A DNA stretch of 64,000 nucleotides from Sphingobacteriales bacterium 50-39. GTDB taxonomy: Bacteria > Bacteroidota > Bacteroidia > Chitinophagales > Chitinophagaceae. Location: NCBI GenBank assembly GCA_001898505.1, contig MKTZ01000010.1, forward strand, positions 186,001-250,000, read 5' to 3'. Position numbers and translations under genes: made by a program. Under the pieces are notes generated by a model, which saw nothing but the letters and a program-made list of their open reading frames with translations, had not been told where the DNA came from and searched no databases. Shown here in pieces: positions 1 through 64,000 of the stretch; position 1 is the first letter of the stretch; each line of letters starts with the position of its first letter.

Positions 1-1
1 C

Positions 2-775
2 GTGCCCGAGAGTCCCAGGTGGTTGATCGCAAGGGGCAGGAAGGAAGAAGCGTTGGATATATTGAAAAAGGTCAACGGCGAGGAGGTGGCGCCTGTTGTC
101 TATAATGAGATCGTCGATGCGCTGCGTCATGAAACGGGCACGCTGAAAGAGCTGTTCAAGCCGGGGCTGCGAATGGCTATGCTGGTGGGGGCGTTCCTTG
201 CCCTTTTCAGTCAGATCACGGGGATCAATGCCATCATCTATTATGCTCCGGAGATATTTAAAAGCGCTGGCTTTGGGGCTGAGTCGGCCTTTATGCAAAC
301 GGTGATCATCGGGGTGGTCAATACATTATTTACTTTTCTCGCCATCTGGCTGATCGATAAGGCAGGACGGAGGGCATTGCTGCTTTGGGGTGTGACAGGG
401 ATGATCGTCTGTCTGCTGGCTGTGGGGCTTTGTTATCATTATCATTTTGGCGGCGCCTGGCTATTGATCTGCATCCTTGGCTATATTGCTTCTTTTGCCT
501 GTTCACTCGGGCCTGTGCCCTGGGTGATCATTTCGGAGATATTCCCTACCAAGAACAGGGGTGTCGCCATGTCCTTTGCAACGGTGGTATTATGGGTTGG
601 GGTACTGCTTATTACCCAACTGACGCCCGTGATGCTGGAAAAGCTTGGGGGTGCAAAGACCTTCTTATTATTTATGGTCAATGCTATTGTCCTGCTTGTC
701 TTCACCTGGAAGAGGATACCAGAGACCCGGCAGCGTACGCTGGAAGATATCGAGAAGAGCTGGACCCGTCATTGA
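2..775 (+). CDS. MFS sugar transporter, sugar porter family (C-terminal part; 5' end outside window)
   Basis: Inner-membrane sugar uptake by proton symport or facilitation. The frame is open at the left edge, so only the C-terminal half (257 residues) is present. It opens with PESPRWL, the sugar-porter signature that follows TM6, then has about six hydrophobic segments, including the GINAIIYYAPEIF stretch typical of TM7 in XylE/GLUT-type carriers. It ends with PETRQRTLEDIE, which matches the family's PETKG-type C-terminal motif. A strong terminator follows at 807-837, so it probably ends its own transcript. Its place beside a SusC/SusD/glycosidase locus suggests it imports the released sugar; the substrate cannot be read from sequence. 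Confidence 0.93.
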   Translation: MPESPRWLIARGRKEEALDILKKVNGEEVAPVVYNEIVDALRHETGTLKELFKPGLRMAMLVGAFLALFSQITGINAIIYYAPEIFKSAGFGAESAFMQTVIIGVVNTLFTFLAIWLIDKAGRRALLLWGVTGMIVCLLAVGLCYHYHFGGAWLLICILGYIASFACSLGPVPWVIISEIFPTKNRGVAMSFATVVLWVGVLLITQLTPVMLEKLGGAKTFLLFMVNAIVLLVFTWKRIPETRQRTLEDIEKSWTRH

Positions 776-806
776 GACGCGGGTTATGAGGCAAGAATAG
801 TATACA

Positions 807-837
807 GGGCGGTCCATGGACCGCCCAATTTTTTTTT
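807..837 (+). terminator. Rho-independent terminator after the MFS transporter
   Basis: A perfect 20-bp palindrome at 807-826 (arms GGGCGGTCCA/TGGACCGCCC) is followed by AA and a run of T residues. It lies 31 bp after the transporter stop codon and would separate it from the SusC transcript. Confidence 0.85.
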
Positions 838-865
838 GGCGAATCGAAAAAGAGTTTTACTTTTA
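836..865 (+). promoter_or_regulatory. Candidate promoter of the SusC/SusD operon
   Basis: TTG at 836-838, 19 bp, then TACTTTTA at 858-865. This is one base off the Bacteroidota primary promoter pattern TTG-N17-23-TAnnTTTG. The predicted start point, around 872, would sit directly beside the tandem repeat at 874-893, which fits repression at that site. The match is inferred by eye. Confidence 0.45.
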
Positions 866-873
866 TTAAAAAT

Positions 874-893
874 CAGACTAGACCAGACTAGTA
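874..893 (+). promoter_or_regulatory. Tandem 10-bp repeat, candidate operator (copy 1)
   Basis: Two head-to-tail 10-mers, CAGACTAGAC and CAGACTAGTA, end 68 bp before the SusC start codon. The same arrangement (CAGACTGGAT then CAGACTAGTA) recurs at 8432-8451 before the glycosidase gene. A 10-bp period places both on one face of the helix. The GntR-type regulator encoded at 5806-6816, inside the same locus, is the obvious candidate binder (inference). Confidence 0.6.
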
Positions 894-961
894 AACCAAA
901 CGGTGAAAAAATCTGAGACGGTTAAGGTTGACTAAAAACTAAAAGCCAAAAACTAACGATC

Positions 962-3900
962 ATGCTTAAAAGAATGCTCTTAAAGATGTGCCTCCTAGCC
1001 ATTGTTGCAGGAGGTTTTGTCATTGTACCCGGAGCTGTTTCGGCCCAGGACCTAAAGCAGGTGACGGGCCGGGTAACGGATTCGGCGGGTACTGCCCTGA
1101 GCGGGGTAAGCGTAGGAGTTCGCGGGTCGAAGCGTGGAGCGACTTCGGACTCCACGGGTTATTTTACGTTGAGCGTTCCATCTGCCGGGAACGCGATGCT
1201 TACTTTTTCCATGATAGGCTTTGAGGACAGGCAGGTTTCGTTGAATGGCAGGTCTTCGGTGACTGTGTCGTTGATGAGCAGCCGCAAGGACCTGGGGGAG
1301 GTCGTTGTCATCGGGTATGGTGTCCGGAAGAAGGTCAATCTTACCGGTGCGGTGAGCGACATTACCGGGAGTGAGATTGCCAAGTCGCCCGTGGCGAATA
1401 TCTCCAATGCTCTCGGCGGGTCCATGCCGGGCCTTATCGTGAATACGCGCAGCGGTGAGCCGGGCGCCGATGATGCGGCGTTCTTTATCCGTGGTATGGG
1501 GACCCTGGGCAATACGGCGCCGCTGATCGTCATCGACGGTATCCCTGACCGGCAGGGCGGTTTCAACCGTATAGATCCCAATGACATCGAGACCTTTACG
1601 GTCCTGAAGGATGCTACCGGCGCTATTTACGGTGCGCGGGCCGCCAATGGGGTGGTGCTCATCACCACGAAACGGGGTATCAGCGGCAAATCACAGCTTT
1701 CGTTCAATGCGAATGCATCGATGACGCAGCCTACCCGTGTACCCAAGATGCTGAACTCGCATGACTATGCACAATCGGTGAATGAATATGATGCGCTGAC
1801 AGGCCAGCAGCCGACCTATACAGCGGAGCAATTGCAGAAGTACCAGGATGGCTCCGATCCGCTGGGTTATCCAAATACGAACTGGTGGAAGACCGTCATG
1901 CGGCCCTGGGCATTTCAGACGAATGATGTCATGTCCCTCCGTGGCGGCAGCGATAAGGTGAAATATTATCTATCGGGGCAGTATCTCCGGCAGAACAGCA
2001 TGTACAGGGGAGGTTCTGATTATTATACCAACAAGAATGCCCGCGCCAATGTGGATATCCAGGCTACGCCCAGTCTCCGGATCGGGCTCGATGCCTTGTA
2101 CCGGAACGAGTTCCGTCTGACCGAGGGTCCGCAATACGGCAATGCGGGAGATATCTTTAGCGAGCTGTGGAGCGCTTATCCATATATCGTGTCGAAGTAT
2201 CCCAATGGACTGGTGGGAGTGGGTATTGGCGGCGGGCCGCAGAACAGCATGGTCTATGTGCTGAGCGGGCAGCTGGGTAATTCGACCTACAATTACGATT
2301 TCCTGCAGACCAAGACCTCTTTGAACTGGAATCTGGATCGTATCACGCCGGGCCTGCATCTGGACGCCTATTATGCGTATGACCTGTTCTTCTATGGCTA
2401 TAAAGGTTTTAACGCCCAGCCACCACCGGCATACAGCTACAGCGCAACAACGAATTCCTATACGGAAGTGCAGTCTTCCATTCCACCGAACCTCAATGAT
2501 TCCACGGCGCGCACGGAGGATCAGCTTTTCAACGTAAAGCTCGGGTGGCAGCGTAAATTCGGCCGCAGCTCGCTGGAGGCGTTCGTAGCCTATGAGATGT
2601 CGCGTGAGACATATACCGGATTGGATGCTTTCAAGACGGGATACCTCAGCAACAATGTACAGGAGCTCTTTGCGGGCAGCACGATCGGAGCTACCAATAA
2701 TTCCGGCACCATAAGGACTGCCAGACAGAATTATATCGGCAGGTTGTCCTACAATTTTGACGACAGGTATTTGGTGGATGTGAACATGCGTGAGGATGGA
2801 TCGCCCAATTTCCCCAAAGGAAAGCAATATGGATTCTTCCCGTCGCTGTCCGGCGCCTGGCGTATATCCAACGAGTCGTTCTTTCATTCGAGGGTGATCG
2901 ACGAGCTCAAGGTGCGCGGCAGCTGGGGTCAGACAGGTAACGATGCCGTCAGTCCCTACCAATATATCCAGACGTACCAACTGCAGGCGGGTCAGATATC
3001 CCAATATCTGGCTGCGGGCTATTTCTATGGTGCAAACCCGGGGCAGGTGCCCGGCTTTGTGCTTGGACCTACGCCCAATGTGAACATTACCTGGGAGACT
3101 GCCACGACGACCGACCTCGGAGTGGATATGCGGCTGTTCAAGAACCTGACCTTTGATGTGGATGTGTTCCGGAGCATGCGGACGCATATACTGGTACCGC
3201 CGAATGAGATAATACCAATGTACACGGGTCTCAGCCTGCCGGATGAGAACCTGGGTAAAGTGCTGAACCGTGGCGTGGAGCTCCAGGTAGGATGGCGTAA
3301 GAGCGTCAATAGAGATTTCTCCTATCTCATCAATGGCAATTTTACCTATGCAGCCAACAAGGTGATCTATGAAGCGGAGCCTTCTTCCGTACCGGATTAT
3401 CAGCGTGCGACCGGGCATCCAATCGGAAGTTTCCTGGTGTACCAGGCAGAAGGTCTTTACCAGGATGCGGCGACGGTGAGCAAGACCCCGCATCCGCTGG
3501 GTTCGGGTCCCGGCGACATTCAGTATAAGGATATTAACGGGGACGGTGTCATCAATGGATTGGACAAAGTGCGCACCAATCAATCGTCCACTCCGAAGGT
3601 CATGTATGGCTTCACGTTCGGCGGACGTTACAAGGGATTCGACGCCACTATCTTCTTTCAGGGGCAGGCGGGTGCGCAAGCCTTGTTGCAACCCGGGGGA
3701 CTCAATATGGCGCAGCAGTTCTATGACGGCAGGTGGCAAAAGGCCGGGGATAACAAATACCCCAGGACCTTCAACGGGCCTACCAATGCAACATACGGTT
3801 CCAATACCTATCAGTCTACGTTCTGGCTGTTGAATGACGGTTTCCTTCGTCTGAAGAACGTGGAGGTTGGCTATAATATCGGTGCGAGCAGGTTGATGCA

Positions 3901-4087
3901 GCGGGCCAGGATATCTTCCGCCAGGATCTATATCAGCGGCAATAATCTCTTTTCCATCGACAAATGGGGACCGTCATTCGATCCCGAAGCGCCGGGCACT
4001 ACCTCACCCAATAGCGCGTCGGCTACCAGCGGCAGATATTATCCGCAGCAAAGAGTGCTGAACCTGGGTGTGAACGTCAATTTTTAG
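962..4087 (+). CDS. SusC/RagA-family TonB-dependent outer-membrane transporter
   Basis: TonB-dependent channel that imports oligosaccharides (or peptides) across the outer membrane together with a SusD lipoprotein. The 1041-residue product has a signal peptide (residues 1-28, ending VSA before QD). A carboxypeptidase-D-like regulatory domain follows (about 33-108: VTGRVTDSAGTALSGVSV). Next come a plug domain with the SusC motif GAIYGARAANGVVLITTK (about 220-237) and a long beta-barrel ending in NVNF. No STN domain is present, so it is not a direct anti-sigma signaller. The SusD partner starts 21 bp downstream. The candidate operator at 874-893 lies upstream. SusC assignment is firm; the substrate is unknown. 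Confidence 0.95.
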   Translation: MLKRMLLKMCLLAIVAGGFVIVPGAVSAQDLKQVTGRVTDSAGTALSGVSVGVRGSKRGATSDSTGYFTLSVPSAGNAMLTFSMIGFEDRQVSLNGRSSVTVSLMSSRKDLGEVVVIGYGVRKKVNLTGAVSDITGSEIAKSPVANISNALGGSMPGLIVNTRSGEPGADDAAFFIRGMGTLGNTAPLIVIDGIPDRQGGFNRIDPNDIETFTVLKDATGAIYGARAANGVVLITTKRGISGKSQLSFNANASMTQPTRVPKMLNSHDYAQSVNEYDALTGQQPTYTAEQLQKYQDGSDPLGYPNTNWWKTVMRPWAFQTNDVMSLRGGSDKVKYYLSGQYLRQNSMYRGGSDYYTNKNARANVDIQATPSLRIGLDALYRNEFRLTEGPQYGNAGDIFSELWSAYPYIVSKYPNGLVGVGIGGGPQNSMVYVLSGQLGNSTYNYDFLQTKTSLNWNLDRITPGLHLDAYYAYDLFFYGYKGFNAQPPPAYSYSATTNSYTEVQSSIPPNLNDSTARTEDQLFNVKLGWQRKFGRSSLEAFVAYEMSRETYTGLDAFKTGYLSNNVQELFAGSTIGATNNSGTIRTARQNYIGRLSYNFDDRYLVDVNMREDGSPNFPKGKQYGFFPSLSGAWRISNESFFHSRVIDELKVRGSWGQTGNDAVSPYQYIQTYQLQAGQISQYLAAGYFYGANPGQVPGFVLGPTPNVNITWETATTTDLGVDMRLFKNLTFDVDVFRSMRTHILVPPNEIIPMYTGLSLPDENLGKVLNRGVELQVGWRKSVNRDFSYLINGNFTYAANKVIYEAEPSSVPDYQRATGHPIGSFLVYQAEGLYQDAATVSKTPHPLGSGPGDIQYKDINGDGVINGLDKVRTNQSSTPKVMYGFTFGGRYKGFDATIFFQGQAGAQALLQPGGLNMAQQFYDGRWQKAGDNKYPRTFNGPTNATYGSNTYQSTFWLLNDGFLRLKNVEVGYNIGASRLMQRARISSARIYISGNNLFSIDKWGPSFDPEAPGTTSPNSASATSGRYYPQQRVLNLGVNVNF

Positions 4088-4108
4088 CATAATCAAAAGA
4101 AGATCATC

Positions 4109-5761
4109 ATGAAAAAGATATATGTCATTCTGGGGCTGGCGGTGCTGATGAGCGGAGTATCGTGTAATAAGGTGCTGGATCTGCAGCCTACCAATTCCTT
4201 TTCCACCAATGCCGTGTGGACAAGCTCTGCGCTGGTGCAGGTATTCGTCAACGAGATCTATGCCGAGTCCGTATTTGCCTTCAAGGATGGAGGTTTTGGG
4301 TGGGGCTCGCAAACCGACGAGCTGTTCAGCAATTTCAACTGGTGCAACGAGAATCAATATGTGCAGGGACAGGCTACGCCCGACAATCAGAAAAGCTCTT
4401 TCCCGTTGAACTACAGTTCGACGCTCAATTTCTGGTCGACCCTGTACAGCACCATTCAAAAGACCAATATGTTCTTTGCGAATATAGGGCAGCTGGATAC
4501 GGTGGGCAATCAGGCGGCGATCAAGTCGATGACCGCACAGGTATATTTTCTGCGGGCTCTTTGTTATTTCGAGCTTGAAAAACGTTTTGGCGGAGTGCCT
4601 TTGATCACGAAGGTCTATACCGCGAGCGATACTAAATTTACCGAGACGAGGGCTTCCAGGGATGCTACGACTGCCTTTATCCTGTCGGATATTGCGGCTG
4701 CTCTTCCGGGCCTTCAGTCAGCGGCTCCTTCGGGACAGGAGGGCGTAGCAACTACCGGCGCGGCTCTGGCCCTGAAATCACGTCTTCTGCTGTATGCCGC
4801 CAGTCCCTATTTCAATACCACGAACGATATGTCCAAGTGGCAGGCGGCTGCCGATGCGGCGCGGGCGGTGATCGACCTGAATCAATATTCGCTGTATGGA
4901 ACATCCACTACGTACGGGAAGATCTTTGCCGACTTCTTCAATTCGGAGGTGATCTTTGGGAGAGTCTATGGTAATGTTTTCCAGGACAGGATGAATACCG
5001 TCTACCGTGACCTTAGTCCTAACGGCTATAATGGGTATAGTGCGTACAATGTGCTTCAGCAAATGGTGGATGCGTTCCAAATGAGCGATGGCACGGCTTT
5101 CGACTGGAGCAACCCCACCGAGGCGGCCAATCCATATCAGAATCGTGATCCCAGGCTGTATGCCGACATCTTAACCAATGGAGCTTCTTTCCAGGGGAGG
5201 CCGGCACAGTTCTGGCTGGGCGGGCTGGATTCCAAGCTGAGCGCTCTTTCGCCCTGGAATGCGTCGAAGACCGGCTATACCATTTTAAAGATGGTGGATT
5301 CGAACTATAACTTCAATGTACAGCCTTATAGCGCTGCTCAATGGATCGTCTTCCGGCTGTCGGAGATCTATCTGAACTATGCGGAGGCGGAGGCTGAGTT
5401 GGGAAAGACCGACACGGCGCTGGCCTATCTGAATAAGATCAGGCAACGGGCTGGTATGCCAGACGTGGTCTCGGCGGGGGGCAGCGATCTGATCGACAAG
5501 ATCCGCCAGGAGCGCAGGGTAGAGCTTTGTTTTGAGGGACACCGGTTCTTCGACCTTCGTCGCTGGGGCATTGCCGACCAGGGCGCCGGCAGCGCGCTGG
5601 GTATCATTATTACGCCGACCAATGCGCAAAATACAACTTTCAGCTACCAGGTCGATACGGTACAAAAGAGGGTATGGCAGTCGAGTTTTTATTATTATCC
5701 GATACCGAGATCGGAGATACAAGCGAATCCGAATCTTACACAAAACCCGGGATACAATTGA
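4109..5761 (+). CDS. SusD/RagB-family glycan-binding lipoprotein
   Basis: Surface lipoprotein that caps the SusC channel at 962-4087 and binds its ligand. Its 550 residues begin with a lipoprotein signal (lipobox SGVSC, Cys19). It has the helical TPR-like N-terminal part with the family pattern YFLRALCYFELEKRFGGVPL (about 147-166). The C-terminal SusD motif RLSEIYLNYAEAEAELGK is followed by NKIRQRAGMP and by the late ERRVELCFEGHRFFDLRRW block. The gene follows SusC by 21 bp and the regulator gene follows 44 bp later. Length is normal for the family. Confidence 0.95.
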   Translation: MKKIYVILGLAVLMSGVSCNKVLDLQPTNSFSTNAVWTSSALVQVFVNEIYAESVFAFKDGGFGWGSQTDELFSNFNWCNENQYVQGQATPDNQKSSFPLNYSSTLNFWSTLYSTIQKTNMFFANIGQLDTVGNQAAIKSMTAQVYFLRALCYFELEKRFGGVPLITKVYTASDTKFTETRASRDATTAFILSDIAAALPGLQSAAPSGQEGVATTGAALALKSRLLLYAASPYFNTTNDMSKWQAAADAARAVIDLNQYSLYGTSTTYGKIFADFFNSEVIFGRVYGNVFQDRMNTVYRDLSPNGYNGYSAYNVLQQMVDAFQMSDGTAFDWSNPTEAANPYQNRDPRLYADILTNGASFQGRPAQFWLGGLDSKLSALSPWNASKTGYTILKMVDSNYNFNVQPYSAAQWIVFRLSEIYLNYAEAEAELGKTDTALAYLNKIRQRAGMPDVVSAGGSDLIDKIRQERRVELCFEGHRFFDLRRWGIADQGAGSALGIIITPTNAQNTTFSYQVDTVQKRVWQSSFYYYPIPRSEIQANPNLTQNPGYN

Positions 5762-5787
5762 TAGCGTCCAAACTTGACGTATCTTAG
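5758..5787 (+). promoter_or_regulatory. Candidate promoter of the GntR regulator
   Basis: TTG at 5758-5760, a 19-bp gap, and TATCTTAG at 5780-5787 resemble the Bacteroidota pattern TTG-N17-23-TAnnTTTG with one mismatch. It overlaps the SusD stop region, so the regulator could be transcribed independently of the SusC/SusD mRNA. Weak evidence alone. Confidence 0.35.
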
Positions 5788-5805
5788 GCAAAAGCTCTAC
5801 GAAGT

Positions 5806-6816
5806 ATGAAGACAGTGTTTGGCGAGATAAAGAAACTGGAGTCGGTGCCCTCTTTTTCCAAGCATGACCGGCTGGTACAGGGTATCATCAACGCGATAGA
5901 GGAGAAAGTGCTGGTAAGGGATGAGATGTTGCCTTCCCTCAACGAGATGATACGGGAGCTGCGGTTTTCGAGAGATACTGTAGTGAAGGGGTACCAGGAG
6001 CTCATCAACCGGGGGCTTGTGGGATCGACGCGCGGGCGAGGTTATTATGTGACGAACGGAAATACCGGGCAGACGCTGCAGGTGGCTTTGCTGATGTACA
6101 ATATGGATACGTTCGAGGAGCAGTTCTATCGCAGCTTCAGGGCTGAGCTTGGTCCGAATGTACATCTGAATGTCTTTTTTCATCACGGCAATATCGATGT
6201 ATTCGACACTATCCTGACCCAGGTAAAAGGGAAGTATGGTATGTATGTAGTGGCGCCCATCCCACATCCCCGGACAAAGGCGTTGCTGGAAGCCATTCCC
6301 CGGAACAGGTTCCTGATGGTAGACCGGTATGAGCCGATAGAAGGCGAGTTCAATCATATCACACAGGAGTTCGCCAAATCGTCCTACAGCATATTCATGG
6401 AACTGGCGCCCGTGATCCGGGAATTCGACGAGATGATCTTTTATCACTCCACGGACTCGCTCGACCCGAAAGAGATCGTGGGCGCATTTAGAAAATTTCT
6501 GAAGGACAGCAAGATAAAGGGGAGGATTGTTCCCGAATTCAAGCCGGGGACCATCGAAAAGGGAAAGGTCTATTTTACCCTGGACAACTTTGCCGTATTT
6601 GCCATGCTGAAGGAATGCAAGGCAAAGAAGCTGAAGCCGGGGAAGGACCTGGGAATACTGTCGCACAACGATGAGCCGGCCAAGGAGCTGATCGGCATTA
6701 CTACTTATTCGGCCGATTTTTCCCTGATGGGGAAGAAGGCGGGAGAGTTCGTGATGCGGCGAGACGCGGTGAGCGAGACGATGCCGATGGTGTTGTGGAG
6801 AAGGAATACATTATAG
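5806..6816 (+). CDS. GntR-family transcriptional regulator with LacI-type effector domain
   Basis: 336-residue DNA-binding regulator. Residues about 20-85 form a GntR winged helix (LPSLNEMIRELRFSRDTVVKGYQELINRGLV, then the wing GSTRGRGYYV). The rest resembles the periplasmic-binding-protein fold used by LacI/AraR-type regulators as a sugar sensor (for example DLGILSHNDEPAKELIGITTYS near the C-terminus). This architecture is known for sugar-responsive regulators such as AraR. It sits between SusD and the symporter, inside the locus whose two outer transcription units share the CAGACT tandem repeat, so it is the likely local repressor. Its stop codon TAG abuts the GTG start of the symporter. 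Confidence 0.88.
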   Translation: MKTVFGEIKKLESVPSFSKHDRLVQGIINAIEEKVLVRDEMLPSLNEMIRELRFSRDTVVKGYQELINRGLVGSTRGRGYYVTNGNTGQTLQVALLMYNMDTFEEQFYRSFRAELGPNVHLNVFFHHGNIDVFDTILTQVKGKYGMYVVAPIPHPRTKALLEAIPRNRFLMVDRYEPIEGEFNHITQEFAKSSYSIFMELAPVIREFDEMIFYHSTDSLDPKEIVGAFRKFLKDSKIKGRIVPEFKPGTIEKGKVYFTLDNFAVFAMLKECKAKKLKPGKDLGILSHNDEPAKELIGITTYSADFSLMGKKAGEFVMRRDAVSETMPMVLWRRNTL

Positions 6817-8418
6817 GTGGGAAATATCGTCACGATAGCCAGTTTTCTCCTCTTCACCGGGATCATTGCCTTCGTAGCGTGGAGGCAATCCCGAAAGACG
6901 AGGATCGACACGTTGAGCGGATTGTTCCTGGCCGGCAGAAGCCTTGGTTTCCTGGTCGTGGGAGGAGGGCTTCTCTTCGCCAATATCAATACGGCGACCA
7001 TCGTCGGGGAGAATGAGCTGGTCTACACCAACAATATGACTGTGATGGCCTGGGGCATGACCTCGGTGCTGGCGATGCTGGTGGTCTCTGAGTTTATTAT
7101 GCCCATCTATTTGCGGACCGGTATCGCGACCACACCTGAGTACCTGGCAAAGCGATACGACAAGGCCACGGGGAAGATGGTCTCGATCATTTTTCTTGTA
7201 AGCTATGTTGTGAACCTGCTACCCACCGTGCTGTACAGTGGCGCGGTGGCTTTTAACGGACTATTCCATTTATCGGACCGGCTGCATATCGGCTACTGGC
7301 CGGCCATCTGGATCCTGGTCTGGATCATGGGCGCCACCGGCTGTCTGTACAGCGTGCTTGGAGGTCTGCGGGCGATAGCTGTTTCGGACACGCTGCTGGG
7401 AATGGGCATTTTTGCGGGCGGGGTGCTGTTGCCATTTTTTGCACTGAAATATGTAGGGCATGGCGATGCTGTGGAGGGGCTTCGCAGCGTGCTGGAGACG
7501 CATAAGGATCATTTGAACAGCATTGGCGGGTCTTCGGACCCGATCCCATTTTCGACCCTTTTCACGGGGATGATACTGGTCAACCTGTATTATTGGGGGA
7601 CTGAACAGTATATCGTACAGCAGGTGCTGGCTTCGCGTGATCTGAAGACCTGTCAGCAGGGTATCGCTGTGGCCTGTCTTGGCAAGCTGGTGTCGCCTCT
7701 GTTGCTGAATATACCCGGGCTGATAGCCGTGCATGTCTTTTCGCATATGCACAATACTGCCGAGGTGTTCCCCGCGTTGTCGGCGCTGGTATCGCCGCCC
7801 TTTATCTCCGGGTATTTTGCGGCCATCATTTTTGGAGCGGGGTTGAGCACCTTTAATGCGGGGCTCAACAGCAGCAGCACACTTTTTGTGCTGAACATCT
7901 ATCGTCCCTGGCGGATGACGCGAGGACTTGGGGTAGAAGAAAAGGCCATGGTGCGGGTGGCGAAGCGGTTCGAACTGGGCATTTGTTTCCTTGCGATGTC
8001 AGTAGCTCCTGCCCTGGTGCTGGCCCAGAAAGGATTCTATACCTATATACAGACTGTCAACGGGTTTTTCAACGTTCCCATCTTCACGGTGATATTCGTG
8101 GGGATGGTGACGAAGCGGGTGCCGCCCCTGGCGGCGAAGCTGGGGCTGGTCTTTTTTATCGTCTGTTATGGGCTTACGCAGACCGTCCTGCCTGTGCGGC
8201 TGCATTTTCTGCATGTGCTGGCCATTCTTTTTGTCGTAACGGCGACGCTTATGCTTTTGATCGGGCGGCTGTGGCCTATGGCCGAGCCATACCGGACGCC
8301 GTTGAATAATAAGGTTGAGGTGATACCCTGGCGGGACCGTTATTGGTATGCAGTGCTTTTATTAGCTATGATGACGGGGTTGTTCATACTTTTTTCACCA
8401 GCGGGTCTTGCGAAATAA
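6817..8418 (+). CDS. Sodium/solute symporter (SSS family)
   Basis: Inner-membrane sodium-coupled sugar or organic solute uptake. The 533-residue product has about 13-14 hydrophobic segments. SSS-family traits include FLAGRSLGFLVVGGGLLFANINTATIVG near the N-terminus, GIATTPEYLAKRYD at about 107-120, and WGTEQYIVQQVLASRDLKTCQQG in the middle. The GTG start is chosen because the encoded N-terminus is the expected first membrane helix; the codon directly follows the TAG stop of the regulator, giving TAGGTG and probable translational coupling. With two different inner-membrane sugar carriers flanking the locus (this and the MFS at 2-775), the import steps may serve different products. Confidence 0.92.
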   Translation: MGNIVTIASFLLFTGIIAFVAWRQSRKTRIDTLSGLFLAGRSLGFLVVGGGLLFANINTATIVGENELVYTNNMTVMAWGMTSVLAMLVVSEFIMPIYLRTGIATTPEYLAKRYDKATGKMVSIIFLVSYVVNLLPTVLYSGAVAFNGLFHLSDRLHIGYWPAIWILVWIMGATGCLYSVLGGLRAIAVSDTLLGMGIFAGGVLLPFFALKYVGHGDAVEGLRSVLETHKDHLNSIGGSSDPIPFSTLFTGMILVNLYYWGTEQYIVQQVLASRDLKTCQQGIAVACLGKLVSPLLLNIPGLIAVHVFSHMHNTAEVFPALSALVSPPFISGYFAAIIFGAGLSTFNAGLNSSSTLFVLNIYRPWRMTRGLGVEEKAMVRVAKRFELGICFLAMSVAPALVLAQKGFYTYIQTVNGFFNVPIFTVIFVGMVTKRVPPLAAKLGLVFFIVCYGLTQTVLPVRLHFLHVLAILFVVTATLMLLIGRLWPMAEPYRTPLNNKVEVIPWRDRYWYAVLLLAMMTGLFILFSPAGLAK

Positions 8419-8431
8419 TATGCTATATTTA

Positions 8432-8451
8432 CAGACTGGATCAGACTAGTA
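8432..8451 (+). promoter_or_regulatory. Tandem 10-bp repeat, candidate operator (copy 2)
   Basis: CAGACTGGAT and CAGACTAGTA lie head to tail and end 5 bp before the glycosidase ATG. The second unit is identical to the second unit at 884-893. A TATATTTA box (8424-8431), close to the Bacteroidota -7 element, directly precedes it, although no well-spaced -33 TTG was found. The repeat would therefore fall at the transcript start and in a very short leader. Confidence 0.55.
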
Positions 8452-8456
8452 TACTT

Positions 8457-11400
8457 ATGATACGATTATTACTTAGTGCATTCCTTTTATGGGGGGTGAC
8501 CGCATCTGCGCAACAGGTGAGATGGAGCATGTCAGGAGATGGGGGGATATGTTGGAAGACAGGTGCGGGGGGCGCCGCAGCGGTTCATAAAGATCATCTC
8601 GAAATGGCGGGAAAAGGGATTGCCGTCATCGTGACTTATGGCGTCGATGGAAATAGAAGGCTGGTATTGCAGCAGCATCTCGTCTTTCCGGGGTTGCGCA
8701 AGCTGCCGAATGATACGAGGGGCAGCTATACGCTGAAGCTGGCTGAGCGGATGGCGGATTCTATCCGGGTGGATGGCGAGCCGATCATAGAGCGGCCCGA
8801 TGTCTTTTATATCCGGGGGCTGCTTCGTATCGTCAGTGGGACGCAAACACCGCTGGTCGTGGAAAGGACCATTTTTCCTTCTGTAGACAAACGGGCTTAT
8901 GTGGAGGATTATGTGCTGACCAACCGGGGTTTGAGACCTTTACATCTGCGTCTACCGGTGGTGAGTAAGGATAGTGTCACCGATGGGGCAAAGGAGGTGC
9001 AGGGGCCTTTTATCGTGACTCGCCGAACTTATGACGGAGGGGACTTTGTTCTGCAGCCTGGTAATAGCATCTCATTTTCTTATGTTCTCTCTGTCAGGAG
9101 GGCGTCGGAAGATGCTTATGCTTTTTCTGCGGGGTATGAGTTAAAGAGAAGAGAGCGCATGGTGAACAATATATTCGGAGCGCTGGTGCTGAAGACGCCG
9201 AACGATACCATCGACCGTCTTTTCAACTTTGCCAAGCTGCGGGCTGCGGAAAGTATTTATGATACCAAGGCGGGGCTGATGCATGGGCCTGGCGGCGGGC
9301 AGTATTATGCGGCTATCTGGGCCAATGACCAGGCGGAATATGCCAGTCCTTTTTTCCCGTTCTTAGGCAATGATGCCGGTAATGAGGCGGCGGAAAATAC
9401 TTTCCGGCTTTTTGCCTCCTATATGAATGATGCGTATCGTCCCATTCCGAGCTCTATTGTCGCCGAGGGGGATTCCGTCTGGGATGGGGCGGGGGATCGG
9501 GGGGATCAGGCCATGATCGCTTATGGAGCTGCACGATTTGGGCTGGCATATGGAGATACCATCGAGGCGAGAAAGTTATGGCCGCTGATCGACTGGTGCC
9601 TGGAATATCTGCGGAGAAAGCAGAATAGCGAGGGTGTCATTGCAAGCGATGCGGATGAGCTGGAAGGGAGGTTCCCTGCGGGAAAGATCAATTTATCTAC
9701 GAATGTGCTGGCTTATGGCGGATGGTTGTATGCTTCCCGTCTGGCGGCTTCGCTGGGGGATGGCGTCACTTCTTCCAGGTTGGCGGAGGAGGCGAAAAGG
9801 TTAAGGGGAAATATCGGCAGGTATTTTGGCGTCAGGGTCAGCGGGTTCGATACGTATCGTTATTACGACGGTAATTGGGTGCTGCGTTCATGGATATGTC
9901 TGCCGCTGGTGATGGGCATTTTTGACCGGGCCCCGCAAACGATAAAGGCCCTGCTTTCCCCTTTTTTATGGACAAAGAATGGTATTCTGACGCAGGCAGG
10001 CGATACGACCTTTTGGGACCGGGCCACGTTGTATGCGTTCAGGGGGCTGTTCTATGCGGGTGCAACGGATACCTGTAACCGGTATTTCTCCTATTATTCG
10101 CGCACCCGTCTGCTGGGTGAGCACGTGCCCTACCCGGTGGAAGCGTGGCCGGAAGGAGATCAACGTCATCTGTCGGCGGAGAGCGCGTTGTATTGCCGGG
10201 TGGTGACGGAAGGACTTTTTGGTATCGACCCTATGGGGCTGGGAAAGTTCTCGCTTATACCGCGGCTGCCGTCCGGATGGAAGTCGATGTCGTTGGAGCA
10301 TATGGCGGCATTTGGAGGGGACTGGAGCATTGCCGTAAAGGAAAGACATGTCAGGGTGTGGAAGAACGGGAGGCTGGTGAAGGATGTGCAATGGGATGGG
10401 GACCGGCCCATAATAATAGGCGCCGATGCGGAGGACGAGGGAGTGCAGTTCGGGTCTTCGGATACTGCCCTAACGAAGGCATTTGAATGGGCGAAGGCGC
10501 AGGCCCTGCGTTACAAGGGAAGGCCGGGTGACCCTGCAGGGCCCTGGTATGAATCCGCCCTTCCTCCGAGGGATGCGTTTTGTATGCGCGACGTATCGCA
10601 TCAGGCAGTTGGCGGCGCCATCCTGGGTCTCGATGCAGAGAACAGGAATATGCTCAGGCTGTTTGCGAAGAATATTTCCGCCTCGAAGGACTGGTGTTCT
10701 TATTGGGAGATGAACAAGCATGGTGTTCCGGCGCCGGAGGACTATCGCAGCGACAAGGAGTTCTGGTATAATCTGGACGCCAATTTCGATGTGTTGTCGG
10801 CGATGTGGCGGTTGGGTGTATGGACTGGCGACAGCAGCTATTATGATGACCCTGTCTCGCGGAATTTCCTGGAAAAGAGTGTCGGTCCATATATCGGGAG
10901 ATGGGTGTTGCAGCCGGACTCGCTGTTGACGCGTCCTGCCCATCCCAATGCACCTGTCCCTTTCAATGAACAGGATGCGTTTGACCGGTGCCGTGGTCTG
11001 CCGTCGTACTCGGAAGGCATACCGAACATCAAAGTAGGAGTGGATCTTGTGGCGGCGTTGTATCGGGGATTGATGACCTATTCCGATGTGCTGCGTCACC
11101 GGGGGCGTAAAGGGGAGGCCGATGTCTATGCACGACGGGCCGGGCAATATCGTGTGCATCTCGAGAAAGACTGGTGGAGCGACAGTGCAGACAGGTACTG
11201 GACATGGTATAGCAATGAGGGTCATTTCGGGATGGGGGAGGGGGAGACCTTTTTGTTGTGGTTCGATGTGCTGCATGATACGGCGCGCGCGCGGCGGACT
11301 ATCGACCATCTGGCATCTGTAAAATGGAATATGGAGAATACTTCCTACCTGCCGTATTTGTTCTACCGTGAGGGGTATTGGGATACGGCAAGACATACGA

Positions 11401-11894
11401 TCCTATACCTGGCTGATCCGGCTACCGATCGCCGCGAATATCCTGAAGTTTCGTTTGGTGTGGTACAGGGTGTGGTCATGGGATTGATGGGGGTCGAGGT
11501 GATACCGGGGACGCGGATCGTGTCAACGCTGCATCGTCAGCGTGGTGCAGGCGAATCCTGGTTGAAGGACCTCCCTGTTCTGGGGACCATCTTGACGGTG
11601 CGACATACGGGCGGGATGCGGAGCATGGCGGCCAATACGGGCAAGCGTAAGATCGTCTGGCGGGCGGAATTTGCCGGAGCCTTTGCCAAGGCCAGCGTCG
11701 GCGGGAAGACGGTGGCGCTACAGCAAAAGAAAGATAAATGGGGGCATGTTATCTCTTATGTGGATGTCCCGCTGGGGCCAGGCGAGAAAGTGGAGGCGTC
11801 TACCACCCAGGCCTGGGTGGGGCTTGTCAGCGGCGCTTCGCCAAATTCCTCTGCCAACGCATTTGTCAGGTCCTCCTTTATAACGGGTAACTGA
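8457..11894 (+). CDS. Exported tandem six-hairpin glycosidase-like protein
   Basis: Predicted periplasmic glycoside hydrolase-like protein of 1145 residues. The ATG at 8457 is chosen because it starts a clear signal peptide (MIRLLLSAFLL...ASAQQ); the frame runs further upstream without sense. Layout: beta-sandwich (about 20-245), a first (alpha/alpha)6 toroid (about 250-585) with GGGQYYAAIWANDQAEY and VWDGAGDRGDQA, then a beta-rich linker domain (about 590-665). A second toroid-like region (about 670-1010) carries DVSHQAVGGAILGLD and DWCSYWEMNKHG. Two such catalytic-type domains in one chain are unusual. The family resembles GH78/GH63-like six-hairpin enzymes, but the exact GH family is not assigned. 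The last 139 bp overlap the convergent methyltransferase gene. Confidence 0.8.
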   Translation: MIRLLLSAFLLWGVTASAQQVRWSMSGDGGICWKTGAGGAAAVHKDHLEMAGKGIAVIVTYGVDGNRRLVLQQHLVFPGLRKLPNDTRGSYTLKLAERMADSIRVDGEPIIERPDVFYIRGLLRIVSGTQTPLVVERTIFPSVDKRAYVEDYVLTNRGLRPLHLRLPVVSKDSVTDGAKEVQGPFIVTRRTYDGGDFVLQPGNSISFSYVLSVRRASEDAYAFSAGYELKRRERMVNNIFGALVLKTPNDTIDRLFNFAKLRAAESIYDTKAGLMHGPGGGQYYAAIWANDQAEYASPFFPFLGNDAGNEAAENTFRLFASYMNDAYRPIPSSIVAEGDSVWDGAGDRGDQAMIAYGAARFGLAYGDTIEARKLWPLIDWCLEYLRRKQNSEGVIASDADELEGRFPAGKINLSTNVLAYGGWLYASRLAASLGDGVTSSRLAEEAKRLRGNIGRYFGVRVSGFDTYRYYDGNWVLRSWICLPLVMGIFDRAPQTIKALLSPFLWTKNGILTQAGDTTFWDRATLYAFRGLFYAGATDTCNRYFSYYSRTRLLGEHVPYPVEAWPEGDQRHLSAESALYCRVVTEGLFGIDPMGLGKFSLIPRLPSGWKSMSLEHMAAFGGDWSIAVKERHVRVWKNGRLVKDVQWDGDRPIIIGADAEDEGVQFGSSDTALTKAFEWAKAQALRYKGRPGDPAGPWYESALPPRDAFCMRDVSHQAVGGAILGLDAENRNMLRLFAKNISASKDWCSYWEMNKHGVPAPEDYRSDKEFWYNLDANFDVLSAMWRLGVWTGDSSYYDDPVSRNFLEKSVGPYIGRWVLQPDSLLTRPAHPNAPVPFNEQDAFDRCRGLPSYSEGIPNIKVGVDLVAALYRGLMTYSDVLRHRGRKGEADVYARRAGQYRVHLEKDWWSDSADRYWTWYSNEGHFGMGEGETFLLWFDVLHDTARARRTIDHLASVKWNMENTSYLPYLFYREGYWDTARHTILYLADPATDRREYPEVSFGVVQGVVMGLMGVEVIPGTRIVSTLHRQRGAGESWLKDLPVLGTILTVRHTGGMRSMAANTGKRKIVWRAEFAGAFAKASVGGKTVALQQKKDKWGHVISYVDVPLGPGEKVEASTTQAWVGLVSGASPNSSANAFVRSSFITGN

Positions 11895-12589
11895 CCGGGG
11901 GCCAGCTCGTTGAGCGTGGCATACATGGGCGAACCTTCCAGCATGCCGGCAGCGGTGTCGGCGGCGGATGGACTATAGCCTGTGAACTTCACCAGGCTGG
12001 CACGAACATCTGTAAAGCCGGCTGCCTTTGTCCACGCTGTCAACTGGTCGTCGTCATATAAGGAGAATGGAAGATGAAAGAACCGGGGAGGGTCGATGGG
12101 AAAATATTTTTTTACCACCCTATCGGCGGTATTGAAAGCAGGATTGTTCTCCAGTCTGTCCCAGGTGCTGAACAACAGCCGTCCGCCCGGCTTCAATACA
12201 CGGCGGGCCTCTGCCAGGGCTTTTTGCTTATCGGACACGAACATGAGCCCGAACTGGAAGACCACGAGGTCGAATGAGCGGTCCTCGAAGGGGAGCTCCT
12301 GGGCATCGGCTGTTTGCCATTCGATGTTTGTGCCCGGTGTCAGCTGACGGGCGATGTTGATCATATCGTTGTTGAAATCGGTGGCGATGAGGCGGGCGCC
12401 GGGAAAGGTCTTTTGCAAATGACGTGTAACGCGGCCCGTGCCACAAGCTATTTCCAGGATGTTCCCGGGAGTGCCGGAAGCCGCGCATTCTACGACATGC
12501 CGGGCATACGGCTCGAAGATATAGGGACCCAGGTAGCGGTCATAATTTTCGGGGATGGTGCCTGAAAAGGTAGGGGGTGTATTTGGCAT
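11756..12589 (-). CDS. Class I SAM-dependent methyltransferase
   Basis: 277-residue cytoplasmic methyltransferase of the Methyltransf_11/UbiE-like type. Motif I is ILEIACGTGRV at about 44-54. The acidic post-motif ATDFNNDMI follows, then the DAQELPFEDRSFDLVVFQFGLMF block (motif II/III) and RRVLKPGGRLLFSTW. The substrate is unknown. The C-terminal TQAWVVDAS matches the usual end of the family, so the final 11 residues read into the glycosidase gene are probably an extension. The gene converges on the glycosidase with a 139-bp overlap and is divergent from the permease gene, with only 27 bp between them. Confidence 0.88.
   Translation of the reverse strand: MPNTPPTFSGTIPENYDRYLGPYIFEPYARHVVECAASGTPGNILEIACGTGRVTRHLQKTFPGARLIATDFNNDMINIARQLTPGTNIEWQTADAQELPFEDRSFDLVVFQFGLMFVSDKQKALAEARRVLKPGGRLLFSTWDRLENNPAFNTADRVVKKYFPIDPPRFFHLPFSLYDDDQLTAWTKAAGFTDVRASLVKFTGYSPSAADTAAGMLEGSPMYATLNELAPGQLPVIKEDLTNALAEEFGEAPLTSPTQAWVVDASTFSPGPSGTST
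11803..11820. repeat. Perfect 18-bp palindrome inside a convergent gene overlap
   Basis: CCACCCAGG/CCTGGGTGG reads the same on both strands, without a spacer. It lies where the glycosidase and methyltransferase frames overlap, and both frames read QAWV from it. No T-run follows on either strand, so it is not a standard terminator. Confidence 0.7.
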
Positions 12590-12616
12590 ACGTAAAGATA
12601 TGTTGTAAATTGATGT

Positions 12617-14992
12617 ATGCTAAAGAACTTCTTTCTTGTCACGGTCCGCAATCTGTGGCGTAACAAATCTTTTACTTCCATCAATATTATCGGTTTGGCT
12701 ATCGGCATGGCATCCGCGTTGCTGATCGGTCTGTGGGTGCAGCATGAGATAAGCTATGACAGATGGTTCGCGAAGTCGGACCGTATCTACCAGCTGTACA
12801 CCCGGGGGGAATACAATGGGAAGCCTGATGCATGGCCGCACGTGTCGTCATTGATGGCGGGGGAATTGAAAAAGGATCTTGGCGAAGTTGAGGAGGCGGC
12901 GCGCGTAAGGACGGTGTATTTTCTTGTAAGCAATACGGGGGAAAAGCATTTCAACCTACAGGGCGCCTTTGCGGACTCGTCCTTTCTTCGTGTGTTCGAC
13001 TTTCCTGTTTTGAAAGGGGACGTGCAGACGGCCCTGAGTAGGGACGAGGGTATCGTGCTTACGGAGCATGTAGCCAGAAATTTGTTTGGTGACGCAGATC
13101 CTATCGGGCAGACGGTCCGTATCGACAGCACGGATAATTTTAAAGTGACGGCGGTGTTAAAGGACCTGCCGGGCAATACGGAATTCACCTTTCAATATCT
13201 TTTGCCCTGGAGCTATCTTCACCGCATAGGGTGGGATAATAACGGCGGGTCCTGGAAGTTCACGGACGCGGTGACCTATGTCGCATTGAAACCGGGTGCG
13301 TCGGAGGCTGTGTTCGACTCGAAGATCAGCCATTTTGTTCAGCAGCAAACGAAGGATAAGGATCTGCGTGAGGAGACATTTACACAACCGCTGGTCCGGG
13401 CGCATCTTTATTCCAGGGTGGAGAATGGCCGTCTGACGGGCGGGCTGATATCCATGGTGAGAATGTTCTCGGTGATCGCGGTATTTATCCTGCTGATAGC
13501 CTGCATCAATTTTATGAACCTCAGCACGGCCCGTAGCGAAAGGCGCGCGAGGGAGGTTGGTATACGCAAGGTGGTAGGCGCCGCCAGGGGTTCGCTGATA
13601 GCCCAGTTCATTGGAGAGAGCATTGTGCTGGCTGCGTTGTCATTCGTGCTGTCCCTTTTTATGGTGGAACTGTCCCTGAAAAGTTTTAACCAGCTGATTG
13701 GCGCCGACCTGCATACGAACTATGCGGATAGCAGCTTCTGGTATTTTGCAGCGGGCTTTATCCTATTCACGGGTATCGTTTCGGGCAGCTATCCGGCATT
13801 TTATCTTTCTTCTTTCCGGCCTGCGTCGGTGTTGAAAGGCAGCTTCCAAAAGATGAATGCGCTATTGACGCCCCGCAAGGTGCTGGTCGTGCTACAGTTT
13901 ACTTTCTCCATTGTCCTTATTATCTGCACCATTGTTGTCCACCGGCAGGTACAATATGCGCGGAACCGGGACACAGGCTATAACAGGGACAAATTGGTCT
14001 TTACTTTTGCGCAGGGGGATGTGTTGGTTCATTACGATCAGATCAGGCAGGAACTGATCGGCAGCGGGGCTGCCATTTCGGTGACCAAGCTATTCTCTCC
14101 CATCACCCGTATATGGGGCTCGGTGGGTGGGTTTTCCTGGCCCGGGAGCACAGAGACCGACAAAAAGATAAATTTTGCTCAATTCGAGAGCGACGTTGAT
14201 TTTGTACGCACCACGGGTACTCAACTGGTACAGGGGAGGGACATCGATCTGAAGACCTATCCTACGGATAGTACGGCGGTGCTGCTGAACGAGACGGCGG
14301 TGAAGACCATGCGTCTGCAAGATCCCGTGGGCAAGATGATCAGGAATGGTCAGGGTGTCAACTGTCATGTAGTAGGGGTATTGAAGGATTTTATCATAGA
14401 GTCCCCCTATGACCCCGTGGAGCCAATGATCATCCAGGGACTTTCTACGACCTATCCTGTAGTGCATTTCCGGCTGAATCCTGCTGGTACTGTGTCGGCC
14501 AATCTGAAAAAAGCCGGGGAGATCTTTTCACGCTGGAATCCCCGATATCCCTTTGAATATTATTTTACGGATGAGTACTATAACAGCAAGTTCAAGTCGG
14601 AGCAGCAGCAGGGTATACTTGGGTTGCTTTTCAGCGGACTGACGATATTTATTTCCTGTCTGGGGCTGTTTGGTCTGGCGTCTTACATGGCGGAGTCGAG
14701 GACGAGGGAGATCGGCATTCGGAAGGTATTGGGCGCCTCTGTAGCCAGTGTCACTTTATTGATGGCAAAGGATTTTATCGGGCTGGTCCTGATCGCAGTG
14801 ATCATAGCTACGCCTATCGCGTGGTATGCGATGCATTCGTGGCTGGGAGGGTTCAAATACCGTATACAGATCGGGGTTTGGGTCTTTCTGATGGCTGCGG
14901 CGCTGTCCATCCTGATCGCTGTGGTGAGCGTTGCTTATCAATCAATTATGGCAGCTTTGGTCAATCCGGTAAGAAGTCTCAGGAGGGAATGA
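12617..14992 (+). CDS. ABC transporter permease, MacB/FtsX family
   Basis: 791-residue membrane protein with the two-module architecture common in Bacteroidota. There is an N-terminal helix (RNLWRNKSFTSINIIGLAIGMASALLI), then a MacB-type periplasmic core domain (about 50-240) and an FtsX block with the ARSERRAREVGIRKVVGA motif (about 305-322). A second periplasmic domain and a final FtsX block with the SRTREIGIRKVLGAS motif (about 694-708) follow. Such permeases work with a LolD/MacB-type ATPase in extrusion, lipoprotein release or mechanotransmission. No ATPase gene is in the window, so its partner is elsewhere. The start ATG at 12617 begins the conserved N-terminus. Confidence 0.92.
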   Translation: MLKNFFLVTVRNLWRNKSFTSINIIGLAIGMASALLIGLWVQHEISYDRWFAKSDRIYQLYTRGEYNGKPDAWPHVSSLMAGELKKDLGEVEEAARVRTVYFLVSNTGEKHFNLQGAFADSSFLRVFDFPVLKGDVQTALSRDEGIVLTEHVARNLFGDADPIGQTVRIDSTDNFKVTAVLKDLPGNTEFTFQYLLPWSYLHRIGWDNNGGSWKFTDAVTYVALKPGASEAVFDSKISHFVQQQTKDKDLREETFTQPLVRAHLYSRVENGRLTGGLISMVRMFSVIAVFILLIACINFMNLSTARSERRAREVGIRKVVGAARGSLIAQFIGESIVLAALSFVLSLFMVELSLKSFNQLIGADLHTNYADSSFWYFAAGFILFTGIVSGSYPAFYLSSFRPASVLKGSFQKMNALLTPRKVLVVLQFTFSIVLIICTIVVHRQVQYARNRDTGYNRDKLVFTFAQGDVLVHYDQIRQELIGSGAAISVTKLFSPITRIWGSVGGFSWPGSTETDKKINFAQFESDVDFVRTTGTQLVQGRDIDLKTYPTDSTAVLLNETAVKTMRLQDPVGKMIRNGQGVNCHVVGVLKDFIIESPYDPVEPMIIQGLSTTYPVVHFRLNPAGTVSANLKKAGEIFSRWNPRYPFEYYFTDEYYNSKFKSEQQQGILGLLFSGLTIFISCLGLFGLASYMAESRTREIGIRKVLGASVASVTLLMAKDFIGLVLIAVIIATPIAWYAMHSWLGGFKYRIQIGVWVFLMAAALSILIAVVSVAYQSIMAALVNPVRSLRRE

Positions 14993-15031
14993 TCATATAC
15001 TAAGCCTTCTGATTTTTCGTTCTAAGACATT

Positions 15032-16066
15032 ATGAAAAACCTCTGTATAGCCCTAAGCGCAGGTCTGCTATTCGCATCTTGCAGCTCCACGAATCTAATG
15101 TCGCTCAGCGTCGTGCAACCAGCGCCCGTAACATTGCCAAACTACGCCAAGACGGTGGCTGTCGTCAACAGGACGAGAGCTACGAACGAGACCAGGACCG
15201 TCGACGCCCTTCACAAGGCAATGTCACTTGAATCGAGCAATTTACAGAAAGAAGGCGCCAGGGCCAGTATGACCGGACTGGCGGATGAGCTGATGAAGAA
15301 CAATCGTTTCTCCATGGTCAAGCCATTGACCAATCTCGACCTCCGGAGTTTTGGCGCGGGTGTATTCCCGTCCGCCATGTCGTGGGACACGGTGGAAAAG
15401 ATATGCAGGGATAACAATACCGACCTGCTGTTCTCGCTGGAGCTGTTCGATGCGGAGACCAAGGCCGCCGTGGGACAGACTGCGCTTGGTACAATGGTGG
15501 GAGGTGTGCCCGCGCTGGCGCAGCAGGTGAATATGACGACACTGGTAAAGACGGGCTGGCGTATATATGATCCTTCTTCCCGGAATATACTCGATGAATA
15601 TGTTCTTTCCAGGGACCTTGCTTTTAGGGGAAGCCCCATGGCAGCTGCGTCGGCTATTATCGGACATAAAGAGGAAGTGGTCAAGGTGGGTAACCAGGCA
15701 GGGCAGGCGTATGCGTATCGCATCATGCCTTATTCTGTCCGTGTGTCCAGGTTTTATTATGTCAGAGGGAGCTCTAATTTCACCGTTGCAACCCGCATGG
15801 CGCGAACGGGTAACTGGGATGGAGCTGCGAAGCTCTGGCAACAGGAGACTACCAATGCCAGCCGGAAAGTTGCCGGTAGGGCCTGCTATAATATGGCAAT
15901 CATAAGTGAAATTAACGGTGATCTCAATGGTGCTATGGCCTGGGCGCAGAAGGCGTATGAAAATTATAACAATCGCCTGGCGCTGAGCTATGTCAATGTT
16001 CTGAGGAACAGGCAGTCGAATGATGCCGTTCTTAAGGAGCAAACCGAGGTTTCCTCTAACCCATAG
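15032..16066 (+). CDS. DUF6340-like lipoprotein
   Basis: 344-residue predicted lipoprotein (lipobox FASC, Cys17), no recognised enzymatic motif. The N-terminal region (AKTVAVVNRTRA, then a long block on DNNTDLLFSLELFDAE) resembles the Bacteroidota family DUF6340, which is of unknown function. The C-terminal third has TPR-like helices (ARTGNWDGAAKLWQQETT, CYNMAIISEINGDLNGAMAWAQKAYENY). Its 3' end overlaps the convergent lspA gene by 11 bp. Family identity is recalled from sequence pattern, not searched. Confidence 0.75.
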   Translation: MKNLCIALSAGLLFASCSSTNLMSLSVVQPAPVTLPNYAKTVAVVNRTRATNETRTVDALHKAMSLESSNLQKEGARASMTGLADELMKNNRFSMVKPLTNLDLRSFGAGVFPSAMSWDTVEKICRDNNTDLLFSLELFDAETKAAVGQTALGTMVGGVPALAQQVNMTTLVKTGWRIYDPSSRNILDEYVLSRDLAFRGSPMAAASAIIGHKEEVVKVGNQAGQAYAYRIMPYSVRVSRFYYVRGSSNFTVATRMARTGNWDGAAKLWQQETTNASRKVAGRACYNMAIISEINGDLNGAMAWAQKAYENYNNRLALSYVNVLRNRQSNDAVLKEQTEVSSNP

Positions 16067-16685
16067 CAGCGTCCTGCTGTGACGAGTGCCGGCGAAAGAG
16101 TTTGCGCTGAAAGACTATGATATAGATCACGCCTACACAGATGGCTGCATCTGCAATGTTGAAGATGTCGTCGAAGAAGGTGAATTCCTTACCGCCTATA
16201 AAGGGCAGCCAACCGGGGAAATGGGTATGTATCAATGGGAAATAGAACATGTCGACCACTCTGCCATGTAGAAAAGTGGTGTAGCCATGTGCCGGGAAGA
16301 TATGCGCCACATGGTTATATGTGCTCTCTTCGAATATCAATCCATAGAAAAGACTGTCGATAAGATTGCCCAGCGCGCCGGCGAAGATCAGGGCTGCGCA
16401 GACGATGAAGTGTGGGTGATAGTTCTTTTTTATGATCCGTTGTATATAGAAGCCGCCGAACAGCACGGCTATCAGGCGGAAGAGGGTGAGAAAAAGCTTG
16501 CCCCAGCTGCCTCCGAACTGCAGGCCCGTTGCCATCCCTTCATTTTCCACGAAGTAGAGCTGTGAATAGCGGCCCATCAGGTGAATGCTATGGTCAAGGG
16601 CCATATGCGTTTTGACCCATATTTTGAGTGTCTGATCTGCTATGATAACGACCAGTACGAGCAGGAATATTTGCCGGGATCGCAT
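16056..16685 (-). CDS. lspA: Lipoprotein signal peptidase (signal peptidase II)
   Basis: Inner-membrane aspartyl protease that removes lipoprotein signal peptides after lipidation. The start is the ATG at 16685 (MRSRQIFLLVLVVIIADQTLK, first helix with the conserved Asp-Gln). Visible motifs are GNLIDS (about 106-111), GRVVDMF with catalytic Asp145, and FNIADAAI with catalytic Asp179. Between GNLID and VVD lies a long insert, typical of Bacteroidota LspA. It is needed for the many lipoproteins in this region. It lies directly after the VWA gene on the same strand and may be cotranscribed. Confidence 0.93.
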   Translation of the reverse strand: MRSRQIFLLVLVVIIADQTLKIWVKTHMALDHSIHLMGRYSQLYFVENEGMATGLQFGGSWGKLFLTLFRLIAVLFGGFYIQRIIKKNYHPHFIVCAALIFAGALGNLIDSLFYGLIFEESTYNHVAHIFPAHGYTTFLHGRVVDMFYFPLIHTHFPGWLPFIGGKEFTFFDDIFNIADAAICVGVIYIIVFQRKLFRRHSSQQDAAMG

Positions 16686-16703
16686 ACGGGACAAAGATAA
16701 CAA

Positions 16704-18419
16704 TTAATTGTTGCGGGTGTGTGCGTATACCTTGCGTGCCTTGGCCATCAGGGCGATATAGTCTCTATCGATGGCATTATTGCCTGCAAAGACCTTTTTG
16801 GTCATTTTTTCAATGTCCAGCCAGCTGAATTGGGCGGTGCAGGCGGAGCCTTTTAGTTTCATACCGAACAAGGCAATGCAGACCGCCTTTCTAAGGGAGG
16901 CCGAGGCTCTTTCGAAACGGGCTGATTTATTAGGACAGAAATACTTCATCTTCTTCATCTGGCCCTGTCCGGGAAGGCAGTAGTCGATCTGGATGCCGGC
17001 TATGTTCTCAATGCCAGCGGAGTCTTTTTTGGGGATGATCTCAAACAGCGCCAGCTGAGCATTGCCTGAGCCTATGCTGCTGCCTTCCAGCCGCAGCGCG
17101 GTATCGTCCAGGGCGCTGCGTTTATTCTCAAAGCCCAGGAGACGATATTCCTGTACCAGGGTCGTATCGAATTGAGCGGTGATACAGACCTTATCGGCGA
17201 CGCCGGGCAGGTGATTTGCGAGAAGGTTCAGCATCGCCCCTTCGCCTTCCTGCATGTCATCTATAATGGTGAAGTTACCATGTCCTGCCTCGGCCAGTGC
17301 CGGCAGCTCCGACTCTTCGTCCTTATTCATGCCTACCCCCAGGCAAGAGAGATGTATACTATCATCATACTGGCTGCGGGCAAGTTCTGCCAGGCCGCGG
17401 CTTTTAGCCGACGAAGAGGAGATATCGCCGTCCGTGATCAGGATGACCTTGTTGTTACCGCCCGGCAAATAGTGAGCAACGGCCACTTTATACGCCATAC
17501 CGAGACCCGTCTCGCCAGGAGAGGGGCCATCGGCGTACAACTGTTCGATGACTTTTAACAATTGTTCTTTATTGGAGCCCGGAACGCCTGTCAGCATGCG
17601 CTGTCTTCCTCCATATTCGATGATAGAAACGGTGTCGATGCTCCGCAGGTTCTTTACCAGGGTGTGAAGGCAGGCCTTGACGAGTGGGAGCTTGTTCGGC
17701 ATGTCCATGGAGCCGGTGACGTCGATGAGAAAGACGAGGTTAGCCGGGGGCGTGTTGGGGAGAATGGCCTTCTTTGCACAAATATTCAGGCATAATAGCC
17801 GGTGTGCTTCGTTCCAGGGACAGGACAATAATGCAGATGAACAATGGAACGGATATTTTTCTTCAGGATCTTCATAGTAGAAGTTATGATAGTTCAACAT
17901 CTCCTCCAGCTTAATGGCTTCGGCCGGCACGGGCAGTCCCATGTCAAGGAAGCGTTTGATGTTGCTATAGGAGACGCTGTTGCTATTACAGGCAAACGAT
18001 ACGGTGGCGTACTGGCTGACAAATGGATTTTCAACCAGGGATGTCTGTAAGGTATTGCCGTCAGAGGGTTGTTCCGTACCGGCGCCTCTGATGACGGAGA
18101 TGAGGTTGTTCTTTTTGGAGGTCTGTGGAAAAGGCAGTTCTTTTAGAATGACGCGAAGAAACCCTGAGGAGCTGACGGGAGAGGAATATTTCTCATATCC
18201 GTCGATGGAAAATGTCAGTGAATCGTCTGCTGTCCGGGATACGATCTCGAAGTTCCCATAGGGGCCTGTCCTAAATATCATTCCTGTAGACCGTACGAGG
18301 ATCGAGACATGTTGAAGATTGTCGCCGTGTGGGCCTTTTACCTCCCCGGTAAAATAGTATTGGGCAGATAATGGCATATTTAGGATGCTAAGCAGTATTA
18401 TGACGCCTGACGTTCTCAA
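16704..18419 (-). CDS. Exported VWA-domain protein (YfbK-like)
   Basis: 571-residue secreted protein. A signal peptide (ending PLSAQ) is followed by a carboxypeptidase-D-like beta-sandwich (about 20-95). The VWA-associated N-terminal region (NPFVSQYATVSFACNSNSVSYSNIKRFL) follows. A von Willebrand A domain has a complete MIDAS start DVTGSM near residue 230. The C-terminal region resembles DUF3520, found in YfbK-type proteins. VWA domains bind metal and mediate protein contacts; the partner is unknown. The response-regulator gene lies 44 bp upstream on the same strand and lspA follows immediately, which suggests one transcription unit. Confidence 0.87.
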   Translation of the reverse strand: MRTSGVIILLSILNMPLSAQYYFTGEVKGPHGDNLQHVSILVRSTGMIFRTGPYGNFEIVSRTADDSLTFSIDGYEKYSSPVSSSGFLRVILKELPFPQTSKKNNLISVIRGAGTEQPSDGNTLQTSLVENPFVSQYATVSFACNSNSVSYSNIKRFLDMGLPVPAEAIKLEEMLNYHNFYYEDPEEKYPFHCSSALLSCPWNEAHRLLCLNICAKKAILPNTPPANLVFLIDVTGSMDMPNKLPLVKACLHTLVKNLRSIDTVSIIEYGGRQRMLTGVPGSNKEQLLKVIEQLYADGPSPGETGLGMAYKVAVAHYLPGGNNKVILITDGDISSSSAKSRGLAELARSQYDDSIHLSCLGVGMNKDEESELPALAEAGHGNFTIIDDMQEGEGAMLNLLANHLPGVADKVCITAQFDTTLVQEYRLLGFENKRSALDDTALRLEGSSIGSGNAQLALFEIIPKKDSAGIENIAGIQIDYCLPGQGQMKKMKYFCPNKSARFERASASLRKAVCIALFGMKLKGSACTAQFSWLDIEKMTKKVFAGNNAIDRDYIALMAKARKVYAHTRNN

Positions 18420-18463
18420 TCATCCCAATTTACGAAGAAATGACTGAAAAAATCGTGCCCGGG

Positions 18464-19144
18464 TCAGGACTTTGGCTCGAATTTATAACCCATGCCGTAC
18501 ATGGATTTAATATAATCCGAACAACCGGCCATGCTCAGCTTACGTTTGAGATTCTTTATGTGCGAGTATATAAAGTCCAGGTTGTCGTAGCTCATGATCT
18601 CGTCGCCGGACAGGTGCTCGGCAATAGCGTTCTTGGATATGATGCGATTTTTATTGGAGGCAAGGTATAGCAGCAGATCGTATTCTTTTCGGGTAAGGTC
18701 TACCGGTTTGTCGTCGATGAAGACGCTTTTGCCCTCTATGTCGATGACCAGCTCGTTGAAGACGAGAACACTGGTGCCTTCAAACCTTCGTCTACGGATA
18801 ACGGCTTTTATACGTGCGCTGAGCTCGGATAGATGAAAGGGTTTGCTGATATAATCGTCTGCGCCGAGATTGAGGCCTTCTATCTTGTCGTCGATGGAGT
18901 TCCTGGCAGAAATGATGATGACGCCGTCTGTCTTGTTATTCGCCTTTAGCTGGCGAAGGAGATTAAGGCCATTGCCGTCAGGAAGGGAAATATCCAATAA
19001 TATGCAGTCGTAATCGAATACTTCAATTTTGTCAAGGGCCGTCCGGTGGTCATGTGCAATTTCACATAGATAGCTCTCACCTCTTAAATATGTCGCCATG
19101 CTATTGGAGAGCTCTATTTCATCTTCTACAATAAGGATCTTCAT
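18464..19144 (-). CDS. OmpR-family two-component response regulator (orphan in this window)
   Basis: 226-residue DNA-binding response regulator. Start chosen at the ATG at 19144, giving MKILIVEDE, the canonical receiver N-terminus. The receiver domain has the acidic pair E7/D8, phospho-acceptor Asp51 (LLDISLPDG) and Lys101 (ISKPF). The C-terminal winged helix includes VDLTRKEYDLLLYLASNKNRIISK and a recognition-helix region ending MYGMGYKFEP. No histidine kinase is adjacent. It is divergent from the TonB receptor gene at 19377 and upstream of the VWA gene, so either could be its target. Confidence 0.93.
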   Translation of the reverse strand: MKILIVEDEIELSNSMATYLRGESYLCEIAHDHRTALDKIEVFDYDCILLDISLPDGNGLNLLRQLKANNKTDGVIIISARNSIDDKIEGLNLGADDYISKPFHLSELSARIKAVIRRRRFEGTSVLVFNELVIDIEGKSVFIDDKPVDLTRKEYDLLLYLASNKNRIISKNAIAEHLSGDEIMSYDNLDFIYSHIKNLKRKLSMAGCSDYIKSMYGMGYKFEPKS

Positions 19145-19376
19145 AGAAATTAAAATAAGCAAAACATTCTGGGGAAATTCTGTATTCGAATCCTCAATAT
19201 TAAGGGAATGCTAAGTCATTCTGGAGAGAACCTGGATATATCCTGTAGGTTTCCTGAATTTATAATGTTATTATTATCAAATAGTTATACAATGATTATC
19301 CCTTCATTAAATAACAATCGGATTGCAGAGGGCCTGATGGAATACCGGCACTTTTGCCTTACCAAAAAATGCCAGC

Positions 19377-22127
19377 ATGAAGGTTTTTCGTTTTTTACTA
19401 ACTGCTTTATTAGCCGGGGTTGCCGTATCTGGCTATGCACAGGTTACATTTAAAGGGAAGGTAATCGGCCGGACCAAGCAGGAAAAATTATATGGAGCTG
19501 TTGTCACTGTTACGGATGCCAGGGGGAAAGCTTTCAACGTCCTAACTGATGATGATGGTGAGTTCAAGTTTAAACGCCTGGCTGCAGGTGAGTATGATAT
19601 AAAGGTGGAGTTTGTAGGTTTTGACACATATCGTTCGCATGTCACCGTAGGCGCCAACAAGGAGACTGAAGTGAGGGTCGAGTTGGAAGAGAGGGTCAAG
19701 GAACTGGTCGATGTCCAGGTGTTCGGTAAGCTCAATTCGGAAGAGGAAGCCGGCGCCAGGGACAAGGAGCAAAGGAGTCATAACATCGTCAATATCATAT
19801 CGGCCAAGGCGATGGAGCGGTCGCCGGATATCAATGCGGCCAATGTACTGCAACGTATGAGTGGATTGACCATTCAGCGTAACGGAGGTGGGGATGAAGC
19901 CTACCCGATCATCCGGGGTCTGGATCCGCGGTATAACAATACATTGATCAATGGCGTCAAGATCGCGAGTCCTGATGACAAGTCGCGTTTTGTTCCTTTA
20001 AATATAGTCCCGTCCGACCTGCTGGGCAGTATCGAAGTGCATAAATCGCTGACACCGGAAATGGAAGGCGATGCCATTGGCGGCACTGTAAACATGGTGA
20101 TGAAGGATGCCCCGGAGAAGGAAACATGGAAGGTGTTGGGCTCGGTGGGGTATAGCGCGATATTCTTCGACAGGAAATACCTCAGTTTTGCCCACAAGGA
20201 CATCCAGCAAAAAAGTCTCATTGAAAAGAACGGGCTGGGCTATACAGCGCAGCCGGGTGATTTCAGCAGGAGCAACCTGGATTTCAAGCAGGTGACCTCT
20301 CCGCCGAATACGGTCGGCTCTCTGGTGTATGGCAGGAGATTTTTAAAGAGCAAACTGGGATTGATGACGGCGGTAAGCTTTCAGGACCAGTATTATGGCA
20401 GCAATTCCACCTTCAACCAGGCTGCGCCGGATGTCCATGCAAAAGGGGCGCCCACTTATTCCGACTATGCGACCCGGGCATTTTCCACCAACCAGTTGAA
20501 CAGCGGCCTGACTATCCACCTGGATTATGCGTTGAACGACCGCAATAAGTTCACTCTTACTTCCATGAGCTTGTATAGTTTTTTAGCCCAGGCACGTGAG
20601 GTCATAGATACGTCCCTGTTAGGGGGAAATGGTGGCAGAACCGTGCCGGGTACGGGGCCCGTAGGCAAGGATTATACTTCCGTCACCAGCCGGCAATTCC
20701 TGGAGGATATCAAACTGGAAGGCAAGCATGTCCTATCGAACCACTTCTTTTTTGATTGGACGGGGGTCTACTCTTATGCTACGAAACGGACGCCTGACTT
20801 TGCGGACCTGACTATCAACAACAAGATCGATACGGTACATACGACCCATGACCCCAATGGACCCTACGCCTTTGTCGTCACACCTGACTATTTCGATGAC
20901 ATCTATCGTATCTGGCAGCACAATGTGGATAAGGATTACGATGTACTGGGCAGCCTGGCTTACCGGAATGGACTGCCCGGAAATGGCTCCCTGGAGTTGA
21001 AGGCGGGCGGGCTCTACCGGCACAAAACAAGATATAATATAGAGGATCAATATACCCTGAAACCTACCACGAGCAGCAGCGGTATCAAACAGGAATTCAC
21101 CGATATCAATTCGGCGCAATGGACAGTGTATAACAGTGCCGGCACCTATGAGTATGATCTGAACAATTACCGTCTGTATGAGGATGTCACGGCAGGATAT
21201 GGACAATTCAGGTTGTCTTTTCCCATCGTGGATATCACGGGCGGGGCGCGAGTTGAAAAGACGAAGCAAGGTTATTCCCTAAACAATTTCCATCCCACGG
21301 GTATCAATGGGATCGACAAGGATTATACGGACCTTTTGCCCAGTATCGATGTAAAATACAAGCCGAGCGTTCGTACCAATATACGATTGTCCTATTACAA
21401 GGCTATTGCCCGACCTAACTATTATGACCTGGTACCTGCAGTTCGCTATAGCACCAGCGACGCTACTTCCACTCAGGGTAACCCAGACCTACGGCATTCC
21501 ATAGCCGACAATTATGACATCCGCTATGAATGGTATCCGGGAGCGGACGAGCAAATATTTGGGGGTCTATTTTATAAAAAGATAAAAGACCCGATCGAAT
21601 ATGAGTTGGTCGGCGGCACTCAGTATGAACCTGTAAATGTTTCCGATGCCACCGATTATGGGGCAGAGCTGGCCTTCACGAAGTTTTTCGGGGCCATCGG
21701 ATTTACGGGAAATTACACCTATCTGTATTCGAAGGTATATTCCACCAAATCCTATTATGATCTGTCCTCCGGCATCAGTAACAAAGATACGCTGGAAAAA
21801 AGGTCGCTGCAGGGGCAGACGGACCATACGCTGAATGTGTCACTGTTGTACCGGAGCAAAAAACATAAATTATTCGCTGAAGTAGCTTTTCAATACAGCG
21901 GAAATTCGCTGGCGGTGGTATATCCTATCTACGGGTACAATTATATGCAGCGACCTCAGTCCAACCTGGCATTTTCGGCTGAAAAGGAGTTGAAGGCACA
22001 CTTTACCCTTTTCACCAAATTCAATAACCTGTTGAATACGCATGTAAAACAGGAGATCGGCAGCCTACGGGTCGTCGATGAACAAACAAAATTAAATTTC
22101 AGTCTTGGTATACGCTATACTCATTAA
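19377..22127 (+). CDS. TonB-dependent outer-membrane receptor (non-SusC type)
   Basis: 916-residue receptor importing an unknown ligand. Signal peptide 1-21 (GYA before Q22), a carboxypeptidase-D-like regulatory domain (about 24-108) and a plug with NAANVLQRMSGLTIQRNGGGDEAYPIIRGL (about 154-183). The plug ends with the MEGDAIGGTVNMVMKDAP block. A 22-strand-type barrel follows and ends SLGIRYTH. It lacks the SusC signature and has no SusD partner. Instead, a beta-helix lipoprotein gene starts 15 bp downstream and a YncE-like propeller gene follows. This order recalls the YncD/YncE neighbourhood of enterobacteria (analogy only). Confidence 0.9.
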   Translation: MKVFRFLLTALLAGVAVSGYAQVTFKGKVIGRTKQEKLYGAVVTVTDARGKAFNVLTDDDGEFKFKRLAAGEYDIKVEFVGFDTYRSHVTVGANKETEVRVELEERVKELVDVQVFGKLNSEEEAGARDKEQRSHNIVNIISAKAMERSPDINAANVLQRMSGLTIQRNGGGDEAYPIIRGLDPRYNNTLINGVKIASPDDKSRFVPLNIVPSDLLGSIEVHKSLTPEMEGDAIGGTVNMVMKDAPEKETWKVLGSVGYSAIFFDRKYLSFAHKDIQQKSLIEKNGLGYTAQPGDFSRSNLDFKQVTSPPNTVGSLVYGRRFLKSKLGLMTAVSFQDQYYGSNSTFNQAAPDVHAKGAPTYSDYATRAFSTNQLNSGLTIHLDYALNDRNKFTLTSMSLYSFLAQAREVIDTSLLGGNGGRTVPGTGPVGKDYTSVTSRQFLEDIKLEGKHVLSNHFFFDWTGVYSYATKRTPDFADLTINNKIDTVHTTHDPNGPYAFVVTPDYFDDIYRIWQHNVDKDYDVLGSLAYRNGLPGNGSLELKAGGLYRHKTRYNIEDQYTLKPTTSSSGIKQEFTDINSAQWTVYNSAGTYEYDLNNYRLYEDVTAGYGQFRLSFPIVDITGGARVEKTKQGYSLNNFHPTGINGIDKDYTDLLPSIDVKYKPSVRTNIRLSYYKAIARPNYYDLVPAVRYSTSDATSTQGNPDLRHSIADNYDIRYEWYPGADEQIFGGLFYKKIKDPIEYELVGGTQYEPVNVSDATDYGAELAFTKFFGAIGFTGNYTYLYSKVYSTKSYYDLSSGISNKDTLEKRSLQGQTDHTLNVSLLYRSKKHKLFAEVAFQYSGNSLAVVYPIYGYNYMQRPQSNLAFSAEKELKAHFTLFTKFNNLLNTHVKQEIGSLRVVDEQTKLNFSLGIRYTH

Positions 22128-22142
22128 ATCTCACAAAATAAA

Positions 22143-23363
22143 ATGAAGAATATGAAACGAGTAACATCCTATCTTATGGCCGCCGCAGTACTCGCGGGGC
22201 TTGCTTCCTGCTCGAAATCGGATACCACGAAAGTGATCACGCCGACCGTGCCTCCTTCCAACCCCATAGCCCCGGGTAATATATCGGGTTTTGTGAAAGG
22301 GACTTTCACTACGGGGAATACCTACACTATTACAGGGGACCTTTCTGTCAAGCCCGGCGATACGCTGGCTTCCCAGCAGGGGGTGACAGTAATAGTAAAG
22401 GGCGATGCCCAGATCAATGTTGCAGGGACCTTGTTGCTGGTAGGTACTCAGGATCAGCCCATCTCTTTCAACTCGGACAGCCAGCTACCGGGTAGCTGGG
22501 GTGGATTCCAGTGCGACAGTGCAAGTTCGGTGACCATCAAGTGGGCGCATATCGATAATACGGGTGGCCCTGATCCCACCGGCAGCGCCCGCAAAACGGT
22601 GTTTGTAAATAAGGCTATCCCCGTAGACATCGAAGACAGCTGGTTTACGAATGGCCAGGACGATCTTCTACGTTTGCAGAATGGCGCCACCATAACCATC
22701 CTTAGGAATACCATCCTATGTTCCGGAAGCACCGATGGCGAGGCGATCAACCTGAAATCAGGCGTTACAGGGACCGTGGCGTACAATGTGGTCTATAGCC
22801 AGGCCGGTACGGGTGTCAAGCTGGAGACGAGCTCTACAGCGCCTCTTCCCCAGACCATTGTGGATGTTTACAATAATACGCTGGTATGTAACGGGTGGCG
22901 CAGAGGACAGGCAGAGCCCGGAAGAGGCGTCTCCGTAGGATTGAACGCCAAGGGGAATATCTACAACAATATCATGATGAACAATTACCAGGGGCTGGAG
23001 ATCTTCAAGGACGCGGATACAAATGCAGCAGACCTCCATTACGGTTATAATTTGTTCTATGCGTCCCAGGATACTTACCTGGACACTACCCAGGGAGGCA
23101 ATCTCCAGATCAACATCCGTGGCAATTTCTATCCAAGTGATGGTGTTGGCAAACCTCAATCCACAGACCTGATCTCTACCAAGGTGGGTGACAAGGACCC
23201 TATGTTCAAGAGCTTTGACGGAAAGGTGGCTACGAAAAACGGCGCCTCTACCAGCAACGACTATCACCTGCAGACCGGCTCAGCCGCTCTTGGCAAGGGT
23301 AATCCCACGTATAACAATGACATCGGGGCCTATACTTCGGATGGAAAGGGAAATAAACACTAA
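22143..23363 (+). CDS. Right-handed beta-helix lipoprotein
   Basis: 406-residue lipoprotein (lipobox LASC, Cys23) with a low-complexity Pro/Thr linker after it. The body has repeating short strands with Asn/Gly turns (for example GVTVIVKGDAQINVAGTLLL, GATITILRNTILCSGSTDG, TIVDVYNNTLVCNGW, NIYNNIMMNNYQGLEI). This pattern is typical of right-handed parallel beta-helix proteins such as polysaccharide lyases and surface-binding proteins. No catalytic triad can be assigned. Separated by only 15 bp from the TonB receptor, it probably acts as its surface partner. Confidence 0.8.
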   Translation: MKNMKRVTSYLMAAAVLAGLASCSKSDTTKVITPTVPPSNPIAPGNISGFVKGTFTTGNTYTITGDLSVKPGDTLASQQGVTVIVKGDAQINVAGTLLLVGTQDQPISFNSDSQLPGSWGGFQCDSASSVTIKWAHIDNTGGPDPTGSARKTVFVNKAIPVDIEDSWFTNGQDDLLRLQNGATITILRNTILCSGSTDGEAINLKSGVTGTVAYNVVYSQAGTGVKLETSSTAPLPQTIVDVYNNTLVCNGWRRGQAEPGRGVSVGLNAKGNIYNNIMMNNYQGLEIFKDADTNAADLHYGYNLFYASQDTYLDTTQGGNLQINIRGNFYPSDGVGKPQSTDLISTKVGDKDPMFKSFDGKVATKNGASTSNDYHLQTGSAALGKGNPTYNNDIGAYTSDGKGNKH

Positions 23364-23398
23364 ACACAAATTCTCTACAGGATTGGCCTATAGATTTG

Positions 23399-23441
23399 TG
23401 CGGGAATTGGTCTCCCCTTGAAAAATAGCCCAATTCCCGCA
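23399..23441. repeat. 12-bp perfect inverted repeat (strong hairpin)
   Basis: TGCGGGAATTGG pairs exactly with CCAATTCCCGCA across a 19-nt loop, 35 bp after the beta-helix gene. No T-run follows, so it may be a 3'-end stabiliser, a processing site or an atypical terminator rather than a classical one. Confidence 0.6.
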
Positions 23442-23466
23442 AACCGCTAATGTCTGTCCTTCGGAC

Positions 23467-23485
23467 GAGCCGCTGGTAGCGGCTC
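23467..23485. repeat. Short hairpin just upstream of the YncE-like gene
   Basis: GAGCCGCT-GGT-AGCGGCTC forms an 8-bp stem 20 bp before the ATG at 23506. A smaller stem, GTCC-TTC-GGAC, directly precedes it (about 23456-23466). Together with 23399-23441 this makes three hairpins in one 142-bp gap. Confidence 0.5.
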
Positions 23486-23505
23486 CTAAATTTGAAAATA
23501 AAAAA

Positions 23506-24507
23506 ATGAAAATGAGCTTTCGACCTATTGGTATGGCGCTGCTTGTATCGGCAATTTGCTATACGGGGCATGCCCAGGAATATACATTCGAGAAGAAGAT
23601 ACCTGTGCCTGGAGATGGCGGGTATGATTATATGGCTATCGACGAGGTCAATAATCATTTGTTTGTGTCGCATGGTACCGCCTTCAATGTGATAGATCTG
23701 GCTACGGAGCAGCCTGTTGGGGTTGTCGATGGGATGAAAGGAGTACATGGGGTGGCGATCGTAAATGAGGTGAATAAGGGATTTATCAGCGACGGCAAGG
23801 CCGATGCGGTAGTCGTTTTCGATCTTACCAGCTTCAAGACGATAAAGACGATACCGTTGAGCAGCAAGGACCCTGATGGTATTATTTATGATCCTTTTTC
23901 CAAAAAGGTGTTTGTATTCAATGGGGATGGCAAGAGCACCATTGCCATCAATACGCAAACGCTGGAAGAGGAGAAAAAGATCGATCTCGGAGGCGGGCCT
24001 GAGTTCGCCGTGTCCAATGGCAAGGGTTTGATCTATAATAATATCGAGGATCTGAATGTCATAAAGGTCATCGATACCAAGACCTTTACCGTAAAGGCAA
24101 GCTACCCCCTGGCGCCTTGCGGCCAGCCTACGGGGCTGGCCTTCGATGCGGGGAATCAGCGTCTTTTTACGGGATGTCGTGCGAATAAGGGACTTAGTGT
24201 ACTGAATGCCGGTACCGGGAAGGTAATAACGACCCTGCCGATAGGTGCGGGTGTAGATGCGGTCATTTATGATGCAGCACATAAGCTCGTATTTGTGTCC
24301 AATGGAGATGGGACGGCTACTATCATCCAGCAGCAGTCCGCCGATGAATATAAGGTCATTCAAACCCTTACCACGACACAACGTGCCAAGACAATGGCGT
24401 TCGATAAGAAGACCCGGAAGATCTATTTCAGCGCTCCGCAGTTCGAGGCAGGAACGCGCAAGGTCATTCCCGGCACATTTGCCGTATGGGTATATAAGCC
24501 TGCATAA
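23506..24507 (+). CDS. Secreted YncE-like beta-propeller protein
   Basis: 333-residue exported protein (signal peptide ending GHAQ, about residue 22). It consists of repeated propeller blades of the YVTN/YncE kind, for example GGYDYMAIDEVNNHLFVSHG, GVHGVAIVNEVNKGFISDGKADAVVVFDL and DPDGIIYDPFSKKVFVFNGDG. YncE-type propellers bind ligands or nucleic acid and are not clearly enzymatic. It follows the TonB receptor and beta-helix genes on the same strand and is closed by the terminator at 24531-24557. Confidence 0.87.
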   Translation: MKMSFRPIGMALLVSAICYTGHAQEYTFEKKIPVPGDGGYDYMAIDEVNNHLFVSHGTAFNVIDLATEQPVGVVDGMKGVHGVAIVNEVNKGFISDGKADAVVVFDLTSFKTIKTIPLSSKDPDGIIYDPFSKKVFVFNGDGKSTIAINTQTLEEEKKIDLGGGPEFAVSNGKGLIYNNIEDLNVIKVIDTKTFTVKASYPLAPCGQPTGLAFDAGNQRLFTGCRANKGLSVLNAGTGKVITTLPIGAGVDAVIYDAAHKLVFVSNGDGTATIIQQQSADEYKVIQTLTTTQRAKTMAFDKKTRKIYFSAPQFEAGTRKVIPGTFAVWVYKPA

Positions 24508-24530
24508 TAGAGTTGCATGAGAACTTACGA

Positions 24531-24557
24531 AAAGCCAGCCCTTGGGCCGGCTTTTTT
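24531..24557 (+). terminator. Rho-independent terminator after the YncE-like gene
   Basis: AAAGCCAGCCC and GGGCCGGCTTT form an 11-bp stem with one mismatch, followed by a T run. It lies 23 bp after the propeller stop codon and rules out the upstream ATG at 24517 as the start of the next gene. Confidence 0.85.
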
Positions 24558-24573
24558 GTTACCTTTAAGGAAG

Positions 24574-25464
24574 ATGAATGATTACTCCTTCATAGATGCG
24601 GATATTCATACGTTGTACAGCTCCGACTTTTACCGGGTGGTGGATTTTCGCTGCCGGTGTACGAGCTGCAGGGAATCCAAGCCGGAGTATGGGGACAGCT
24701 TTTGTATCAGCTTTGTAAGGAAGGGTAATTTTATCTTTAATGTTTTCCGCCGTCACCTGGATTCCTATACCGGTGCGGTGCTGGTGAGCAAGCCGGAGTA
24801 TGAGCGGACTATCACCCATACGCATGCTGTGCCGGACGAGTGTACGATCTTCGAGTTCAACAAGGATTTTTATGGGCGACTGAAGGAACGGTACCGGGGG
24901 ATCGGATTTTTATGGGATAATGACTGGCATTCTGCATTGGTGCGCACGGATGCGGGGATGGAGTACCTGCACTATGCCGTGGCACAGCTGCTGTTGAGCC
25001 GGGAGAGGAGCAAGCTGCAGATAGACCAGCTAGTGATGCAGATCATTGAAGCCGTTCTGGGCGCTATTACGGAATACAAGCCGGATACCCGGATCAATGG
25101 AAGGCTCAAGCAGCAGCATCTTACAACGATGGAAAGTGCTAAGGAATATATTACTGCCAATTTTACGCGGGACCTGTCGCTGATGGAAATTGCGAACCAT
25201 TGTTGTGTAAGCCCTTTTCATTTCAGCAGGTTGTTCAAGATCTTTACGAATAGCACGCCACATCAATACCTGCTGACCATACGTCTGCATCATGCGGCCA
25301 CGCTGTTGCGCAGCACCGCGAGTCCTATAGCGGATATAGCTTATCAGTCCGGCTTCAATGGAGTGGAGCATTTTACGGCCGCATTTGGTCAGAAATACAA
25401 ATGTTCTCCTGCCCGCTGGCGTTTGGAAATTGCAAGGCCGGCTGAAAATAGCAAGATTTCGTAA
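24574..25464 (+). CDS. AraC-family transcriptional regulator with cysteine-rich sensor domain
   Basis: 296-residue regulator. The start ATG at 24574 is preferred because the frame upstream overlaps the terminator at 24531-24557. The N-terminal sensor (about 1-180) is a cupin-like AraC ligand domain with a Cys cluster C27-x-C29-x2-C32 plus C44. The C-terminal pair of HTH motifs (about 195-290) includes SLMEIANHCCVSPFHFSRLFK and PIADIAYQSGFNGVEHFTAAFGQKY. The DinB gene 41 bp downstream is the likely target. The cysteine cluster might bind metal or sense thiol-reactive compounds (inference). Confidence 0.9.
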   Translation: MNDYSFIDADIHTLYSSDFYRVVDFRCRCTSCRESKPEYGDSFCISFVRKGNFIFNVFRRHLDSYTGAVLVSKPEYERTITHTHAVPDECTIFEFNKDFYGRLKERYRGIGFLWDNDWHSALVRTDAGMEYLHYAVAQLLLSRERSKLQIDQLVMQIIEAVLGAITEYKPDTRINGRLKQQHLTTMESAKEYITANFTRDLSLMEIANHCCVSPFHFSRLFKIFTNSTPHQYLLTIRLHHAATLLRSTASPIADIAYQSGFNGVEHFTAAFGQKYKCSPARWRLEIARPAENSKIS

Positions 25465-25485
25465 CTCTTCGTCCTGACTGGCGGA

Positions 25486-25493
25486 TAGATTTG
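25486..25493 (+). promoter_or_regulatory. Exact TAnnTTTG -7 box before the DinB gene
   Basis: TAGATTTG, a full match to the Bacteroidota -7 element, ends 12 bp before the DinB ATG. No clear TTG at the -33 position was found. If used, the leader is only a few nucleotides long. Confidence 0.35.
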
Positions 25494-25505
25494 CTCTATA
25501 AAAAT

Positions 25506-25919
25506 ATGAATATGAAAGAGCAATTATCAGCAACATTAGAAAGATCAAAAGATTACACAATGCAAGTGGCTGCCGTGATGCCGGAAGCGGGTTATACTTT
25601 CCGGCCAGCGGGGGCGGGCTGGAATTTTGGCGAGCTATTACAGCATATCGCATATGGTATTGAGTGGTGGAAGGACAATTACGTAAAGGGGAAAAAGACC
25701 GATTGGGCGCCTCCGGTGGTGAAGAGCGACAAACAGGCAGTACAAAAGGCGCTGTTACAGGCGTACGGGGTTTTGGCCGAAACCCTGGGCCGGATCTCGT
25801 TGACGGATGAGGTTGTGGCCGGGCTGCATGCTACGCTGGACCATATTACACACCATAGGGGGCAGGCCGTACTTTATCTGCGGTGTAACGGTGTCGAGCC
25901 TCCCGAGTATAGCTATTAG
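25506..25919 (+). CDS. DinB-family protein
   Basis: 137-residue four-helix-bundle protein of the DinB/YfiT superfamily, often metal-binding thiol transferases or damage-induced proteins of unknown substrate. Start at the ATG at 25506. The three expected metal ligands are suggested by His in LLQHIAYGIEWW and by the two His in LDHITHHRGQAVLYLR. It follows the AraC regulator by 41 bp, a pairing that fits a small stress-response unit. Confidence 0.87.
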   Translation: MNMKEQLSATLERSKDYTMQVAAVMPEAGYTFRPAGAGWNFGELLQHIAYGIEWWKDNYVKGKKTDWAPPVVKSDKQAVQKALLQAYGVLAETLGRISLTDEVVAGLHATLDHITHHRGQAVLYLRCNGVEPPEYSY

Positions 25920-25972
25920 GAGATACGGGGGATAAACGCTATATTTAGACGTAAATCCTAAAACTCCTATTT

Positions 25973-26566
25973 ATGCGTATGAAATTTTTACTGCCAACAG
26001 CAAGCCTTCTCCTGTTATTTGCAAGCGCCTGTAAAAAGGATTCGGGCCAGAAAAGTGCATTGGACGGGAACTGGAATTTTACTTCCATGAGTGCGAATAC
26101 AAGCAGTACCGCGGTAGTTAATTATAGTGTAAGCGATATTGAAAAGACTGTGACGACCTCCAGCTTTACCTCGACAGACAATAAGGGTACAGTATCTATC
26201 GGCGGTGGAGTAATGACAACTAAGGGGCTGGCTTACACTATATCAGCCGATGCAAGCTATGCGTATTATATAAATGATGTCGTGCAGCAGTCGGGAACTC
26301 AACCTGTATCCTATACATTGCCTCCCACTAATTCCGTCTCCAGTTTCAAGCTGGTAGGCGCGGACAGTATCTATTTCCCTGCCGGAGGTTTTTCTTCGAT
26401 GGGGGGTGGAACGACGGGCGGCGCTTCCGGGGGTAAATATACGCTCAGCGGCAACACGCTGACCATGATCATGAAGCTCGATACCAGCTTTGTAGACAAC
26501 AGTCTCGGTGTTCCTGCGCAGAAGCATGATGTGGCGACACAGACCGTTGTCCTTACCAGGCAGTAA
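25973..26566 (+). CDS. Small lipoprotein of unknown function
   Basis: 197-residue protein with a lipoprotein signal (LLLLFASAC, Cys20), followed by LDGNWNFTSMSANTSST. This WxF start is typical of lipocalin-like extracytoplasmic beta-proteins in Bacteroidota. It has a Gly/Ser-rich stretch (SSMGGGTTGGASGGKYTLSG) near the C-terminus and ends in a regular strand. Not recognised further. A TATATTTA box at 25940-25947 could serve as its -7 element. Confidence 0.75.
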   Translation: MRMKFLLPTASLLLLFASACKKDSGQKSALDGNWNFTSMSANTSSTAVVNYSVSDIEKTVTTSSFTSTDNKGTVSIGGGVMTTKGLAYTISADASYAYYINDVVQQSGTQPVSYTLPPTNSVSSFKLVGADSIYFPAGGFSSMGGGTTGGASGGKYTLSGNTLTMIMKLDTSFVDNSLGVPAQKHDVATQTVVLTRQ

Positions 26567-26628
26567 ACTTATTTGCAACCGATTGTAATTTTTCCTTAAA
26601 TTGGCATCGTAATCAACTTACGAACGCT

Positions 26629-27957
26629 ATGCCAACCCGTCGACAATTTCTTCAGCAGGGCTCCCTCGCAGCGGGCGGAGCTCTTTTGCTTTCCTCCTTT
26701 GACAGCAAGACGTTTTCATCCTTAGGGCGTATGTCAGCCGCCGACCATATCAATATAGGGGCTATCGGCATCAATGGGATGGGGTGGGCCGATCTTTCGG
26801 CTGCCCTGAAGCTGCCCGGCGTCAATGTGGTAGCTCTTTGCGATGTAGACAGGAATGTCCTTGACAGAAGGATGAAAGATCTTTCCAAGATAAATGTGGA
26901 TACCAGCAAGGTAAAGACCTATTCCGACTACCGGAAGCTGCTGGAGCAGAAGGATATCGATGCGGTGATTATCGGCACTCCCGATCATTGGCATGCGTTG
27001 ATCATGATCGAGGCATGTCAGGCCGGGAAGGATGTCTATGTAGAAAAGCCGGTGGGTAATTCCATTGGTGAATGCAGGGCCATGATGGCTGCCCAGCAGC
27101 GATACAACCGTGTGGTCCAGGCAGGGCAGTGGCAGCGCAGCCAGCAGCATTTCAAGGATGCGGTGGATTATGTGCAGTCGGGTGTGCTTGGTAATATACG
27201 TACGGTGAAGGTCTGGTGCTACCAGGGCTGGATGAAGCCCGGGCCGGTGGTGCCGGATTCCAATCCGCCGGAAGGGGTGGATTTTAAGAGGTGGCTGGGG
27301 CCTGCGCCTACCCGCAGCTTCAATGCCAGCAGGTTCCATTTCAACTTCCGCTGGTTCTGGGATTATGCCGGTGGGCTTATGACCGACTGGGGTGTGCATT
27401 TGCTGGACTATGGGCTATTGGGCATGAAGGCCGGGGTACCCAAGACTATTGCCGCCCTGGGTGGAAATTTTGCTTACCCTGATCTTTATGAGGAGACGCC
27501 TGATACCTTGACAACACTGTACCAATTTGATGGTTTCAACCTTGTCTGGGATCATGCGATGGGTATCGACAATGGCTCTTATGGCCGCGACCATGGCATT
27601 GCCTATATCGGCAATAACGGCACGCTGGTGCTTAGCAGGGGGGGATGGGAGGTCATCGAGGAAAAACAGTCAAAGAATAAGGTAAGCAAGCCTTTTGAAA
27701 AGCCGTCGGACAATGGGCTGGACAAGCATATGGCCAACTTCATCGACGTGGTCCGCAGCCGGAAAATGGAGGATTTGCGCTGCAGCATACAAGCTGGCTC
27801 TCACGTTGCAATCGTGGCTCAGATGGGTAATATCAGCTTCCGCAGCGGGCAGCGGCTGGTATGGGATGAAAAGGCGGGCAAATTCGACGCGGATAAGATC
27901 AACCAGCAATATCTGGTGAAAGAATATCATAATGGGTACAAGCTGCCCATGGTGTGA
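26629..27957 (+). CDS. Tat-exported Gfo/Idh/MocA-family oxidoreductase
   Basis: 442-residue NAD(P)-dependent sugar dehydrogenase-like protein with a Tat signal (RRQFLQQGSLAAGGALLLSSF). A Rossmann fold begins at IGAIGINGMGWAD, and the family motif EKPVGNS (Glu-Lys-Pro) lies near residue 140. Exported members in Bacteroidota include the GH109-type enzymes that cleave glycosides through a keto intermediate with tightly bound NAD; membership is plausible but not shown. It lies about 1 kb from the 3-keto-type locus at 28988-39636 and may be part of the same metabolism. Confidence 0.9.
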   Translation: MPTRRQFLQQGSLAAGGALLLSSFDSKTFSSLGRMSAADHINIGAIGINGMGWADLSAALKLPGVNVVALCDVDRNVLDRRMKDLSKINVDTSKVKTYSDYRKLLEQKDIDAVIIGTPDHWHALIMIEACQAGKDVYVEKPVGNSIGECRAMMAAQQRYNRVVQAGQWQRSQQHFKDAVDYVQSGVLGNIRTVKVWCYQGWMKPGPVVPDSNPPEGVDFKRWLGPAPTRSFNASRFHFNFRWFWDYAGGLMTDWGVHLLDYGLLGMKAGVPKTIAALGGNFAYPDLYEETPDTLTTLYQFDGFNLVWDHAMGIDNGSYGRDHGIAYIGNNGTLVLSRGGWEVIEEKQSKNKVSKPFEKPSDNGLDKHMANFIDVVRSRKMEDLRCSIQAGSHVAIVAQMGNISFRSGQRLVWDEKAGKFDADKINQQYLVKEYHNGYKLPMV

Positions 27958-28114
27958 TCTTGTGGAGCCGGGGCCAGGCTATCGTAGGGGGAAGTCCTTA
28001 ATTTCGTGTTAAAACACGGCTTTAAGGGGCATTTGCGACATAAAATCAAGATCTCAACAGAACTTTTCCTGATTTTTGCCGTTGTAATCATTCAACGACT
28101 AAAACAAGCCCCAC

Positions 28115-28960
28115 ATGATGAAAATGGCAACTGTGTTGACGCTGTCCATAAGCGTCTGCCTCTCAGCCAGGTCTCAGGATTCCCTCGTCCTAAACAAGGA
28201 GGGGAGCAGCAATTTTATAAAAGAGGTAAGCGCCACCCCGGCATCCGCGGGAATACATGATACGCTTCCTTTTCGTCATCACCTGGACTGGAGCATTCCA
28301 GCCTATCAGAAGCCTTTCCCGGTGAAATCGTTCATCCTGCCTGCCGCCATGATAGCCTATGGATATACTGCCATTCATGTCAGCGGATTGCAACATGTCA
28401 ATTCCACGATAAAGGATGAAATATGGACGGATGGTCCGCATCGTCCCATGCATGCGGATAATTACCTTATGTTCGTGCCTGCCCTGGCCGTATATGGACT
28501 GAATGCCGCCGGCGTTCATGGGGCGCATAATTTCAAGGATAGAACCATCATTTTTTTGATGTCCCAGTTATTTACCAATGCGGCGGTCTTTTCTTTGAAG
28601 AACAGCACACATGTATTGCGGCCTGACGGTTCGGATCATACTTCATTCCCGTCGGGGCATACGGCCGAGGCATTCGCCAATGCGGAGTTCCTGCGTATGG
28701 AGTATAAGGACGTCAGTCCCTGGTATGGGATAGCCGGCTATGCTGTGGCTACTACTACCGGAATCCTTCGTATGTATAACAACAAGCATTGGTTCAATGA
28801 TGTCGTGGCCGGCGCCGGATTTGGCATTGCGGGCACGCGCCTGGCTTACTGGCTATATCCGAAAATACAGCATGCATTTGGCAGTAAATCCACGGGAACA
28901 GTGCTGATGCCTTCTTATCAGAATGGGTCCTTTGGACTGTCTTTTGCCAAAGTGTTTTAG
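28115..28960 (+). CDS. PAP2-family phosphatase
   Basis: 281-residue membrane or periplasmic phosphatase of the type 2 phosphatidic acid phosphatase family. The three catalytic motifs are all visible: KNSTHVLRP, the PSGHTA core with the catalytic His, and RMYNNKHWFNDVVAG with the second His and Asp. A signal peptide precedes (ending LSARSQ). Possible substrates are undecaprenyl pyrophosphate or other lipid phosphates. It converges on the ThuA gene with a 27-bp gap and no obvious terminator. Confidence 0.9.
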   Translation: MMKMATVLTLSISVCLSARSQDSLVLNKEGSSNFIKEVSATPASAGIHDTLPFRHHLDWSIPAYQKPFPVKSFILPAAMIAYGYTAIHVSGLQHVNSTIKDEIWTDGPHRPMHADNYLMFVPALAVYGLNAAGVHGAHNFKDRTIIFLMSQLFTNAAVFSLKNSTHVLRPDGSDHTSFPSGHTAEAFANAEFLRMEYKDVSPWYGIAGYAVATTTGILRMYNNKHWFNDVVAGAGFGIAGTRLAYWLYPKIQHAFGSKSTGTVLMPSYQNGSFGLSFAKVF

Positions 28961-28987
28961 CGGGCGCCTGATCACCGGCGACCAGGG

Positions 28988-29746
28988 TTATTTCCTGCCC
29001 ATGGCGTATTGAATGCCGCCAAGGAGAAGTCCCAGGTAGGCGGGATCCGAATAGGATTCGTCCGTATGTCCCAACTCTATATAGAAGGACCTGCCACCTT
29101 CGTATTCGTGGTACCAGGCCATGGGATGATTGTCGCCATTCTCTCCACCAGTATATGATTTTTCGTCAATCTTCAACAGCACATGGATATTGGGGTTGAG
29201 GTATTTGAAATTATACCATTCATCCCAGCGTGACCATGTTTCGGGCAGGCCTTTTGTGGCGGGGTTATCCTTGTCCACGACGATGATATTGGCCTGTTGC
29301 TGTTTGGGGTGGGACTTGAAATATCCTCCTACCAGATCGCCATACCATTGCCAATTGTATTCGCAGTCGGTGGCGGCGTGTATTCCCAGGAACCCTCCGC
29401 CGTGGTGGATATATTTCTGCAAGGCTTTCTCCTCCTCGGGACCAAATACCTTACCTGTGGGGCTGAGGAAAATGAGCGCGGAGTATTTCTTCAGGTTCTT
29501 GTAACGGAACTGTGTGGAATCTTCTGTGACGTCCACGTCGAAGCCATTCTCTTCTCCCAGCTTTTTTATCGCGACTGTACCGGCTGCTATGCTGGCGTGG
29601 TGGTAGCCATTGGTCTTGCAGAAAATAAGCACTTTGGGCCGGGTAAATATCTCTGGCCAGGAACGGGTTGTCGCACTGGTCAGGAGCAGGCTGGCCATTA
29701 CAAAAGCCAGGACAGCCATAAAGCGGAGAAAGGAAGGTCTTCTCAT
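28988..29746 (-). CDS. ThuA-domain protein, exported
   Basis: 252-residue ThuA-like (trehalose utilisation type) protein with a glutamine-amidotransferase-like fold. The ATG at 29746 is preferred because it starts a signal peptide (MRRPSFLRFMAVLAF...) just 14 bp after the DUF1080 stop; the longer frame runs into that gene. Family motifs include KTNGYHHASI, ALIFLSPTG, HHGGGFLGIHAATDCEYNWQWYGDLVGGYFKSHP and the late SFYIELGHTDESY. It is the last gene of the five-gene minus-strand operon. ThuA proteins often sit with DUF1080 proteins in sugar-degradation loci. Confidence 0.9.
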   Translation of the reverse strand: MRRPSFLRFMAVLAFVMASLLLTSATTRSWPEIFTRPKVLIFCKTNGYHHASIAAGTVAIKKLGEENGFDVDVTEDSTQFRYKNLKKYSALIFLSPTGKVFGPEEEKALQKYIHHGGGFLGIHAATDCEYNWQWYGDLVGGYFKSHPKQQQANIIVVDKDNPATKGLPETWSRWDEWYNFKYLNPNIHVLLKIDEKSYTGGENGDNHPMAWYHEYEGGRSFYIELGHTDESYSDPAYLGLLLGGIQYAMGRK

Positions 29747-29760
29747 GTGGAGGTTACTTA

Positions 29761-30459
29761 TTAAAGTTGTTTTATTTTGATATTGCGATACCATACTTCG
29801 TTGCCGTGATCCTGCAGACAGATCCTGCCTTTCCAGAATGTGCCAAAAGCGGGCCATTGTTTGAACTTGCTGTCTGCTACCATTTTTTTCCATTCCTCAT
29901 TCCACCGGGTGGTGGATACCACATTGACCCCGTTGAGGAATAATTTCAACGTGCCGTCCTTGCTGTATATCTCTACCTGGTTCCATTCTCCTACGGGCTT
30001 GACCGACTCTTTACTACAGGCGATGAGATCATACAGATCGCCCGCGCGGTGTTTGTGTATCTTACCGTCGGGGTGTCCGTCGTTGTCGAGCACCTGCATT
30101 TCGGGGCCTGTGTAATAGGACTCTTTGTATTTGGCAGTATCTTCTTGTACGTAAAAGAGGATGCCGCTGTTGCCTTTTGGCGATATTTTCCATTCCAGCC
30201 GGAGGTCGAAGTTGCCGTAGACGCCGTCTGTGGCGAGATCACCTTGCCCTTTTTTCGACTTGTCCAGGTGGAGGGCGCCATCCTTTACTTCCCATTGAGG
30301 GTCGGTCTGGGACTTACCGAATGTGTGCCATCCTTTTGTAGTCTTTCCGTCGAAAAGCGTTTTCCATCCGCCGTCGGCGTTTTTATTGTGTTTGGCCCTG
30401 GAAACAGGTAGGGCTGCCATCAATAGGAGGGCAGGCAGGGCAGCAATCGTATATTTCAT
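29761..30459 (-). CDS. DUF1080 (3-keto-disaccharide hydrolase domain) protein
   Basis: 232-residue exported protein with a concanavalin-like beta-jelly roll. It shows the family start WKTLFDGKTTKGWHTFGK, the middle DLRLEWKISPKGNSGILFYVQ, and PTGEW-type variant KPVGEWNQVEIYSKDGTLKLFLNGV. The domain (PF06439) is known from 3-keto-glucoside hydrolases, which cut sugars first oxidised at C3. The operon also encodes a cytochrome c and a sugar isomerase, and the divergent arm encodes GMC dehydrogenases, so this is the likely hydrolytic step. The cytochrome gene lies 5 bp upstream. Confidence 0.93.
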   Translation of the reverse strand: MKYTIAALPALLLMAALPVSRAKHNKNADGGWKTLFDGKTTKGWHTFGKSQTDPQWEVKDGALHLDKSKKGQGDLATDGVYGNFDLRLEWKISPKGNSGILFYVQEDTAKYKESYYTGPEMQVLDNDGHPDGKIHKHRAGDLYDLIACSKESVKPVGEWNQVEIYSKDGTLKLFLNGVNVVSTTRWNEEWKKMVADSKFKQWPAFGTFWKGRICLQDHGNEVWYRNIKIKQL

Positions 30460-30464
30460 GTTGT

Positions 30465-30884
30465 TTATTTCTTCAATGTCATGATGTATTTCACGATCGT
30501 CGTCGCATCATCCTTGGTGAGAGCTGCGTGAGGGGTCATGGGAACTGTGCCCCATACGCCGCTGCCGCCGGATATGATCTTACCGGCCAGCCTGTCGATG
30601 GTGGTGTCGGCTGCGGGGGCATATTTAGCCGCCACTTCGTCGTAAGCGGGTCCGATGGAGGCGCCGCTGCTGGCCTTGTTCAGACGATGACAGGTGGTAC
30701 AGTCGCTGCTGCCGATGAGCTCCAGGCCTTTGGTGTCGCCTGTGGCGGCGGCAGCCGGAGCCGTAGTGCCGGATGTGCTACCGGAATCTTTTTTTTCTGC
30801 AGGTTTGGAGCTGTCAGAGCCGCCGCATGCTGCTGCGAGCAGGCTGCAAGATAAAATAAAGACTAGTCCTTTCTTCATAAACAC
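30465..30884 (-). CDS. Lipoprotein c-type cytochrome
   Basis: 139-residue lipoprotein (lipobox LAAAC, Cys20) with a Ser/Thr/Ala-rich linker, then a single heme c site CTTCH (Cys62, Cys65, His66). The likely axial Met is Met116 in GTVPMTPHA. It is a small class I cytochrome and a plausible electron acceptor for the GMC dehydrogenases on the divergent strand, as in Caulobacter-type LacA/LacB/LacC systems. An in-frame ATG two codons downstream is an equally good start. Confidence 0.92.
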   Translation of the reverse strand: MFMKKGLVFILSCSLLAAACGGSDSSKPAEKKDSGSTSGTTAPAAAATGDTKGLELIGSSDCTTCHRLNKASSGASIGPAYDEVAAKYAPAADTTIDRLAGKIISGGSGVWGTVPMTPHAALTKDDATTIVKYIMTLKK

Positions 30885-30943
30885 AATTTTTAGATGAGGG
30901 TCAATGTCCGGAATGGATTTGCCGCCCCAAGTTCCGAAATAAT

Positions 30944-31999
30944 TTATTGCAACCCTAGAACGGAGCGATTAAATTTTTCATCGCTGCCGGTGCCGGCGAA
31001 GTCGTCGAACGCTCTTTCCGTGACACGTATGATATGATCCTTGATAAAGGGAGCTCCTTCCTTAGCCCCATCTTCCGGATGTTTGAGCGCACATTCCCAT
31101 TCCAGCACTGCCCAGCCTTTGTAATCATAGGCCGTGAGCTTGCTGAAAATGGATTTGAAGTTGACCTGGCCGTCGCCGAGCGAGCGGAAGCGGCCGGCGC
31201 GATCCACCCATCCCTGGTAGCCCCCGTAGACGCCTTGTTTACCGGTGGGATTGAATTCGGCGTCCTTGACGTGGAACATACGGATACGTTCGTGGTAATT
31301 GTCGATGTATTCCAGGTAATTCAGACATTGCAGGACGAAGTGGGAGGGATCGTACAGCAGACAGGCCCTGGGGTGGTTGTTGGTGTGCTCGAGGAACATT
31401 TCATAGGTGATGCCGTCGTGCAGGTCTTCTCCCGGGTGGATCTCGTAGCAGAGGTCCACGCCGTACTTGTCGAATTCATCGAGGATGGGCATCCAGCGGG
31501 CGGCCAACTCTTTAAAACCTGTCTCGACCAACCCGGCGGGGCGCTGGGGCCAGGGATAGACCGTAGGCCAGAGCAGGGCTCCGCTGAAAGTGGCGTGAGC
31601 ATTCAATCCCAGGTTTTGGGATGCCCTGGCTGCATACTTCAGCTGCTGGACCGCCCATTGCTGGCGGGCTTTGGGATTGTTGCGCACGCTGTCCGGGGCA
31701 AAGCCGTCGAAAAGTGCGTCATAGGCCGGGTGTACCGCTACCAATTGCCCCTGTAAGTGGGAGGAGAGTTCGGTGATCTGAAGGCCTGCCTCCTGTACGA
31801 TGCCTTTTATCTCATCGGCATAGGTCTTACTTTCCGCCGCTTTTTGGAGGTCGATGCAGCGGCTGTCCCAGCTGGGTATCTGCACTCCGATGTATCCGAG
31901 GCCGGCGGCCCATTTACAGATGGAGGCGAGTGAATTGAAAGGGGGCTTGTCTCCCATGAATTGAGCGAGGAAGATGCCGGGTCCTTTGATAGTTTGCAT
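30944..31999 (-). CDS. Sugar phosphate isomerase/epimerase (AP endonuclease 2 family TIM barrel)
   Basis: 351-residue TIM-barrel protein without a signal peptide, so cytoplasmic. Metal-binding positions are suggested by YEIHPGEDLHDG (Glu/His), LLYDPSHFVLQ (Asp, His) and FHVKDAEF (His, Asp). It belongs to the xylose isomerase-like superfamily, whose members epimerise or isomerise ketose-type sugars. It is 18 bp from the upstream oxidoreductase gene and 59 bp from the cytochrome gene, in a keto-sugar operon. It may act on 3-keto-sugars (inference). Confidence 0.9.
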   Translation of the reverse strand: MQTIKGPGIFLAQFMGDKPPFNSLASICKWAAGLGYIGVQIPSWDSRCIDLQKAAESKTYADEIKGIVQEAGLQITELSSHLQGQLVAVHPAYDALFDGFAPDSVRNNPKARQQWAVQQLKYAARASQNLGLNAHATFSGALLWPTVYPWPQRPAGLVETGFKELAARWMPILDEFDKYGVDLCYEIHPGEDLHDGITYEMFLEHTNNHPRACLLYDPSHFVLQCLNYLEYIDNYHERIRMFHVKDAEFNPTGKQGVYGGYQGWVDRAGRFRSLGDGQVNFKSIFSKLTAYDYKGWAVLEWECALKHPEDGAKEGAPFIKDHIIRVTERAFDDFAGTGSDEKFNRSVLGLQ

Positions 32000-32017
32000 A
32001 TGACAATACTTTTTTGG

Positions 32018-33178
32018 TTAGTCGATTGTGAAGAAGGTCCATTTTTCCAGGCTTTCGTTGCTTTTGACGACATTGTCGATGAAGGCCATGCCACGGACGC
32101 CATCTGCAGCTGTGGGGAAGTCCAGCTCTTCGGGAGTGGGTGTTCTTCCTTCCAGGCGGGCGGACAGGGTCAGCGCAAAGTTGCGGTAGAGGTTGGCGAA
32201 TGCCTCCAGGTAGCCTTCTGGATGGCCGGGAGGGGTTCGGGTGTTGTGTTTGGCATATGAAGAAAGATAGCCCATGCCGGCGCGATAGACCTGTGTGGGT
32301 TGATCCAGCCATTTTACCAGCAGTGTATTGGGTTCCTGCTGTGCCCATTCCAGACCGCCATTTTCTCCATATACGCGTATCTTGACGGCATTCTCTTCTC
32401 CTGCAGCAACCTGGGAGGCGAACAATACGCCGGTGGCGCCGTTGTCGAATCGTAAGAGGACATTTCCGTCGTCGTCCAGGGCTCTTCCTTTTACAAAAAT
32501 GCTCAGGTCGGCGCAGAGCTGTTTGATCTGGAGACCGCTGATATATTCTGCCAGGTGGGCTGCGTGTGTACCGATATCCCCCATACAGCCGGCCTTGCCT
32601 GAGCGGGAGGGATCTGTTCGCCATTCCGCCTGTTTGCTGCCATCTTTCTCCGAGAGGCGGCTGAGCCAGCCCTGGGGATATTCGACATATATCTTTCTTA
32701 TCTTACCGAAGACACCTTCTTTTACCATCTGCCGGGCCTGTTTGACCATTGGGTAGCCCGAATAGGTATGTGTCAGACAAAGCAGGAGACCTGTGTCGTT
32801 GACCTTTTTTTCCAATTTCTTAGCCTCATCCTGCGAAAAAGTCATAGGCTTGTCGATGACGACATGGAATCCTTTTTCCAGGGCCAGCATGGCGGGTTCG
32901 AAATGCAGGTGATTGGGGGTAACGATGGCGACGAAGTCCATGCGTTTGCCGGCGGGCAACTGACTTTCCTTTTCTATCATTTCTTTATAGCTGCCGTAGA
33001 TGCGATCTTCCGGCAGGAATAAGGCGAGACCGGACTCTTTTGCTGTAGCGGGATTGCTGCTGAGGGCTCCGCATACGAGTTCGATGAGTCCGTCCATATT
33101 GGCTGCGATGCGGTGCACGGCGCCGATGAAGGCGTTCTTGCCTCCACCGATCATTCCCATTTTTAATTTGCGTTTCAT
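32018..33178 (-). CDS. Gfo/Idh/MocA-family oxidoreductase (cytoplasmic)
   Basis: 386-residue NAD(P)-dependent oxidoreductase. The ATG at 33178 is preferred since it gives MKRKLKMGMIGGG, the Rossmann start; upstream codons are not conserved in character. The DKPMTFS motif is the usual family signature (Lys of the catalytic region), and HAAHLAEYISGLQ lies in the substrate domain. No signal is present. As first gene of the minus-strand operon it could reduce a 3-keto sugar after uptake (family precedent: keto-sugar reductases in sugar catabolism; role inferred). Confidence 0.92.
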   Translation of the reverse strand: MKRKLKMGMIGGGKNAFIGAVHRIAANMDGLIELVCGALSSNPATAKESGLALFLPEDRIYGSYKEMIEKESQLPAGKRMDFVAIVTPNHLHFEPAMLALEKGFHVVIDKPMTFSQDEAKKLEKKVNDTGLLLCLTHTYSGYPMVKQARQMVKEGVFGKIRKIYVEYPQGWLSRLSEKDGSKQAEWRTDPSRSGKAGCMGDIGTHAAHLAEYISGLQIKQLCADLSIFVKGRALDDDGNVLLRFDNGATGVLFASQVAAGEENAVKIRVYGENGGLEWAQQEPNTLLVKWLDQPTQVYRAGMGYLSSYAKHNTRTPPGHPEGYLEAFANLYRNFALTLSARLEGRTPTPEELDFPTAADGVRGMAFIDNVVKSNESLEKWTFFTID

Positions 33179-33207
33179 CCTATATTTTATTAAACCATTT
33201 AATTTGA

Positions 33208-33224
33208 CCCGCCTGATCGGCGGG
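33208..33224 (-). promoter_or_regulatory. Leader hairpin of the minus-strand operon
   Basis: CCCGCC and GGCGGG pair around a 5-nt loop. The hairpin lies 29 bp upstream of the ATG at 33178, in the probable 5' leader of the Gfo/Idh-first operon. It could be an operator or a translation control element; no known riboswitch structure is recognised. Confidence 0.4.
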
Positions 33225-33341
33225 AGGGAGCACAATTTTAATGCATCTTAGTGGAAATTCATCTTATTTGTAAGCTTTTGGTACATTTTCTAAGTAATTG
33301 GTGTCTATTTTAAGGAATTATTGATATAGCACCGCTTTAGC

Positions 33342-33416
33342 AGTGTAGTTTTTTAAAATAAAAAAGTACATTTACCACTCTTACGAAACCTAACAAGCAC
33401 ATTTAAAAACTACACT
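33342..33416. promoter_or_regulatory. Divergent control region with a split inverted repeat
   Basis: AGTGTAGTTTTT (33342-33353) is the exact reverse complement of AAAAACTACACT (33405-33416), with 51 bp between the arms. The second arm ends four bases before the MFS start codon. The arms flank a TACATTTA box at 33367-33374, so they bracket the likely start point of the plus-strand operon. Possible paired operator sites. Confidence 0.5.
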
Positions 33417-33420
33417 TGCC

Positions 33421-34668
33421 ATGTCTGCAAACATTCACGCTAACAAGCTTTTTCTCGCCAGCCGGATAGCTCTTATTTTCACGGCTATGACCTTTGCCTT
33501 CCGGGCTTCGCTGGAGGGGGTATGGGGAACTGAATTTCATTTAGACAAGGAACAAATAGGATGGATATTCAGTCCTGCGTTCTATGGCTTTACGCTGGCG
33601 ATGATCTTTGGGGGGCCGTTGTGTGATGTGCTGGGTATGAAGAAATTGTTAGGATTGGCTTTTATCGGTCATATAGCCGGAGCGATCGTCTATCTGCTGG
33701 CCAAAGATGCGACCATGCTGTTCATCGGGACGTTGTGTATGGGTATCGGCAACGGGATGGTGGAAGCTGCCTGTAATCCGCTGACGGTGACGCTTTATCC
33801 CAATAACAAGACGATGATGTTGAACAGGTTCCATGTCTGGTTTCCCGGTGGTCTGGCGTTGGGTGGCGTCATAGCATATTTATTGATGGACCAGCTGCAT
33901 CTGAACTGGCATGTGCTGATCGGCGTATTGTTTATTCCTGCCATTATATATGGATGGATGTTTTGGAGCCTGGAATTTCCCAAGACGGAAAGAGTTACCA
34001 GCGGTGTTAGCACGAAAGATATGTTCCTTTCCTGTCTGAACCCTCTTTTCCTGGTAATGCTGGCCTGTATGTTCCTGACTGCGGCGACGGAGCTGGGGAC
34101 GAACCAATGGATCGTTGCTTTATTGCAGGGGGCGAATGTTTCGGGCATCCTTGTACTGGTGTTCATCAATGGTCTTATGGCATTGGGCAGAAGCTTTGCG
34201 GGACCGGTGGTACACCGTCTGAACCCGAACGGGATGCTGATCCTCTCCGCGATATTATCCGCCATCGGATTGATCCTGATGAGCAAGGCCAGCGGTTATG
34301 CAGCTTTTGGGGCAGCCTTTGTATTTGCCGCGGGTATCTGTTTCTTCTGGCCGACCATGCTGGGTTTTGTAGCTGAGTATGTACCCAAATCCGGGGCGCT
34401 GGGGCTTTCGATCATGGGGGGCGCGGGCATGTTCTCCGTATCGCTGATATTGCCCCTGATGGGAAAATGGTATCAGAATTTCAAGGATGCCGCTATTGCC
34501 GGAGGGACTGACGCCGCGCACGCCGATGCTATTGCGGGCTCCAATACTTTTATGAAAGTGGCTATTATGCCGGCGATACTGATCGTGGTATTTACGCTCA
34601 TATATATAGTCCGTCGCAAAACATATGCTGCTCATAAACAGCAAATGCAGCCCGGATCGGCCAATTAA
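33421..34668 (+). CDS. MFS transporter
   Basis: 415-residue inner-membrane carrier with about 12 hydrophobic segments. The N-terminal half has GWIFSPAFYGFTLAMIFGGPLCDVLG, a motif-A-like loop (GPLCDVLGMKKLL), and the middle shows NRFHVWFPGGLALGG. It most resembles sugar or nucleoside-type MFS carriers (FucP/NHS-like); substrate unknown. It heads the plus-strand operon that continues with the isomerase-like and GMC genes, so it probably imports the oxidised or released sugar. Confidence 0.9.
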   Translation: MSANIHANKLFLASRIALIFTAMTFAFRASLEGVWGTEFHLDKEQIGWIFSPAFYGFTLAMIFGGPLCDVLGMKKLLGLAFIGHIAGAIVYLLAKDATMLFIGTLCMGIGNGMVEAACNPLTVTLYPNNKTMMLNRFHVWFPGGLALGGVIAYLLMDQLHLNWHVLIGVLFIPAIIYGWMFWSLEFPKTERVTSGVSTKDMFLSCLNPLFLVMLACMFLTAATELGTNQWIVALLQGANVSGILVLVFINGLMALGRSFAGPVVHRLNPNGMLILSAILSAIGLILMSKASGYAAFGAAFVFAAGICFFWPTMLGFVAEYVPKSGALGLSIMGGAGMFSVSLILPLMGKWYQNFKDAAIAGGTDAAHADAIAGSNTFMKVAIMPAILIVVFTLIYIVRRKTYAAHKQQMQPGSAN

Positions 34669-34754
34669 TGTTTTTTTAATGCCATGCGTCCTTTTTGTGG
34701 CTGGATGCATGCGAACATTTTGTAAATTACTTTTTTTAACGACCGGAACCATTT

Positions 34755-35645
34755 ATGTCTAATCCATCCTCCCGACGTCTTGCTATCAAGAACATTGTAG
34801 CGGGGACAGCAGTATTGGGAACAGCGGGTATGCTGTCGTCCTTTGACAGCCCTGAAGAAGCAAATCAAAAGAACATGGCCTTTAAGGGTAATATCAATCA
34901 CTCCGTATGCCGGTGGTGCTATGGGGACATTCCATTGGATCAATTATGTAAAGCGGTAAAGAAGATAGGTTTTAGCGCCATCGATCTGGTAGGTCCTAAA
35001 GACTGGCCTGTGTTGAAGGAGAACGGCATCTGGTCGTCCATGTGCAATGGGGCGGAGATAAGTCTGACCAAGGGCTGGAATCATACGGAATATCATGAGA
35101 CGCTGATAAAGAACTATACCGAGCACATCGATCTTGTCGCCACCGCGGGTTATAAGAACCTCATTTGTTTCAGCGGTAATTGCGAAGGGATGGATAGGGA
35201 AACGGGTCTAAAGAATTGTGTGGATGGATTGAAAAAGATCATCGGGCAGGCGGAGAAAAGCGGGGTCATTATCCATATGGAGCTGCTGAACAGCAAGGTG
35301 AATCATCCCGACCAGATGTGCGACAATTCAAAATGGGGTGTCGAACTGGTGAAGCGGGTGGGTTCCGAAAATTTCAAGCTGTTGTATGATATCTATCATA
35401 TGCAGATAGATGAGGGAGATGTTATCCGGACCATCAACGACAATCATCAATATTTTGGTCATTATCATACGGGTGGGGTACCTGGTCGTCATGAGATCGA
35501 CGATTCGCAGGAGCTTTATTATCCTGCCATCATGAAGGCGATAGTGGCTACAGGATACAAGGGCTATGTGGCGCAGGAGTTCATACCTGCCAGACCGGAC
35601 AAGCTGAGGAGCCTGAAGCAGGGCGTACGCATCTGTGATGTGTAA
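34755..35645 (+). CDS. Exported hydroxypyruvate-isomerase-like TIM-barrel protein
   Basis: 296-residue protein with a Tat-like leader (RRLAIKNIVAGTAVLG...) followed by a hydroxypyruvate isomerase/xylose isomerase-like barrel. Metal-site residues are suggested by HMELLNSKVNHPDQMCDNSKWG (Glu), YDIYHMQIDEGD (Asp, His), GHYHTGGVPGRHEID (His) and YVAQEFIP (Glu). It is probably an envelope isomerase or epimerase in the same pathway as the cytoplasmic one at 30944-31999. Two related isomerases in opposite compartments of one locus is notable. Confidence 0.87.
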   Translation: MSNPSSRRLAIKNIVAGTAVLGTAGMLSSFDSPEEANQKNMAFKGNINHSVCRWCYGDIPLDQLCKAVKKIGFSAIDLVGPKDWPVLKENGIWSSMCNGAEISLTKGWNHTEYHETLIKNYTEHIDLVATAGYKNLICFSGNCEGMDRETGLKNCVDGLKKIIGQAEKSGVIIHMELLNSKVNHPDQMCDNSKWGVELVKRVGSENFKLLYDIYHMQIDEGDVIRTINDNHQYFGHYHTGGVPGRHEIDDSQELYYPAIMKAIVATGYKGYVAQEFIPARPDKLRSLKQGVRICDV

Positions 35646-35696
35646 TGATGGGCCGTCCATGAAAATGATCTTTTCAATTTTTAAATACTAACGTGT

Positions 35697-37376
35697 ATGG
35701 CTGACAATACGTATGATGCAATTGTGATCGGGTCGGGTATTAGTGGAGGCTGGGCCGCCAAGGAGCTTACCGAAAAAGGATTAAGTACTATAATGCTGGA
35801 GCGGGGCCGCAACATCGAGCATATAAAAGATTATCCGAGCGCCAACAAAGAGGCCTGGGATTTTCCTCATCGCGGAAAGGCTACTGAGCAGATGAAGCAT
35901 GATTATCCCGTGCTGAAAAGGGATTATCCACTGAGCGAATGGAACCTGGACTTTTGGGTAAAGGACAGTGAATGTCCTTATACGGAGACAAAGCGATTTG
36001 ACTGGTTCAGGGGTTATCATGTTGGCGGAAGATCGTTGATGTGGGGACGTCAGAGCTACCGTTTTAGCGACTTCGACTTTGAAGCGAATGCGAAAGAAGG
36101 AATTGGCGTGGATTGGCCCATCCGTTATAAAGAGATCGCGCCCTGGTATGACTATGTCGAAAGATTTGCGGGGATCAGTGGAAGTAAGGAGGGGTTGCCT
36201 CAATTACCGGATGGTCAGTACCTGCCTCCTTATGATATGACGTGCGTGGAGAAGGATGTTTCGGCCCGGATAAAGGAGCATTACAAGGGCATGCGACATA
36301 TGATCATCGGCAGGACGGCCAATATCACCGTACCGCATGGCGGAAGGCCCGGCTGCCAGTTCCGGAACAAATGCGCGCTGGGCTGTCCATTTGGGGGATA
36401 TTTCAGCACACAATCGTCTACGCTGCCTGCTGCGATGAAGACAGGCAAGCTTACATTGCGTCCCTGGTCCATTGTCACCAAGATCCTGTATGATAAAGAT
36501 AAAAAGAAGGCAACGGGCGTAGAGGTATTGGATGCGGAAACGAACAAGACCTACCAGTATTTTGCAAAGATCATTTTCCTGAATGCGTCTACGCTGAACA
36601 GCGCCTGGATACTGATGAATTCCGCTACGGATATATGGCCCGACGGATTGGGCAGCAGCAGCGGCGAACTGGGGCATAACCTGATGGACCATCATCTGGG
36701 TGTGGGCGCCGGCGGACATGTAGAGGGTTATGAGGACAAGTATTATTTCGGCAGACGCGCCAATGGTATCTATATTCCCCGGTATCGCAATCTTTTTGGC
36801 GACAAACGGGATTATCTGCGTGGCTTTGGCTATCAGGGTGGAGGAGGCCGTGAAGGGTATAATCATGAGATAGCGGAATACGCCATTGGAAAGGAATACA
36901 AGGAGGCGTTGACAGAGCCAGGTCCGTGGAGAATGAATATCGGGGGATTTGGCGAGATACTTCCTTATCATGAAAATAAGGTGACGCTGGACAAGACAAA
37001 GAAGGACAAATGGGGGTTGAATATATTGAACATCGATGCCGAATGGAAGGAGAATGAGCGTAAGATGAGGATTGACATGATGAATGATGCTATTGAAATG
37101 CTGGAGGCGGCGGGAGTGAAGAATGTCAAAGGCCATGATGGCGATGGGACTATCGGGCGCGGTATCCATGAGATGGGTACGGCGCGGATGGGGAAGGATC
37201 CCAAGACCTCTGTGCTGAATTCATTCAACCAGGTATGGGATGCGAAGAACGTGTTTGTCACTGACGGATCGTTTATGACCTCTGCGGCCTGTGTAAATCC
37301 TTCCCTCACGTATATGGCGATGACGGCAAGGGCGGCGGACCATGCGGTAAACGAGCTTAAAAAAGGTAATATATGA
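35697..37376 (+). CDS. GMC-family FAD dehydrogenase (3-keto-sugar forming type)
   Basis: 559-residue FAD flavoprotein without its own signal peptide. An FAD-binding start, VIGSGISGGWAAKEL (Gly12, Gly14, Gly17), is present. The C-terminal GMC domain has HEMGTARMG with catalytic His491 and CVNPSLTYMA with Asn534. A cysteine triplet Cys220-x5-Cys226-x3-Cys230-Pro resembles the [3Fe-4S] site of FAD glucose and gluconate dehydrogenases (inference). It resembles glucoside 3-dehydrogenase/LacA-type enzymes. It overlaps the next GMC gene by 4 bp (ATGA) and is presumably carried across the membrane with the Tat small subunit at 39058. Confidence 0.93.
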   Translation: MADNTYDAIVIGSGISGGWAAKELTEKGLSTIMLERGRNIEHIKDYPSANKEAWDFPHRGKATEQMKHDYPVLKRDYPLSEWNLDFWVKDSECPYTETKRFDWFRGYHVGGRSLMWGRQSYRFSDFDFEANAKEGIGVDWPIRYKEIAPWYDYVERFAGISGSKEGLPQLPDGQYLPPYDMTCVEKDVSARIKEHYKGMRHMIIGRTANITVPHGGRPGCQFRNKCALGCPFGGYFSTQSSTLPAAMKTGKLTLRPWSIVTKILYDKDKKKATGVEVLDAETNKTYQYFAKIIFLNASTLNSAWILMNSATDIWPDGLGSSSGELGHNLMDHHLGVGAGGHVEGYEDKYYFGRRANGIYIPRYRNLFGDKRDYLRGFGYQGGGGREGYNHEIAEYAIGKEYKEALTEPGPWRMNIGGFGEILPYHENKVTLDKTKKDKWGLNILNIDAEWKENERKMRIDMMNDAIEMLEAAGVKNVKGHDGDGTIGRGIHEMGTARMGKDPKTSVLNSFNQVWDAKNVFVTDGSFMTSAACVNPSLTYMAMTARAADHAVNELKKGNI

Positions 37377-39046
37377 ACACCTATGACGCCATCGTTATTG
37401 GATCGGGTATCAGCGGCGGGTGGGCGGCGAAGGAGCTCACTGAAAAAGGGCTGCGTACCCTGATGCTGGAGCGGGGGCGGAACTTCGAGCATATAAAAGA
37501 TTACACGGACACCAATAAGGATCCCTGGGAATTCCCTCATAGGGGAAAGGTGACGCAGCAGGAATTAAAGGACCATCCTTATATCGGAAGGACATGGGGC
37601 GCCACGGAGGCTGTAATAAAGTACTGGGCTAAGGATGTGGACTGTCCTTATACGGAGACAAAGCCTTTCAACTGGTGGAGGTCCTACCAACTGGGAGGGC
37701 GAAGCATTCTCTGGGGCAGGCAAAGCTATCGTTGGAGCGACCTTGATTTTGAGGCCAATGCCAGGGACGGTTGGGCCATCGACTGGCCAATTCGCTATAA
37801 GGATATTGCGCCCTGGTATGATCATGTCGAGCGTTTTGCCGGTGTCAGCGGTTCGGTGGAAGGGTTAGCGCAATTGCCGGATGGTCATTTCCTGCCGCCG
37901 ATGGAAATGAATTGTGTGGAGAAGGATGTGGCGGCGCGTATAAAAGAGCGTTGGAAGGGCCAGCGGCATATGATCATTGGCAGGGTGGCTAATCTGACGG
38001 CGCCTATACCGGGACGCACGCAATGTCAGTTCAGGAACCGTTGCTGGGAGGGCTGTCCTTTTGGGGGCTATTTTAGTACACAGTCTTCCACATTGCCGGC
38101 GGCTGTAGCTACCGGTAACCTGACCGTAAGGCCTTATTCTATTGTCACCAGGATATTGTATGACAAGGACAGCCGGAAGGCAAAGGGGGTGGAAGTATTG
38201 GATGCGGAAACGAACAACACCTATGAGTTCTATGCCAAGATCATCTTTGTCAATGCCAGCGCCCTGAACAGCGCCTGGGTATTGATGAATTCGGCAACGG
38301 ATATTTGGCCCGAAGGATTGGGGAGCAGCAGCGGGGAACTGGGGCATAATATCATGGACCACCACTATAATGTGGGGGCGGCAGGAGTTTTTGAAGGCTA
38401 TGAAGACAAATATGTCTATGGCCGCCGGGCGAACGGCATTTATATAACGCGGTTTGCCAATTTTTTTGGGGACAAACGGGATTATCTGCGCGGCTTTGGC
38501 TACCAGGGCGGCGCCAGCCGGGAAGACTGGAGGAGAAGCGTAGCGGAGCTGAGCATTGGGGCCCAATTAAAAGAAACGCTGACAGAACCCGGGGCATGGA
38601 CCATGGGATTGACGGGTTTTGGAGAGCTGCTGCCTTATCATGATAATAAGATATCGCTGGATAAAAATAAGAAGGATAAGTGGGGGCTGCCTGTGCTGAA
38701 CATGGATGCCGAGCTAAAGGATAATGAGAAGAGGATGCGGAAGGACATGGCGGCGGAGGGAGTAGCGATGCTGGAGGCTGCGGGCGCGAAGAAAGTGCAT
38801 TCGTGGGATAATGGGCATCATGTAGGGGATGGTATTCATGAGATGGGGTCGGCGCGTATGGGGAAGGACCCCAAGACATCGGTGTTGAATGAGCATAACC
38901 AGGTGTGGGATGCTAAAAATGTTTTTGTAACGGACGGCGCCTGTATGACTTCGGCCGCCTGTCAGAACCCTTCGCTGACCTATATGGCATTGACCGCCAG
39001 GGCAGCGGATTTTGCAGTGAAGGAACTAAAAAAAGGTAATATTTAA
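37373..39046 (+). CDS. GMC-family FAD dehydrogenase, second tandem copy
   Basis: 557-residue paralogue of the preceding gene, alike along its whole length. It has the same FAD start (VIGSGISGGWAAKEL), the same Cys triplet (Cys218-x5-Cys224-x3-Cys228-Pro), and the same catalytic ends HEMGSARMG and CQNPSLTYMA. Differences cluster in the region after the first FAD part (GRTWGATEAVIKYWAKDVDCPYTETK) and around residues 370-420, which may shape substrate choice. The ATGA overlap with the first copy indicates translational coupling. Recent duplication is likely, but both frames are intact. A small subunit gene follows 11 bp later. Confidence 0.93.
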   Translation: MNTYDAIVIGSGISGGWAAKELTEKGLRTLMLERGRNFEHIKDYTDTNKDPWEFPHRGKVTQQELKDHPYIGRTWGATEAVIKYWAKDVDCPYTETKPFNWWRSYQLGGRSILWGRQSYRWSDLDFEANARDGWAIDWPIRYKDIAPWYDHVERFAGVSGSVEGLAQLPDGHFLPPMEMNCVEKDVAARIKERWKGQRHMIIGRVANLTAPIPGRTQCQFRNRCWEGCPFGGYFSTQSSTLPAAVATGNLTVRPYSIVTRILYDKDSRKAKGVEVLDAETNNTYEFYAKIIFVNASALNSAWVLMNSATDIWPEGLGSSSGELGHNIMDHHYNVGAAGVFEGYEDKYVYGRRANGIYITRFANFFGDKRDYLRGFGYQGGASREDWRRSVAELSIGAQLKETLTEPGAWTMGLTGFGELLPYHDNKISLDKNKKDKWGLPVLNMDAELKDNEKRMRKDMAAEGVAMLEAAGAKKVHSWDNGHHVGDGIHEMGSARMGKDPKTSVLNEHNQVWDAKNVFVTDGACMTSAACQNPSLTYMALTARAADFAVKELKKGNI

Positions 39047-39057
39047 AAATTTGCACT

Positions 39058-39636
39058 ATGAATAGAAGAGAAGCAATATCGAGAGTAAGCCTGCTGCTGG
39101 GTGGTACGATCCTGGGGGCGGAAGCTTTTCTGGCCGGGTGTCGCCAGCCTGATAAGAATATCGGCGGCGCCGGTATCAATTTCTCGAATGACGACGTCGC
39201 CTTTTTGGACGAGGTAGCGGAGACTATCCTGCCTGCGACGGATACGCCGGGCGCCAAGGAGGCGAAGGTGGGGGATTTTATGACCCGCATAGTCCGTGAT
39301 TGTTACACCGAGAAGGATCAGAAGGTATTTGTCGATGGCATGCAAAAGCTGAATGAAGCCAGCAAGAAAAAGAATGGCCATTCTTTCCTCGATGCGAGCG
39401 CGCAGGAAAGACATGACCTGCTGGTGGATCTGGACAAGGAGCAAAAGCAGTATACCGATAAGAAAAAAGAAGGCGACCCTCCGCATTATTTCAGGTTGAT
39501 GAAGGAGCTGACTCTCTGGGGGTATTTCACATCAGAGCCGGGAGCTACCAAGGCATTGCGTTATGTAGCCGTACCGGGGAAATACCAGGGATGTATCGAC
39601 TATAAGAAGGGAGAGAAGGCCTGGGCGACTACATAA
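39058..39636 (+). CDS. Gluconate 2-dehydrogenase subunit 3-like Tat lipoprotein
   Basis: 192-residue small subunit of a membrane-bound sugar dehydrogenase. The N-terminus NRREAISRVSLLLGG is a Tat signal, followed by a lipobox ending LAGC (about residue 24). The body contains DDVAFLDEVAETILPATDTPGAKEAKVGDFMTRIVRDCY, the hallmark of the subunit 3 family. In gluconate and fructose dehydrogenases the small subunit carries the Tat signal and exports the flavin subunit with it. That fits two GMC proteins here that lack signals. It is the last gene of the operon. Confidence 0.93.
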   Translation: MNRREAISRVSLLLGGTILGAEAFLAGCRQPDKNIGGAGINFSNDDVAFLDEVAETILPATDTPGAKEAKVGDFMTRIVRDCYTEKDQKVFVDGMQKLNEASKKKNGHSFLDASAQERHDLLVDLDKEQKQYTDKKKEGDPPHYFRLMKELTLWGYFTSEPGATKALRYVAVPGKYQGCIDYKKGEKAWATT

Positions 39637-39660
39637 TAACTTTCAGGGAAACTTTTCCAC

Positions 39661-39668
39661 TATCTTTG
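39661..39668 (+). promoter_or_regulatory. Exact TAnnTTTG box before the DMT transporter gene
   Basis: TATCTTTG fully matches the Bacteroidota -7 element and ends 6 bp before the ATG at 39675. A -33 TTG at the right distance is absent. A start near 39675 would make the message essentially leaderless. Confidence 0.4.
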
Positions 39669-39674
39669 GGGCAT

Positions 39675-40106
39675 ATGCTGAATATTCCATCCTGGTTGGC
39701 ATATGCATTATTATCTGCAGTTTTTGCTGCCCTGACGGCTATATTCGCCAAGGCCGGACTAAAGGATGTCAATTCCGATCTGGCGACGGCCGTGCGCACT
39801 GCGGTGGTATTACTTATCACCTGGGGTATCGTGTTCTATAGGGGACATGGCAGGGAGGTGACCGGCTTGTCCCGCAACAATTGGATCTTTCTTATTCTAT
39901 CTGCCATTGCCACAGGCTTGTCGTGGGTGTTTTATTACCGGGCTTTACAATTAGGGAAGGTGTCTGAAGTGAGTGTCATCGACAAGGGCAGTATTGTCTT
40001 TACCATTTTATTGTCCTTTTTCTTTCTTCGGGAGCCATTGACGCCGCGGATAATACTCGCGGCGCTGCTAATTTTTGCGGGCATGTTGGTACTGGTTTGG
40101 AAATAA
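39675..40106 (+). CDS. Half-size DMT (EamA-type) transporter
   Basis: 143-residue membrane protein with five hydrophobic segments and one EamA-type repeat (LLSAVFAALTAIFAKAGL... and FYYRALQLGKVSEVSVIDKGSIVFTILLSFFFLREPLTPR). Full EamA proteins have two repeats; this one is a single half and probably works as a dimer, as known for small DMT members. Start set at the ATG at 39675, which removes three unlikely upstream codons. Substrate unknown. It is 38 bp after the dehydrogenase operon, but the exact -7 box suggests its own promoter. Confidence 0.88.
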   Translation: MLNIPSWLAYALLSAVFAALTAIFAKAGLKDVNSDLATAVRTAVVLLITWGIVFYRGHGREVTGLSRNNWIFLILSAIATGLSWVFYYRALQLGKVSEVSVIDKGSIVFTILLSFFFLREPLTPRIILAALLIFAGMLVLVWK

Positions 40107-40119
40107 TTCGATAAAAATC

Positions 40120-40950
40120 ATGATAGATTCTGTCTGGCTGTTGTTTGCAATTGGATTATTGGTAGGAGGGCTCGGAACGTTGATAGGAGCTGGGGGAGGT
40201 TTTATTTTAGTTCCTGTCCTGCTTTTTTTATATCCTTCTTTGCAACCGGACGCTATCACGGCCATTTCGATGGCTATTGTCGCGTGTAATGCTGTCTCAG
40301 GGACTGTGGCATATGCGAGGGCGCATCGGATCGATTATCGGGCGGGTGTACAATTTGCGGCCTTTACCATACCGGGGAGCGTTATAGGGGTAATGGTCAC
40401 GCGATATATTTCGAGATCGTTCTTTGCTATTGTATTTGGGTCGTTGCTGGTGTTGCTGGCTTTATATCTGTTGTTGAAGAAGGATGGGCGTCAGAAGATA
40501 CCTGTGAACAAGGGATATGGAAGATCGACACAGGTGAGTATCCTGACGGACAGGAATGGAGAGACCTATCGTTATTCCTTTAACAAATATATCGGATGGG
40601 GCATTAGTCTGATCGTGGGGTTTATTTCACCCATACTGGGCATTGGAGGCGGCATTATACATGTGCCGGCCCTGATCAACTGGCTGCAATTTCCCGTGCA
40701 TGTCGCCACTGCTACTTCTCATTTTATCCTGGCTGTCATGTCGGTGGTCAGCGTGGTGGTGCATATCGTACAGGGCAGCTATCAGGATGCTGCTATACAA
40801 AGAATGGTACTCTGTCTGGGTGTTGGGGCCATCATCGGGGCGCAGGTAGGGGCTTATTTTTCTCATCGTGTAAAGGGCCGTGCTATCGAGAGGGCGCTGG
40901 CCGTCAGCCTGGGGTTAGTGGGTATTCGGATTCTGCTGGGGCATCATTAA
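40120..40950 (+). CDS. TauE/SafE-family sulfite/anion permease-like protein
   Basis: 276-residue membrane protein with the duplicated TauE/SafE pattern: GLLVGGLGTLIGAGGGFILVPVLLFLYP near the start and GFISPILGIGGGIIHVPALINWLQFP in the second half. Family members export or import sulfonates, sulfite or other organic anions; the substrate here is unknown. The ATG at 40120 is preferred because the first membrane helix starts there and the longer frame overlaps the preceding gene. It follows the DMT gene by 13 bp and may be cotranscribed. Confidence 0.88.
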   Translation: MIDSVWLLFAIGLLVGGLGTLIGAGGGFILVPVLLFLYPSLQPDAITAISMAIVACNAVSGTVAYARAHRIDYRAGVQFAAFTIPGSVIGVMVTRYISRSFFAIVFGSLLVLLALYLLLKKDGRQKIPVNKGYGRSTQVSILTDRNGETYRYSFNKYIGWGISLIVGFISPILGIGGGIIHVPALINWLQFPVHVATATSHFILAVMSVVSVVVHIVQGSYQDAAIQRMVLCLGVGAIIGAQVGAYFSHRVKGRAIERALAVSLGLVGIRILLGHH

Positions 40951-41074
40951 TCTGGTTTTAATTTTAAACTTTTTTCTTTTCTGCAAGTCTGTAGACAATA
41001 ACCGGTAGGTTATTTGCATTTGAATGAATGTGCTCTTTTGAGGAAAGACTAAAACACAACGTAAAACCGCTAGT

Positions 41075-41542
41075 ATGACAAAACACGCTGTATTGACCCG
41101 AACGACCATGATTGTTGCTCTTTTTGTATCCTTATTTGCATTGGGTTCCTGTACGAAACATGTAACCCAGGTGGTGGACCAGGGTTTTTCTGCTATTTAC
41201 ACTATTAAAAGCACGGATTGGACTGCCGATACTTATACGGGAACTGGTGCTTATACGGGACTTCCTCCTGGTCCGATCAACCAGTATGCTGTCGTTCTGA
41301 ATGTCCCGGAGGTGGATGATAAGATCGTGGCCAATGGGGCTGTAATGGTTTATCTTTCTTTCGATGGAGGGAATACCTATGATGCGCTGCCGGCCGAGGA
41401 GGGTGGGGTATCGTATAATACCCTGCATTGGAAGAACTCGGTGTATATAGGGTTCCACACGTTGAACGGTTCAACTCCGTCGCTGCCTAGCGCGGATGTT
41501 ATTGCCAAGGTGGTGATCCTGGATGCGACCCCGTTGAATTAA
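41075..41542 (+). CDS. Small lipoprotein of unknown function
   Basis: 155-residue protein with a lipoprotein signal (FALGSC, Cys26) and a compact beta-rich body (VTQVVDQGFSAIYTIKSTDW, VMVYLSFDGGNTYDALP, VYIGFHTLNGS). The sequence resembles the small collagen-less stalk-type lipoproteins seen singly in Bacteroidota, but no family is recognised with confidence. It is preceded by a 124-bp AT-rich stretch and is closed by a good terminator at 41564-41605, so it is a single-gene unit. Confidence 0.72.
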   Translation: MTKHAVLTRTTMIVALFVSLFALGSCTKHVTQVVDQGFSAIYTIKSTDWTADTYTGTGAYTGLPPGPINQYAVVLNVPEVDDKIVANGAVMVYLSFDGGNTYDALPAEEGGVSYNTLHWKNSVYIGFHTLNGSTPSLPSADVIAKVVILDATPLN

Positions 41543-41563
41543 GTTTATTTCTATTAAAGAATA

Positions 41564-41605
41564 GGGCTCCCTCACCCGCCGGATGGTGGATGAGGGGGCT
41601 TTTTT
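41564..41605 (+). terminator. Rho-independent terminator after the 41075 lipoprotein
   Basis: GGGCTCCCTCACCC pairs with the later GGATGAGGGGGCTT (G-T pairs tolerated), followed by TTTTTTT. It ends the small lipoprotein gene 22 bp after its stop. Confidence 0.8.
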
Positions 41606-41607
41606 GT

Positions 41608-41645
41608 CCCTTGTCTGGTCCCGGATATTCCCTTGCCTGGTCCCG
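41608..41645. repeat. 16-bp direct repeat, 22-bp period
   Basis: CCCTTGTCTGGTCCCG (41608-41623) and CCCTTGCCTGGTCCCG (41630-41645) differ at one base. They lie between the terminator and the sigma gene and could be regulator binding sites. Confidence 0.6.
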
Positions 41646-41861
41646 CATTTACATTTTTTGAAAACTGCGACACCTTTTTTTGACCGCAGTTAGGGTTACA
41701 CCGGAATATCTCATTATTTTTAACAACAATAACCTCATAAACCTCGCATGCTATACCTCGAAATCCCGTTCATCCTCCTGGCGATGAGCCGTATATGGCC
41801 TAATAGTTGCCCTAACAATACATTCTTTCCTTTTTGGAGGGCCACTCTACGCTAAGATCCT

Positions 41862-42461
41862 GTGTCATTAGAGATTATATATAATGAAAAAGATGCTTTA
41901 GAGCGTATAGCCCAAGGGGACAGAACGGCCTTTAAGGTATTGTACGGGCATTATTACAAGGTGATCCAGAAGTACATAAGTCTTTTTGAACCCTCCAAGG
42001 ACAATTTAGATGAGCTGACACAGGATGTATTTGTGCGTATCTGGGAGAAAAGGGAGCGTTTAGTGGGAGTGGAGTCTTTATCGGGATATCTTTTTATGCT
42101 GACGCGTAATGTGGTCTTTAACTACATGCGGTCAGTGAGGGTGCAGCAACGGACCAGCGAGCTGAACGAAACAATGGATCCCGCGGGGGTGCATCATGTG
42201 GAGCATGCTTTGTTATACAAGCAGTATTATTCCATAGCTGTGGAGGGAATGGAAAAACTGCCTCCCGGCAGAAGGAGGATCCTGAAGATGAGTGTCGAGG
42301 AGGGGTTGACCCTGGATGAGATTGCGGAGAAGTTAAAAATTACCCGGGCTGGGGTAAAGAAACAGCTGTATGCTGCTACTGCATTTGTCAGGCAATATTT
42401 GCTGGAGCACGCCGAAATGACCCTTCTTTTGCTGGCCTTTCTTTCTCTTTTTGATAGATGA
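41862..42461 (+). CDS. FecI-like ECF RNA polymerase sigma factor
   Basis: 199-residue sigma-70 family ECF factor. Region 2 spans about 20-90 (ELTQDVFVRIWEKRERL, SLSGYLFMLTRNVVFNYMRS) and region 4 about 125-185 (MEKLPPGRRRILKMSVEEGLTLDEIAEKLKITRAGVKKQLYAAT). The GTG start gives MSLEIIYNEKDALERIAQGD, a usual N-terminus. The C-terminal end is unusually hydrophobic (MTLLLLAFLSLF). FecR-type anti-sigma follows, then an STN-bearing SusC, so it probably drives transcription of the SusC/SusD pair at 43775-48612 when ligand is transported. Confidence 0.93.
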   Translation: MSLEIIYNEKDALERIAQGDRTAFKVLYGHYYKVIQKYISLFEPSKDNLDELTQDVFVRIWEKRERLVGVESLSGYLFMLTRNVVFNYMRSVRVQQRTSELNETMDPAGVHHVEHALLYKQYYSIAVEGMEKLPPGRRRILKMSVEEGLTLDEIAEKLKITRAGVKKQLYAATAFVRQYLLEHAEMTLLLLAFLSLFDR

Positions 42462-42585
42462 AGAAAGATTTTAACCAATTGATCCTTAACTGTTTGCAAT
42501 TCTTTCTAAAAATTTATTAAAAAACCTGGCTTTCGAGGTATCCCCTGGTGATCGGGATGTGTCTTTATCATATCACCTTATTTTT

Positions 42586-43629
42586 ATGATTCTTAAGGAC
42601 GCCAGGTTATTTGTAGCAAATTTCGTTAAAGGGAAATATACCCCGGAGGAATATGCGTCATTTTTAGCCTGGCTCCAGGATGCCTCGATAGAAGAGCTGG
42701 GAGTTGTTGCGGAAGAGCATGAGGCATTATTCGAACAATGGTCATTGCCAGATGTGGCTCCTTCTCCGGAGTGGGCTCTTCAACTGGAACAAAGACTTGA
42801 TCAGGCAGATGAGCGGGTGAAGGGGAAGTCCGTGAGGAAAATGAGTCCTGCCAGGTTTATGAAGAATCCATGGATAGCAGCAGCGTCGGTTGTATTGCTT
42901 TTGTCTGGCGGATATTTCCTGATCAATGATCATTCGGCTGGCAAAAAAGCGGCTACTGCAGATGGTCATGCTGAAGCTCTTTATAATATGTTTGCAGTGC
43001 CTCGTGGTGGGGCGCAGCAGGAATTTACACTGGCAGATGGCAGTAAGATATGGCTGAATGCCGCCAGTACGTTAAAGTATCCTGTTTCTTTCAACAGTGC
43101 CGAGCGTACGGTTGAATTGTCGGGAGAAGGCTATTTTGAAGTAACGGGCAACGCTACGAAACCTTTTCACGTTAAGATCAAGGGCGCTGAGATAGAAGTG
43201 TTGGGAACGCATTTCAATGTGAAGGCTTACGACGAGGAATCTACCAGCAAGACGACGTTGGTGGATGGAGCTGTAAAAGTGATCAGAGGCTTGGAAACCT
43301 TGCAACTCAAGCCAGGAGATCAAGCTGAAATTAATTATCCTCCATCTGGAAGTGATCCTTCGATGAGGCTTATACGAGGAATAGATATCGATGCAGCCTT
43401 GTCGTGGAAGAATGGAGGTCTGGATTTTAAAGATGACAAACTCTATACCGTTATGCAGGCAATTGCGCGCTGTTATGACCTGGATATACGTTACGAGTCA
43501 GGAGTGCCGAACATTAGTTTCACAGGTAACTTCTCACGAAAATCCAATATCTCCCAAATCTTGAATCAGTTAGAGAGTCAAGGCATACACTGTAAACGGG
43601 ATGGCAAAATTATTACGGTGATGCACTAA
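42586..43629 (+). CDS. FecR-family anti-sigma factor
   Basis: 347-residue inner-membrane anti-sigma regulator. The ATG at 42586 is preferred over an upstream GTG. Cytoplasmic N-terminal domain (about 1-85), one membrane helix (IAAASVVLLLSGGYFLI, about 96-112), then the periplasmic FecR domain (FAVPRGGAQQEFTLADGSKIWLNAAS) and a C-terminal DUF4974 region (GLDFKDDKLYTVMQAIARCYDLDIRY). In the known Fec-like system it relays binding from the STN domain of the partner receptor to the sigma factor. Confidence 0.93.
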   Translation: MILKDARLFVANFVKGKYTPEEYASFLAWLQDASIEELGVVAEEHEALFEQWSLPDVAPSPEWALQLEQRLDQADERVKGKSVRKMSPARFMKNPWIAAASVVLLLSGGYFLINDHSAGKKAATADGHAEALYNMFAVPRGGAQQEFTLADGSKIWLNAASTLKYPVSFNSAERTVELSGEGYFEVTGNATKPFHVKIKGAEIEVLGTHFNVKAYDEESTSKTTLVDGAVKVIRGLETLQLKPGDQAEINYPPSGSDPSMRLIRGIDIDAALSWKNGGLDFKDDKLYTVMQAIARCYDLDIRYESGVPNISFTGNFSRKSNISQILNQLESQGIHCKRDGKIITVMH

Positions 43630-43774
43630 GCACCATATTGTCCATAACCATTGAACCGAGTCCACCAGTTACAGCCCGCCGTCATGGGTAGGTAATTAAA
43701 ATAAGTATGATAAGTATTTATTTTATATTTACTCATGGCTTGTGAGCTGTAACTTTATTTATTAAACCTGCCTC

Positions 43775-46700
43775 ATGGGTTCAACGAGAAGGATTGTTTG
43801 TTTACTGCTTATAGCTTGCTTGCAACGAAGCATTTCTGTTTATTGTCAATCTTCACAGCCCAATGTCACGCTTTCAGAGAAGAATGCATCTCTTGAAAAA
43901 GTCCTCAATGCCATCAGACGGCAGACCGGTATTACTTTTATTGGAGAATCGTCATGGGCGCAGGTGGCTCATAAGGTGACGATATCGGTAAAGGACATGC
44001 CTTATACGGAAGCACTTGCGATCTGTTTTAAGGATCAGCCTTTGCGTTATGAGATGGTGGAAGGGGGCATATCCATTCACGTGATCAAGACAAAGGAATT
44101 TATATTGAAAGGGTATGTCCTTAATGAGAAGCAGGAGCCTGTGCCGGGAGCAGCTGTTATATCAAGGGGAATGGGTAAGGCTTCGACTGCTTTCACCGAT
44201 GAGCTGGGTGGGTTTAGTATTTTTCTGAGCAAGCAGGATACGAGTATTGTAATCTCCAGTGTCAGCTATGATACGAAGGAGGTATCGTACAGCGGACAGA
44301 CGGAAGTAAAGGTGGAGGTAAAGGCAAAGATCGTCGAACTGGCGGAAGCCTCTGTGGTGGGGACGGCGCATACGGGTTACCAGGATGTGCCTAAGGAAAG
44401 GGCGACGGGCAGCTATAGCCAGGTGCCCAATGCGGTGATTGAAAGGAGGGTGTCGACGAGTGTCATGGATAGACTGGATGGGGTGACGAGCAGTTTGATA
44501 TTTAATAAGAATATCGTGCCTGGTGTCAACCAGTCGACTATTACAATCCGGGGAAGGAGCACCATTTTTGGTAATCCTGATCCGCTGATCGTCGTGGATA
44601 ATTTCCCCTATAGCGGAGACCTTAATAATATCAACCCGGAGGATATCGAGTCTATCACGGTGCTGAAGGATGCGGCGGCTGCGAGCATCTGGGGAGCTTT
44701 TTCGGGCAATGGGGTCATTGTGCTGACCACCAAAAAGGGTAAGTATAATCAGAAAACGAAATGGGGCTTTACTACCAGCCTGACGGTGGGTGAAAAGCCG
44801 GACCAGTACTATCAGCCTATACTTTCTTCGAGGGATTATATCCAGGTGGAAAAATTCCTGTATGATTCGGGGTTCTATAATGCGAGGATCAATGATCCAA
44901 CCTATCCTGCGCTGTCGCCGGCAGTGGAGATAATGCTGAGTGGTAACAATGTGCAGTATAAACTGGATTCCCTTGGGAATATCGATACCCGGCGTGACTT
45001 TAAGAAATATTATTATCAGCCCAGCGTGAACCAACTGTATGCGCTGAACTATAGCGGGGGTGGGAAAAGGGATCACTATTTTATATCAGTGGGGTATAAT
45101 AAGGATGTGTCAAACCTGGTGGCGAATCAGTATGATCGCATAACCTTTGATGCGAGCAATACCTGGAATATTATTCCGAAGAAGCTGGAATGGAATACGG
45201 ATGTCACGTGGACGGGGAGTAAGCAGTGGAACAATAATATTGGCGGGATCAATGTGAGCTATCCTTATTTGACACTGACTGACGCAAGTGGTAAGGCTTT
45301 GGCAATGGCTTTGGATTTTCGACTGGGCTTTGTAGATACGGTGGGTGATGGAAAACTGCTGGACTGGCATTACCGGCCCCTGGACGAGCTGCGCAATGCA
45401 GATGACAAGACGAGTCTTAGGGATATCCGGTTTAATACCAGCGTACGTTATAATATTTGGGATGGGCTCAATGCCAATATCTACTACCAATACCAACATG
45501 GAAAGAAAGATGAGCGAAATTTACAAAGCCTGCAAACCTATTTCACCCGCAATCTTATCAATTCTTATGCGCAGCCAAATGCAAACGGTGGGTATGACTG
45601 GCCTATCCCGCAGGGTGGGATATTGGATGAAATGATCAACCAGTATGACGCCAATAACCTCCGGCTGCAATTAAACTATGATCATATATTCTCCCTGGAT
45701 CACAGGCTGAATGCCCTGGCGGGCTGGGAATTAAGGGATGTGGAAGGACATGCGAATTATACCCAGCAATATGGAATTACTGATGAACAGCCTGCCGGTG
45801 TGCCAGTAGATTACAATACACTTTATTATTTATATTATTCCGGAAATGTCGCCAAGATCCCCAATCCGGATCTGCATTTCGGCACCTCCGACCGGTTTCT
45901 CTCCTATTATGCCAATGCAGCATATACATACAAGCAGCGTTATATATTATCCGCCAGCGCTCGCAGGGACGAGTCAAACTTGTTTGGCGTGAAGACCAAT
46001 CAGAAAGGCGTACCCCTCTGGTCTGCGGGAGTTGCCTGGGAGCTATCCAGGGAAGGTTTTTATACGGCGGGCTGGCTGCCTTTTTTGAAATTAAGAGCCA
46101 CTTATGGATACAATGGTAATGTAGATAGATCCGTGTCATCCTATACCACGGCCCAGCTGAGTGACGCTCCGAACGGCTATAATGAGCTTTTTGCTCAAAT
46201 CACCAACCCACCCAATCCTTCCCTGCGATGGGAAAAGATCGGCATTTTTAACGTAGGACTGGATTTTGCCGGCAAGAGTAACCGGATAGCGGGCACAGTG
46301 GAGTATTATTCCAAGAATGGCAAAGACCTGATCGGGCAGACGGTAATGGATCCTACTTCAGGGGTCCTTACTTTTACGGGCAATACGGCCAACACGATGG
46401 CGCATGGGTTTGATCTAACCCTGCATACCCGGAATTTGGCGGGCCGGCTCAAATGGAGCAACGACTGGTTGATGAGTTTTGTACAGGACAAGGTGACCCA
46501 TTACGATGTGACGATACCTTCCGTAGATGACTATTTTCGGACCACTTCCTTCAATCCGCTGGCGGGTCATCCCTTGTACTCGATCTATGCTTTGAAGTGG
46601 AAGGGGCTTGATCCTCATTCGGGTGATCCCCTGGGTGAGGCGAATGGACATATAGACACCACGTATAGCCAAATTTTTAATGCACCGGTTTCCAGCCTGC

Positions 46701-47203
46701 TATATGAGGGACCAGCCAGCCCAACTTTTTTTGGGAGCTGGCGCAATACTTTCTCCTGGAAACAGTTCGAGCTTTCCTTCAATATCGTTTTCAAGTTTGG
46801 TTATTATTTTAGAAGAAATTCTATTCATTATTATAACCTGTACAACGGAGTTTCGAAGGGAAGCCCGGACTATGACTTACGCTGGCAGAGGCCAGGTGAT
46901 GAAATGATCACCAATGTGCCATCGCGGCCTTCCAAGGCCAATATAAACCGGGATAACTTTTATCAGGATTCGGAAGTGTTGATTGAAAAAGGGGACCATG
47001 TGCGTTGGCAGGATATCCGGCTTAGCTATGACCTTCCAAAGAGATCCTATCCAGGGCTACCGGTACAGGCCATTTGCTTTTATCTTTATGCGAATAATAT
47101 CGGTGTCCTTTGGAGGGCCAACCACAGGGGTATCGACCCTGATTATATCAACAGCCTGCCCAACCCCCGGACCCTGGCCCTGGGATGCAAGCTGGAATTT
47201 TAA
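43775..47203 (+). CDS. SusC/RagA-family TonB-dependent transporter with STN signalling domain
   Basis: 1142-residue outer-membrane transporter. A signal peptide is followed by an STN domain (about 28-108: NASLEKVLNAIRRQTGITFIG, MPYTEALAICFKDQPLRYEMV). A carboxypeptidase-D-like domain (about 110-185), plug and barrel ending KLEF come next. SusC plug motif AAAASIWGAFSGNGVIVLTTKK is present. The STN domain signals to FecR at 42586-43629, making a trans-envelope relay with the sigma factor. The SusD partner starts 11 bp downstream. The 145-bp gap upstream has no gene. Confidence 0.95.
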   Translation: MGSTRRIVCLLLIACLQRSISVYCQSSQPNVTLSEKNASLEKVLNAIRRQTGITFIGESSWAQVAHKVTISVKDMPYTEALAICFKDQPLRYEMVEGGISIHVIKTKEFILKGYVLNEKQEPVPGAAVISRGMGKASTAFTDELGGFSIFLSKQDTSIVISSVSYDTKEVSYSGQTEVKVEVKAKIVELAEASVVGTAHTGYQDVPKERATGSYSQVPNAVIERRVSTSVMDRLDGVTSSLIFNKNIVPGVNQSTITIRGRSTIFGNPDPLIVVDNFPYSGDLNNINPEDIESITVLKDAAAASIWGAFSGNGVIVLTTKKGKYNQKTKWGFTTSLTVGEKPDQYYQPILSSRDYIQVEKFLYDSGFYNARINDPTYPALSPAVEIMLSGNNVQYKLDSLGNIDTRRDFKKYYYQPSVNQLYALNYSGGGKRDHYFISVGYNKDVSNLVANQYDRITFDASNTWNIIPKKLEWNTDVTWTGSKQWNNNIGGINVSYPYLTLTDASGKALAMALDFRLGFVDTVGDGKLLDWHYRPLDELRNADDKTSLRDIRFNTSVRYNIWDGLNANIYYQYQHGKKDERNLQSLQTYFTRNLINSYAQPNANGGYDWPIPQGGILDEMINQYDANNLRLQLNYDHIFSLDHRLNALAGWELRDVEGHANYTQQYGITDEQPAGVPVDYNTLYYLYYSGNVAKIPNPDLHFGTSDRFLSYYANAAYTYKQRYILSASARRDESNLFGVKTNQKGVPLWSAGVAWELSREGFYTAGWLPFLKLRATYGYNGNVDRSVSSYTTAQLSDAPNGYNELFAQITNPPNPSLRWEKIGIFNVGLDFAGKSNRIAGTVEYYSKNGKDLIGQTVMDPTSGVLTFTGNTANTMAHGFDLTLHTRNLAGRLKWSNDWLMSFVQDKVTHYDVTIPSVDDYFRTTSFNPLAGHPLYSIYALKWKGLDPHSGDPLGEANGHIDTTYSQIFNAPVSSLLYEGPASPTFFGSWRNTFSWKQFELSFNIVFKFGYYFRRNSIHYYNLYNGVSKGSPDYDLRWQRPGDEMITNVPSRPSKANINRDNFYQDSEVLIEKGDHVRWQDIRLSYDLPKRSYPGLPVQAICFYLYANNIGVLWRANHRGIDPDYINSLPNPRTLALGCKLEF

Positions 47204-47214
47204 AATCGAGGTGT

Positions 47215-48612
47215 ATGAAACGTCATGGGCGAATAACCTTTTACCTTTTGCTGATGGCTGCAGTGATCCTGCCGGCCTGCAATAAATCCTCCTTCCTGGA
47301 TAAGAAGCCGGATACAAGGCTGGTGGTACCCACCACCCTGGCCGATTTCCAACACTTGCTGGATAACCAGTATGTCATGCAGGAGACGCCGGAGCTGGGT
47401 GAGCTATCCTCCGACGATTTTTATATGACCTATAGTGTCTGGCAGAACGTGTTCCTGAAAGAACAGAATGCTTATCTATGGGCCAGGGATATCTATGCGA
47501 GCCAGGGACAGGTACCGGACTGGGATATTCCTTATCAGCAGGTGTTTTATGCGAATGTCGTATTGGATGGATTGAATGGGTTAAAGCCGGATGGATCGAA
47601 CCAGGTACAATGGAATACGATCAAAGGAACGGCTCTATTCCTCCGGGCTTATGCGTTCTACAATCTTTCCCAGGTATTTGCCTCCATATATGATTCCACC
47701 ACTGCTGCGAATGATATGGGTATACCACTGCGGTTAAGTTCGGATGTCAACCAGAAATCTGTACGGGCTAGTGTGAAGGATACTTATAATCAAATATTGT
47801 CGGATCTGCAAGAGGCTGTCAGCCTGTTGCCAGCTGCGGTGCTTACTAATAGCCTTAATCGCCCTTCTCAACCGGCCGCGCTGGCCTTGCTGGGGAGGGT
47901 ATGTCTGAGCGCGCGAGCTTATGACCAGGCATGGACCTATGCGAATAGCTGTCTGCAATTGTATGACTCGTTGATCATGTATAAGACACATGGTACCATT
48001 GGCAGCAATTTACCTTTTCAGCAAAACAACCCCGAAACCTTGTACCAAAGTGTGCTGCTCAGCACCTCGGGGGTGTTGGGAGGGATATTGAAAACTACCG
48101 ATATCGTGGATTCCAACCTATATGCTTCCTATGCCCCGGGAGACTTGCGTAGAATCGCTTTTTATAAAACACCGAATGGGAATATAGTAAACCTGAAAGG
48201 GAGCTATAACGGTCGCTCGTACTGTTTTAGCGGACTAGCCATTGACGAGGTATTCCTCATACGTGCGGAATGCGCCGCCCGGGCGGGGAACAAGGATGCC
48301 GCGCTGGCCGACCTCAATCACTTATTGCAATATAGATGGGATAGTACTTTTGTTCCTGTTACTGCTGCCACAGCGGAGGATGCCAGGGACAGTATTCTTG
48401 TGGAAAGGAGAAAGGAGCTGGCATTCCGCGGTCTGCGATGGAGCGACCTGCGCAGACTAAACAAGGAAGGTGCAAATATTACGATCTATCATGGATTGAA
48501 CGGCCAGGTAAAGCGTCTGTCAGCCGGCTCCCCCAACTATGTCTTACCCATTCCCCCGGATGTGCTTAATATTAGCGGTATGCAGGATAATCCAAGAGTC
48601 GATCCTAATTAG
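47215..48612 (+). CDS. SusD/RagB-family lipoprotein
   Basis: 465-residue ligand-binding lipoprotein (lipobox LPAC, about Cys20) partnering the STN-SusC. The ATG at 47215 is chosen over an earlier in-frame start inside the SusC gene. SusD features include LFLRAYAFYNLSQVFASIYD, the loop DMGIPLRLSSDVNQKSVRASVKDTYNQILSDL, and the late FLIRAECAARAGNKDAALADLNHLL. It ends in the family C-terminal RRKELAFRGLRWSDLRRLNKE block. No third lipoprotein follows. Confidence 0.93.
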   Translation: MKRHGRITFYLLLMAAVILPACNKSSFLDKKPDTRLVVPTTLADFQHLLDNQYVMQETPELGELSSDDFYMTYSVWQNVFLKEQNAYLWARDIYASQGQVPDWDIPYQQVFYANVVLDGLNGLKPDGSNQVQWNTIKGTALFLRAYAFYNLSQVFASIYDSTTAANDMGIPLRLSSDVNQKSVRASVKDTYNQILSDLQEAVSLLPAAVLTNSLNRPSQPAALALLGRVCLSARAYDQAWTYANSCLQLYDSLIMYKTHGTIGSNLPFQQNNPETLYQSVLLSTSGVLGGILKTTDIVDSNLYASYAPGDLRRIAFYKTPNGNIVNLKGSYNGRSYCFSGLAIDEVFLIRAECAARAGNKDAALADLNHLLQYRWDSTFVPVTAATAEDARDSILVERRKELAFRGLRWSDLRRLNKEGANITIYHGLNGQVKRLSAGSPNYVLPIPPDVLNISGMQDNPRVDPN

Positions 48613-48621
48613 GGGGCAAAT

Positions 48622-48655
48622 AAAAAGGCGTCAACGATATATATCTGTTGACGCC
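48622..48655 (-). terminator. Terminator between convergent SusD and DUF6520 genes
   Basis: GGCGTCAAC and GTTGACGCC form a perfect 9-bp stem with an 11-nt loop. On the minus strand the stem is followed by a T run (the AAAAA at 48622-48626), so it ends the minus-strand pair 48707-49443. On the plus strand no adjacent T run follows. Confidence 0.75.
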
Positions 48656-48706
48656 CTCCAGTCCAAATCTTTTTTGCCCTTTCTTTAAACAGAAAGGTTC
48701 AGCGCA

Positions 48707-48994
48707 TTAATTTTTGGTCTTTGGGGTTGGGGCGGTCCTGCAATTGGATGTGCAATAAGCGCCAGGCATACAGGGAACATAAGTACTTCCTACTTTGTAA
48801 TAGGTGCATGTGCCCTGGACGCCAACGCAGATGTAATTAACGCCGGCGGTGCCTGCAAGTACATAGGTGCTTCCATTGTAATAATACTGTGTGGAGCTTT
48901 GACAGGTCTGTGTAACATGGGGTGATGTTGCAAATGCGCCACCGATGCTTAATGCGATAGCCAGGGTCATGACAGTCAACTTGATCTTTTTCAT
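48707..48994 (-). CDS. Small secreted six-cysteine protein (DUF6520-like)
   Basis: 95-residue exported protein with a signal peptide (residues 1-22, KLTVMTLAIALSIGGAFA). The mature part has six cysteines (31, 56, 63, 75, 81, 85), consistent with three disulfides, and a short internal repeat around GSTYV (41-45 and 69-73). It resembles the Bacteroidota family DUF6520, function unknown. Its ATG overlaps the stop of the MauE-like gene by 4 bp (ATGA), indicating translational coupling. Confidence 0.78.
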   Translation of the reverse strand: MKKIKLTVMTLAIALSIGGAFATSPHVTQTCQSSTQYYYNGSTYVLAGTAGVNYICVGVQGTCTYYKVGSTYVPCMPGAYCTSNCRTAPTPKTKN

Positions 48995-49443
48995 ACGAAA
49001 CTGTTTTTTGTGATTGATATTGATTTAAATGAACGCCGACGTTGGAGGATAATGCCTATGACCGATAAGCCAACAAAGAACAGATTGAACACAAGATGCT
49101 GCGGCCAGGTCAGTTTCCGGATCACGCCCCCGCAGGAGCATGGCACATACTCAAAAAAATGAAGTAGAATGGCAGCAGCGTAGATCGTGAACAAGGTCAT
49201 CAAGGCAAGGGATGCAATAAAACCCACCATACGTGTACGCTCAAAGATCAATGCGACAGAGATGGCTATTTCGAGAGAGGGCACCGTCCAAACAAGAAAG
49301 GGGGTCCAGGAATTGGGCAGCGGCTGGTTATTTACCTCTCCGATGAACCGTTGGAAATCCAGGAATTTACTTACGCTTGCGTACAGGAAAAGCATTATCA
49401 ATAGGGCGGAGATGCACTCTAATACTACCTGTCGTTTATTCAT
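48991..49443 (-). CDS. MauE/DoxX-like membrane protein
   Basis: 150-residue membrane protein with four hydrophobic segments (about 8-27, 48-66, 72-97, 117-137). The pattern LYASVSKFLDFQRF near the start and the loop motif PCSCGG (Cys102, Cys104) match the MauE family, known to help disulfide-rich protein maturation in methylamine dehydrogenase loci. It is immediately upstream of, and overlapping, the six-cysteine secreted peptide, so a role in that peptide's folding is plausible (inference). It is divergent from the CAP gene at 49755. Confidence 0.83.
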   Translation of the reverse strand: MNKRQVVLECISALLIMLFLYASVSKFLDFQRFIGEVNNQPLPNSWTPFLVWTVPSLEIAISVALIFERTRMVGFIASLALMTLFTIYAAAILLHFFEYVPCSCGGVIRKLTWPQHLVFNLFFVGLSVIGIILQRRRSFKSISITKNSFV

Positions 49444-49754
49444 AACAGTTCAAGGTTTACCGAGGGGTTAGTCCCTGGTTTAATTCAGTTTTGAAAAAAT
49501 TCTAAAGTAAAATTTAGATAGGCAAGGCGGTATTCAGAAATGGAACGGAGAGTAGGTAGGAAAGGTTGTCTTTTAGTAAGACAAGGTTTTGATTCTTAAA
49601 TATCGGCAAAAAACAAACATCAACAAAAACAACAATCGAAAAATAACCAGCCTACATGGTTTCATCTAAGCAAAAAGTCTGCCATCGCAGGTTTACCCTT
49701 GTTTTTTTCTAATGCGAAATGTACTATCATATCCATGAATACGTTTAGTGTATC
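49444..49754. other. 311-bp divergent intergenic region
   Basis: No open gene is convincing here. The stretch is AT-rich with A/C-rich runs (AAAACAAACATCAACAAAAACAACAATCG) and no recognisable hairpin or terminator. It should carry promoters for the MauE-like operon (minus) and the CAP gene (plus), but no clear consensus box was seen. Confidence 0.5.
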
Positions 49755-50264
49755 ATGCGCTATTTATCTTTCCTGATCTCCACCCTTATGACTTTGGGAC
49801 TTCGCGCTCAATCCGGGCAACCGACATACAAGGATTCGGCTTTTGTTAACGCCCTATTGCTGCAACATAACACCTATCGGGCCGCGCAGCAATTACCACA
49901 ACTTACCTGGTCGAATGATCTGGCGGCTGATGCCAAGGCCTGGGCGGTCCACCTGGCTGCTATCGATAAAGGGGACCATGACCAGCGTATCCGGGGACGG
50001 GAGGGAGAAAACATCTGGTGGGGGACTGCCGGGGCTTTTTCCTACACCGATATGGTCAGCTTCTGGGGATCCGAGAAGAAGGACTTTGTTTATGATGTAT
50101 TTCCCAATTGCAGGAAGGGGAAGAGTGTTGTAGGCCATTATACGCAGGTGATTTGGAAGAACACTACCTCCGTGGGTTGTGCCCTCGCCTCCAACGGGCA
50201 GACGGACTATCTTGTGTGCAGGTATTCCCCCGCGGGCAATATCATAGGTCAGAAGCCCTATTAG
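49755..50264 (+). CDS. CAP (SCP/PR-1) domain secreted protein
   Basis: 169-residue exported protein (signal ending LRAQ, residue 19). It has the CAP fold signatures HNTYRAAQQLPQLTWSNDLAADAKAWA, GREGENIWWG and VGHYTQVIWKNTTSVGCALA with the conserved His and Glu. The C-terminal VCRYSPAGNIIGQKPY motif is complete. CAP proteins are secreted, often with lipid-binding or protease-like activity; the role here is unknown. Single-gene unit. Confidence 0.9.
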   Translation: MRYLSFLISTLMTLGLRAQSGQPTYKDSAFVNALLLQHNTYRAAQQLPQLTWSNDLAADAKAWAVHLAAIDKGDHDQRIRGREGENIWWGTAGAFSYTDMVSFWGSEKKDFVYDVFPNCRKGKSVVGHYTQVIWKNTTSVGCALASNGQTDYLVCRYSPAGNIIGQKPY

Positions 50265-50284
50265 GCGGCCTCCCGGGGCAGGGC

Positions 50285-50620
50285 CTAAGCTGCCCGGTCA
50301 GCGATCTCATCCATGGAGATACCCAGATGGCTTTCATCGTAGATACATTTCCCATTGCGGATGATCAGTACCTGGGGAGATTCGTGATGTACACGGAAGG
50401 TTTCGGCTATTTTATTGGAAATGGGGCGATGGCTTAACAGATCCAGATAATAGAATTCAATTTCCTTATCCTGTGGCTGGGGCGCCCTTTCGAGACGGTT
50501 TTTCACCAGGGCGCTGGTAGAACAGCGGGTGCTGTGCTTAAATATTACCTGGGGACGGTGGGAGGAATTTTTGAGAATGTCTTCTAATTGTGACTCAGAC
50601 TGCAAGGGTATCCAATTCAT
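50285..50620 (-). CDS. ytxJ: YtxJ-like bacillithiol-system thioredoxin-fold protein
   Basis: 111-residue cytoplasmic protein of the YtxJ/bacilliredoxin-like family. It has a thioredoxin-like fold with a single active-site cysteine at Cys33 (FKHSTRCSTSA) followed by a cis-Pro region (ESPQVLIIRNGK). Members act in de-bacillithiolation of proteins in organisms with bacillithiol. That implies, but does not show, bacillithiol in this organism. It ends 20 bp after the CAP gene stop, convergent. Confidence 0.88.
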   Translation of the reverse strand: MNWIPLQSESQLEDILKNSSHRPQVIFKHSTRCSTSALVKNRLERAPQPQDKEIEFYYLDLLSHRPISNKIAETFRVHHESPQVLIIRNGKCIYDESHLGISMDEIADRAA

Positions 50621-50676
50621 GTATATATCTGTAATTTGATGTTATAACACCAAAAGAGTAAGAATGTTGTGTGTAT

Positions 50677-50708
50677 AAAAAAAGGTTACCCTTTGAGGAT
50701 AACCTTTC
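50677..50708 (-). terminator. Terminator of the 41-residue lipoprotein gene
   Basis: Read on the minus strand: AGGTTATCC-TCAAA-GGGTAACCT with one G-T pair, followed by TTTTTTT. It lies 35 bp after the stop of the gene at 50743-50868. Confidence 0.85.
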
Positions 50709-50742
50709 CATATCAATATCATTTATAGGAGTTATGCTTGGA

Positions 50743-50868
50743 TTAGCGGCTTGCACCATAGCCACTGAAGCCTCTGCTCATATTACAGCCACCCCTGGAT
50801 GATGCGCAAGAGGTGAATACGGTTGCAACGGCGAGGGCAAGGGCGAGGATCATGATAATCTTTCTCAT
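50743..50868 (-). CDS. 41-residue lipoprotein, small
   Basis: A short gene easily missed. It starts with ATG at 50868 and stops with TAA at 50743. The product begins MRKIIMILALALAVATVF, then has the lipobox FTSC at Cys20 and the tail SSRGGCNMSRGFSGYGASR. A single further Cys follows the lipobox. Support comes from the complete lipoprotein signal, a strong terminator directly downstream and lack of any overlapping gene. Function unknown; similar tiny lipoproteins with an SRGF-type tail are known to recur in Bacteroidota, from memory. Confidence 0.7.
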   Translation of the reverse strand: MRKIIMILALALAVATVFTSCASSRGGCNMSRGFSGYGASR

Positions 50869-51113
50869 TGTAAGAGGTATTTAAAAGTTAAAACTAGATT
50901 GCCTGGTTTGAGGAAATGGGACCAGGTAATTCAGAGGAAGGGATCCGGATGATTGTTGGGAAGTCGTTTCGAAGGATAGAGAAAGAAAAGTTGTGAATCG
51001 ATATACAAAGTAAATACAAAAAATCCGTTCTTGCAAGCGTTGGAATGCCGGACGGGGATTTTTTTTGCTAATAAATTGGGGTTGAATACATTTATCTTTT
51101 AATAAGAAAATAC

Positions 51114-52466
51114 GTGAAGGTACATTTTATCGCCATTGGGGGCAGCGTTATGCACCAACTGGCCATTGCACTCAAGAGAAAGGGCTATATCGTGACAGGC
51201 AGCGACGATGAGATATTTGAACCGGCCCGGTCGAATCTTGCTGCGGAGGGGTTACTGCCGGTAGCGGATGGCTGGTTTCCAGAAAAGATTCATAAAGAAT
51301 TGAATTCCATTATATTAGGGATGCACGCCAAGGCGGATAACCCGGAATTGCTCAAGGCAAAGGAGCTGGGGCTGCCTATTTATTCATTCCCGGAGTATAT
51401 CTACCAGGAAAGCAAGGACAAGACCCGGGTGGTCGTAGGGGGGAGCCATGGTAAGACGACGACGACCTCCATGATCATGAACGTCCTTAAAAGCGCTGGA
51501 AAAGACTTCGATTACCTGGTAGGGGCGCGGCTGGAAGGCTTTCCCCAATCGGTGAATATCACCTCGGCGCCCCTGATCGTCTGCGAAGGGGATGAATACC
51601 CTGCCAGCACGCTGGAAAAACGACCCAAATTTCACTTTCTCTTCCCCCATATTGCCATTATCACGGGGATTGCCTGGGATCATATCAATGTTTTTCCCAC
51701 TTTCGATATATACCTGGAGCAGTTCAGGATCTTTATCGATAAGATCGAGCCAGGGGGCGTCCTTATATATAACCATACAGACCTAGTGCTTAAACAGCTG
51801 GTAGAACAGCATCCTTCATCCGTGCGAAAAATCCCATACGGCATTCCTCAGCACCGGATAGAAAACGGCATAACAGTTGTTACGCTGGAAGGACATTCCG
51901 GGGCCCTCAAGGTCTTTGGTGAGCATAATCTGCTGAACCTGCAGGCGGCGTGGCTGGCCTGTAAGGAGCTGGGGGTTGGACCTGCCGCCTTTTTAAAGGG
52001 AATCATGGCCTTTGGAGGCGCGGCCAAACGTCTGGAGCTGTTGGCCCGGAATGAGCGTCTTAATATATACAGGGACTTTGCCCATGCTCCCTCCAAGGTA
52101 AAGGCCACCATGGAGGCGGTGAGAAGGCAATTCCCGGACAGAAAGCTGATCGCCGTGCTTGAACTGCATACTTACAGCAGTCTGAATGAACAGTTTCTGT
52201 CAGAATATCATGGCGCTATGGACCTGGCTGACAAGGCAGTAGTGTTCTATTCCCGGCATGCCCTGGAACTGAAGCGTCTGCCTCCTCTGTCCCCGGAAAA
52301 AGTGGCGGCTGGCTTTGGCAAAAAAGATCTTTTGGTCCTGAATGAGAAAGAAGATTTACTAAAGTGGTTGATGGAACAATCTTATGAAAATGTTAACTTG
52401 CTACTGATGAGTTCGGGAAATTACGACGGTTTAGATGTCGCTGGATTTGCCAACAAAGTGTCATAG
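51114..52466 (+). CDS. mpl: Mur ligase-family peptidoglycan tripeptide ligase (Mpl)
   Basis: 450-residue ATP-dependent ligase that reattaches L-Ala-gamma-D-Glu-meso-DAP to UDP-MurNAc in cell-wall recycling. Domains: N-terminal MurC-like Rossmann part starting HFIAIGGSVMHQLAIALKRKG, central ATP-binding domain with GSHGKTTTTSM (about 109-119) and GDEYPASTLEKRP, and C-terminal domain with DFAHAPSKVKATMEAV. GTG start, supported by the conserved N-terminus. It precedes an exonuclease gene by 28 bp on the same strand. Confidence 0.9.
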   Translation: MKVHFIAIGGSVMHQLAIALKRKGYIVTGSDDEIFEPARSNLAAEGLLPVADGWFPEKIHKELNSIILGMHAKADNPELLKAKELGLPIYSFPEYIYQESKDKTRVVVGGSHGKTTTTSMIMNVLKSAGKDFDYLVGARLEGFPQSVNITSAPLIVCEGDEYPASTLEKRPKFHFLFPHIAIITGIAWDHINVFPTFDIYLEQFRIFIDKIEPGGVLIYNHTDLVLKQLVEQHPSSVRKIPYGIPQHRIENGITVVTLEGHSGALKVFGEHNLLNLQAAWLACKELGVGPAAFLKGIMAFGGAAKRLELLARNERLNIYRDFAHAPSKVKATMEAVRRQFPDRKLIAVLELHTYSSLNEQFLSEYHGAMDLADKAVVFYSRHALELKRLPPLSPEKVAAGFGKKDLLVLNEKEDLLKWLMEQSYENVNLLLMSSGNYDGLDVAGFANKVS

Positions 52467-52494
52467 CAGGGTTTTTAAATACTATAACGAAGGA

Positions 52495-53262
52495 ATGCTA
52501 CAACTTAAACGCCCCTTAGCAATAATTGATCTGGAAACGACCGGGATCAATTTCGGGACTGACCGTATTGTTGAAATTGCCATTGTAAAGATCATGCCGG
52601 ACGGCAAAAAGCTTGTAAAGCGCAAGCTTCTTAATCCGGAAATGCCCATATCAGTAAGTTCTACCGATATTCATGGTATTACCAATGAAATGGTTAAAGA
52701 TGCTCCTACCTTCCGGCAGGTAGCCAACGAACTTAAACAATTCCTGGACAATTGTGACCTCGCGGGGTATAATTCCAACAGATTTGACATACCCATGTTG
52801 GCGGAAGAATTTCTTCGCATAGGCATGGAATTCGAGGGCAAGGGCCGCAAGCTGCTGGATGTGCAGAAAATATTTCATATGATGGAGCAGCGGACTCTCG
52901 GCGCCGCCTATCGTTTCTACTGCAATAAGGAGCTGGAAGGTGCACATGGCGCCGAAGCAGACGCCACGGCTACATGGGAGGTGCTGGTGGCTCAAGTCGT
53001 AAAATATCCCCAATTGGGCACGGATGTGGATTCTATTTTAAAATGTATAGGTGAGGAGGCTGTGGTGGATTTTGCCCGCAGGATGGTGCTGGAAAATGGG
53101 GTAGAAGTGTTTAATTTCGGTAAACACAAGGGTAGGAGCGTTGCAGAAATCCTCAAGGCGGAACCGCAATATTACGACTGGATGATGAAGGGGGATTTTC
53201 CTTTGCATACCAAACAGAAACTGACAGAGATATTTAACAGGACGATGTTAAAAAAGGGCTAA
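52495..53262 (+). CDS. DEDDh exonuclease with C-terminal DUF3820 domain
   Basis: 255-residue 3'-5' exonuclease of the DnaQ type (DEDDh). Catalytic residues Asp12 and Glu14 lie in DLETTG, Asp98 in GYNSNRFDIPMLA, and His151/Asp156 in HGAEADATAT. The C-terminal part, VFNFGKHKGRSVAEILKAEPQYYDWMM (about 205-231), matches DUF3820, a domain found in exonuclease-like proteins. The ATG at 52495 is preferred because GAAGGA lies just before it. It is not the full replicative epsilon subunit. Confidence 0.9.
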   Translation: MLQLKRPLAIIDLETTGINFGTDRIVEIAIVKIMPDGKKLVKRKLLNPEMPISVSSTDIHGITNEMVKDAPTFRQVANELKQFLDNCDLAGYNSNRFDIPMLAEEFLRIGMEFEGKGRKLLDVQKIFHMMEQRTLGAAYRFYCNKELEGAHGAEADATATWEVLVAQVVKYPQLGTDVDSILKCIGEEAVVDFARRMVLENGVEVFNFGKHKGRSVAEILKAEPQYYDWMMKGDFPLHTKQKLTEIFNRTMLKKG

Positions 53263-53362
53263 GGAACCAGGGGGTAGGGGGTGAGTTTCGGCCTGAAATC
53301 GTATCTTTATGGTTAAATTACCATTGACCTAATACTTGAATCATCACTGAACTATACGCCAT

Positions 53363-54154
53363 TTGGAAAAGATCGTTATCATACCTACGTACAACGAAAA
53401 GGAGAACATCGCCGATATCGTGGAAACAATTTTTCTGCTGAATCAGGGTTTTCACGTATTGGTGATCGACGATAGCTCCCCAGATGGTACCGCTGGCATT
53501 GTCCGGCAATTGCAACAGAAATACCCCAATAAGCTGTTTTTGGAAGAACGTCAGGGTAAGCAGGGATTAGGTACGGCCTATATCCATGGATTCAAATGGG
53601 CCGTTCGCAATAACTATCAGTTCATCTTTGAAATGGATGCGGATTTCTCCCATAATCCCAAGGACCTGGAACGCCTCTATGAGGCCTGCAAGTTCCAGGG
53701 GGCGGATGTGGCGGTGGGATCCCGCTATGTAAAAGGCGGGGGTAATGTCAACTGGCCCAGGGACAGGATATTACTCTCCAGAGGTGGCTCCATCTATACC
53801 CGCCTGATCACCTGGATGCCGGTGCAGGACCCGACAGCAGGTTTCGTTTGCTATCGCAAAAAAGTGTTGGAAACGATCAACCTCGACCAGATACGTTTTG
53901 TTGGCTATGCCTTCCAGATCGAAATGAAGTTTGCCGCCTGGAAGCTGGGTTTTACCATCAAAGAAGTTCCCATCATCTTTGAGGACCGTAAATACGGTGT
54001 CTCTAAAATGAATAAGGGTATTGTCAAGGAGGGTATCCTTGGAGTATTGAACCTGCGCTGGCAATCTCTTTTCAAGAACTACCGCAATCGTGTGAAGAAC
54101 GAAGAATCTCCAGTACGTTCTTTTTCCCAGGAAGCCATGGCTGAAAGCAAATAA
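53363..54154 (+). CDS. Polyprenol monophosphomannose synthase-like glycosyltransferase 2
   Basis: 263-residue GT2-family enzyme transferring a sugar (usually mannose) from GDP-mannose to polyprenyl phosphate on the inner face of the membrane. N-terminal IVIIPTYNEKENIADIV, nucleotide-site DDSSPDGT, the DxD motif in EMDADFSHNP, and the later KEVPIIFEDRKYGVSKMNKGI match bacterial Dpm1-like proteins. No C-terminal membrane helices are present. TTG start is inferred from the conserved beginning. The EamA gene follows with a one-base gap. Confidence 0.9.
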   Translation: MEKIVIIPTYNEKENIADIVETIFLLNQGFHVLVIDDSSPDGTAGIVRQLQQKYPNKLFLEERQGKQGLGTAYIHGFKWAVRNNYQFIFEMDADFSHNPKDLERLYEACKFQGADVAVGSRYVKGGGNVNWPRDRILLSRGGSIYTRLITWMPVQDPTAGFVCYRKKVLETINLDQIRFVGYAFQIEMKFAAWKLGFTIKEVPIIFEDRKYGVSKMNKGIVKEGILGVLNLRWQSLFKNYRNRVKNEESPVRSFSQEAMAESK

Positions 54155-54155
54155 T

Positions 54156-55061
54156 TTGAAGAAAGCATTTATCCAGCTGCATATCGCCGTCCTTCTTGCA
54201 GGACTTACGGGCGTCCTGGGTAAGATCATCACCCTTAATGAGGGGTTACTGGTGTGGTACCGTCTGCTGCTGACGTCGCTGGCACTATGGGTGATCTATC
54301 TTTTCCGCCGCCCTTCCTCATCTATTGCCGGCAAAGATATTTTCCACATATTTGGCATTGGCGCCATTGCCGCCCTGCACTGGGTGGCTTTTTACGGGAG
54401 CATAAAATACTCGAATGTATCGGTCGGGCTATTGTGTTTTTCTGCGGTGGGCTTCTTCACGGCGCTGATCGAGCCATTGGTGCTCAGGCATCGCGTGGAT
54501 TTTGTGGAATTATTATTAGGGCTGATGGTCATCGCAGGGATCTTTCTCATTTTCCAGGTAGATCCATCTTACAAAACGGGCATTATCATCGGCCTTGTAT
54601 CTTCCTTGCTGGGCAGTCTTTTCCCGGTGTTGAACAAACGCATTTTGCAACGAGTGCCTACGGGTACAGTGACCCTTTATGAATTGACAGGTGGCTTCCT
54701 TTTTCTCAGTATCCTGCTACCTTTTTATCTTATGCTGGCGCCTGCCTCCAAGCTGTTGCCGGATTGGAAGGATTGGATCGGGTTGCTGGTCCTTAGCCTG
54801 GCTTGTACGGTCCTGGCCTTTTCTCTTTCCATGAATGCGTTGAAAAGACTTTCCGCCTTTACGGTGAATCTGAGCTATAACCTGGAGCCGGTGTATGGAA
54901 TTTTACTGGCGTTCGTCCTTTTCAGAGAAGACAGGTATATGCACGGCGGGTTTTATACGGGGTTTGCCCTTATCATTCTTTCTATCGGATTGCAGATGCT
55001 GAGGATGTGGAGGAGGAAACAAAAACAAGGGGCCGTAAGGCCCCTTGCGAAATCAGGGTAG
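54156..55061 (+). CDS. EamA-family (DMT) transporter
   Basis: 301-residue inner-membrane carrier with ten hydrophobic segments and two EamA repeats (LLAGLTGVLGKIITLNEGLLVWYRLLLTSLALW and LLVLSLACTVLAFSLSMNALKRLSAFTVNLSYNLEPVYG). Substrate unknown. Start TTG at 54156 follows the previous stop by one base. Its last residues (KQGAVRPLAKSG) are encoded by a DNA hairpin that also serves as the minus-strand terminator at 55021-55047. Confidence 0.9.
   Translation: MKKAFIQLHIAVLLAGLTGVLGKIITLNEGLLVWYRLLLTSLALWVIYLFRRPSSSIAGKDIFHIFGIGAIAALHWVAFYGSIKYSNVSVGLLCFSAVGFFTALIEPLVLRHRVDFVELLLGLMVIAGIFLIFQVDPSYKTGIIIGLVSSLLGSLFPVLNKRILQRVPTGTVTLYELTGGFLFLSILLPFYLMLAPASKLLPDWKDWIGLLVLSLACTVLAFSLSMNALKRLSAFTVNLSYNLEPVYGILLAFVLFREDRYMHGGFYTGFALIILSIGLQMLRMWRRKQKQGAVRPLAKSG
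55021..55047 (-). terminator. Minus-strand terminator embedded in the EamA 3' end
   Basis: CAAGGGGCC-GTAA-GGCCCCTTG (55026-55047) is a perfect 9-bp stem. On the minus strand it is followed by TTTTTG and further T residues (from the AAAAACAA on the plus strand), so it ends the operon 55083-60806. Confidence 0.8.
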
Positions 55062-55082
55062 GATTGTCAAACTTACTGCACA

Positions 55083-55985
55083 CTATTTGTAATACCTGTC
55101 GATGAGGTATCTGTAGGCTGAACCGTTGAACACCGAATAATGGAATTTATATTCCCCGGCGACGGGGTCCGCCTTGAGGATGGCAGGACCTTCCGTCACT
55201 GTAATGCCGTTGGCTGTCAGCTGACTGGTGACGTCATTGGGGTTAAGGATGATCTGGAAATTGCTCAGCACGCCATTGGTGTTCGTAAAGCTCAGGACAT
55301 ACCGGGCGCCCAGATAATAGCCGCTGGGCACTTCGATCTGTGTTGGATTGTCGGGAGAAAAAACGGCGGAATGTCCTGTAAAGGAGGAGCTCGTCGGGGA
55401 CCCGGAGCCATCGTTGTTGTTCCACCGGCTCCAGTCCCAATTATAGTTGCCGGCGATGGGATTTCCGATGACATGATAATAGATAGTGCCAAAATCAGCG
55501 CTGATGGTATTCCCCGATGCATCGAGAATGGATATGGGGAACATATAGCTTTTGGTGGGATCTATCTTAGATGGATATACGATAAAGGGGATCAGGCCCG
55601 AATAGCTCTGGCCTGCCCGTACGGTGACTTTGGAGGCAATGAACAAGAAGGTGCTGTCCGGAAATTTGGTGTATCGACTGGTAGAATCCAGGCCTGCATT
55701 GATGGTTGTCAGGGCATTGGCATCGTAACCCACGGTAACGACCACGTCCCTGGCGGCAACATGGGTGGCTGCGAAATTAATCCGGAAGCTGGCGGTGTCC
55801 ACCGAGTCGGTGCCGGGAAAGGTGAGGGCGGTGTTCGTAAAATTCGCCATTCCTCCTTCCGGTATCTCGACAATGGGTTTCAGTCCGCTAAAGACGGTTT
55901 CATCACCCCTGCTCTTTACGCAAGAGTTCAGGAGCGCCATGCCCGCCAGGGCGGCGAACAGGGCAATATAATATCGTGTTGTCAT
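55083..55985 (-). CDS. DUF1735-containing surface lipoprotein
   Basis: 300-residue lipoprotein (lipobox LNSC, about Cys22); ATG at 55985 preferred since it starts the signal peptide. The N-terminal half resembles DUF1735 beta-sandwiches (DVVVTVGYDANALTTINAG...), and the C-terminal half (GNYNWDWSRWNNNDGSG... ending RYLIDRYYK) is like BT_3987-type proteins. These act as third surface glycan-binding proteins next to SusC/SusD. It is the last gene of the operon, 40 bp after SusD. Confidence 0.85.
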   Translation of the reverse strand: MTTRYYIALFAALAGMALLNSCVKSRGDETVFSGLKPIVEIPEGGMANFTNTALTFPGTDSVDTASFRINFAATHVAARDVVVTVGYDANALTTINAGLDSTSRYTKFPDSTFLFIASKVTVRAGQSYSGLIPFIVYPSKIDPTKSYMFPISILDASGNTISADFGTIYYHVIGNPIAGNYNWDWSRWNNNDGSGSPTSSSFTGHSAVFSPDNPTQIEVPSGYYLGARYVLSFTNTNGVLSNFQIILNPNDVTSQLTANGITVTEGPAILKADPVAGEYKFHYSVFNGSAYRYLIDRYYK

Positions 55986-56025
55986 AATCTTTTTTTTAAT
56001 TGTTAGCGCGTGCCGCTGCCGGGGA

Positions 56026-57537
56026 CTACGGCATCCAGAAAACTTTTGACGTATGTCCGTCAATGACCCCTTCTGCTTTTACATTTGCCGCGTTAGTGGT
56101 GTATTCACTGGTGGGATACAACACCCTGACGGGTATGTTGGGACCGTCCTTGTAGGGCGAAACAGAGATGGGGATGTCAGCGGGCAATGCCAATCGCCTG
56201 TAATCGGACCATGCTTCGAACGGAGTGATCGTATTCATGGCCACCCATTTTTGCCGGATGATGCATGCCAGCTTCTCATTGAAATTGGTGCATGCCAGAT
56301 AATTGGTATTCTTATTGGCGCTTTGTGCTACCAGGTCAGCGGCACTTTGGTCGGGTGTCGAGCCGGGATTGGAGGCATTCAGATATTCAAACGAAGCCCG
56401 TACGCCATTTACGAAGTTGGTATCGTCATCACCGGCATTGCCCAGCCAACCTCTTAAATTTGCTTCGGCCTGGAGAAAATAACTTTCTGCCAGGCTGACC
56501 AGGACTGCCGGCTGGCTTACTGATTTAAGTATCCCGGGACCTATGGAGGAGGAGCCTGTCCCTGGTATATTTGTCAGGGAGCCGAGTACATCGCCAATGT
56601 AAGGGTGGTTGGCGTCCGATGAGGCGGAATAGATAAACTGATACCGGATGTCATTATTATTCACCAGAAAAGAAATGGAGTACTGGGCGGCTCGCCAGTA
56701 ATCGGCTTGTCCGCCGCTGGTGGGATTGCCTGTGAGGGTTACGAAATATCCCCATACCGGGCTCTGCTGTCCGGTGGAGCCGGCATAGCCGGGGTTCACT
56801 GTGGCATCGGCAGTGAGGAATCCACCGCCATTGGCTATTGTTATGGCTATCTGGTCTTTTATATAAGCGTCTCTTCCATTCATTGCCGTCTGACGCATGG
56901 CTATCCGGAGCTTGAGCGTATTGGCCAGCGCGATCCAGCTGGCCGTATTGCCTCCGAAGAGTATATCGCTGTTGGCTGTTGATGTGGCGCTGGGGTTCTG
57001 CATATTCAACACACCGGAATCCAATTGGAGGGCGATGGCTTCGTATACTGCCTGTCCTTTATCGTATTTGGGCGTGATGGAGGTGGTGCCTTTCAGGGCA
57101 TCGGAGTAGGGTACGTCGTTGTAGAGATCGACCAGCTGCTGGAAAACGAAGGCTTTCATGATCTTTGCCGCACCGATATAGAATGGCTTGTTTTGTGACC
57201 TGGCGGATCTTTCTATATAATCATAATCTTCCAGGTTGCGGTAGAAAGTAGTCCAGCTGCCGGAGTAAGTGTCATTGGTCTGCTTATAAGAAGCTACATC
57301 GCTGGCGCTGATGGCATAGCTGCCGCTGGGCGCCCAGTAGCCCATCCAACCGCATAAATAGGTATAGCCAGTGAGCTGTGTGACCACGGTAACCTTCAGC
57401 GCATTCGGTAATACCAGCTCGGGTGTGGTATTTGTAGCCGCATTGGGATTGTCATTGATATTGAAATAATTCTTGGAGCAGCTGGCGCCAAGGATCATCA
57501 ATGCGACTGGAATATATATTTTGATACTTTTTTTCAT
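56026..57537 (-). CDS. SusD-like lipoprotein (SusD-like_2 family)
   Basis: 503-residue lipoprotein (lipobox LGASC, Cys20). The ATG at 57537 is chosen, since the earlier in-frame start lacks a signal at the N-terminus. It shows the family start NYFNINDNPNAATNTTPELVLPNALK and the helical middle AKIMKAFVFQQLVDLYNDVPYSDALKG. The late WVAMNTITPFEAWSDYRRL block is also typical. It partners the SusC at 57570-60806; ligand unknown. Confidence 0.93.
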   Translation of the reverse strand: MKKSIKIYIPVALMILGASCSKNYFNINDNPNAATNTTPELVLPNALKVTVVTQLTGYTYLCGWMGYWAPSGSYAISASDVASYKQTNDTYSGSWTTFYRNLEDYDYIERSARSQNKPFYIGAAKIMKAFVFQQLVDLYNDVPYSDALKGTTSITPKYDKGQAVYEAIALQLDSGVLNMQNPSATSTANSDILFGGNTASWIALANTLKLRIAMRQTAMNGRDAYIKDQIAITIANGGGFLTADATVNPGYAGSTGQQSPVWGYFVTLTGNPTSGGQADYWRAAQYSISFLVNNNDIRYQFIYSASSDANHPYIGDVLGSLTNIPGTGSSSIGPGILKSVSQPAVLVSLAESYFLQAEANLRGWLGNAGDDDTNFVNGVRASFEYLNASNPGSTPDQSAADLVAQSANKNTNYLACTNFNEKLACIIRQKWVAMNTITPFEAWSDYRRLALPADIPISVSPYKDGPNIPVRVLYPTSEYTTNAANVKAEGVIDGHTSKVFWMP

Positions 57538-57569
57538 TGTCGAAAAATTTGAGTTCACTAAATGCGCTC

Positions 57570-60500
57570 TCAGAATACAATTCCCAGGTTGAACCCGATG
57601 AATTTAGTAGGCGGCAACTGGTTGATATCGGTGGTCCCTATGCCATTTCCGATGGTATTGCTGAATTCGGGATCGGACCAGACGTTGTCCTTTGCCTTCC
57701 AGGTCAGGAGGTTCCTGCCGATGATGGAAAAGTTCAGGCCATTGATGATCTTCAAATGGCTGAGGATCGACCTGGGGACATTATAGGTGAGGGATACTTC
57801 CCTCAGCTTCCAGAAGTCCGCGCTATTTACATAACTGCTGCCGGCGGTGTTCCAGACATTGGCCCAGAAATAGAGATTCCCATCCTGTACGTTCACATTG
57901 GTATTGGGTGTGTATTTACCCGGGGATACCTGTATGACGGAGTTTGGAATGACAAATGCCTGTCTGCCGGAGGATGCTGAATAGGCTGATACGCCGGTGA
58001 AATCGAGACTGCTGCCCAGCGAATTGAAGATGACTGCCCCAAACCGTCCGTCAGCTACAGCGGCCAGTCTGAGATCTTTATATTGTATAGAAAAGGTAAG
58101 CCCTATCCGGGTCGGCGGGTTGGTCGTTCCAAACTTCTTCTGATTGGGATCCAGGGTGGGATAACCCGTGGTAGCACTGACTACGATGTGTCCTTGTGGA
58201 TCGCGGACCCAGTCATTTGTTTTGATGATCGGGTAGGGGTCGCCCACGGATGCAAAGGAGTTGGAGCCGACATTGACGTCGGTGAGACCATAGCCCAGGG
58301 ACCGAACAGTGTTTTTGTTATAAGAATAATTGGCGCCGACCTCGATGGTCCATCCGGACATATTGTCCAGCACCCTGCCTTTCAGGTCCAGCTCAATTCC
58401 CTTGTTCAGCATTTCTCCCGAATTCACATAAGCGGAGGTGAAACCTGTTGCGGAAGAGATCGTGATCGGGATGGTCTGGTTATTGGTCGTTGTGTGATAA
58501 GCTGCAGCGGAGAAATTTATCCTGTTGCGGATAAAGCTCAATTCCATTCCCACTTCTGCATCCGTGCTGAATTCAGGTTTGATATTGGGGTTGGCGAATG
58601 CGCCGTTGACCGTATAGCCTGCTACATTCCCGAAGGGAAAGCCCGCGCCGGCATTGAATGTATTTTGCAGCGCATAGGCGCCGATGCTGACCTGGGCGGT
58701 CCGGCTATAGGCGGCCCGGATCTTACCAAAGCTCAGGGTGCGTTTGTTCCTAAGCCCCGGTATGGCTTCCGTAAATACAAAGGAAGCATCTACGGCCGGA
58801 TACAGGTAAGAGCGGTTGGATTTGGCGAGGAGAGAGGTCCAGTCATTTCTCAACGATCCATGCAAAAACATGTAGTTGTTATACCCGACGGTGAGATCGC
58901 CGAAAACGCCCAACAGTCTTGTCTCTTCCTTGTATTCTCCCACAATGGGGATACCTAGCCGATTGCTGATATTGTAGAAATCAGGTATCACCAGGGTTCC
59001 TGCATTGACACCCGCGATCCGGAGCGTATTGACGACGAGGGAGGTACCCGTGATGAGCCGAAAGTCGAATTTATCGACTGACTGATGTATAAATACCAGG
59101 AAATCGCTGGTCAGCCGTTGATTGTAGCTCAGCGCATCGCCTTCCGAAGGCGAGTACACTTTCACGGAGCTTGGGATATTACCGGATTGCAATGTATCGG
59201 CAATGGCCCATGGCGCGAATGTATAACCGGCTTGTGTGTATTTATTGTTATAGTCATTTCGCGCGATCCCGGCCCTGTATTGTAATTCGAGCCATTTAAG
59301 GGGTTTCAGATCGAGAGAGAGGTTGCCAAGGATGTCATTACTTTTTTCATCCAGCCTGGTCTGGTCGATCTGCCACCAGGGATTCCCGTAATAAGCGTTG
59401 AAGTACCCATCGGGGCTGGAGAACGGATCGGTCTGCCAGTTCTTATATCTTCTCAGGTTTACGTCTGCCGGGGAGTTGATGATCGTCCAGTACAGGGGCC
59501 TGTTCTGGAAATAGGAGCCGCCGCCGGCATAACCTGCTGTCAATGCTGTTGTTCCCCAGGTGAACGGCACGCCCGAACCCGGGGTGGTGCTGGTATGCCG
59601 GAGGGTATAGCCCAATGTATAGTCCACCCGGAATATGCCAGTGGTCCTGGAACCATTGAGGCGGATCGTATTGCGGCGGTCGTGATCTTTAGGTATGACG
59701 CCACTTTTGTCTACGTCTTCAAAAGACATATAGAACCTGCTCTTTTCGTCTCCTGTAGAATACGAGATACCGTTGATCCAGGTGATCCCGTTGTTGAAAA
59801 AGCCTTTTTTTGCATTGGGGACGGCGGCATAACGAATGGAATCCTGTTTGATATAGAAGGAGCCATCGGGTCTGTAAATGCGGATGGGAGCGCCGATAGG
59901 GACCATCTGGCCATTGAAGCGCGGGCCATAGTTCTGGTTCTCATATGGTACATACGGCACATAAGGGCTGCCGGGTATCATTACCAGACCAGGAGATCCG
60001 ATGGCCTCACCTCCGTATTGCCCGAATTCGTTCTGGAAATCGGCTGTATAGGCGATAGACTCTATTTGCATGGAGCTGCTCAGTCTTACCTCCGGCCTGC
60101 CGGACCTCCCTTTTTTGGTGGTAACGATCAGAACGCCATTGGATGCTGCGGAGCCGTATAATGCGGAGGCGGAGGCTCCTTTAAGGATAGTGGAACTTTC
60201 CACATCATCCGGGTTGATGGAGTTGAGGTAGCTGATCGGCAGCGGGATATCATCCACTACCAGCAATGCCTGATTGTTACCGAGGATGGAGCGGTTGCCC
60301 CTCAGCGTGATACGAACATCCGGCTTTACTCCGTTGTTCACCAGGTTGATCTGCAGACCGGAGACTTTTGCTGCCAGGCCATTGGCCAGGTTGGTAACTT
60401 TTGCCTGGGTCAATTCTTCGTTGGACAGTCTGGTCGTCGAATAGCCAAGTTCTTTTGGCTGCCGTTTTATACCCAGGGCAGTGGTCACGATGACTTCGGC

Positions 60501-60806
60501 CAGGTTGGCAACCTGCTTGTCGATGACAAATTGGATTGTCCCGGTGGATTCGGTAATGGTAATTGTTTGGGGGGCAAAGTCAACGCCTGTAGCAGTTATC
60601 TTGTCTCCCACTTTGGCTTTAATGTCGAAGTACCCGTTCTCGTCGGCGCTGATGCCGTACTTACCATTTTCAGATTTGATGGACGCATACGGGACTGGCA
60701 TCCCGTTCTTATCAACTACACGTCCTTTGAAAGATCTCAGTTGGGCCAATGCTGCAATAGAAATGAGCAAGAAGGCCACAAGGGCTGCTATTTTTCTCAT
60801 GTGCAT
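57570..60806 (-). CDS. SusC/RagA-family TonB-dependent transporter
   Basis: 1078-residue outer-membrane transporter with signal peptide (ending ALAQ, about residue 22). A carboxypeptidase-D-like domain (about 24-105) comes first. The plug contains ASASALYGSAASNGVLIVTTKKG (about 209-231), and the barrel ends LGIVF. No STN domain. The SusD partner starts 32 bp downstream. Upstream, 60807-61089 is a 283-bp AT-rich region shared with the MocR gene's 3' side, with no gene. The initiator could be the ATG at 60806 or the one two codons on. Confidence 0.95.
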   Translation of the reverse strand: MHMRKIAALVAFLLISIAALAQLRSFKGRVVDKNGMPVPYASIKSENGKYGISADENGYFDIKAKVGDKITATGVDFAPQTITITESTGTIQFVIDKQVANLAEVIVTTALGIKRQPKELGYSTTRLSNEELTQAKVTNLANGLAAKVSGLQINLVNNGVKPDVRITLRGNRSILGNNQALLVVDDIPLPISYLNSINPDDVESSTILKGASASALYGSAASNGVLIVTTKKGRSGRPEVRLSSSMQIESIAYTADFQNEFGQYGGEAIGSPGLVMIPGSPYVPYVPYENQNYGPRFNGQMVPIGAPIRIYRPDGSFYIKQDSIRYAAVPNAKKGFFNNGITWINGISYSTGDEKSRFYMSFEDVDKSGVIPKDHDRRNTIRLNGSRTTGIFRVDYTLGYTLRHTSTTPGSGVPFTWGTTALTAGYAGGGSYFQNRPLYWTIINSPADVNLRRYKNWQTDPFSSPDGYFNAYYGNPWWQIDQTRLDEKSNDILGNLSLDLKPLKWLELQYRAGIARNDYNNKYTQAGYTFAPWAIADTLQSGNIPSSVKVYSPSEGDALSYNQRLTSDFLVFIHQSVDKFDFRLITGTSLVVNTLRIAGVNAGTLVIPDFYNISNRLGIPIVGEYKEETRLLGVFGDLTVGYNNYMFLHGSLRNDWTSLLAKSNRSYLYPAVDASFVFTEAIPGLRNKRTLSFGKIRAAYSRTAQVSIGAYALQNTFNAGAGFPFGNVAGYTVNGAFANPNIKPEFSTDAEVGMELSFIRNRINFSAAAYHTTTNNQTIPITISSATGFTSAYVNSGEMLNKGIELDLKGRVLDNMSGWTIEVGANYSYNKNTVRSLGYGLTDVNVGSNSFASVGDPYPIIKTNDWVRDPQGHIVVSATTGYPTLDPNQKKFGTTNPPTRIGLTFSIQYKDLRLAAVADGRFGAVIFNSLGSSLDFTGVSAYSASSGRQAFVIPNSVIQVSPGKYTPNTNVNVQDGNLYFWANVWNTAGSSYVNSADFWKLREVSLTYNVPRSILSHLKIINGLNFSIIGRNLLTWKAKDNVWSDPEFSNTIGNGIGTTDINQLPPTKFIGFNLGIVF

Positions 60807-61089
60807 TGTAGTTTGTTGGTTAATAAATAATATCGATCCGCCTCTTTTCTCAAATTCAATTCCCCGGCATTCAATAAAATCCGCTAACCATAAGGCTAAG
60901 CACTAAGAGTAATACTATAGATGTTTTAATAGTAGGATGGGTTCTTTCCAGGCGTTGTGTAGTAAGTTGAGGAAGTAATTAGATAGCCTGGGGTGTGATT
61001 GTTGGTGTAAAGATAGCTATATTTTTTTTTATATAAAAAAATAATTATTTACGATAGCGCTATAAATGATTGACTTTTAAATAATTATC

Positions 61090-62565
61090 TTATATCTCCT
61101 CCATCACCTGTTTCAAAAGACTAATCGCCTTTTCCTGCTCTTTAAAATTCAGGGAGGCAAAACCCAATCCCGTGGAGTTGTATTTGATCCTGCCTGTATC
61201 GTAATCGGTGCCGTCAGGAAAGATCAGTCCACGCTGCTGGGCCTTCTCAACCACGACAGGTAATGGATGGTGCAGGAACTGTGTCCATACTGCCATCCCT
61301 CCTTCGGGGATCTTAAAAGAAATATGTTGTCCCAGCTCACGTTGAAGGATAGGGCAGAAATGGTCCCGGCGCTGATTATAAAGCTTTACTGACTTCTTGA
61401 TATGCCGGACAATGGTGCCATCCCTGTATAGTTCGGCGATCGCATTTTCAATCAGGCTGTCTCCCATCGTGTCGATGGCCTTGCGCAGGGCTGTGGCGCT
61501 GCGGATAAACTTCTCCGGCGCCACCATGAAACCGACCCTTATCGCCGGCGCCAACGACTTGCTCAGGGTCCCGATGTAGATAACATTTCCATTCCTGTCG
61601 AGACTGGCCATGGGCATCATGGGACTGCCTGAGTAATGAAAGTCATAGTCGTAATCATCTTCGATGATGGCGAATTTATATCTGGCCGCCAACTCCAGGA
61701 GGTGGACGCGTCTTTTAGGGGCAAGGGTCATGCTGGTAGGATGATGGTGATGCGGGATCACATACACCATTCTTACGTTCCGGGTACTGCATATCTTTTC
61801 CACTCGCGCGGTATCTATGCCTTCTTCATCCATGGCCACATAATTGATCCTTGCACCGGACAATTCAAACGTGCGATTGGCTCTTGCATAGCCGGGCGTC
61901 CCGACAATGACCTCCTGTTTGGGCTTTAACAAGAGGGAAGCAATAATGTAAAGCCCCATCTGGGCCCCTTTTGTTATCAGGATATTTTCCGGCGTTATCG
62001 AGAGTCCCCTGGTGTCATTGAGAAAACCGGCCAGCGTCTCCCGCAGGAATGAAGTTCCCTGTCCTCCGCCATAGGTCAGGTATTTTTTATGGAAAGACAA
62101 TCTGGACAGGCGTCTGATACTGCCGACGAGGCTTTCCATCGGCGCCAGGCGGGGATCGGGGAAGCCTGAATCTATTACCAGCTTGCCGGCTGGGGGGTGT
62201 TCCGGAGAATGGTAAGGCAATATCCTCTTCTCTTCATAGGCAAAGCCGGGAGTCGCCGGCACGTGAAACACCGCCATCTCGATGGTCAATTTTCGCGGAG
62301 AAAGAACGGGCGGGTCCACTTTCACAAATGCTCCCTTCTGCGGCACTATTTCTATCCACCCTTGCGATTCCAGTTCCCCAAAGGCGGCAGCCACTGTCAG
62401 TCTATTGATCTTCAAGATATCTGCTATTCGTCTGGCGCCGGGCAGCCGAAGGCCTTTCCTCAGCTGTCCCTGATGAATACCCTGGATAATCGCGTGCGTA
62501 ATCTGCAGGTACATCGGCGACCTGGACGATTTGTCAATGACTATCAATTCTTTTATCAGGTTCAT
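61090..62565 (-). CDS. MocR-family transcriptional regulator (GntR HTH plus aminotransferase-like domain)
   Basis: 491-residue regulator; ATG at 62565 chosen because it begins MNLIKELIVID, the usual MocR start. GntR winged helix at about 20-80 (GLRLPGARRIADILKINRLTVAAAFGELESQGWI). The rest is a fold-type I aminotransferase with the PLP lysine in TLSKSLAPAIRVGF. MocR proteins (e.g. PdxR) bind PLP or an amino-acid derivative and regulate divergent genes. The neighbour is the GNAT gene at 62647, with a shared 81-bp control region that has matching direct repeats. Confidence 0.92.
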   Translation of the reverse strand: MNLIKELIVIDKSSRSPMYLQITHAIIQGIHQGQLRKGLRLPGARRIADILKINRLTVAAAFGELESQGWIEIVPQKGAFVKVDPPVLSPRKLTIEMAVFHVPATPGFAYEEKRILPYHSPEHPPAGKLVIDSGFPDPRLAPMESLVGSIRRLSRLSFHKKYLTYGGGQGTSFLRETLAGFLNDTRGLSITPENILITKGAQMGLYIIASLLLKPKQEVIVGTPGYARANRTFELSGARINYVAMDEEGIDTARVEKICSTRNVRMVYVIPHHHHPTSMTLAPKRRVHLLELAARYKFAIIEDDYDYDFHYSGSPMMPMASLDRNGNVIYIGTLSKSLAPAIRVGFMVAPEKFIRSATALRKAIDTMGDSLIENAIAELYRDGTIVRHIKKSVKLYNQRRDHFCPILQRELGQHISFKIPEGGMAVWTQFLHHPLPVVVEKAQQRGLIFPDGTDYDTGRIKYNSTGLGFASLNFKEQEKAISLLKQVMEEI

Positions 62566-62577
62566 GGCATGCGAGCT

Positions 62578-62640
62578 AACTGGCCTAGTTGATATCTCTG
62601 AACTGGTATAGTTGTATACTCCAGTAAAGATATAGCTTTG
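62578..62640 (+). promoter_or_regulatory. MocR operator-like direct repeats and GNAT promoter
   Basis: Two direct copies of AACTGG-N2-TAGTTG start at 62578 and 62601 (exact 23-bp period). The second contains an inverted repeat GTATA-GTTG-TATAC (62606-62619). TTG at 62612-62614, 18 bp, then TAGCTTTG at 62633-62640 is a full match to TTG-N17-23-TAnnTTTG for the GNAT gene, so the second repeat overlaps the -33 element. Confidence 0.6.
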
Positions 62641-62646
62641 AATTAA

Positions 62647-63114
62647 ATGAACATCCGAAAAATAGAGCGTCATGACATCGACCTGGTAGCGGGTCTTTTC
62701 GACCGGTATCGAGTCTTTTATCAGCAGCCCTCCGACCTCGATCTGGCCCGCAAATACCTGGGCCTCCGGCTGGAGAACGATGAATCAGTCGTGTTTGTGG
62801 CGCTGGCAAAAAAGGGGGATATGTCGATCCCTGTAGGGTTCACGCAATTATATCCCCATTATTCTTCCATACGCGCTGCCAAGAACTGGATCCTTAATGA
62901 TCTGTATGTGGAGACTCCCTACAGGGGCATGGGTATCGGGGCGGCGCTGATCAGGAAGGTGATGGATTTTGCAAAGGGGGAAGGCGCTGTGTTTGTGGAG
63001 CTGGCAACCGCGACGGACAATTACGCAGGCCAGCACCTCTATGAAAAAATGGGGTTTATAAAACGGCCACCCGACCATGAGTTCTTCACCTACCGTCTGA
63101 CATTAAAAACCTGA
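62647..63114 (+). CDS. GNAT-family N-acetyltransferase
   Basis: 155-residue acetyltransferase. The acetyl-CoA-binding motif is YRGMGIGAALIRKVMDFA (about 96-113), preceded by AAKNWILNDLYVETPY, and the C-terminal strand DNYAGQHLYEKMGFIKRP is typical. Substrate unknown. It is divergent from the MocR regulator and 4 bp upstream of the next gene, with which it is probably cotranscribed. The promoter at 62612-62640 leaves a leader of only a few bases. Confidence 0.9.
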   Translation: MNIRKIERHDIDLVAGLFDRYRVFYQQPSDLDLARKYLGLRLENDESVVFVALAKKGDMSIPVGFTQLYPHYSSIRAAKNWILNDLYVETPYRGMGIGAALIRKVMDFAKGEGAVFVELATATDNYAGQHLYEKMGFIKRPPDHEFFTYRLTLKT

Positions 63115-63118
63115 TAAT

Positions 63119-63718
63119 ATGAGATACGTAATCACTTTTTTGCTATTAACTGCCTGCTATTTCGGGAAGGCTCAGATCATCGACAGCTTCCCCATGCCTG
63201 CCTTGAAGTTCGATCCCAAAGGGGAATTGATCATTACGGCCTCTGCCACCTCTTCGAAGAATGACTTCGACTTCCTGGTAGGTAAATGGAAAATGAAAAA
63301 TAAACACCTGAACAAACGGCTCGAGGGTTGCAGGGAATACACAGAGTTCGACAGCGAGGTGGAGGATCTCGGCGTGCTGGACGGCATGGGAAATTTCGAT
63401 GTTGTCCGCCGGCGTCTGGATGATGGGAAGGTTTACGAGGGAAGAACGATACGTACATTCGACCCCGGAACGCGCCTGTGGCGATTGTACTGGATAGATG
63501 TCAACGGCGGTGCGCTGGAGCCTCCTGTCATCGGCTCGTTCCATGATGGCATCGGATTGTTCTTTGGAAAGGATTTTCAGGTGGGCCGGCCTGTGATCGT
63601 GGTGTATAAATGGGACAAGACCAATCCTGAGCGGCCGAAGTGGAGCCAGGCCTTCTCCGACGACAATGGGAAGACATGGGAATGGAATTATGCCAATACG
63701 TCGTATAGAGTGAAGTGA
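63119..63718 (+). CDS. Secreted protein of unknown function
   Basis: 199-residue exported protein (signal ending YFGKAQ, about residue 19). The body starts at NDFDFLVGKWKMKNKHLNKRLEGC, resembling the DUF1579/lipocalin-like proteins that begin LxGxW. Then VRRRLDDGKVYEGRTIRTFDPGTRLWRLYWIDVNGG and a final NGKTWEWNYANTSYRV strand. No catalytic residues are apparent. It is 4 bp after the acetyltransferase gene and ends 8 bp from the convergent OmpA-like gene. Confidence 0.78.
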   Translation: MRYVITFLLLTACYFGKAQIIDSFPMPALKFDPKGELIITASATSSKNDFDFLVGKWKMKNKHLNKRLEGCREYTEFDSEVEDLGVLDGMGNFDVVRRRLDDGKVYEGRTIRTFDPGTRLWRLYWIDVNGGALEPPVIGSFHDGIGLFFGKDFQVGRPVIVVYKWDKTNPERPKWSQAFSDDNGKTWEWNYANTSYRVK

Positions 63719-63726
63719 GGGGGTGC

Positions 63727-64000
63727 TCAATAATATTTCAACGTAAGCTCTACCCGCCTGTTAAGAGCACGCCCTTCCTGCGTACCATTATCTGCAACAG
63801 GTTTTGTGCTGCCATAGCCTGCAGAAGACAATCTTTCTTTCGAGATGCCTTTTTCTGTATGAAGATGCTCCAATACGGCGTTGGCGCGTTGTTCGCTGAG
63901 CCTCTGATTTTTTTCGGGGGTACCGGAATTATCTGTGTGCCCAGCAATAATCAACTTCAGATAAGGATCCTGTTGAAGAACAGCGGCTACTTCATCCAGC
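63727..64000 (-). CDS. OmpA-like peptidoglycan-binding protein (C-terminal part; 5' end outside window)
   Basis: The frame stays open to the right edge. Visible residues run LDEVAAVLQQDPYLKLIIAGHTDNSG, then KNQRLSEQRANAVLEHLHTEKGIS, then RLSSAGYGSTKPV and RALNRRVELTLKYY at the end. This is the OmpA/Pal C-terminal domain, with the NQxLSxxRAxxV ligand motif that binds meso-DAP in peptidoglycan. The N-terminal domain lies beyond the window, so the kind of outer-membrane protein is unknown. Confidence 0.93.
   Translation of the reverse strand, partial: LDEVAAVLQQDPYLKLIIAGHTDNSGTPEKNQRLSEQRANAVLEHLHTEKGISKERLSSAGYGSTKPVADNGTQEGRALNRRVELTLKYY

Follow-up and report, generated by a model that had tools for sequence, protein, structure and literature searches.

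Ten genes of Sphingobacteriales bacterium 50-39, arranged in two divergent arms, are likely to encode a 3-keto-glycoside pathway that is split between two cellular compartments. This reading starts from the genes present, their homology, synteny and co-occurrence, and the residues that they conserve; the reactions, the C3 position, the protein locations, the substrate and the way in which transport runs are all deduced. In general terms, the gene set would probably break glycosides by oxidation outside the inner membrane, followed by cleavage, import and re-reduction.

Specifically, a periplasmic LacABC-type dehydrogenase, composed of GMC1/GMC2, a Tat-carried small subunit and a lipoprotein cytochrome c, would oxidise glycosides at C3, with the respiratory chain as electron acceptor. 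The secreted DUF1080 protein would convert the 3-keto-glycoside into a 2-hydroxy-3-keto-glycal by elimination, also yielding some 3-keto-sugar if it hydrates like its Bacteroides relative, and the exported TIM barrel TIMx would adjust the keto-sugar, probably by epimerising a carbon that adjoins the C3 ketone. Following import of the cleavage product by the MFS protein, the 3-keto-glycal would be hydrated in the cytosol by HYD, and RED would turn the 3-keto-sugar into an ordinary hexose. A complete oxidative 3-keto-sugar pathway had been proposed in a first-pass annotation of this DNA, all ten of its genes are present, and the proposal is largely right, with one gene and one step mislabelled.

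Organization of the locus

The window, that is, the whole stretch of DNA analysed, comprises 64,000 nucleotides (assembly GCA_001898505.1, contig MKTZ01000010.1, positions 186,001 to 250,000, forward strand). A frame check and a Pfam search of the window confirmed the two-arm, ten-gene locus of the first-pass annotation: ten intact open reading frames lie in two tight divergent arms at 28988..39636, neighbouring genes of an arm being -4 to 86 bp apart and the arms themselves 242 bp apart. The Pfam matches are consistent with the assigned families, namely ThuA (259 bits), 3keto-disac_hyd (DUF1080, 179 bits), cytochrome c (34 bits), MFS (93 bits), Gluconate_2-dh3 (138 bits) and two AP_endonuc_2 TIM barrels (125 and 83 bits); the Gfo/Idh/MocA protein and the two GMC proteins also match Pfam. 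The preferred start codons are at 29746 for ThuA and at 33178 for RED. Protein locations were read from the N-termini by eye. The features are as follows.

28988..29746, minus strand: ThuA-like protein (PF06283, 259 bits), signal-peptide-like N-terminus by eye; accessory
29761..30459, minus strand: DUF1080 / 3-keto-disaccharide hydrolase family protein (PF06439, 179 bits), Sec-type signal by eye
30465..30884, minus strand: lipoprotein cytochrome c, LacB-like role (PF00034, 33.8 bits)
30944..31999, minus strand: HYD, 2-hydroxy-3-keto-glucal hydratase homologue (PDB 8ro4, 596 bits)
32018..33178, minus strand: RED, Gfo/Idh/MocA oxidoreductase, proposed 3-keto-sugar reductase (PDB 3v5n, 387 bits)
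33179..33420, no strand: divergent intergenic region, 242 bp, with a conserved block at about 33344-33375 (blastn)
33421..34668, plus strand: MFS transporter, proposed importer (PF07690, 93 bits)
34755..35645, plus strand: TIMx, Tat-exported AP_endonuc_2 TIM barrel with an epimerase/isomerase-type metal site
35697..37376, plus strand: GMC1, FAD dehydrogenase large subunit, LacA-like (Pfam GMC; fructose dehydrogenase large subunit, 132 bits)
37373..39046, plus strand: GMC2, second GMC dehydrogenase, 72% identical to GMC1, same cysteine motif
39058..39636, plus strand: gluconate 2-dehydrogenase subunit 3-like protein, LacC-like, Tat signal (PF13618, 138 bits)
26629..27957, plus strand: Tat-type Gfo/Idh/MocA protein, possible second glycoside dehydrogenase, twin-arginine by eye; loosely attached

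A hydratase homologue and a proposed reductase in the minus arm

HYD, previously labelled a sugar isomerase, is instead a homologue of 2-hydroxy-3-keto-glucal hydratase, predicted to be cytosolic. It matches the solved hydratase 8ro4 over residues 1-349 of 350, with 247 of the 349 columns identical (71%, full length). Residues E186-x-H188, D217, H243, E300 and E302 are invariant in 94 sequences and would bind metal. An Agrobacterium plasmid encodes a protein 73% identical to HYD, next to a Gfo gene. Given the hydratase homologue, elimination and hydration fit the locus better than the hydrolysis and isomerisation suggested initially, and the route is thus more likely to proceed by oxidation, elimination, hydration and reduction.

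RED is proposed to be a cytosolic 3-keto-sugar reductase and, like HYD, shows no signal peptide by eye. The closest NCBIfam model is levoglucosan dehydrogenase, of which RED is not a member (102.4 bits against a cut-off of 650), so that the direction of its reaction is less than certain. In their own genome HYD, RED and TIMx are each single at high similarity; the same genome has 9 GMC matches and 16 DUF1080 places, a pattern to be expected of several oxidation modules that all lead into a single cytosolic end.

Conservation and co-occurrence

Two sets of related loci were compared. Of 44 strong hydratase places in other genomes, the HYD-seeded set takes in 40 (all but G046, G127, G064:C1 and G158:C39), and some of its stretches end at contig ends. 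The TIMx-seeded set holds the best 80 of at least 592 candidates, that is, the closest relatives, 50 of them with both 10-kb flanks. The bit thresholds for the locus counts and the E-value thresholds for genome co-occurrence were chosen by the author.

HYD is found in 42 of 197 other genomes of the same phylum, and all 42 also carry RED and a LacA-like GMC; among the 155 genomes devoid of HYD, RED occurs in 21 and a LacA-like GMC in 15, the Fisher values for these comparisons being uncorrected for kinship. At the locus level, RED is found no more than 400 bp from HYD, and in the same orientation, in 32/40 HYD loci. Among the 50 TIMx loci flanked by 10 kb on both sides (best 80 of at least 592 candidates), 27 have HYD, RED, GMC, the small-subunit gene SUB3, cytochrome c and DUF1080 all near TIMx. 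The clustering exceeds chance, as the same genes recur side by side in many other genomes and their presence goes together from one genome to the next. Synteny and co-occurrence support the earlier grouping of a LacABC-type dehydrogenase with a DUF1080 protein, a transporter and a Gfo reductase in a single conserved unit.

The DUF1080 protein and the site of hydration

The DUF1080 protein is proposed to be a periplasmic 3-keto-glycoside lyase. It covers PF06439 from position 1 to 187 of 187 (179 bits against a cut-off of 26.8) and matches PDB 8rr2, 8tda and others at about 145 bits. The QDHG motif of these relatives is kept and H218 is at least 90% conserved in 57 sequences. In Bacteroides thetaiotaomicron, a histidine variant of a 3-keto-O-glycoside lyase, an enzyme that probably belongs to the DUF1080 family, loses hydration (PMC13273386), which implies that the native lyase hydrates. 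If so, HYD would be partly redundant.

These observations, with H218 as the presumed counterpart of the Bacteroides histidine, lend themselves to another explanation: the DUF1080 protein would both eliminate and hydrate in the periplasm, the 3-keto-hexose would be imported, and HYD would mop up 3-keto-glycal that has leaked or is otherwise made. We regard this as a real but clearly less probable alternative. In fact, HYD and RED are kept far more widely (40/40 and 36/40 HYD loci, respectively, in a set picked by HYD) than DUF1080 (19/40 within the stretch, at a threshold of 140 bits), which argues that the unsaturated product regularly reaches the cytosol.

Relationship between the two arms

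It is also conceivable that the arms do different jobs, the GMC arm oxidising sugars in the periplasm to gain energy and HYD/RED forming a cytosolic route for other glycosides or inositol-like compounds. Some loci do separate the two, with HYD and RED but no GMC, or with the TIMx-GMC-small-subunit genes but neither HYD nor RED; a LacA-like GMC is missing within the stretch in 18/40 HYD loci, and HYD and RED are both absent from 9/50 full-length TIMx loci (best 80 of at least 592 candidates). In addition, HYD weakly matches the IolE model (65 bits against a cut-off of 290). We nevertheless consider this improbable, as the match of HYD to hydratase 8ro4 (596 bits) far outscores that to the IolE entry 3cny (47 bits), and the arms meet in 22/40 HYD loci, in 36/50 full-length TIMx loci (best 80 of at least 592 candidates) and in 42/42 HYD genomes. 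The first-pass annotation would have been contradicted by arms never found together elsewhere, and these counts show that they are found together.

A predicted LacABC-type dehydrogenase

The two GMC proteins are fructose-dehydrogenase-like, and with the Tat small subunit and the lipoprotein cytochrome c they are assigned to a LacABC-type dehydrogenase, as the FAD motif, the His/Asn pair, the cluster cysteines, the Tat small subunit and the partner c-type cytochrome are all present. In particular, G12, G14, G17, C220, C226, C230, H491 and N534 are invariant in 86/86 aligned GMC sequences, and the three cysteines line up with the cluster cysteines of fructose dehydrogenase. In the small subunit, R3 and R4 are invariant in 71 sequences and Cys28 is present in 76%. 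In the cytochrome c, haem residues C62, C65 and H66, axial M116 and lipid Cys20 fall in columns at least 85% identical among 45 sequences. Two or more LacA-like GMC genes occur in 10 of the TIMx-seeded loci (best 80 of at least 592 candidates).

Weak matches of the GMC proteins to cholesterol oxidase and choline dehydrogenase models could hint at oxidation of non-sugar alcohols in a misleading neighbourhood, a very unlikely reading given that their closest solved relatives are the large subunits of fructose and glucose dehydrogenases and that all surrounding genes are of carbohydrate type.

The exported TIM barrel

TIMx carries an E-D-H-E metal site in a TIM barrel, as in the hydroxypyruvate isomerase / ketose 3-epimerase fold group, and may be a 3-keto-sugar epimerase; it scores 94.9 bits against the NCBIfam hydroxypyruvate isomerase equivalog cut-off of 353. 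Within E176-L-L-N179 (consensus MELLNSK), E176 and N179 are invariant, the ligand being placed from sequence. A beta-eliminase of the OGE/CGE type was considered and discarded, as the catalytic His two residues past the first metal ligand (AtOGE His132/His134) is missing.

More tentatively, and with a probability that we hold to be low, TIMx could be a periplasmic 3-keto-glycoside epimerase (C2 or C4) through which galactosides and mannosides end up as gluco-configured 3-keto-sugars; many oxidation modules of the periplasm would then converge on one imported unsaturated keto-sugar and on a single cytosolic HYD/RED pair. E. coli YcjR, which offers a likeness for the C2/C4 reading, reportedly acts on 3-keto-glucosides. 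TIMx is not confined to 3-keto gene neighbourhoods: in one locus (L107) it adjoins CTP synthase and YidC genes, and 15 of the TIMx loci, some on short contigs, hold none of the other locus genes (best 80 of at least 592 candidates).

Transporter, intergenic block and accessory genes

In L137 and L106 it is a nucleoside-H+-symporter-type permease that fills the MFS slot. Upstream of the MFS gene, the block at about 33344-33375 has blastn matches in L060, L061, L062 and L085, and none at that place in L068 and L115.

ThuA and the Tat-exported Gfo at 26629 are accessory. ThuA reaches at least 150 bits in 6 TIMx-seeded loci (best 80 of at least 592 candidates) and in 1/40 HYD-seeded loci. Substitution of DUF1080 by ThuA was considered for three loci with ThuA and no DUF1080 in the stretch (L140, L141, L143) and set aside, as the corresponding genomes (G003, G050, G155) have a DUF1080 gene no more than about 11 kb away, and so do G008 and G058. 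A literature search judged by titles and abstract openings, covering few subscription papers, found, among the matches listed, no pertinent paper tying ThuA to 3-keto sugars. The Gfo at 26629 is a real gene with a twin-arginine start, as first described; its membership of the locus finds less backing, for among the best 80 of at least 592 candidates it reaches 400 bits or more in 2, namely the nearest relatives L060 and L061. It scores 183.2 bits, under the cut-off of 750, against the NCBIfam model BT_2158_fam (glycoside 3-dehydrogenase).

Comparison with known systems

The gene set is not new, and the route is of a kind known from other bacteria. The suggestion that the combination may not be described gives way to the available text of Price et al. 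(2022, PMC9007349), which places the same parts in Caulobacter and in related Bacteroidota clusters; no other paper joining the gene families was found in a search that reached few subscription papers. According to that text, lacABC and a DUF1080 gene are important to Caulobacter crescentus in its use of lactose, and a putative lactose dehydrogenase of Pedobacter matters for lactose, salicin and other glycosides; a lactose phenotype is given as absent for all ten Pedobacter DUF1080 genes, which weighs against the pathway proposed here. Related clusters are named there in Indibacter alkaliphilus LW1 (a LacA/DUF1080 cluster), Algoriphagus aquaeductus T4, Halomonas titanicae and Pedobacter. The Caulobacter parts (LacABC, DUF1080, a transporter, two sugar epimerases and a sugar reductase) and those of the other clusters resemble the present locus in GMC, small subunit, cytochrome c, DUF1080, transporter, two TIM-barrel "epimerases" and sugar reductase (PMC9007349).

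The fate of the 3-keto-sugar, including 3-ketogalactose, is left unanswered in the available text of Price et al. (PMC9007349), and the hydratase match offers a likely answer. It would join the LacABC/DUF1080 genetics, whose later steps were left open, with the Agrobacterium elimination-hydration route, whose hydratase is solved. If true, epimerisation by TIMx would answer the question on 3-ketogalactose and explain the use of lactose and raffinose. The constant pairing of a respiratory dehydrogenase in the periplasm with HYD/RED in the cytosol predicts import of an unsaturated keto-sugar or keto-hexose, and oxidation outside paid for by reduction inside.

Other systems share part of this logic, as far as the available texts describe them. 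The GlycDH/OGE/HYD/Gfo operon of Agrobacterium tumefaciens likewise combines C3 oxidation, elimination, hydration and reduction, with a Gfo-type dehydrogenase and a TIM-barrel eliminase in place of the predicted periplasmic GMC/cytochrome c system and DUF1080 cleavage (Bitter et al. 2023, PMC10628242). The levoglucosan pathway LgdA/B1/B2/C follows the same four steps with TIM-barrel and dehydrogenase reactions, whereas it is started by a NAD-linked dehydrogenase (Kuritani et al. 2020, PMC7676230), and RED falls outside the levoglucosan dehydrogenase model. The BT2157-BT2158 route of Bacteroides also couples periplasmic C3 oxidation with a DUF1080 enzyme, BT2157; BT2158, however, is Gfo-type, while the main dehydrogenase of the window is GMC-type (PMC11300592, PMC9007349), and the Gfo at 26629 is only a distant BT_2158_fam relative.

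The closest counterpart in layout is Indibacter LW1 (L137), in which DUF1080-CytC-HYD-RED and a divergent transporter-TIMx-GMC-SUB3 arm reproduce the arrangement of the window. Its genome carries a LacA-like protein (at least 40% identity) according to the available text of Price et al. (2022, PMC9007349), and GMC1 is 71% identical to its GMC. In comparison, the window adds a second GMC and a ThuA gene that ends the minus arm, and has MFS_1 where Indibacter has a nucleoside-symporter-type permease.

Organisation of the locus and its nearest relative

The locus at 28988-39636 is occupied by ten open frames arranged in two divergent arms, with intra-arm gaps of -4 to 86 bp and a region of 242 bp between the arms.

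Minus arm, in transcription order: Gfo/Idh/MocA reductase (RED), TIM-barrel protein (HYD), lipoprotein cytochrome c, DUF1080 protein, ThuA
Plus arm, in order: MFS transporter, Tat-exported TIM barrel (TIMx), two LacA-like GMC dehydrogenases (GMC1 and GMC2), LacC-like small subunit (SUB3)

The genome containing the window measures 7.9 Mb. Among the matches listed, its closest named relative is Flavitalea sp. BT771 (TIMx 88% identical), in which all ten genes and the Tat-type Gfo protein, located at 26629 in the window, are present in the same order. Ahead of the MFS gene, at about 33344-33375, lies a short stretch of sequence that is kept in four of the six related loci compared and is possibly the plus-arm promoter.

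Enzymes encoded by the two arms

The first-pass annotation had labelled the TIM-barrel gene of the minus arm a sugar isomerase. This label is wrong, as HYD is a hydratase homologue: its alignment to PDB entry 8ro4, deposited under the name 2-hydroxy-3-keto-glucal hydratase, scores 596 bits, spans residues 1-349 of 350 and has 247 of 349 columns identical, the second-best PDB match being 2zds (149 bits). Residues E186-x-H188, D217, H243, E300 and E302 are kept in all 94 sequences compared, and a signal is absent from the N-terminus as judged by eye. According to the account of the Agrobacterium route in PMC10628242, one TIM-barrel enzyme eliminates 3-keto-glucoside and a second is assigned, on preliminary evidence, as hydratase of the resulting glycal.

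The best match of GMC1 among solved chains is the large subunit of fructose dehydrogenase (132 bits), with whose cysteines C220, C226 and C230 line up; all 86 GMC sequences compared keep these three residues as well as H491 and N534. In the small subunit, R3-R4 is present throughout the 71 sequences compared, and 76% of them have Cys28, a lipid-type cysteine. The cytochrome c has a CXXCH motif, a methionine that is conserved, and Cys20, likewise of lipid type. The GMC proteins, judged by eye, have no signal of their own and are therefore, by analogy with this kind of enzyme, probably carried out together with the small subunit.

The DUF1080 protein matches PF06439 at 179 bits and PDB entries 8rr2 and 8tda at 145 bits. 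A member of this family, BT2157, is named 3-ketotrehalose hydrolase by Price et al. (PMC9007349). A hydration-deficient variant of a Bacteroides lyase, described in PMC13273386, shows that one enzyme can carry out elimination and hydration as separable steps; this lyase is presumably a DUF1080 protein.

Conservation of the gene set

Strong HYD matches were found in 42 of 197 genomes of the same phylum, own genome excluded. RED and GMC accompany HYD in all 42, against 21 and 15, respectively, of the 155 genomes without it; for TIMx the figures are 35/42 and 12/155, and every TIMx-bearing genome (47/47) has GMC. A distant HYD (~32% identical) occurs in 18 further genomes, with RED in 18 and GMC in 12. 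In the seven such regions fetched, the HYD-like gene and RED lie near one another and the key residues do not differ in any of the seven; the distant relative may be an alternative hydratase. The neighbouring RED is 53-56% identical in these loci (L140-L146); SUB3 and GMC also occur in L140-L144, and ThuA in L140, L141 and L143 (3/7).

Around HYD, 36 of 40 stretches contain RED, which is on the same strand and within 400 bp in 32, followed by LacA-like GMC (22), DUF1080 and SUB3 (19 each), cytochrome c (17), TIMx (15), MFS (3) and ThuA (1). HYD, RED, GMC, SUB3, cytochrome c and TIMx are all found in 12/40, and for the weaker half of the HYD matches mostly HYD and RED alone are visible. Among the best 80 of at least 592 TIMx candidates, all six partner genes accompany TIMx in 34, none of the other genes does in 15, and ThuA recurs as a minority member in 6. 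Both 10-kb flanks were available for 50 of the 80, with HYD in 40, RED and SUB3 in 39 each, GMC in 38, cytochrome c in 37, DUF1080 in 33, MFS in 10, ThuA in 6 and the Tat-type Gfo in 2. HYD, RED, GMC, SUB3, cytochrome c and DUF1080 all lie beside TIMx in 27 of these 50 loci; HYD and RED are both absent in nine.

In Indibacter alkaliphilus LW1 (L137), one strand carries DUF1080-CytC-HYD-RED and the opposite strand transporter-TIMx-GMC-SUB3, and in Hymenobacter volaticus the gene set is plasmid-borne. The transporter slot holds a nucleoside-H+-symporter-type permease in L137 (8742-9992) and in Pedobacter suwonensis (L106:8761-9999), as opposed to the MFS_1 protein of the window. In Arenibacter echinorum (L107:7744-10846) the exported TIM barrel is solitary, adjoining CTP synthase and YidC genes, and therefore serves some purpose outside the pathway.

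Surroundings and copy numbers

The Gfo protein at 26629 scores 183 bits against BT_2158_fam (cut-off 750). A closer relative, at 488 bits still below the cut-off, lies inside the 3-keto set of P. suwonensis (L106:6316-7773), which makes it plausible that such loci encode a second dehydrogenase, of the Gfo type. Two additional TIM-barrel proteins are found in that same set. Downstream of the plus arm (41862-48612) lie an apparent sigma/anti-sigma pair and a SusC-type receptor, recognised by eye, then a SusD gene, the only one with Pfam support. Elsewhere in the window, a 1183-residue open frame (8343-11894) has zero Pfam matches at E 0.001.

HYD, RED and TIMx have one strong match each in their own genome (next-best 43 bits for RED and 50 bits for TIMx). 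The same genome holds nine GMC matches, seven of them with at least 49% identity, 16 DUF1080 places in at most 14 frames, and four small subunits. These copy numbers fit several oxidation modules that would feed one cytosolic end.

Comparison with known systems

The pathway is real, conserved and probably functional. As described by Price et al. (PMC9007349), the Caulobacter lac region has the parts list of the window, namely LacABC, DUF1080, a transporter, two sugar epimerases and a reductase. That account gives lacABC and one DUF1080 gene of Caulobacter, and a putative lactose dehydrogenase of Pedobacter, a fitness role (on lactose in Caulobacter); in the same account, a lactose phenotype was not found for the Pedobacter DUF1080 genes, and the fate of 3-ketogalactose is left open. 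Our analysis adds that one of the "epimerases" in such loci is homologous to a hydratase, that the other in the window (TIMx) is predicted to be exported and of epimerase type, and that the gene set is widespread in Bacteroidota. Oxidation in the periplasm would feed the respiratory chain, and reduction in the cytosol would spend NAD(P)H; these split energetics would set the pathway apart from routes in which NAD serves both the oxidation and the reduction within a single compartment.
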